A stretch of 17,595 nt of DNA, taken from assembly GCA_018648945.1 (NCBI GenBank), contig JABGQJ010000079.1:1-17595 (forward strand), read 5' to 3'. Both the position numbers and the translations under genes were made by a program. The notes under the pieces are model-generated. The model ran no database searches, was not told where the DNA came from, and saw only the letters and a program-made list of their open reading frames with translations. This stretch comes from Victivallales bacterium (GTDB lineage Bacteria > Verrucomicrobiota > Lentisphaeria > Oligosphaerales > Lenti-02). Shown piece by piece: positions 1 to 17,595 of the stretch. The first letter of the stretch is position 1, and each line of letters opens with the position of its first letter.

Positions 1-1
1 C

Positions 2-1183
2 GGCCCCTGCATCGCCAAGAAGGTGGAGGCGGACCAACACCCAGATCTGCTCGATATCGCCATCAGTTTCCTTGATCTTCGCCAGTGGCTGGAGGCCGAG
101 AGCATCCTCCCCATTACGCTGACTCCGACCGCCGAGGACGTCTTCCGCCCCGAGCCGGCTCGTGAGGGGGCCCTCTACCCCGTGGATGGCGGCATGATCG
201 CGGGCATCAAGGCCAACTGCGCGGTGGACGATGCCGGGTTCATGGTCCTGTCCGGGTTCGAGGCCGTGCGAGAAGCTCTCCAGGAACTGGATGTCATTCA
301 GCTCAAGAAGCCCCTGTTCCTTGAACTCCTCGCCTGCGAGGGCGGCTGCGTGAACGGCCCCCAGACCACCGAGGCCGGCGCCACCGTGCTCAAGCGCTGC
401 CAGGTCTTCGACTACGCCGAATACAGCACCGAGGAATTCCCCCGCGAGCCGACTGTGGATGCTGCCCTGGATCGCTTCACAACCCCGGCCGAGGAGAGCG
501 GATACACCGATCGCGAGTTGCGGGAGGCCCTCGCCACGGTTGGCAAGTACCGACCCGATGACGAACTGAACTGCAGCGGTTGCGGCTACGCCAATTGCCG
601 TGACTTCGCGGCGGCCCTGCTAGCCGGCAAGGCCGAGACAACCATGTGCGTCTCCTACATGCGCCAACTGGCTCAGAAGAAGGCCAACGCCTTGATCCAG
701 GCCATGCCCTCAGGCGTCTTGATTGTCAATGCCGACCTCAGTGTCGTGGAATGCAACCGACGCCTGGCGGAGATTCTGGGCGGCGAACTCCCCGATATCT
801 ACGACGCGCGTCCTGGCCTCGAAGGGGCGGCGGCCGATCGCGTGGCGCCTTTCCTCATCCGGCATATCCGCAAGGTGCTGGAGACTGGCGAGGACATCGT
901 GGGGCACGATGTGCGCCACCAGGGCGCGGTGTACCATCTGTCGGTCTTCGCCATTGAGGCCGGCCGCATTGCCGGGGCGGTGATCCAGGACGTGACCGCC
1001 CCTGCCGTGCACAAGGATCGGGTAGTCCACAAGGCGCAGGAAGTGATTCACCGGCAGATGCAGACCGTCCAGAAGATCGCCTATCTGCTCGGTGAGAATG
1101 CGGCGGAGTCTCAGGTGAGCCTGAACGCGATCATCGAGTCCTTCTCCACCAGCAAAGGCGAGGAGGAACCCGACGATGGCTGA
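2..1183 (+). CDS. Putative sensory [FeFe]-hydrogenase (H-cluster C-terminal domain + 4Fe-4S + PAS), 5'-truncated
   Basis: The reading frame is open from base 2, so the gene starts before the window; the GTG at 23 is internal. The first residues, GPCIAKK, are the second H-cluster motif of [FeFe]-hydrogenases. ACEGGC (codons around 332-349) is the third motif, with two cluster cysteines. Counting from the codon at 23, C184, C187, C192 and C209 form a Fes4-type 4Fe-4S site, residues about 222-330 look like a PAS domain, and the tail is helical. This layout, followed by an overlapping phosphatase gene, matches the group C (HydS-like) hydrogenases thought to sense H2 rather than turn it over in bulk. 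Electron input and the first H-cluster motif lie outside the window. The family call is strong; the sensory role is inferred from the PAS domain and the neighbour. Confidence 0.88.
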   Translation, partial: GPCIAKKVEADQHPDLLDIAISFLDLRQWLEAESILPITLTPTAEDVFRPEPAREGALYPVDGGMIAGIKANCAVDDAGFMVLSGFEAVREALQELDVIQLKKPLFLELLACEGGCVNGPQTTEAGATVLKRCQVFDYAEYSTEEFPREPTVDAALDRFTTPAEESGYTDRELREALATVGKYRPDDELNCSGCGYANCRDFAAALLAGKAETTMCVSYMRQLAQKKANALIQAMPSGVLIVNADLSVVECNRRLAEILGGELPDIYDARPGLEGAAADRVAPFLIRHIRKVLETGEDIVGHDVRHQGAVYHLSVFAIEAGRIAGAVIQDVTAPAVHKDRVVHKAQEVIHRQMQTVQKIAYLLGENAAESQVSLNAIIESFSTSKGEEEPDDG

Positions 1184-2372
1184 GCGCGACCTCTTCGTGG
1201 AAGTGGAGCATTTCCAGGCCTGCAAGCACCGCGAACCGGTGTCCGGCGATGTTTTTCTCACCCGCAAGGTGCGCCGCGACGACCGCTTGGTCTCGGTGCT
1301 GGCCGATGGTCTGGGCAGCGGCGTCAAGGCCAACGTGCTGGCCACCCTGACCAGCACCATGGCCCTGGAATTCGTGGCCGATGGCACCGATATCGGCCTC
1401 GCCGCCAGGACCGTGATGGACGTGCTGCCCATCTGCCGCGTGCGCCAGATCGCCTATTCCACCTTCACCATCGTCGATATCGTTGGCGGTCGGCACGTGC
1501 GGGTCATCGAGCATGAGAATCCGCCCTTCTTCGTCCTGCGTGGCGATCAGGTCCTCGAGCCTGAGCGCAAGCGCATCCCCGTGCCCGCCGGCATCGGCAA
1601 TGTGCCGCGCGAAAGGGAGCTGGAAGTGGCCTGCTTTGAGGCCAAGGACGGAGACCGGCTCGTTTACTTCTCGGACGGGGTGAACCAATCGGGCATGGGC
1701 GAGGAAGGCACCCCGCTTGGGCTCGGCAGCGAGGCCGTTACGGAGTTCGCCCGCCATCTCGTGCGCGCCAACCCCAACCTCTCCGCTCGGGAACTGGCCC
1801 GGCGCATCGTCGATCTTGCCACCGCCAAAGATGGGGGAACCCCGCGCGACGACATCAGTTGCGCTGTCGCCTACTTCCGGCAACCCCGCCATCTTCTGCT
1901 TGCCACCGGTCCCCCATTCTCCGAGAAGAGTGATATCCAGATGGCCGAGACCGTGGCCGAGTTCGATGGCGCCCGCCTTGTCTGCGGCGGCACAACCGCC
2001 GCCATTGTGGCCCGGGAACTGGGGCGCCCTGTGACCATGGATCTAGAGTTCCTCGACGAGGACATCCCCCCCATCTCCCGCATGGAAGGTGTCAACCTCG
2101 TTACCGAAGGCACGATCACCGTCGCCCGTGTGCTGGACATGCTGGAGCGCGACATCAATCCCGACCACGAGCCACGCAATGGGGCCACCCTCGCCCTCGA
2201 ATACCTGCTGAACAGCGACCTTATCCACTTCCTCGTCGGCACCCGCATCAACGAGGCCCACCAGGACCCCAACATCCCCGCCGAACTCGACCTCCGCCGC
2301 AACCTCATGAAGCGCATTGCCGCCCTTCTCGAGGAACGCCACCTCAAGGAGACCCGCATCCAGTACATCTAG
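1176..2372 (+). CDS. SpoIIE-family (PP2C-like) serine/threonine phosphatase, hydrogenase-linked
   Basis: A 398-residue protein. It shows PPM/SpoIIE features: SGD (D25), ADGLGSG (43-49, D44), FSDGV (D167) and PRDD (D225/D226), the acidic residues that hold catalytic Mn/Mg. Residues 1-235 are the phosphatase domain. Residues about 237-398 form a second module that I cannot name, with GGTTAAIVARELGR near its start and a helical C-terminus. The ATG at 1176 overlaps the hydrogenase stop by 8 nt, which implies translational coupling. Cytoplasmic SpoIIE phosphatases act on phosphoserine partners such as anti-sigma antagonists; no kinase, STAS protein or sigma factor is in view. The likely job is to carry the output of the upstream PAS-hydrogenase. 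The phosphatase domain is secure; the target is unknown. Confidence 0.88.
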   Translation: MAERDLFVEVEHFQACKHREPVSGDVFLTRKVRRDDRLVSVLADGLGSGVKANVLATLTSTMALEFVADGTDIGLAARTVMDVLPICRVRQIAYSTFTIVDIVGGRHVRVIEHENPPFFVLRGDQVLEPERKRIPVPAGIGNVPRERELEVACFEAKDGDRLVYFSDGVNQSGMGEEGTPLGLGSEAVTEFARHLVRANPNLSARELARRIVDLATAKDGGTPRDDISCAVAYFRQPRHLLLATGPPFSEKSDIQMAETVAEFDGARLVCGGTTAAIVARELGRPVTMDLEFLDEDIPPISRMEGVNLVTEGTITVARVLDMLERDINPDHEPRNGATLALEYLLNSDLIHFLVGTRINEAHQDPNIPAELDLRRNLMKRIAALLEERHLKETRIQYI

Positions 2373-2373
2373 C

Positions 2374-2398
2374 CCAACTTCCGCGGGCATGAAGTTGG
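2374..2398. terminator. Hairpin between convergent genes, candidate bidirectional terminator
   Basis: CCAACTTC (2374-2381) and GAAGTTGG (2391-2398) are perfectly complementary, giving an 8-bp stem with a 9-nt loop. It fills almost all of the 27 nt between the phosphatase stop (2372) and the lnt stop (2400). There is no T-run on either side, so intrinsic termination would be weak and the role rests on position. Confidence 0.5.
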
Positions 2399-2399
2399 T

Positions 2400-4148
2400 C
2401 TAGGCCGCTTCGTCGCCGAGCCGGGCGATGCGCAGGGCTCGGCGGGAGGCGCACATGCGGCTGAACAGAAGGACGCCGGCGATGGCGGCGGCGATGGCGC
2501 AGAGAATGGCGAAGAGATCGCCGTGGCGGGTGTGGAAGGTGGTCGGCGGGTTGTCCCACACGGGGACCTCGTAGACGCCACCCCCTCGGTAGAAGGGAGA
2601 GCCGGTGTCGGGATCGCGCAGAGGGTCGGTGATGGTGCCGTTCGGGAGAATCAGACAGGTCTCGGAGTTGTTGCCCGCGCGAAGCAGGGGCCGCCGGGTC
2701 TCGGCGGCTCGGAAGACGGCCTGCAGAAGATGCTGTCGGGCCCCGCTGCTCTCGCCGTACCAGGCGTCGTTGGTGATAGTCACCAGCACGTTGGCCCCAC
2801 GTTTCACAAAGGTCCGGCTGATTTCGGAGAAGGCATCCTCGAAACAGATGTTGACTCCGGCCCGAACGCCTTGGTGAAGGGGAAGGATGGTGAATTCGGT
2901 CCCTGGGGTCAGATCCCGCCCCATGCCGATCAGTTCGACGAGCCAGGGCAGGTAGTGACTGAACGGGACATATTCGCCAAAGGGAACGCGGTGGATCTTG
3001 TCGTAGTGATCCAGCACCTTGGCCTCAGCGTCGAGCAGTATCGCGCTGTTGAAGGTCAGGCTCGCAGGTTCCTCGCTGTTGACCTCTGGACTCGGCGCTT
3101 CCCGGTGATCAACCGTGCCCAGCAGAAGCGGGATCTTCGTATACGTCTGGAGTTCGCGGACGGCATTCCAGTAGGGAGGGTAGCCGAGCGGGGCGGGGAC
3201 CGCCGTCTCGGGCCAGACCACGAGGTCCACTTGCGCAGTCGGGGCCAGGTCGCGGGTCAGGCTAGTGTAGATCTCAAGCGACCCCTCAAACTCCTCGTCC
3301 GTCCACTCGCGGCACTGAGGAATGTTGCCCTGAACAGCCAGAACGCGCAGGACCCGGTCGGGATCGGGCAGGGGCGACACGGTCCAGCGCATGGCAAGCA
3401 CGGGTAGAAAGAGCAGGGCCACAGCCACGAAGGGCCAGGAGTAGCCGGCCCGCCGACCATCGCGCCATGCGCGGCCGAAGTCGTGGATGCGTGCGGCCAA
3501 GGCCAGGTTCACCGCCACGATCAGGAAGCTGAGTCCGTAGACGCCGGTGAATGCGCACAGCCGCAGGAGGGCTGTGGACTGCCAGAGAGCGATGCCAAGG
3601 AAGTTCCAGGGGAAGCCGGTGAAGATCCAGGACCGTATCCACTCCAGAGCAACCCAGGACGCGGCGCCCAGCAACACGGCTCCGATCTGGCGACCGGGAC
3701 GGCGGAGTCCACCCAGCCCAGGCGTGGGGTTGGCATCGTCACGCTCCTCCCGCCAGGCGTCGAGCAGGGCGTTGAATGAGACATACCAGAGCATGGGGAA
3801 GCAAGCCACGATCAGGGCCATCAGGACGCCGGCACCAAAGCCGATCTCGTTCAGCCAGAAGAAGGTGGTCAAGGTGAAGGCGAAGCCGAACACATAGCCG
3901 AGAGCCAGTCGCCGCGCGACGCCCGGGGGAGGCGGCACCAGCAGAATGGGCACCAGAGCGATCCAGGCGAACAGGGCGAACTCGACGGGCGGGAACGCGG
4001 CGCTGAGCAGCAGCCCCGAAGCCACGGCCCCAAGTAGGCGCAGACCGAACCGACCCCAACCCACCAAATGCCGCAGGTTCTGCCCCTCGGTGACGGGCTC
4101 GGGGGCTTGGGCGACCGGTTGGGTTGGTTGCTCGGCGGTAGTGGGCAT
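2400..4148 (-). CDS. lnt: Apolipoprotein N-acyltransferase
   Basis: Lnt transfers the third acyl chain from phospholipid to the N-terminal cysteine of lipoproteins at the outer face of the inner membrane. Residues about 35-255 hold the multi-TM region, and residues about 265-530 are the nitrilase-like domain. The catalytic triad is visible as E314 (VVWPETAVP), K384 (YDKIHRVPFGEYVPF) and C435 (VNICFED), followed by a last TM near 545-563. The ATG at 4148 is chosen, giving 582 residues, with GGAG about 13 nt upstream and a 19-nt gap after argS. A TTG at 4190 inside argS would add 14 residues. It is probably the second gene of an argS-lnt operon. The product fits the several lipobox proteins encoded further on. 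Confidence 0.95.
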   Translation of the reverse strand: MPTTAEQPTQPVAQAPEPVTEGQNLRHLVGWGRFGLRLLGAVASGLLLSAAFPPVEFALFAWIALVPILLVPPPPGVARRLALGYVFGFAFTLTTFFWLNEIGFGAGVLMALIVACFPMLWYVSFNALLDAWREERDDANPTPGLGGLRRPGRQIGAVLLGAASWVALEWIRSWIFTGFPWNFLGIALWQSTALLRLCAFTGVYGLSFLIVAVNLALAARIHDFGRAWRDGRRAGYSWPFVAVALLFLPVLAMRWTVSPLPDPDRVLRVLAVQGNIPQCREWTDEEFEGSLEIYTSLTRDLAPTAQVDLVVWPETAVPAPLGYPPYWNAVRELQTYTKIPLLLGTVDHREAPSPEVNSEEPASLTFNSAILLDAEAKVLDHYDKIHRVPFGEYVPFSHYLPWLVELIGMGRDLTPGTEFTILPLHQGVRAGVNICFEDAFSEISRTFVKRGANVLVTITNDAWYGESSGARQHLLQAVFRAAETRRPLLRAGNNSETCLILPNGTITDPLRDPDTGSPFYRGGGVYEVPVWDNPPTTFHTRHGDLFAILCAIAAAIAGVLLFSRMCASRRALRIARLGDEAA

Positions 4149-4167
4149 GGTGCGAGGCCGACTCCGC

Positions 4168-5949
4168 CTACATGCTCTCGAGAGCGTCAATGGTCAGGGC
4201 GTTCAGGCCATCCCGCAGGAGCATCCGCACCCGGGCAGTGAGTTCGAGACGGGCGCGGATCAGGGCGGGTGTCTCGGCCGCCAGCACGGGGCAGGCTTGG
4301 TAGAACTTGCTGAAGTCCTTGGCCAGGTCCAGCAGGTAGCCGGTCACCACCGAGCCATCGAGATTGGTGGCTGCCTTCTGCATGATCTCCGGGTACTGCG
4401 CGCAACGGAGGGCCAATGCCTTTTCTTCCTTTGTCCCGAGCACCGACCAGTCCACCTCGGCTGCTAGCGCCTCTTCGCTGGCGCGGCGCAACATGGAACT
4501 GATCCGCGCGTAGGCGTAGAGCACGTAGGGGCCGGTATCTCCCTCGAAGCGCAGCGACGCTTCTGGATCGAACATCATGGTGGTCTTGGGGTTGACCTTG
4601 AGGAGCATGAACTTGAGGGCGGCCATGCTGATGGCCCGCGCCCGTTCGTCGAGATCCTCCGGTACATCGGCCCCGGCCCGTTCGAGGGTGGCCTCGCGCG
4701 CCAGCCCCTCCAGCATCTCGAAGAGATCGTCGGCATCGACCACCGTGCCTTCGCGGCTCTTCATCCTGCCGGAGGGCAGGTTGACCATGCCGTAGGCCAT
4801 GTGCGTAAGACGATCGGCCCACTCGTAGCCCAACGCCTTGAGGATGGCGAAGAGGACGCGGAAATGGTAGAGCTGCTCGTCGGCCACGACCCAGATCTGC
4901 TGATCGGGCTCGTAGTCGCGCTGTTTGAGCAGGGTCGTGCCGATGTCCTGGGTGACGTAGACGCTGGTGCCGTCGCTGCGCAGGACGACCTTGGTGCCAA
5001 GGCCGGGATCGTCGAAGTCGATCACCGTGGCTCCGTCCTCGCGCTTGTGGAACACGCCCTTGGCGAGACCCTCTTCGATGATGTCTCTGCCGAGGGTGTA
5101 GGTCCTGCTCTCGAAATAGGTGTGGTCGAACTCGACCCCCAGACGGCGGTAGGTCTCCGTGAAGCCTTCGAGGACCCAGCCGTTCATTGTTTCCCAGAGC
5201 TCGCGGACCTCGGGATCGGCCTTCTCCCAAGCCACCAGCATGTCCTGGGTGGCGCGCCCGATCTCGGTCTCGAGGAACAGGTCGTCGCTGCTCTTCTCCG
5301 CCAGTTCGGGCTGGTCGATTCTGAGCTGGGCCAGCTGTTCGCGGAGCTCTTGGTCGAAGCGCACGTAGAACTCACCGACCAGATGATCGCCCTTCTTGCC
5401 GGACGATTCAGGCGTGACTCCCTCGCCGAAGCGCTGGTAGGCGATCATGCTCTTGCAGATATGCACGCCCCGGTCGTTGACCAGGTTGATGCGGACCACA
5501 TCGTGTCCCACCCGTTGGAGGAGGGCGGCGGCGGCCATGCCGGTGGTGTTGTTGCGCACATGCCCAAGATGCTGGGGTTTGTTGGTGTTGGGCGCGCTGA
5601 ACTCGATCAGGACCCGGCGACGCTCGGCCTCGGGCACGTGCACAGCACCCAGTAGGGCCTGCTCGTCGGCCACCGTGTCCCGCATCACCGCGCTCCCGGC
5701 AACGGTCACATTCACGAAGGCCTTGATGGCCTCGGCCTTCTCCACATCCGCGTGCGCGGCCAGGAACTCGGCCACCTGTTGAGCAATCTGCATGGGGTTG
5801 CGGCGCAAAACCTTGGCCAGAAGGAAGCAGTTGACCGTCATGTCGCCCTCGAAATGGGGCGGGCAGAGCTCGGCGGCAACGCTGACCGCATCCACACCAA
5901 AGGTGCTTTGCAGGAAGCCTTCCAGGTCGCTGATAAACGAGAACTTCAT
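4168..5949 (-). CDS. argS: Arginyl-tRNA synthetase
   Basis: A class I aminoacyl-tRNA synthetase that charges tRNA-Arg in the cytoplasm. The N-terminal Add-1 domain is followed by EFSAPNTNKPQHLGHVRN, with the HIGH motif as HLGH at 127-130. MKSREG at 395-400 stands at the KMSKS site, a form usual for this enzyme. PYVLYAYARISSMLRRA near 473-489 begins the DALR anticodon-binding domain. The FSAPNTNKP form resembles the Bacteroidetes/eukaryote-type ArgRS rather than the E. coli type. The ATG at 5949 (MKFSFISD) gives 593 residues, the normal length; the longer frame to 6006 adds a tail with no family look. It lies upstream of lnt with a 19-nt gap. Confidence 0.96.
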   Translation of the reverse strand: MKFSFISDLEGFLQSTFGVDAVSVAAELCPPHFEGDMTVNCFLLAKVLRRNPMQIAQQVAEFLAAHADVEKAEAIKAFVNVTVAGSAVMRDTVADEQALLGAVHVPEAERRRVLIEFSAPNTNKPQHLGHVRNNTTGMAAAALLQRVGHDVVRINLVNDRGVHICKSMIAYQRFGEGVTPESSGKKGDHLVGEFYVRFDQELREQLAQLRIDQPELAEKSSDDLFLETEIGRATQDMLVAWEKADPEVRELWETMNGWVLEGFTETYRRLGVEFDHTYFESRTYTLGRDIIEEGLAKGVFHKREDGATVIDFDDPGLGTKVVLRSDGTSVYVTQDIGTTLLKQRDYEPDQQIWVVADEQLYHFRVLFAILKALGYEWADRLTHMAYGMVNLPSGRMKSREGTVVDADDLFEMLEGLAREATLERAGADVPEDLDERARAISMAALKFMLLKVNPKTTMMFDPEASLRFEGDTGPYVLYAYARISSMLRRASEEALAAEVDWSVLGTKEEKALALRCAQYPEIMQKAATNLDGSVVTGYLLDLAKDFSKFYQACPVLAAETPALIRARLELTARVRMLLRDGLNALTIDALESM

Positions 5950-6022
5950 CGTGATATGGTCTCTGGTTTCGGGTATGTGGAGGGGGCGCATACGGCCCGC
6001 CAACAAGTCGGTGCGGAAGAAC

Positions 6023-6035
6023 GGGTACTGTACCC
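6023..6035. promoter_or_regulatory. Interrupted palindrome GGGTAC-T-GTACCC, possible operator
   Basis: Perfect 6-bp arms flank one central base, 74 bp upstream of the argS start. Near-perfect short symmetry in a divergent promoter region suits a dimeric regulator site. A single copy is weak evidence. Confidence 0.3.
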
Positions 6036-6221
6036 TGCGCCCAGGGAGGTGTCCACGCCGCCAGGAGAGCCGGCTAGGGCTGTTTGGTTTTCAACGTCGT
6101 GCTTGCGTCAAGGAGCCTGTGCGGTAGGCAACGGAAGCCTGACACGTCTTGCGATGTTCGAGCACGGAATCGTCCATGGACACCGCCAACCAGCAGGCCG
6201 TTCCTGCAAGGCCGCGCGCCT

Positions 6222-6240
6222 CGCGGCGTACTCCGCCGCG
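6222..6240. repeat. GC-rich hairpin CGCGGCG-TACTC-CGCCGCG
   Basis: A perfect 7-bp inverted repeat (6222-6228 with 6234-6240) around a 5-nt loop, with no T-run on either side. It is probably a local RNA or DNA hairpin inside the argS/UroD-like intergenic region. Its role is unknown. Confidence 0.4.
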
Positions 6241-6464
6241 GAGCCGGGAACGGGCGACGGGAGGCACCGCCTATCAGCAGAGCCCTTCCGAACAGCCAAG
6301 GAGCAGACGCCCTGCCACACGGAGAAAGGCGTTCGGGAAGGCGTGCATCAGGATGAGCCCCATGGTGTTGTCAATCAGGGCGGAACAGCCCTGGTTCACT
6401 CTTGTCCCGTCGCCGTTGGGGTCTAGGTTAGCCGAATCACACCACACGTCAGGAGAATTTCCCC

Positions 6465-7469
6465 GTGAATAGCTTCGAGCGCTACGCTGCCACCATCGCC
6501 GGGAAGCCCACGGACTTCCTGCCCCGCGTGCCCATCCTGATGCAGTTTGCCGCCGAGCATATTGGCTCGAACTACGGGGCGTTCGCCGCGGACTACCGGG
6601 TGCTTGCTGATGCCAATCTGCGCTGTCGTGAGGACTTTGGTTTTGAGCAGGTGAGCTGCATCTCCGACTCGTACCGCGAGACGCAGGGCTTCGGGGCCGA
6701 GGTCGAATACATGCGGGATTCGGCGCCGCGCTGCCTGGCGCCCCCGTTGGAGTTCAGCAAGGATCTGTCGTTGCTCGCCATGCCCGACCCGCTGGTCTCG
6801 GAGCGGATGCTGGACCGCGTCAACGCGGCCCGTGAGATGAAGGCCCAGGTCGGCGACGGATGTTCCGTGCTTGGCTGGATCGAGGGGCCTGGGGCGGAGG
6901 CGGCGGATGTGCGCGGGGTGATGAATTTCCTCATCGACACCATGGATGATGTGCCTTTCTGCCGTGAACTGATGGATCGCTGCGTGGAGGTCGGCATCGC
7001 CTTCGCCAAGGCCCAGATCGAGGCAGGAGCGGACACCATCGGGGTCGGCGATGCCATCGCCAGTCAGGTCACGCCCGACTTCTACCATGCCGAGATCCAG
7101 CCTCGGGAACTGCGGCTCGTGCAGGCCATTCACGACATGGGGGCTTGGGTCAAGCTCCACATCTGCGGCGACATCACCCAGTTGCTGCCTGGCATCGCCG
7201 GACTGGCGCTCGACATCCTGGACGTGGACTACATGGTGGACCTACAGACCGTGCGCCAGGCCGTGGGCACGGGCGTCACCATCGCCGGCAACATCGATCC
7301 GGTCGCCATCGTCTACCAAGGCACCCCGGCCGGTATTTGCCTTGCCATCGAGCATTGCTACGAGATCGTCGGCAATCCCTTCATGGTCAACGCCGGCTGC
7401 GAGATTCCTCCGGGCACACCGGTCGAGAACTTCCGCGCCTTCTGCCAACCCATACCCTACCGGAGCTAG
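6465..7469 (+). CDS. Uroporphyrinogen decarboxylase-family (MtaA/CmuA-like) methyltransferase-type protein
   Basis: A 334-residue TIM-barrel protein of the UroD superfamily. LHICGD (H232, C234) and NAGCEIP (C312) make the H-x-C...C zinc site of the MtaA/MtbA/CmuA branch, which moves methyl groups between corrinoid proteins and thiols or folate; true HemE lacks this site. Other family features are GWIEGP near 137 and the AGADTIGVGD strand near 187-196. The GTG start is supported by AGGAGA 8 nt upstream. No corrinoid-binding protein or substrate-specific methyltransferase adjoins it, so the substrate is unknown. Its stop overlaps the stop of the convergent permease gene. A second family member begins at 17502. 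Confidence 0.88.
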   Translation: MNSFERYAATIAGKPTDFLPRVPILMQFAAEHIGSNYGAFAADYRVLADANLRCREDFGFEQVSCISDSYRETQGFGAEVEYMRDSAPRCLAPPLEFSKDLSLLAMPDPLVSERMLDRVNAAREMKAQVGDGCSVLGWIEGPGAEAADVRGVMNFLIDTMDDVPFCRELMDRCVEVGIAFAKAQIEAGADTIGVGDAIASQVTPDFYHAEIQPRELRLVQAIHDMGAWVKLHICGDITQLLPGIAGLALDILDVDYMVDLQTVRQAVGTGVTIAGNIDPVAIVYQGTPAGICLAIEHCYEIVGNPFMVNAGCEIPPGTPVENFRAFCQPIPYRS

Positions 7470-8506
7470 CGCTCGAAGTCGATCCTGGGATCGATCATCA
7501 CGTAGCAGAAGTCGGAAAGAACGTTGCCGAGGAGCGCGAGCACGGAGGTGAGGGCCATCACGCACATGAACACGCCGTAGTCCCGATTGATAATCGCGTC
7601 GAGACCGAGTTGGCCCATGCCCGGGATGTCGAACAGGCGCTCGATGATGACCGACCCGGCGAACATGACGGTGAAGATGCGCCCGAAGCCCGTGGCGATG
7701 GGGATCATGGCATTGCGCAGGGCATGGCCCCAGATGGCGCGGGCCGAGCTGCCGCCCTTGGCGTAGACGGTGCGCACGTAGTCGGCCCCGATCTGGTCGA
7801 GCAGAGAGTTCTTCATCATCAAGGTGAGCACCGCAAAGCTGCTGGCGACGTAGCAGGCCACCGGTAGGAACATGTGCACGGTGATATCCTTGACCTTGCT
7901 CAGGAAGGGGAGGGTGTCGAAGTTGTCCGACTGGAAGCCACCCACGGGGAAGAAGTCCCACATTCCCTCGACCGTGCCGCAGAGAAGCATCTTCAGCACC
8001 ATGCCAAAGGCGAAGGCCGGGATCGAGTAGCCCACGAAAACGACGATGCTGGACATCACGTCGAAGGGGCCGCCATGGCGGAGTGCCTTGACGATCCCCA
8101 GAGGGATGCAGACCAAGTAGGAGAGCATGAACCCAGTCAGGCCGAAGATGATGGAAACAGGCAGGCGACTGCGGATGACCTCCCAGGCCGGCTTCTTGTA
8201 CTGGAAGGACTTCTTGCGCATGCCGACCCGGTCGCGCACCAGCCAGTGCCAGTAGCGGACGGGGAGTGGCTTGTCGAACTCGTAGTATTTGCGGATTTCC
8301 TGGCGTTGCTTCTCGGACACCCCATCTCCCGCCGCCGCGAGGGGACCGCTCTCGCCCCCACCCCCCATGCCGCGCATGGCGCGGATGGTCTGTTCCACCG
8401 GGCCGCCTGGGACGAGATGGACAATGCCGTAGCACAGCATGGTGATGACCAGAAAGGTCGGGATCACCAGGACGAGACGACGGATGAAGTAGGTGAGTCG
8501 GTCCAT
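7466..8506 (-). CDS. ABC transporter permease, YejB/DppB-like (peptide-type), without its partners
   Basis: A 346-residue inner-membrane permease of the binding-protein-dependent peptide/microcin C class. It has an N-terminal TM (about 6-30) and then VPGGPVEQ (32-39), the YejB hallmark. The periplasmic loop carries a glycine-rich insert. Further TMs follow, and the EAA-type loop ADYVRTVYAKG...HALRNAMIP spans 241-269 and would contact the ATPase. The ATG at 8506 (MDRLTYF) has GGGA a few bases upstream; ATGs at 8518 and 8539 would add 4 and 11 residues but lack a ribosome-binding site. yejB normally sits with yejA, yejE and yejF. None is here: downstream is a convergent unrelated gene and upstream is structured non-coding DNA. 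It could serve a transporter encoded elsewhere or be a relic, though the frame is intact. Confidence 0.87.
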   Translation of the reverse strand: MDRLTYFIRRLVLVIPTFLVITMLCYGIVHLVPGGPVEQTIRAMRGMGGGGESGPLAAAGDGVSEKQRQEIRKYYEFDKPLPVRYWHWLVRDRVGMRKKSFQYKKPAWEVIRSRLPVSIIFGLTGFMLSYLVCIPLGIVKALRHGGPFDVMSSIVVFVGYSIPAFAFGMVLKMLLCGTVEGMWDFFPVGGFQSDNFDTLPFLSKVKDITVHMFLPVACYVASSFAVLTLMMKNSLLDQIGADYVRTVYAKGGSSARAIWGHALRNAMIPIATGFGRIFTVMFAGSVIIERLFDIPGMGQLGLDAIINRDYGVFMCVMALTSVLALLGNVLSDFCYVMIDPRIDFER

Positions 8507-8611
8507 ATGGGTTCCCATGGGGACGAGGGATCGTGGCACGCCGGAAAGATAGCGTCGCTTGTCCGGAATTTCCCACTTGCTGCCAGGGATGTGTGGAGGA
8601 GGGGAACGGAA

Positions 8612-8642
8612 ACGGGCCGCCAGGGGATTCCTGGCGGCCCGT
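8612..8642 (-). terminator. Strong 13-bp hairpin, intrinsic terminator of the minus-strand operon
   Basis: ACGGGCCGCCAGG (8612-8624) and CCTGGCGGCCCGT (8630-8642) pair perfectly over 13 bp around the loop GGATT. Read on the minus strand, the hairpin is followed by TTTCCGTTCC, a modest T-rich tail; the plus-strand side has none. It should end transcripts arriving from the operon at 12406-8845, about 200 nt after its last stop, and insulate yejB. Confidence 0.7.
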
Positions 8643-8718
8643 GTGGAGGGTGTGTGTGGTGTGGCTCTAGCCTGGCTTACCCATGCGAATCTACTGCGAA
8701 TCCGGATTGCACTATGTC

Positions 8719-8795
8719 TCAGCCCGTTGTGTCAGAACGCCGATCTTGACGGGTTCCAACACGCCTGCGCCCGGCAACCTGGCACAGCGGGCTGA
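8719..8795 (+). ncRNA. Candidate structured RNA element closed by a 17-bp helix
   Basis: TCAGCCCGTTGTGTCAG (8719-8735) pairs with CTGGCACAGCGGGCTGA (8779-8795) over 17 bp. The only two departures from Watson-Crick pairing, at 8727/8787 and 8732/8782, are G.U pairs on the plus strand; on the minus strand they would be A.C mismatches. Inside lie a symmetric AAC/AAC internal loop and GCCG/CGGC (8739-8742 with 8772-8775), then a possible CGGG/CCTG stem (8750-8753 with 8764-8767). No promoter or known RNA family is recognised. It could also be an inverted repeat acting as DNA. Confidence 0.4.
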
Positions 8796-8836
8796 TCCAC
8801 AGCGCACTACGCGTTCTCGCTACGAAGCGCATGGAT
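8795..8836. repeat. Imperfect hairpin just downstream of the minus-strand operon
   Basis: ATCCA (8795-8799) pairs with TGGAT (8832-8836), GCGC (8802-8805) with GCGC (8827-8830), and GCG with CGC around TTCT (8811-8820), separated by internal loops. It ends 9 nt from the stop of the small thioredoxin gene, so it may be a 3'-end stabiliser of that mRNA. Confidence 0.3.
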
Positions 8837-8844
8837 AATCCGGG

Positions 8845-9114
8845 CTAGGCTTCGGCTTCCTTGCGGATGGCGTTGACCAAGGCCGATTTCAGGGGGGCGA
8901 AGCCAGCGGAGGCGGTCTTGCCATTGATCATCACCATGGGGCTGGCGACGGCTCCGTAGGGCGCGGCCTCGGGGGTGCCGATGAAGATCTCCTTGAAGGT
9001 TGTCGCCACGCCACTTTCAACGGCGGCTTCCTCCATGGTGGCCTTCGCCTTCAGGCACTTCTTGCACGGCGGGTGGCGGTGCACAAGGACCAGTTCGACC
9101 GCTGGGGCGCTCAT
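8845..9114 (-). CDS. Small thioredoxin-fold protein with CxxC (redox-active disulfide type)
   Basis: An 89-residue cytoplasmic protein with no signal peptide. LVLVHRHPPCKKCLKAK carries the active-site CxxC (C17 and C20) after the first strand. GAVASPMVMINGK has the Ser-Pro that supplies the cis-proline, followed by the usual INGK strand. This is the compact MTH895/thioredoxin_3 type, often found beside UPF0718 permeases, one of which lies in this operon. The ATG at 9114 overlaps the stop of the upstream lipoprotein gene (ATGA), so it is translationally coupled and the last gene of the operon. The longer frame to 9171 overlaps the upstream gene by 61 nt and reads as low-complexity. It probably reduces or relays thiols or metal for its membrane partners; the exact role is unknown. 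Confidence 0.85.
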   Translation of the reverse strand: MSAPAVELVLVHRHPPCKKCLKAKATMEEAAVESGVATTFKEIFIGTPEAAPYGAVASPMVMINGKTASAGFAPLKSALVNAIRKEAEA

Positions 9115-9605
9115 TTTCCGGCCTTCGCCAGTGCCTGGTCCACTGCCGCCTTGAGGTCCTCGGCGGCCCATTCGCCCTTGCTCAGGCCCTTGGTGAAGGA
9201 AACGGATTCCTTCTTGCCGTCGCGGGCGATCTCGATGATGTGATCGCCGTTGATCGTCACGCCGGCGCAGGAGAGTCCGGCAGCCTTCTTGAGGGCGCGG
9301 CCCTCTTCGTGGCGCCAGTCGACAACCCGGACATGGACCTTGTCGGGGTACTGCTTGAGCAACGCCTTGATGGCCCCCAGGGTCTCCTCGTGTCCGCCAG
9401 GATAGTAGGCGACAACCTTGATCGGCGCCGCTTCGGGACCGGCAGCGAAGTCGCAGTATTCCTCGCCGCCGCCCGCGTTCGCGGCCATCTCTGCGGGGTT
9501 CGTGGTGGCGTCTCCTGCCGGTTGATCTTGCTCCTTCTTGCAGCCGGTGACGGCCAGGGTGATTCCCAGGGCGAGAGCGGGGAGGATGTGTGTCCAGGTC
9601 TTCAT
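9111..9605 (-). CDS. Thioredoxin-like lipoprotein lacking an active-site CxxC
   Basis: A 164-residue protein. The signal peptide ends in the lipobox VTGC (C22), followed by a flexible linker to about residue 48. A thioredoxin-like core follows: strand PIKVVAYYP (61-69), helix, strand VHVRVV, and GLSCAGVTING (110-120). The place of CxxC reads GGHEET, with no cysteine. Where thioredoxins have Ser-Pro (cis-Pro) this protein has Cys-Ala (C113). The only other mature cysteine is C51. It resembles the lipoprotein at 11870-12406 closely enough to be a paralogue. AGGAGA lies 8 nt before the ATG, and 31 nt separate it from the upstream gene. It probably sits at the periplasmic face of a membrane as a non-catalytic carrier, adaptor or metal-binding subunit; this is inferred. 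Confidence 0.78.
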   Translation of the reverse strand: MKTWTHILPALALGITLAVTGCKKEQDQPAGDATTNPAEMAANAGGGEEYCDFAAGPEAAPIKVVAYYPGGHEETLGAIKALLKQYPDKVHVRVVDWRHEEGRALKKAAGLSCAGVTINGDHIIEIARDGKKESVSFTKGLSKGEWAAEDLKAAVDQALAKAGK

Positions 9606-9636
9606 GCGGGTGTCTCCTGTGTGTTACTTCTCGGAT

Positions 9637-10464
9637 CTACTTCTGATCCTTGGTTCCCAGAGATGGGAGGTCGTACTTGCGGAACACGGCCTGTCCTTCT
9701 TCGGACACGAGGAATTCGAGGAATTCCTGTGCCTTGGCAGGATTCGTGGCTTTGACCATGGCTGCTGCTGTGGCGTAGGCCGGACCGTAGAGATCCTCGG
9801 GGACTTCTTCGAGAATCCGCACTCGGGAGTACTGGAGTTTGTCTGGCGCAGTTTTCAAGGGGCAGGAGCGGTAGGCGAAGCTGGCATCGGCCTTGGCGCG
9901 GGAGACGTGAGCATAGGTATCGCTGGCGCTGCCGGTGATGACGATCTTGTCCTGCAGCTTGTCCCAGAGGCCTTTCTTGACCAGCGCTTCCTTGGTGTAG
10001 CGCCCGATGGACGTCTTCTCCGGATCGGCCACGGCAACGATGGTGACGGAGTCTTGCAGCAGGCTGTCCATGTTGGTTACCTTGCCCTTGTTGGCGCGAG
10101 GCACGAACAGCATGAGGTCGTAGACGCCAAAGGGAACCAGCTCACTCTTGGTGACTAGGCCCGCCTCGATGAGTCCCTCCAATTCCACCCCGCCGGGGGA
10201 GACGACGACGTCTGGCCGGAGGCCGTCGAAGATCTGCTTGGCAGTGGCGTGGGCCACCGCGAGTTCTACTCGCGCATCCAGGCCTGGGTTCTTCTTCTCG
10301 AAGATCTGGGCCAGTTCGTCCATCGGCATTTCCATGCCGCATGGCGCGAGGATGAGCAGCGTGTTCGGCGCCTGCTTCTGTTGCTCGGGCTTCTTGCCGC
10401 AGCCCGCCAGGGCGATGGCGGCGACGAGGAGGGAGACGCGGACGGTCAGAGTTGGCAATTGCAT
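9637..10464 (-). CDS. ModA-like ABC substrate-binding lipoprotein, ligand unknown
   Basis: A 275-residue protein with lipobox ALAGC (C22). The mature part has the two-lobe layout of ModA/WtpA-type binding proteins: LLILAP strand, helix ELAQIFEKKNPG, QIFDGLRPDVVVSPG, the GLVTKSELVPFGVYDLMLFVP hinge region, and a C-terminal AQEFLEFLVSEEGQAVFRKY helix. ModA proteins usually show an Ala-Ser-rich loop that holds the oxyanion after the first strand. Here the loop reads PCGMEMPM (41-48), with one Cys and three Met, and a second mature Cys is at 201. The ligand may therefore be a soft metal or an altered oxyanion. The ATG at 10464 overlaps the permease gene by 19 nt; the ATG at 10479 has a poorer site. 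The ABC permease and ATPase are in the divergent operon. Confidence 0.85.
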   Translation of the reverse strand: MQLPTLTVRVSLLVAAIALAGCGKKPEQQKQAPNTLLILAPCGMEMPMDELAQIFEKKNPGLDARVELAVAHATAKQIFDGLRPDVVVSPGGVELEGLIEAGLVTKSELVPFGVYDLMLFVPRANKGKVTNMDSLLQDSVTIVAVADPEKTSIGRYTKEALVKKGLWDKLQDKIVITGSASDTYAHVSRAKADASFAYRSCPLKTAPDKLQYSRVRILEEVPEDLYGPAYATAAAMVKATNPAKAQEFLEFLVSEEGQAVFRKYDLPSLGTKDQK

Positions 10465-11873
10465 ATGTAGGCACCCCATTCCGAACCAAAGAACCAGCCT
10501 GTAAGAGAGGCCAGCACGACGATGCTGGCCACGTAGACGGACAGACGTTTCCAGCCGATCTCCCGGACGACGATGATCATGCCCGGCAGGCTGAGACCGG
10601 GAGCAGTCAGCAGCAGCGCCATGCCCGGCCCGATCCCCATGCCCATGACCTTGAGCATGGCCTTGACAAAGGGCACCTCAGTCAGGATGGGGAAGTACAT
10701 GAACGCGCCGAACGTGCCGCTGGCCAGACTCTCGGTGAAGCTGCCGGCGCCACCCAGCCAGCGAGTGGCGGTGAGTGGCACGTACTGGGCTATGAAGCCG
10801 ATGAGAAGCACGGCCGGGATGAGGATTGGGATCACCTTCATGAGCAGGCTACCTGTCTGCCGCGCCCACATCTCCACATGATCGCGCCCAAGCCCGAAGG
10901 CCGAAACAAGGACCAGGGCGAGCACGGCGGGGAGAGTGAGGAGCAGAGCCCACTTCAGTCCCAGTTCGAACGAGCCCACCACCAGTAGGTAGAGGAGAAG
11001 GAGGAGGACGCTGGCGGTGGTGCGGCCGGATGGTCCCATGGACAATACGCCCGCGGGTGCGTTGGCCGCCGCATAGTCATGCTTCCGCTCGCCGAAGATC
11101 CGGGCCATGAGCAGGCCAACGATGAGCGCGATCACGCCCACTGACAGGACTCGAAAGACGCCGATGCTCGTGCCGATCACCCGGCAGGTGAAGGCCGTGG
11201 AGACCAGGTTGATCGCCGGGCCCGCGTAGAGGAAGGCAAAGGCCGGGCCGATCCCCGCACCCCCGGCCCAGATGCTGACGAAGAGCGGCACCACATTGCA
11301 GGAGCAGAGGCTGAGCACCATGCCACTGGCGATGGCCGCTCCGTAGGCCAAGGGTTTGGGCGCGGCAGGACCCAATAGGCGCAGCAGGTACTGGCTGGGC
11401 ACAAAGGCCGTGATCGCGGCACCGAGCAGGAATGCAGGGAGCATGACGGTCAGCACCGACCAGCTCAGCACGCAGCAGGCAAAGATGTCGAGAACCCCAT
11501 TGAGCGTGGTGACGGCAGGGGTGAACTCGACCTCCATTTTCTCCGGCAGTCCCGCCCCATCCTGGAACACGAGGGGCTCCTCAAGTGGGTCGAACCCCTC
11601 TGCCAGCACGCTCAACGTGAGCCCGTCCAGGTTCTTGGGAAGCTCGCTGAACGGGATCACCAGTTCGAAACTGCCGTCTTGCTGCAAGGGGGCGAAGCGC
11701 GAGTCGAAGGTGTCCTCGTGGCCTTGCTGCCGCAGTTCCACTTGGCCGTTGACGACGCCACTCTTGGTGACCGCCTCGGGGGCGTGCCCATGCAAGGTGA
11801 GAGTGGGACCGGCGGCCTGGGCTGCCGCCAAGCCGCACAGCAGCGTGAACAGAGTGATCAGCTGCCGCATCAT
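10446..11873 (-). CDS. UPF0718/ArsP-type membrane permease with N-terminal periplasmic domain
   Basis: A 475-residue protein. Residues 1-20 are a signal peptide (AQA cleavage), and residues 21-120 form a beta-rich domain of carboxypeptidase-regulatory character. The multi-TM permease runs from about 128 to 462. Family hallmarks are LCSCNVVPLF (189-198, CxC at C190/C192), LYAGPAIN (215-222), and FPILTEVPFVKAMLK with the TAPGLSLPGM loop (394-431). The protein ends in CNCQL. Relatives move metals or metalloids (organoarsenicals by ArsP, Cu/Zn in SO_0444-like proteins), using the conserved cysteines. Two ATGs at 11873 and 11870 overlap the upstream stop (ATGATGA). GAGGG lies 4 nt before the first and 7 nt before the second, so the second may be used. 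Family call firm; substrate unknown. Confidence 0.88.
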   Translation of the reverse strand: MMRQLITLFTLLCGLAAAQAAGPTLTLHGHAPEAVTKSGVVNGQVELRQQGHEDTFDSRFAPLQQDGSFELVIPFSELPKNLDGLTLSVLAEGFDPLEEPLVFQDGAGLPEKMEVEFTPAVTTLNGVLDIFACCVLSWSVLTVMLPAFLLGAAITAFVPSQYLLRLLGPAAPKPLAYGAAIASGMVLSLCSCNVVPLFVSIWAGGAGIGPAFAFLYAGPAINLVSTAFTCRVIGTSIGVFRVLSVGVIALIVGLLMARIFGERKHDYAAANAPAGVLSMGPSGRTTASVLLLLLYLLVVGSFELGLKWALLLTLPAVLALVLVSAFGLGRDHVEMWARQTGSLLMKVIPILIPAVLLIGFIAQYVPLTATRWLGGAGSFTESLASGTFGAFMYFPILTEVPFVKAMLKVMGMGIGPGMALLLTAPGLSLPGMIIVVREIGWKRLSVYVASIVVLASLTGWFFGSEWGAYICNCQL

Positions 11874-12406
11874 GGAACCCTCTTCTTCGGTATACTCTCG
11901 ATGTTTGGCATGATCGGTGGCTTGGGCAGGTCGGGGGCCTTGTCCCCGGCCGCTTCCCGTCCGGCAGCGGCAAGGGCGCGGGCGACGTCCCGCGGATCCA
12001 TGACGCCTTCGAGGATGAACTTGCCGTCCTCGCCGCCCGTGTCGAAGGTGGTCTTGCCATTGACCATGACGGCGGCGCAGCGGATGCCGTTCGCTCGCAT
12101 GATCTCCTTGGCCTCAGGGCTCTTCATGGCCAGGATGCGCACTTGGTACACGTTTGGGAACTCGCGCGCCACCCTCGCCAGGTACTCGCCGATCACATCT
12201 TGGCACGCGTTGGTCACGGGCAGGAAAGTGACCACTCGCACGGGGGCCTCCTTGTTGCCAAGTTGACGGTCGAGGAAGGCGGCGAGTTTCGGCTCGGGCT
12301 TGTCCTCGTCCAACTGCTCCTGGCCCGTCGTGGGGGCGGGCTGGCAGGAGACAAGGCCGATGGCGAGAGCCGCGATGGCGAGAGGCCGAACAGTTGAGGA
12401 ATACAT
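11870..12406 (-). CDS. Thioredoxin-like lipoprotein with TxxC in place of CxxC
   Basis: A 178-residue protein with lipobox GLVSC (C21). The core starts at APVRVVTFLP (54-63). The active-site loop reads VTNACQD, so only the second cysteine position (C68) is kept. After FPNVYQVRIL and a helix comes GIRCAAVMVNGK (107-118), where Cys-Ala (C110) replaces the Ser-Pro of thioredoxins. A Pro-rich, Lys-ending tail (160-178) is unlike the family. It is the paralogue of the lipoprotein at 9111-9605. The ATG at 12406 is chosen for AAGG 8 nt upstream and for placing the signal peptide at the N-terminus; the frame to 12487 would bury it. It is the first gene of the minus-strand operon. A role as thiol or metal carrier for the adjoining permease is inferred. 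Confidence 0.8.
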   Translation of the reverse strand: MYSSTVRPLAIAALAIGLVSCQPAPTTGQEQLDEDKPEPKLAAFLDRQLGNKEAPVRVVTFLPVTNACQDVIGEYLARVAREFPNVYQVRILAMKSPEAKEIMRANGIRCAAVMVNGKTTFDTGGEDGKFILEGVMDPRDVARALAAAGREAAGDKAPDLPKPPIMPNIESIPKKRVP

Positions 12407-12432
12407 ATGCAATGCCTTTTTGCGTTCACCGT

Positions 12433-12461
12433 ACCATGGTGGGAAGGGCCAGTTGTGCCAA
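12433..12461 (-). promoter_or_regulatory. Candidate sigma-70 promoter for the minus-strand operon
   Basis: On the minus strand, TTGGCA (12461-12456, 5 of 6 to consensus) and CATGGT (12438-12433, 3 of 6) are spaced exactly 17 nt. Transcription would begin near 12426, leaving about 20 nt of leader that includes the AAGG site before the ATG at 12406. Confidence 0.35.
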
Positions 12462-12533
12462 CGAACAGCCACCGGCCGGATGGCCATTTCAACATTTCTT
12501 CACATGGCCTCCATCGTCGGGCCGGACTCGCGA

Positions 12534-12542
12534 TGGTATGCT
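12534..12542 (+). promoter_or_regulatory. Candidate extended -10 promoter for the plus-strand operon
   Basis: TGG-TATGCT has the extended -10 TGn and 4 of 6 -10 bases, with no good -35. A start near 12549 would leave about 48 nt of leader before the TTG at 12597. Confidence 0.3.
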
Positions 12543-12596
12543 GGCACACGTTGAGTACATGAACCAGCCATCACGATTTCAGTAAGGGGGTGGATC

Positions 12597-13820
12597 TTGG
12601 CAGACAAACCGCTGTTGAACCGGGCCAACCTAGTGTCGTCGGGTGTATTCGCGGCGCATGTGCTGTGGGTGCTCATGGGCTGGCTGGACGTGGGGACGGG
12701 CACCGTGCTGGCGTGCACGAACTCCTACGCCGTCCGCCAGGGCTTCCGGGTCCAGGAGGAATTCGGGGCCAAGAGGCTGAACTTCTACCTGACCGGCTTC
12801 TTCGTGCTCTTCATTCTCTTCGTGCCGATTGCCCAGTCGCCACTGCTCTTCGCCACCTTCGGCATGCTGTACGCCGCCGTGTTCCGGATTCCGCTCCTGC
12901 TCGGCTATCTGGTCGTCCTGATCGTGTCCATCGTCTTCGTGACGCCCTACTGGATTCAGACGACTCTTCTGCTCTGTCTGCTCTACACGGTTGTGGCCCC
13001 GATCTGGCCGGACCGGATGAAGCGCTTCCATCTGTTCTGCCTGGGCTTCGGTTTCCTGCTGGTGATCGCGATCATGTTGCCGCTCCTGTATCTCTGCTTC
13101 CAGGTGACGCCGCAGACGCTGATGACAAGCATGGCCGACGACGTGTTCCGGTCCGCCCTTCGCACCAGCTTGCTTACTGCCACTATCTCCACCGCCGTGG
13201 TCCTGCTCTTCGGCGTTCCCCTGGCCTACGCGATCGTTCGTCTCGACTTTGCCGGCAAGGGGCTCATCGAGAGCCTGATCGACCTGCCCATCGTGATTCC
13301 TCAGTCCGTGGCGGGCATCGCGATCATGGTCCTGCTCGGGCCGAAAACCCCGGTGGGCCTGTGGTTGGACAAGACCATGGGCGTCGAGGTCTCCGGCAGC
13401 ATGCTGGGCATTGTGCTCTGTCAGGTATTCGTCAGTTCGCCCTTCCTGATCCGCAGCGCGGCCAATGCCTTCCGCGACATGGGGCCTGCTTTGGAGAATG
13501 TGAGCCGCACCTTGGGGGCGGGGCCGGTGAGCACCTTCTTCCGGGTCAGCCTGCCCTTGGCGTCCGGCGGCATCTTCACCGGCTGCATCCTGTGCTGGGC
13601 GCGGGCGATCTCGGAGGTGGGCAGCCTGATGGTCATCGCCTACCACCCGTTTACCGTTTCGGTCTACACCTATGACCAGTTCGTGCAGTACGGCCTGCAG
13701 GAGGCGCGCCCCGCCGCCGTCCTGCTGGTCATCGTCTGCCTGTGGGGTTTCTTGATGTTGCGCTGGTTGCGAACCGCGACGCTTGGTCCGCTCTTTGGGG
13801 AAAGGAGGATCGGGCGATGA
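12597..13820 (+). CDS. ModB/WtpB-like ABC permease with a multi-TM N-terminal extension
   Basis: A 407-residue membrane protein. Residues about 184-395 are a normal oxyanion-type permease: DDVFRSALRTSLLTA, DLPIVIPQSVAGIAI (229-243), the EAA-type loop ENVSRTLGAGPVSTFFRVSLP (300-320), WARAISEVGSLMVIA and YTYDQFVQYGLQEARPAA, as in ModB/WtpB. Residues 1-170 add roughly four or five hydrophobic segments, including FYLTGFFVLFILFVPIA and IPLLLGYLVVLIVSIVFV, where ModB proteins (about 225-280 residues) have almost nothing. I recognise no family for that part. The start is a TTG at 12597, preceded by AAGGGGG. The gene overlaps the ATPase gene by 4 nt. Its binding protein is probably the ModA-like lipoprotein of the divergent operon. 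Confidence 0.85.
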   Translation: MADKPLLNRANLVSSGVFAAHVLWVLMGWLDVGTGTVLACTNSYAVRQGFRVQEEFGAKRLNFYLTGFFVLFILFVPIAQSPLLFATFGMLYAAVFRIPLLLGYLVVLIVSIVFVTPYWIQTTLLLCLLYTVVAPIWPDRMKRFHLFCLGFGFLLVIAIMLPLLYLCFQVTPQTLMTSMADDVFRSALRTSLLTATISTAVVLLFGVPLAYAIVRLDFAGKGLIESLIDLPIVIPQSVAGIAIMVLLGPKTPVGLWLDKTMGVEVSGSMLGIVLCQVFVSSPFLIRSAANAFRDMGPALENVSRTLGAGPVSTFFRVSLPLASGGIFTGCILCWARAISEVGSLMVIAYHPFTVSVYTYDQFVQYGLQEARPAAVLLVIVCLWGFLMLRWLRTATLGPLFGERRIGR

Positions 13821-14893
13821 TTCGCGTAGACCGACTCTCACGCACGTGGGGCGACTTTTCGCTCAAGGAAGTCTCGCTGGAAGTGAACGGCAGCGAGTAT
13901 TTCGTCATTCTCGGCCCGTGCGGCTCGGGGAAGACCCTGTTGCTGGAGACCATTGCCGGACTCTATACCCTGCCCCGGGGGCGCGTCCTGATCGGTGGCC
14001 GTGAGGTGACCGACTTGCCGCCGGAGCGCCGCAGTGTGGGCCTGGTGTATCAGCAATACGCCCTGTTCCCACATCTCTCGGTACGCACCAATATCGGCTT
14101 CGGTTTGCGCTACACCAAGCTTGGCAAGGCTGAACGGCAGCAGCGGATCGACGAGATGATCGAGCTGTTCGGCATCGAGGATTTGGCCGGTCGGCGCACC
14201 CCCTCTTCCCTGAGCGGCGGTGAAGCCCAGAAGGTCGCCCTGGCCCGGGCCCTGGCGATCCGGCCGGAAGTCCTGCTGCTGGACGAGCCGCTTTCCTCGC
14301 TGGATCAGCGGGCGCGGGAGAAGGTCATCGCCATACTCCCCCGGATCACCGAAGAGCTTGCCGTTCCCGTGATTCACGTGACCCACCACTACTCCGAGGC
14401 CACCGCCCTTGCCGACCGGGTCGGCATCATGCGCAACGGCGTGTTGGAGCAGGTGGGAGGGGTCAGTGAGGTCTTCCGGCATCCGGCCAATGCCTTTGTG
14501 GCCGACTTTCTCGGCGTCTCCAACGTCAAGGAAGCCACGGTGGAATCGACCAACGGCGACCGCTCCACCGTTCGACTTTGTGGTGGTGTCGCCCTGCTGG
14601 CCGCGAATCCGGGCCACTTGGCCGGTGTGGTCGCGCTCTGCGTCCGCCCCGATGACATTCTCCTCACGACGGGGACGTCTGCAACGGCAGACACGCTGTC
14701 TGGCCGGTTGGCCGGCCTGCGTGATCTGGGGTTCACCACCGTGCTGGATGTGGATACCGCTGCTGGCCGCTTCGAGGTCACGCTGCCCGAGAGCGCGGTG
14801 GCTGGGATGCGACTCGCCCTTGGCGACACGGTCTGCCTTGAGTTGCCCGCCGACCGCCTCCACCTCATGGCTCTGGACGAGGACTCGCCCTAA
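13817..14893 (+). CDS. ModC/FbpC-like ABC transporter ATPase
   Basis: A 358-residue cytoplasmic ATPase. It has Walker A GPCGSGKT (33-40, with Cys where Ser, Asn or Thr is common), Q-loop VYQQYALFPHLS (Q80), signature LSGGE (132-136), Walker B LLLDEP (153-158), D-loop SSLD and the switch His in VTHHYSEA (H190). Residues from about 232 on, starting at FLGVSNVKEATV, form a TOBE-type regulatory domain usual for oxyanion and iron importers. AGGAGG 8 nt upstream of the ATG at 13817 settles the start over the longer frame to 13742. The start overlaps the permease stop (ATGA) and the stop overlaps the next start (TAATG), so it belongs to the same transcript. All nucleotide-handling motifs are present, so it should be active. 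Confidence 0.93.
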   Translation: MIRVDRLSRTWGDFSLKEVSLEVNGSEYFVILGPCGSGKTLLLETIAGLYTLPRGRVLIGGREVTDLPPERRSVGLVYQQYALFPHLSVRTNIGFGLRYTKLGKAERQQRIDEMIELFGIEDLAGRRTPSSLSGGEAQKVALARALAIRPEVLLLDEPLSSLDQRAREKVIAILPRITEELAVPVIHVTHHYSEATALADRVGIMRNGVLEQVGGVSEVFRHPANAFVADFLGVSNVKEATVESTNGDRSTVRLCGGVALLAANPGHLAGVVALCVRPDDILLTTGTSATADTLSGRLAGLRDLGFTTVLDVDTAAGRFEVTLPESAVAGMRLALGDTVCLELPADRLHLMALDEDSP

Positions 14894-15894
14894 TGAGATT
14901 TGACGTACCTCTCTTCAAGATCAGCCAGCGTGCCATTCTGCCGATCGAGAAGTTCTGGATTGATGCTGCGCCGTTCGTGATCTTCTTCTGCATCCTGATT
15001 GCGGCCCATGTCCTCTTGCACCGCGGCAAGCGCGTGCAGCTTTGGCGGCGAGTCTCCCAGACCGTGTCGGCCTTCGTCTTCATCATCTTCCTGCATCGCT
15101 GCCTCTGCATGTTGCGCGGTTGGATCTTCGCGCTGAACAAGGTGGGCCGCAACGATATTGTGGCCTTTGGGCATCTCTGCATGTTTGTCCTGCTCGTCTC
15201 GCTCACCCTATCCTTTGGCCGGCTGTTCTGCGGCTGGCTGTGCCCGTTGGGGTTCTTCAGCGAGATACTCAGCCTGCCGTCCCGAAGGCGAAGTCGGCTG
15301 CCCACTGGGCGTCGGTTGCTCTCCGGGTATCTCATGTTGGGCGGGGTGACCATCCTGGTGGCGTGGCTGGGCTGGCTGGTGCGGCCGGGAACCCAGTTCT
15401 TCTCGGAGAACGTATCCGCTCTCTGGGGCGCCTTTCTGCTGCTGTTCCTGGGGCTGGTGTTGCCCTTTGAGCGCAAGGACCGGTTCTTCAAGAAGTTCAA
15501 GTACGTCTCGGTCATCCTCTGGCTGGGCCTGTCGGTGATCGGCGTCTTTGTGACCAGCCCCTGGTGTACCTTCTTCGGGGACGAGATCGACTACTCCAGC
15601 GCCGTTTCGCTGGCGGCGGTCCTGGCCGGGGCGCTGGTGGTGCCCATGGCCTGGTGCCGGTACATGTGCCCCATGGGGGGCGCCCTGGGCTGGCTGACCC
15701 GGTTCAGCACGATCCGGGTCCGGATGACCGGGGAGTGCACCAACTGCGGCGGTTGCGACAGCACCTGCCCCATGGGGGCGCTGGATCGCGGGGACGTGGA
15801 TGGCTCCAGCTGCATCTACTGTGGCCAGTGCAACCAAGTCTGCGACTACCGGTTTGTGACCGAGACTAGCAAGGACAAGGGAGACGAGGCATGA
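14893..15894 (+). CDS. NapH/NosR/CcoG-like membrane polyferredoxin
   Basis: A 333-residue inner-membrane iron-sulfur protein with several TM segments (about 24-42, 56-72, 92-110, 143-163, 176-190, 205-222, 236-254). Two CxxxCP motifs, FCGWLCPLG (C113, C117) and WCRYMCPMG (C255, C259), are the NapH/NosR signature. They are followed by two ferredoxin clusters: CTNCGGCDSTCP (C282, C285, C288, C292) and CIYCGQCNQVCD (C307, C310, C313, C317). Such proteins pass electrons across or along the membrane to periplasmic enzymes. No reductase for nitrate or nitrous oxide is in view. Here it lies between an ABC ATPase (1-nt overlap) and a beta-propeller gene (4-nt overlap), so it probably supplies or drains electrons for this locus. 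Family call secure; partner inferred. Confidence 0.9.
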   Translation: MRFDVPLFKISQRAILPIEKFWIDAAPFVIFFCILIAAHVLLHRGKRVQLWRRVSQTVSAFVFIIFLHRCLCMLRGWIFALNKVGRNDIVAFGHLCMFVLLVSLTLSFGRLFCGWLCPLGFFSEILSLPSRRRSRLPTGRRLLSGYLMLGGVTILVAWLGWLVRPGTQFFSENVSALWGAFLLLFLGLVLPFERKDRFFKKFKYVSVILWLGLSVIGVFVTSPWCTFFGDEIDYSSAVSLAAVLAGALVVPMAWCRYMCPMGGALGWLTRFSTIRVRMTGECTNCGGCDSTCPMGALDRGDVDGSSCIYCGQCNQVCDYRFVTETSKDKGDEA

Positions 15895-17408
15895 AACGAC
15901 TGATCCTTGCCCTTTCTCTGCTGACCATCTGGCTACCTGCTCAGGACAAGCCCCCCCAGTTTGAGTGGCCCATGTTCCGGGGCGATCCGTCCCGGAGCGG
16001 CAAGGCACCACTGAACTTGGACGCCGCACCCTACCGCCATCTCTGGACCTTTGATCTGGGCACCCATACCTGGAAATACTGCCAGGGCGCCAGTGTCTGG
16101 AGCAGCAATGCGGTCAGCGCCGTGATCGATGGCAAGCTGCGCATCTTCGTGGGCACCTACGACCACAATGTCTACTGCCTGGACCCGGAGAACGGCAAGG
16201 AGCTTTGGCGCTTCACGACCGGTTGCCTGATCAAGGCGTCCCCGGCGTTCGCCTGGGTCAATGGCGAGCCCATGCTGTTCGTGGCCTCCAGCGACCGGTG
16301 CTTCTACGGGCTGAATGCGCGGACCGGCAAGAAGATGTGGAACTTCGAGACCTACTCCTGGACCTACACGATCGGCGAGAGCATGTCGGGATCCCCCCTC
16401 GTGGTCGAGGTCGACGGCAAGTCCGTGCTTTACGCCACCATGTGGAATGGCGACCGCCGGCCCGGGCGCACGACCCAAAACGGTGAACTGTTCTCCATCG
16501 ACGCCGCCACCGGGACCCCCAACTGGCGCGAGCGCATCACCAGCGGGCATCTCTCAACCCCCACGTTCTTCCGCATCAAGAAGAACAAGAAGGACCCCGG
16601 CAAACCCATGATCTACCTAGGCGCGGAGGACGGCAACCTCTATGCCTGCGACGCGCGCACCGGCCAGGTGTCCTGGCGGTACCTCACCGACCATCGAGTC
16701 GATGCGGCGCCACTGGTGGCCACCATCGCCGGGTCGCCAGTCGCCTTCGTGGCCAACGCCTGGGGTATGGTGCGCGCGCTGCACGCCGAGACGGGGAGCC
16801 CACTTTGGGAGTACAAGGCCGGGCACGAGATCCTGTCAACGCCCGTGCTCTTCAAGGCCGGGAACAAGCTGTTGCTGGTGGTTGGCTCCTCCGACCGCTG
16901 CGTGCATGCCATCGAGGCCAAGGCGGGAGACGAAGTATGGAAGTTCCAGACTGGCAAGTATGTGGTCGCCTCTCCTGCTGTGGCCAACATCAACGGTCGC
17001 CCCGCTGTCTTTGTGTGCTCGTTGGACAACAAGCTCTACGTGCTCGATGGCGAAACCGGTTGCCGCCTGATGGACTTTGCCTCCGGCAATATGCTCTGGC
17101 CCTACGAGACCCGCGGCGCGTCCCTCTGGTCGTCGCCCTCACTGCACCAACGGGACAGCGGCGAAGCCCTGTTGCTCTATCCGGCCCATGACGGCAAGCT
17201 CTACGCCTTTACGCAAGGCGGCATGGATCAGCCGCGCGCCGACGACGCGAGCCTGACCGGCTGGACCCCAGGGACCAAGCTGGACTTGACGAACTTGCCC
17301 CCTGTCTCCGACTTTGTCCGGACCGTTCCTCCCGTCATCGGTATCGCTCTCCTGCTGGTCGGCATGGTCATCGGCATCGCGCCCCGCCGCAGAACTGCGG
17401 ACGGCTGA
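15891..17408 (+). CDS. Exported, C-terminally anchored PQQ-like beta-propeller protein
   Basis: A 505-residue protein with a short signal peptide (1-17, ends WLPA) and an opening WPMFRGDPSRSG typical of this family. At least seven repeats of the form LDxxTGxxxWxF follow, for example near ENGKELWRFTTG, RTGKKMWNFE, ATGTPNWRER, RTGQVSWRYL, ETGSPLWEYK and AGDEVWKFQTG, which suits a seven- or eight-bladed propeller. A C-terminal TM (about 481-497) and the following RRR place the propeller in the periplasm. The repeats are structural: I see no PQQ-enzyme active site, so a scaffold or binding role like BamB or YxaL is as likely as catalysis. The start overlaps the polyferredoxin stop (ATGA), which suggests the two work together. 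Last gene of the operon. Confidence 0.88.
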   Translation: MKRLILALSLLTIWLPAQDKPPQFEWPMFRGDPSRSGKAPLNLDAAPYRHLWTFDLGTHTWKYCQGASVWSSNAVSAVIDGKLRIFVGTYDHNVYCLDPENGKELWRFTTGCLIKASPAFAWVNGEPMLFVASSDRCFYGLNARTGKKMWNFETYSWTYTIGESMSGSPLVVEVDGKSVLYATMWNGDRRPGRTTQNGELFSIDAATGTPNWRERITSGHLSTPTFFRIKKNKKDPGKPMIYLGAEDGNLYACDARTGQVSWRYLTDHRVDAAPLVATIAGSPVAFVANAWGMVRALHAETGSPLWEYKAGHEILSTPVLFKAGNKLLLVVGSSDRCVHAIEAKAGDEVWKFQTGKYVVASPAVANINGRPAVFVCSLDNKLYVLDGETGCRLMDFASGNMLWPYETRGASLWSSPSLHQRDSGEALLLYPAHDGKLYAFTQGGMDQPRADDASLTGWTPGTKLDLTNLPPVSDFVRTVPPVIGIALLLVGMVIGIAPRRRTADG

Positions 17409-17471
17409 GGAATGTGGCACCGGTTGCGTGGCTCGGCGTGAAGACGAGACGGTCGGCCTGCGAGGAAGTAG

Positions 17472-17500
17472 ATTCCGGCCCAGTCAACTGGAGCCGGAAT
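17472..17500 (+). promoter_or_regulatory. Strong hairpin covering the ribosome-binding site of the next gene
   Basis: ATTCCGGC (17472-17479) pairs with GCCGGAAT (17493-17500). CCAG/CTGG (17480-17483 with 17488-17491) extends the stem to 12 bp with one bulged A (17492) and a TCAA loop. The GGAG at 17490-17493, 8 nt before the ATG at 17502, lies inside the stem. It may block translation, terminate the upstream operon (no T-run seen), or be an operator. Confidence 0.5.
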
Positions 17501-17501
17501 G

Positions 17502-17595
17502 ATGAATCAGCGCGAACGTTTCCACGCGATCATGGACTACCGCAGCTTCGACCGCCTGCCGGTCTGGTACTTCGGACAATGGCGCGAGACCATGG
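17502..17595 (+). CDS. UroD/MtaA-family protein, N-terminal fragment cut by window end
   Basis: Thirty-one codons are visible, beginning MNQRERFHAIMDYRSFDRLP and continuing VWYFGQWRETM. The pattern NxRERFxAxxxxxxxDRxPxW is the usual opening of uroporphyrinogen decarboxylase-family proteins of the methyltransferase branch. The ATG at 17502 has GGAG 8 nt upstream. The zinc-site motifs lie beyond the window, so the subfamily cannot be checked. It may be a corrinoid-linked relative of the gene at 6465, but the two N-termini are not close, so a recent duplication is unlikely. Confidence 0.8.
   Translation, partial: MNQRERFHAIMDYRSFDRLPVWYFGQWRETM

Follow-up and report, generated by a model that had tools for sequence, protein, structure and literature searches.

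A Divergent Nine-gene Locus of a Victivallales Bacterium and a Possible Envelope System for Thiophilic Metals or Metalloids

Organization of the Locus

The window considered here, that is, the whole stretch of 17,595 nucleotides that was analyzed, contains nine open reading frames, W1 to W9, that form two divergent operons (Table 1). All nine were confirmed in place and free of internal stops by a check of reading frames and overlaps, with starts assigned from lipobox and overlap. Taken in order, their junctions consist of an overlap of 4 nucleotides, a gap of 31, overlaps of 19 and 4, the divergent gap, and overlaps of 4, 1, and 4, six of the seven same-strand junctions being overlapping, and GC3 lies between 0.79 and 0.88 in every gene. 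A scan of positions 8500 to 17595, the divergent gap included, yields no sigma-70-like promoter (mean of 0.9 in shuffled sequence) and six terminator-like sites, which is the shuffle level (5.7). The components of the ABC transporter are divided between the strands, with the binding protein W3 on the minus strand and the permease W6 and ATPase W7 on the plus strand.

The locus is composed of two modules. The minus operon (M1, W1–W5) encodes an ArsP-type permease, a ModA-fold lipoprotein, two lipoproteins with a single conserved cysteine, and a CxxC thioredoxin; the plus operon (M2, W6–W9) encodes a Wtp-type ABC permease, its ATPase, a NapH-like Fe-S membrane protein, and a beta-propeller. Fifteen proteins of the window were scanned against Pfam, and W1–W9 were also scanned against NCBIfam. 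An earlier, sequence-only reading had proposed a nine-gene divergent locus with a 190-bp gap, most neighbors overlapping by 1–19 nucleotides, and an ABC transporter split over the strands, all of which the coordinates bear out; its UPF0718 permease, NapH-like ferredoxin, and beta-propeller are likewise recovered as ArsP_1, Fer4_5, and PQQ_2 matches above the Pfam cut-offs.

Table 1. Genes and intergenic region of the divergent locus
Feature	Coordinates	Strand	Description	Family or remark
W1	8845-9114	-	Small CxxC thioredoxin (Thioredoxin_3)	PF13192
W2	9111-9605	-	Lipoprotein with a single invariant Cys (C113) and without a CxxC; family looks Trx-like	Alignment of 5
W3	9637-10464	-	ModA-fold binding lipoprotein with the cysteines of PCG and YRSC in the region of the ModA ligands	SBP_bac_11
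W4	10446-11873	-	ArsP_1/UPF0718 permease, CC-CSCN-CxC subtype, N-terminal beta-rich domain	PF03773
W5	11870-12406	-	Second lipoprotein with a single invariant Cys, likewise without a CxxC	W2 paralogue
Divergent intergenic region	12407..12596	.	190 bp	Between W5 and W6
W6	12597-13820	+	WtpB/ModB-like ABC permease, extra N-terminal part of ~140 residues	TTG start; BPD_transp_1
W7	13817-14893	+	WtpC/ModC-like ABC ATPase with TOBE domain	ABC_tran, TOBE_2
W8	14893-15894	+	NapH-like membrane Fe-S protein, HxCxCxxR signature	Fer4_5
W9	15891-17408	+	PQQ/BamB-like beta-propeller, signal-like N terminus (by eye)	PF13570, PF13360 (PQQ_2)

Conserved Cysteines of the Minus-strand Proteins

The binding lipoprotein W3 scores above the Pfam gathering threshold for SBP_bac_11 and passes the NCBIfam equivalog model for ModA (TIGR01256; 108.4 versus 62.5). 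The ligands of molybdate in ModA are taken here to be S12, S39, and a tyrosine. Neither serine is present in W3: the position of S12 is occupied by G48, a glycine in 46 of 46 relatives, and that of S39 by A76, with serine in just 7 of 49. The ligand tyrosine is retained throughout the family (50/50), and two cysteines, C47 and C206 in W3, are invariant (46/46 and 50/50). With two key ligand positions changed and two cysteines gained, the label of molybdate carrier would, on these alignments, fit W3 poorly.

The permease W4 is a clear member of ArsP_1 (151.2 bits versus a gathering score of 32.3) and has the C(S/T)C motif. Its six cysteines are kept in 117–118 of 119 relatives, and both cysteines of the CSC in 118 of 119, among the 120 listed of 451 matches that served for this comparison and for alignment A2 (P0047 left out). 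The AF2 model of W4 has a pLDDT of 90, and a fold search returned nothing at E < 0.001. Because ArsP_1 matches are common in the Omnitrophota (78 of 285 genomes at E 1e-30), the bare presence of such a permease means little, and only the cysteine subtype is used here. Inspection for this subtype covered 20 loci from 20 genomes, two of them linked to the M2 core. Both core-linked permeases have the CC, the CSCN, and the C-terminal CxC; the 18 others inspected, out of 76 other genomes with a match, have CSCT and neither the CC nor the C-terminal CxC. The CC of four loci (L088, L089, L122, and L182) was missed by a strict cysteine pattern and seen in all four with a looser one, and an ArsP fragment adjoining a Clp-type reading frame (L126, genome G502) was excluded from the counts. 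With the ArsP/UPF0718 permeases of ars operons, W4 shares family membership and the C(S/T)C motif, but it differs from them in its extra CC and C-terminal CxC pairs, its N-terminal beta-rich domain, and its partner genes.

Of the remaining proteins of M1, W1 belongs to Thioredoxin_3 (36 bits versus a cut-off of 24.8), the CxxC is present in five of five aligned sequences of its family, and no signal peptide was seen by eye. W2 and W5 are members of the same family (E 1e-9). As neither Pfam (E 0.1) nor NCBIfam (above a cut-off) assigns them to any family, the thioredoxin fold first attributed to the lipoproteins of the locus is unproven for these two; their thioredoxin match among PDB sequences is weak (E 0.8), and comparison of profiles by hhalign with the W1 family lends the fold no support (probability 1.5). 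W2-like domains are fused to a ModA of the cysteine type in two Omnitrophota loci (L088 and L089) and one Armatimonadota locus (L177).

Proteins of the Plus-strand Operon

The best NCBIfam matches of the ABC permease and ATPase are to the tungstate transporter proteins WtpB (W6; 251 bits over residues 147–393, cut-off 340) and WtpC (W7; 355 bits, cut-off 440), both below the cut-offs. For W6 and W7, this corrects the initial description of a ModABC-like transporter. In Pfam, the matches to BPD_transp_1 (W6) and to ABC_tran and TOBE_2 (W7) exceed the gathering scores. Alignments with relatives from the Omnitrophota and Armatimonadota take in the N-terminal part of W6, beginning at residue 12–31. 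What the locus has in common with ModABC and WtpABC importers is the fold of W3, the families of W6 and W7, and, in relatives, a WtpA-type gene adjoining the permease; W3 departs from them in its altered ligand positions, its cysteines, and its adjacency or fusion to single-cysteine lipoprotein domains.

W8 shares with NapH and MauN the Fer4_5 membrane domain and C-terminal 4Fe-4S motifs, but it scores well under the NapH cut-off (TIGR02163; 51.5 versus 213) and is distinguished by its HxCxCxxR signature. The signature is found in 57 of 58 rows of the family (alignment A1, 58 of 59 strong rows with P0165 left out) versus 0 of 85 generic NapH-like reading frames, which came from a scan of genome contigs with a NapH alignment (80 loci among the matches listed). 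In the W9 family, VWSS- and LWSSP-type motifs are conserved (alignment of 10), and the propeller gene comes after the NapH-like gene in all 11 relatives that could be tested.

Recurrence and Linkage of the Two Modules

The M2 core recurs in order in 12 of 968 genomes, in three sampled phyla. Three of 285 genomes of the Omnitrophota phylum contain it, the genome at the center of that sample (G005) having been a known match before counting. The window is not alone in having M1 next to M2: the two are also contiguous in two genomes of the Omnitrophota, at L088 and L089, where they occupy a single strand run. Chance is accordingly rejected as the chief reason for the neighborhood, even though not every genome shows the linkage. 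A ModA profile gives four matches among the Omnitrophota genomes at E 1e-25; two are of the cysteine type, and both of these come from core genomes. Comparison of lists of homologues for source sequences that coincide by length match is supportive only, with five coincidences for ArsP and NapH (offset control mean 0.12, maximum 2) and nine for ArsP and ModA (mean 0.17, maximum 1); the two for NapH and ModA (control 0.34) are not above control, as the control maximum is also 2.

Other genomes carry one module alone. A cysteine-type ModA match is absent from 9 of the 12 genomes with the M2 core, an absence that is weak because these are draft genomes. Conversely, all 11 Armatimonadota loci inspected, which were taken from the top scorers of the 86 genomes (out of 291) that gave a match, hold M1-type genes in genomes that lack the NapH/propeller core; a CC/CSCN ArsP is present in 8 of the 11, a W2/W5-like domain in 9, and a ModB-like permease of their own in 3 (L181, L183, and L187). 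Because each module is found without the other, they are best regarded as separable units that are joined in some lineages. Linkage between them is not obligatory, and the nine genes are not inseparable. The sequence-only reading had treated the genes as one linked system, for which conserved order in a distant phylum would count in favor and separation of the operons in related genomes against. Both situations are encountered: the order recurs at L088 and L089, and the operons are apart in the genomes just described. What survives is an association beyond chance and a plus operon that recurs across three phyla; a fixed nine-gene unit does not.

The binding protein that accompanies M2 elsewhere bears on its substrate. 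In eight of eight testable core loci, a WtpA-type gene, recognized by BLAST similarity, precedes the ModB-like gene. Three loci were tested against the WtpA model TIGR03730 (cut-off 242.75), which L089 (247.6) and L102 (300.6) pass and L108 (152.9) does not; no WtpA-type binding protein was found in the window by Pfam or NCBIfam. Because the adjacent binding protein of these relatives is WtpA-type, the ABC transporter may have an oxyanion as its substrate. These partners, and the core genomes without a cysteine-type ModA, favor an explanation in which M2 is a tungstate or molybdate importer with accessory electron transfer for Mo/W enzymes of the envelope and M1 a separate thiol system of the ArsP type, adjacent by chance. 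This explanation is judged unlikely, given that the two modules are joined both in the window and in the Omnitrophota, that the cysteine-type ModA of the Omnitrophota is confined to core genomes (2 of 285), and that the three core-less M1 loci named above own a ModB-like permease.

Comparison with Known Systems

The “Sec-assisted organometallic” (SAO) system (NCBIfam NF040727–NF040736) resembles the locus in combining an ABC transporter and Cys/Sec binding proteins with an ArsP-type permease and a thioredoxin-like protein; its components, according to PMC13188914, include SaoB and SaoX, which are ABC binding proteins that bear Sec, and the thioredoxin-like SaoT. SaoE is the first NCBIfam match of the permeases W4, L089, and L181 (69–82 bits), and W7 matches SaoA weakly. 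These scores are far under the cut-offs (69.4 versus 325 for W4 and SaoE, 141.7 bits versus 360 for W7 and SaoA), no tested model reaches its cut-off, and SaoB, SaoX, SaoC, and SaoT are not among the NCBIfam matches of W1–W5 and W9 at E 0.1. The window also differs in its ModA/Wtp-type ABC proteins and its NapH-like and propeller components, and no MerB-type Pfam match occurs among its 15 scanned proteins. Membership in the SAO system is rejected on these scores, and an account that invokes this system is improbable.

Assembly of a periplasmic metal-sulfur or metal center by an ABC transporter, a polyferredoxin, and thiol proteins, as in NosDFY/NosR or Fet/FtrD-like systems, is very improbable: W8 is NapH/NosR-like, if below the cut-offs, and homologous MacB/FtsX-type ABC genes occur in the M1 loci L088 and L177, but no client metalloenzyme gene was recognized in the window, nor by eye in L088 and L089, and the ABC type of the window is presumably unlike NosFY. 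The iron uptake system of Campylobacter (fetMP-fetABCDEF, 1649–1656) similarly combines ABC permeases and an ATPase with a Cys-rich membrane protein and thioredoxins in a cluster conserved across phyla (PMC6083913); its ABC type is a different one, and no P19- or Ftr1-type protein is among the Pfam matches of the window.

Hints to the substrate come from the surroundings of M1. Among the 13 M1 loci besides the window, ArsD is above cut-off in one (L187), and an aquaporin is present in three (L088, L089, and L180); PMC4435449 counts both ArsP and the MIP channels among the five main families of transporters encoded in ars operons. The window itself has neither ArsD nor an aquaporin, and the absence of Pfam matches to ArsR, ArsB/Acr3, and ArsC among its 15 scanned proteins sets it apart from an ars operon. 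A small Cys-rich gene of L089 (13333–13662), considered as ArsD-like, matched no family at E 0.001 and was dropped as arsenic evidence.

A Proposed Envelope System

The explanation preferred here, with a probability of roughly one-half, is that M1 and M2 together constitute a single system of the envelope that handles a soft (thiophilic) metal or metalloid, with arsenic or a chemically similar element as the first candidate. Handling of such an element with thiols and electrons fits the conserved cysteine sites of W3, W4, W1, and W8. To this extent the initial suggestion of a metal, metalloid, or oxyanion pathway needing electrons or thiols is retained, whereas its premise that ModABC proteins import oxyanions is of little help with W3. 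In the proposed mechanism, W3, anchored by its lipid, would grip the substrate by two cysteines of what was once the molybdate pocket. Together with W3, the single-cysteine lipoproteins W2 and W5, the thioredoxin W1, and the six-cysteine permease W4 would make up a relay of thiols that spans the inner membrane; any direction assigned to transport is provisional. W8 would deliver electrons to the envelope side, where either the thiols or the substrate might be reduced. W6 and W7 would act as the Wtp-type permease and ATPase of M2, and the W9 propeller might dock or stabilize partners. Weighing against a single system of this kind are the WtpA-type partners of the ABC permease, the ligand tyrosine that W3 retains, and the lack of the HxCxC signature in 6 of the 12 NapH-like proteins of the core.

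A bolder form of the proposal can be advanced tentatively. Proteins of the molybdate-binding type may have been rebuilt as Cys-clamp metalloid carriers that pass their cargo along a thiol relay to the six-cysteine permease. A NapH-like protein with the HxCxC, dedicated to this task, would draw on the respiratory chain to reduce the carriers again, and other reductant modules perhaps replace it in lineages without it. This would be an undescribed machine of several phyla; no description of such a system was found in the literature searched. If it is correct, a family that is automatically named molybdate-binding, as W3 is by TIGR01256, does something else, and the cargo of the paired-cysteine UPF0718/ArsP permeases could be tested directly on a single purified protein. 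A NapH-like Fe-S protein would then also be tied to metal or metalloid transport in little-studied phyla.

The locus and its NapH-like family

An ORF check of the window finds all nine genes of the locus (W1-W9) intact and closely packed, and seven of them match a Pfam family at or above its gathering threshold. In the minus operon (M1), the single-cysteine lipoproteins W2 and W5, which have no family-library match, belong to one lipoprotein family (E 1e-9 between them). In the plus operon (M2), the NapH-like family of W8 is distinct from generic NapH-like proteins; its mean column identity is 52% across 58 aligned members, and the HxCxCxxR signature is present in 57 of these 58 versus none of the 85 NapH-like ORFs drawn from 80 generic loci.

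Features of the window and of loci from relatives' genomes
Locus	Position	Strand	Feature	Remark
Window	23-2372	+	Fe-hydrogenase-like Fe-S/PAS protein, then SpoIIE-type phosphatase	Possibly a redox-sensing pair
Window	6465-7469	+	URO-D family protein	Convergent with DppB-like gene; possibly a methyltransferase relative
Window	7469-8539	-	DppB-like ABC permease gene (BPD_transp_1)	Downstream of minus operon; no partner ABC gene adjoining within window
L187	8604-8924	-	True ArsD metallochaperone gene	98.1 bits, cut-off 90
L180	11454-11693		Lipoyl-type domain protein
L088	6959-7210		Lipoyl-type domain protein
L088	2041-3411		MacB/FtsX-type ABC permease
L177	11872-13143		MacB/FtsX-type ABC permease
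L180	8467-9252		MerR-family regulator fused to Thioredoxin_3 domain	
L108	7956-9209		HGD-D family gene and second polyferredoxin near core	Best model double-cubane reductase, below cut-off (L108)
L107	13588-14883		As L108	
L106	5628-6872		As L108	

Distribution and subtypes of M2

A profile search with the NapH-like family (E 1e-30) in sampled genomes of three phyla recovered it in 3/285 Omnitrophota, 7/392 Planctomycetota and 2/291 genomes from the phylum of G295, which we take to be Armatimonadota from the name 'Zipacnadia'. Among these 12 core genomes, the propeller gene directly follows the NapH-like gene in all 11 that are testable (L106 ends at a contig edge and is left out). An ABC ATPase gene lies directly ahead of the NapH-like gene in 8 of 10, with L103 and L104 untestable; it lies ~3.7 kb away in L105, and no ABC gene occurs within the fetched stretch of L109. 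A WtpA-type binding-protein gene precedes the permease in 8/8 testable core loci, with L089 and L102 reaching the WtpA tungstate cut-off, L108 falling below it, and the remaining assignments made by BLAST similarity. HxCxC is missing from 6 of the 12 core NapH-like proteins, namely that of L090 plus five from Planctomycetota (L104-L108), and four of the five signature-less Planctomycetota cores (L105-L108; the flank of L104 is cut) have an HGD-D family gene, so M2 comes in subtypes. The best NCBIfam model for this gene in L108 is a double-cubane reductase, below cut-off.

Linked and separable modules

In the Omnitrophota loci L088 and L089, WtpA-ModB-ModC-NapH-propeller is followed on the same strand by Thioredoxin_3, a second Cys-type ModA (one with the two invariant cysteines of W3), an ArsP with CC, CSCN and CxC motifs, and a fusion of ModA with a W2-like domain. 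The ModA profile (E 1e-25) matched 4/285 Omnitrophota genomes, two with canonical ModA; the others, G005 and G105, both belong to the three-genome core set, an overlap with a chance of 3/40470 under independence by hand arithmetic that ignores kinship and G005 as sample centre. Genome G566 carries both modules on separate contigs, its ArsP having CC and CSCN and lacking the C-terminal CxC.

Either module can stand alone, since 9 of the 12 core genomes give no Cys-type ModA match (in six the profile finds no ModA at E 1e-15, and in three the proteins it matches lack the Cys pair) and Cys-type ModA loci occur in non-core genomes of G295's phylum. There, the profile matched 86/291 genomes, with the core in two; 11 of the 86 were fetched, picked among the best scores. 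All 11 have Cys-type ModA, eight ArsP (all CC/CSCN), nine a W2/W5-like domain (two of the nine trained the profile), three a ModB-like permease and none the M2 core. The ModA-W2 fusion also occurs in L177 of this phylum.

The closest described ideas are the Sec-assisted organometallic (SAO) system, as outlined in PMC13188914, and the Campylobacter iron cluster (PMC6083913), to which the likeness is by analogy only. Tested for SAO membership, the locus falls outside that system by its model scores. The literature searched, mostly outside subscription journals, yielded no description of the M1-M2 combination.

Proposed mechanism and candidate substrate

Gene content, gene order, conserved cysteines and fusions are observed for M1 and M2; we infer the roles of the proteins. 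The thiols of W3 would hold the substrate, which may be handed from thiol to thiol via W2, W5 and W1 and via W4, with W8 as the putative electron source and W6/W7 powering one transport step. The M1 run of L187 has more thioredoxin-like ORFs and a CcdA-like protein (likeness by eye only), which could stand in for W8 as reductant source. Free-standing lipoyl-type domain proteins adjoin M1 genes in two phyla; as dithiol carriers they would suit a thiol relay. Homologous MacB/FtsX-type permease and ATPase genes also recur beside M1.

Among 13 M1 loci, ArsD occurs in one and aquaporin genes in three; the window has neither. The ArsD gene of L187, an Armatimonadota-phylum locus, follows Cys-type ModA and a CC/CSCN ArsP. 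In ars operons, ArsP and MIP channels are two of five principal families of transporters (PMC4435449). Because of ArsD in L187, the aquaporins in L088, L089 and L180, and these transporter families, arsenic is the first candidate substrate.
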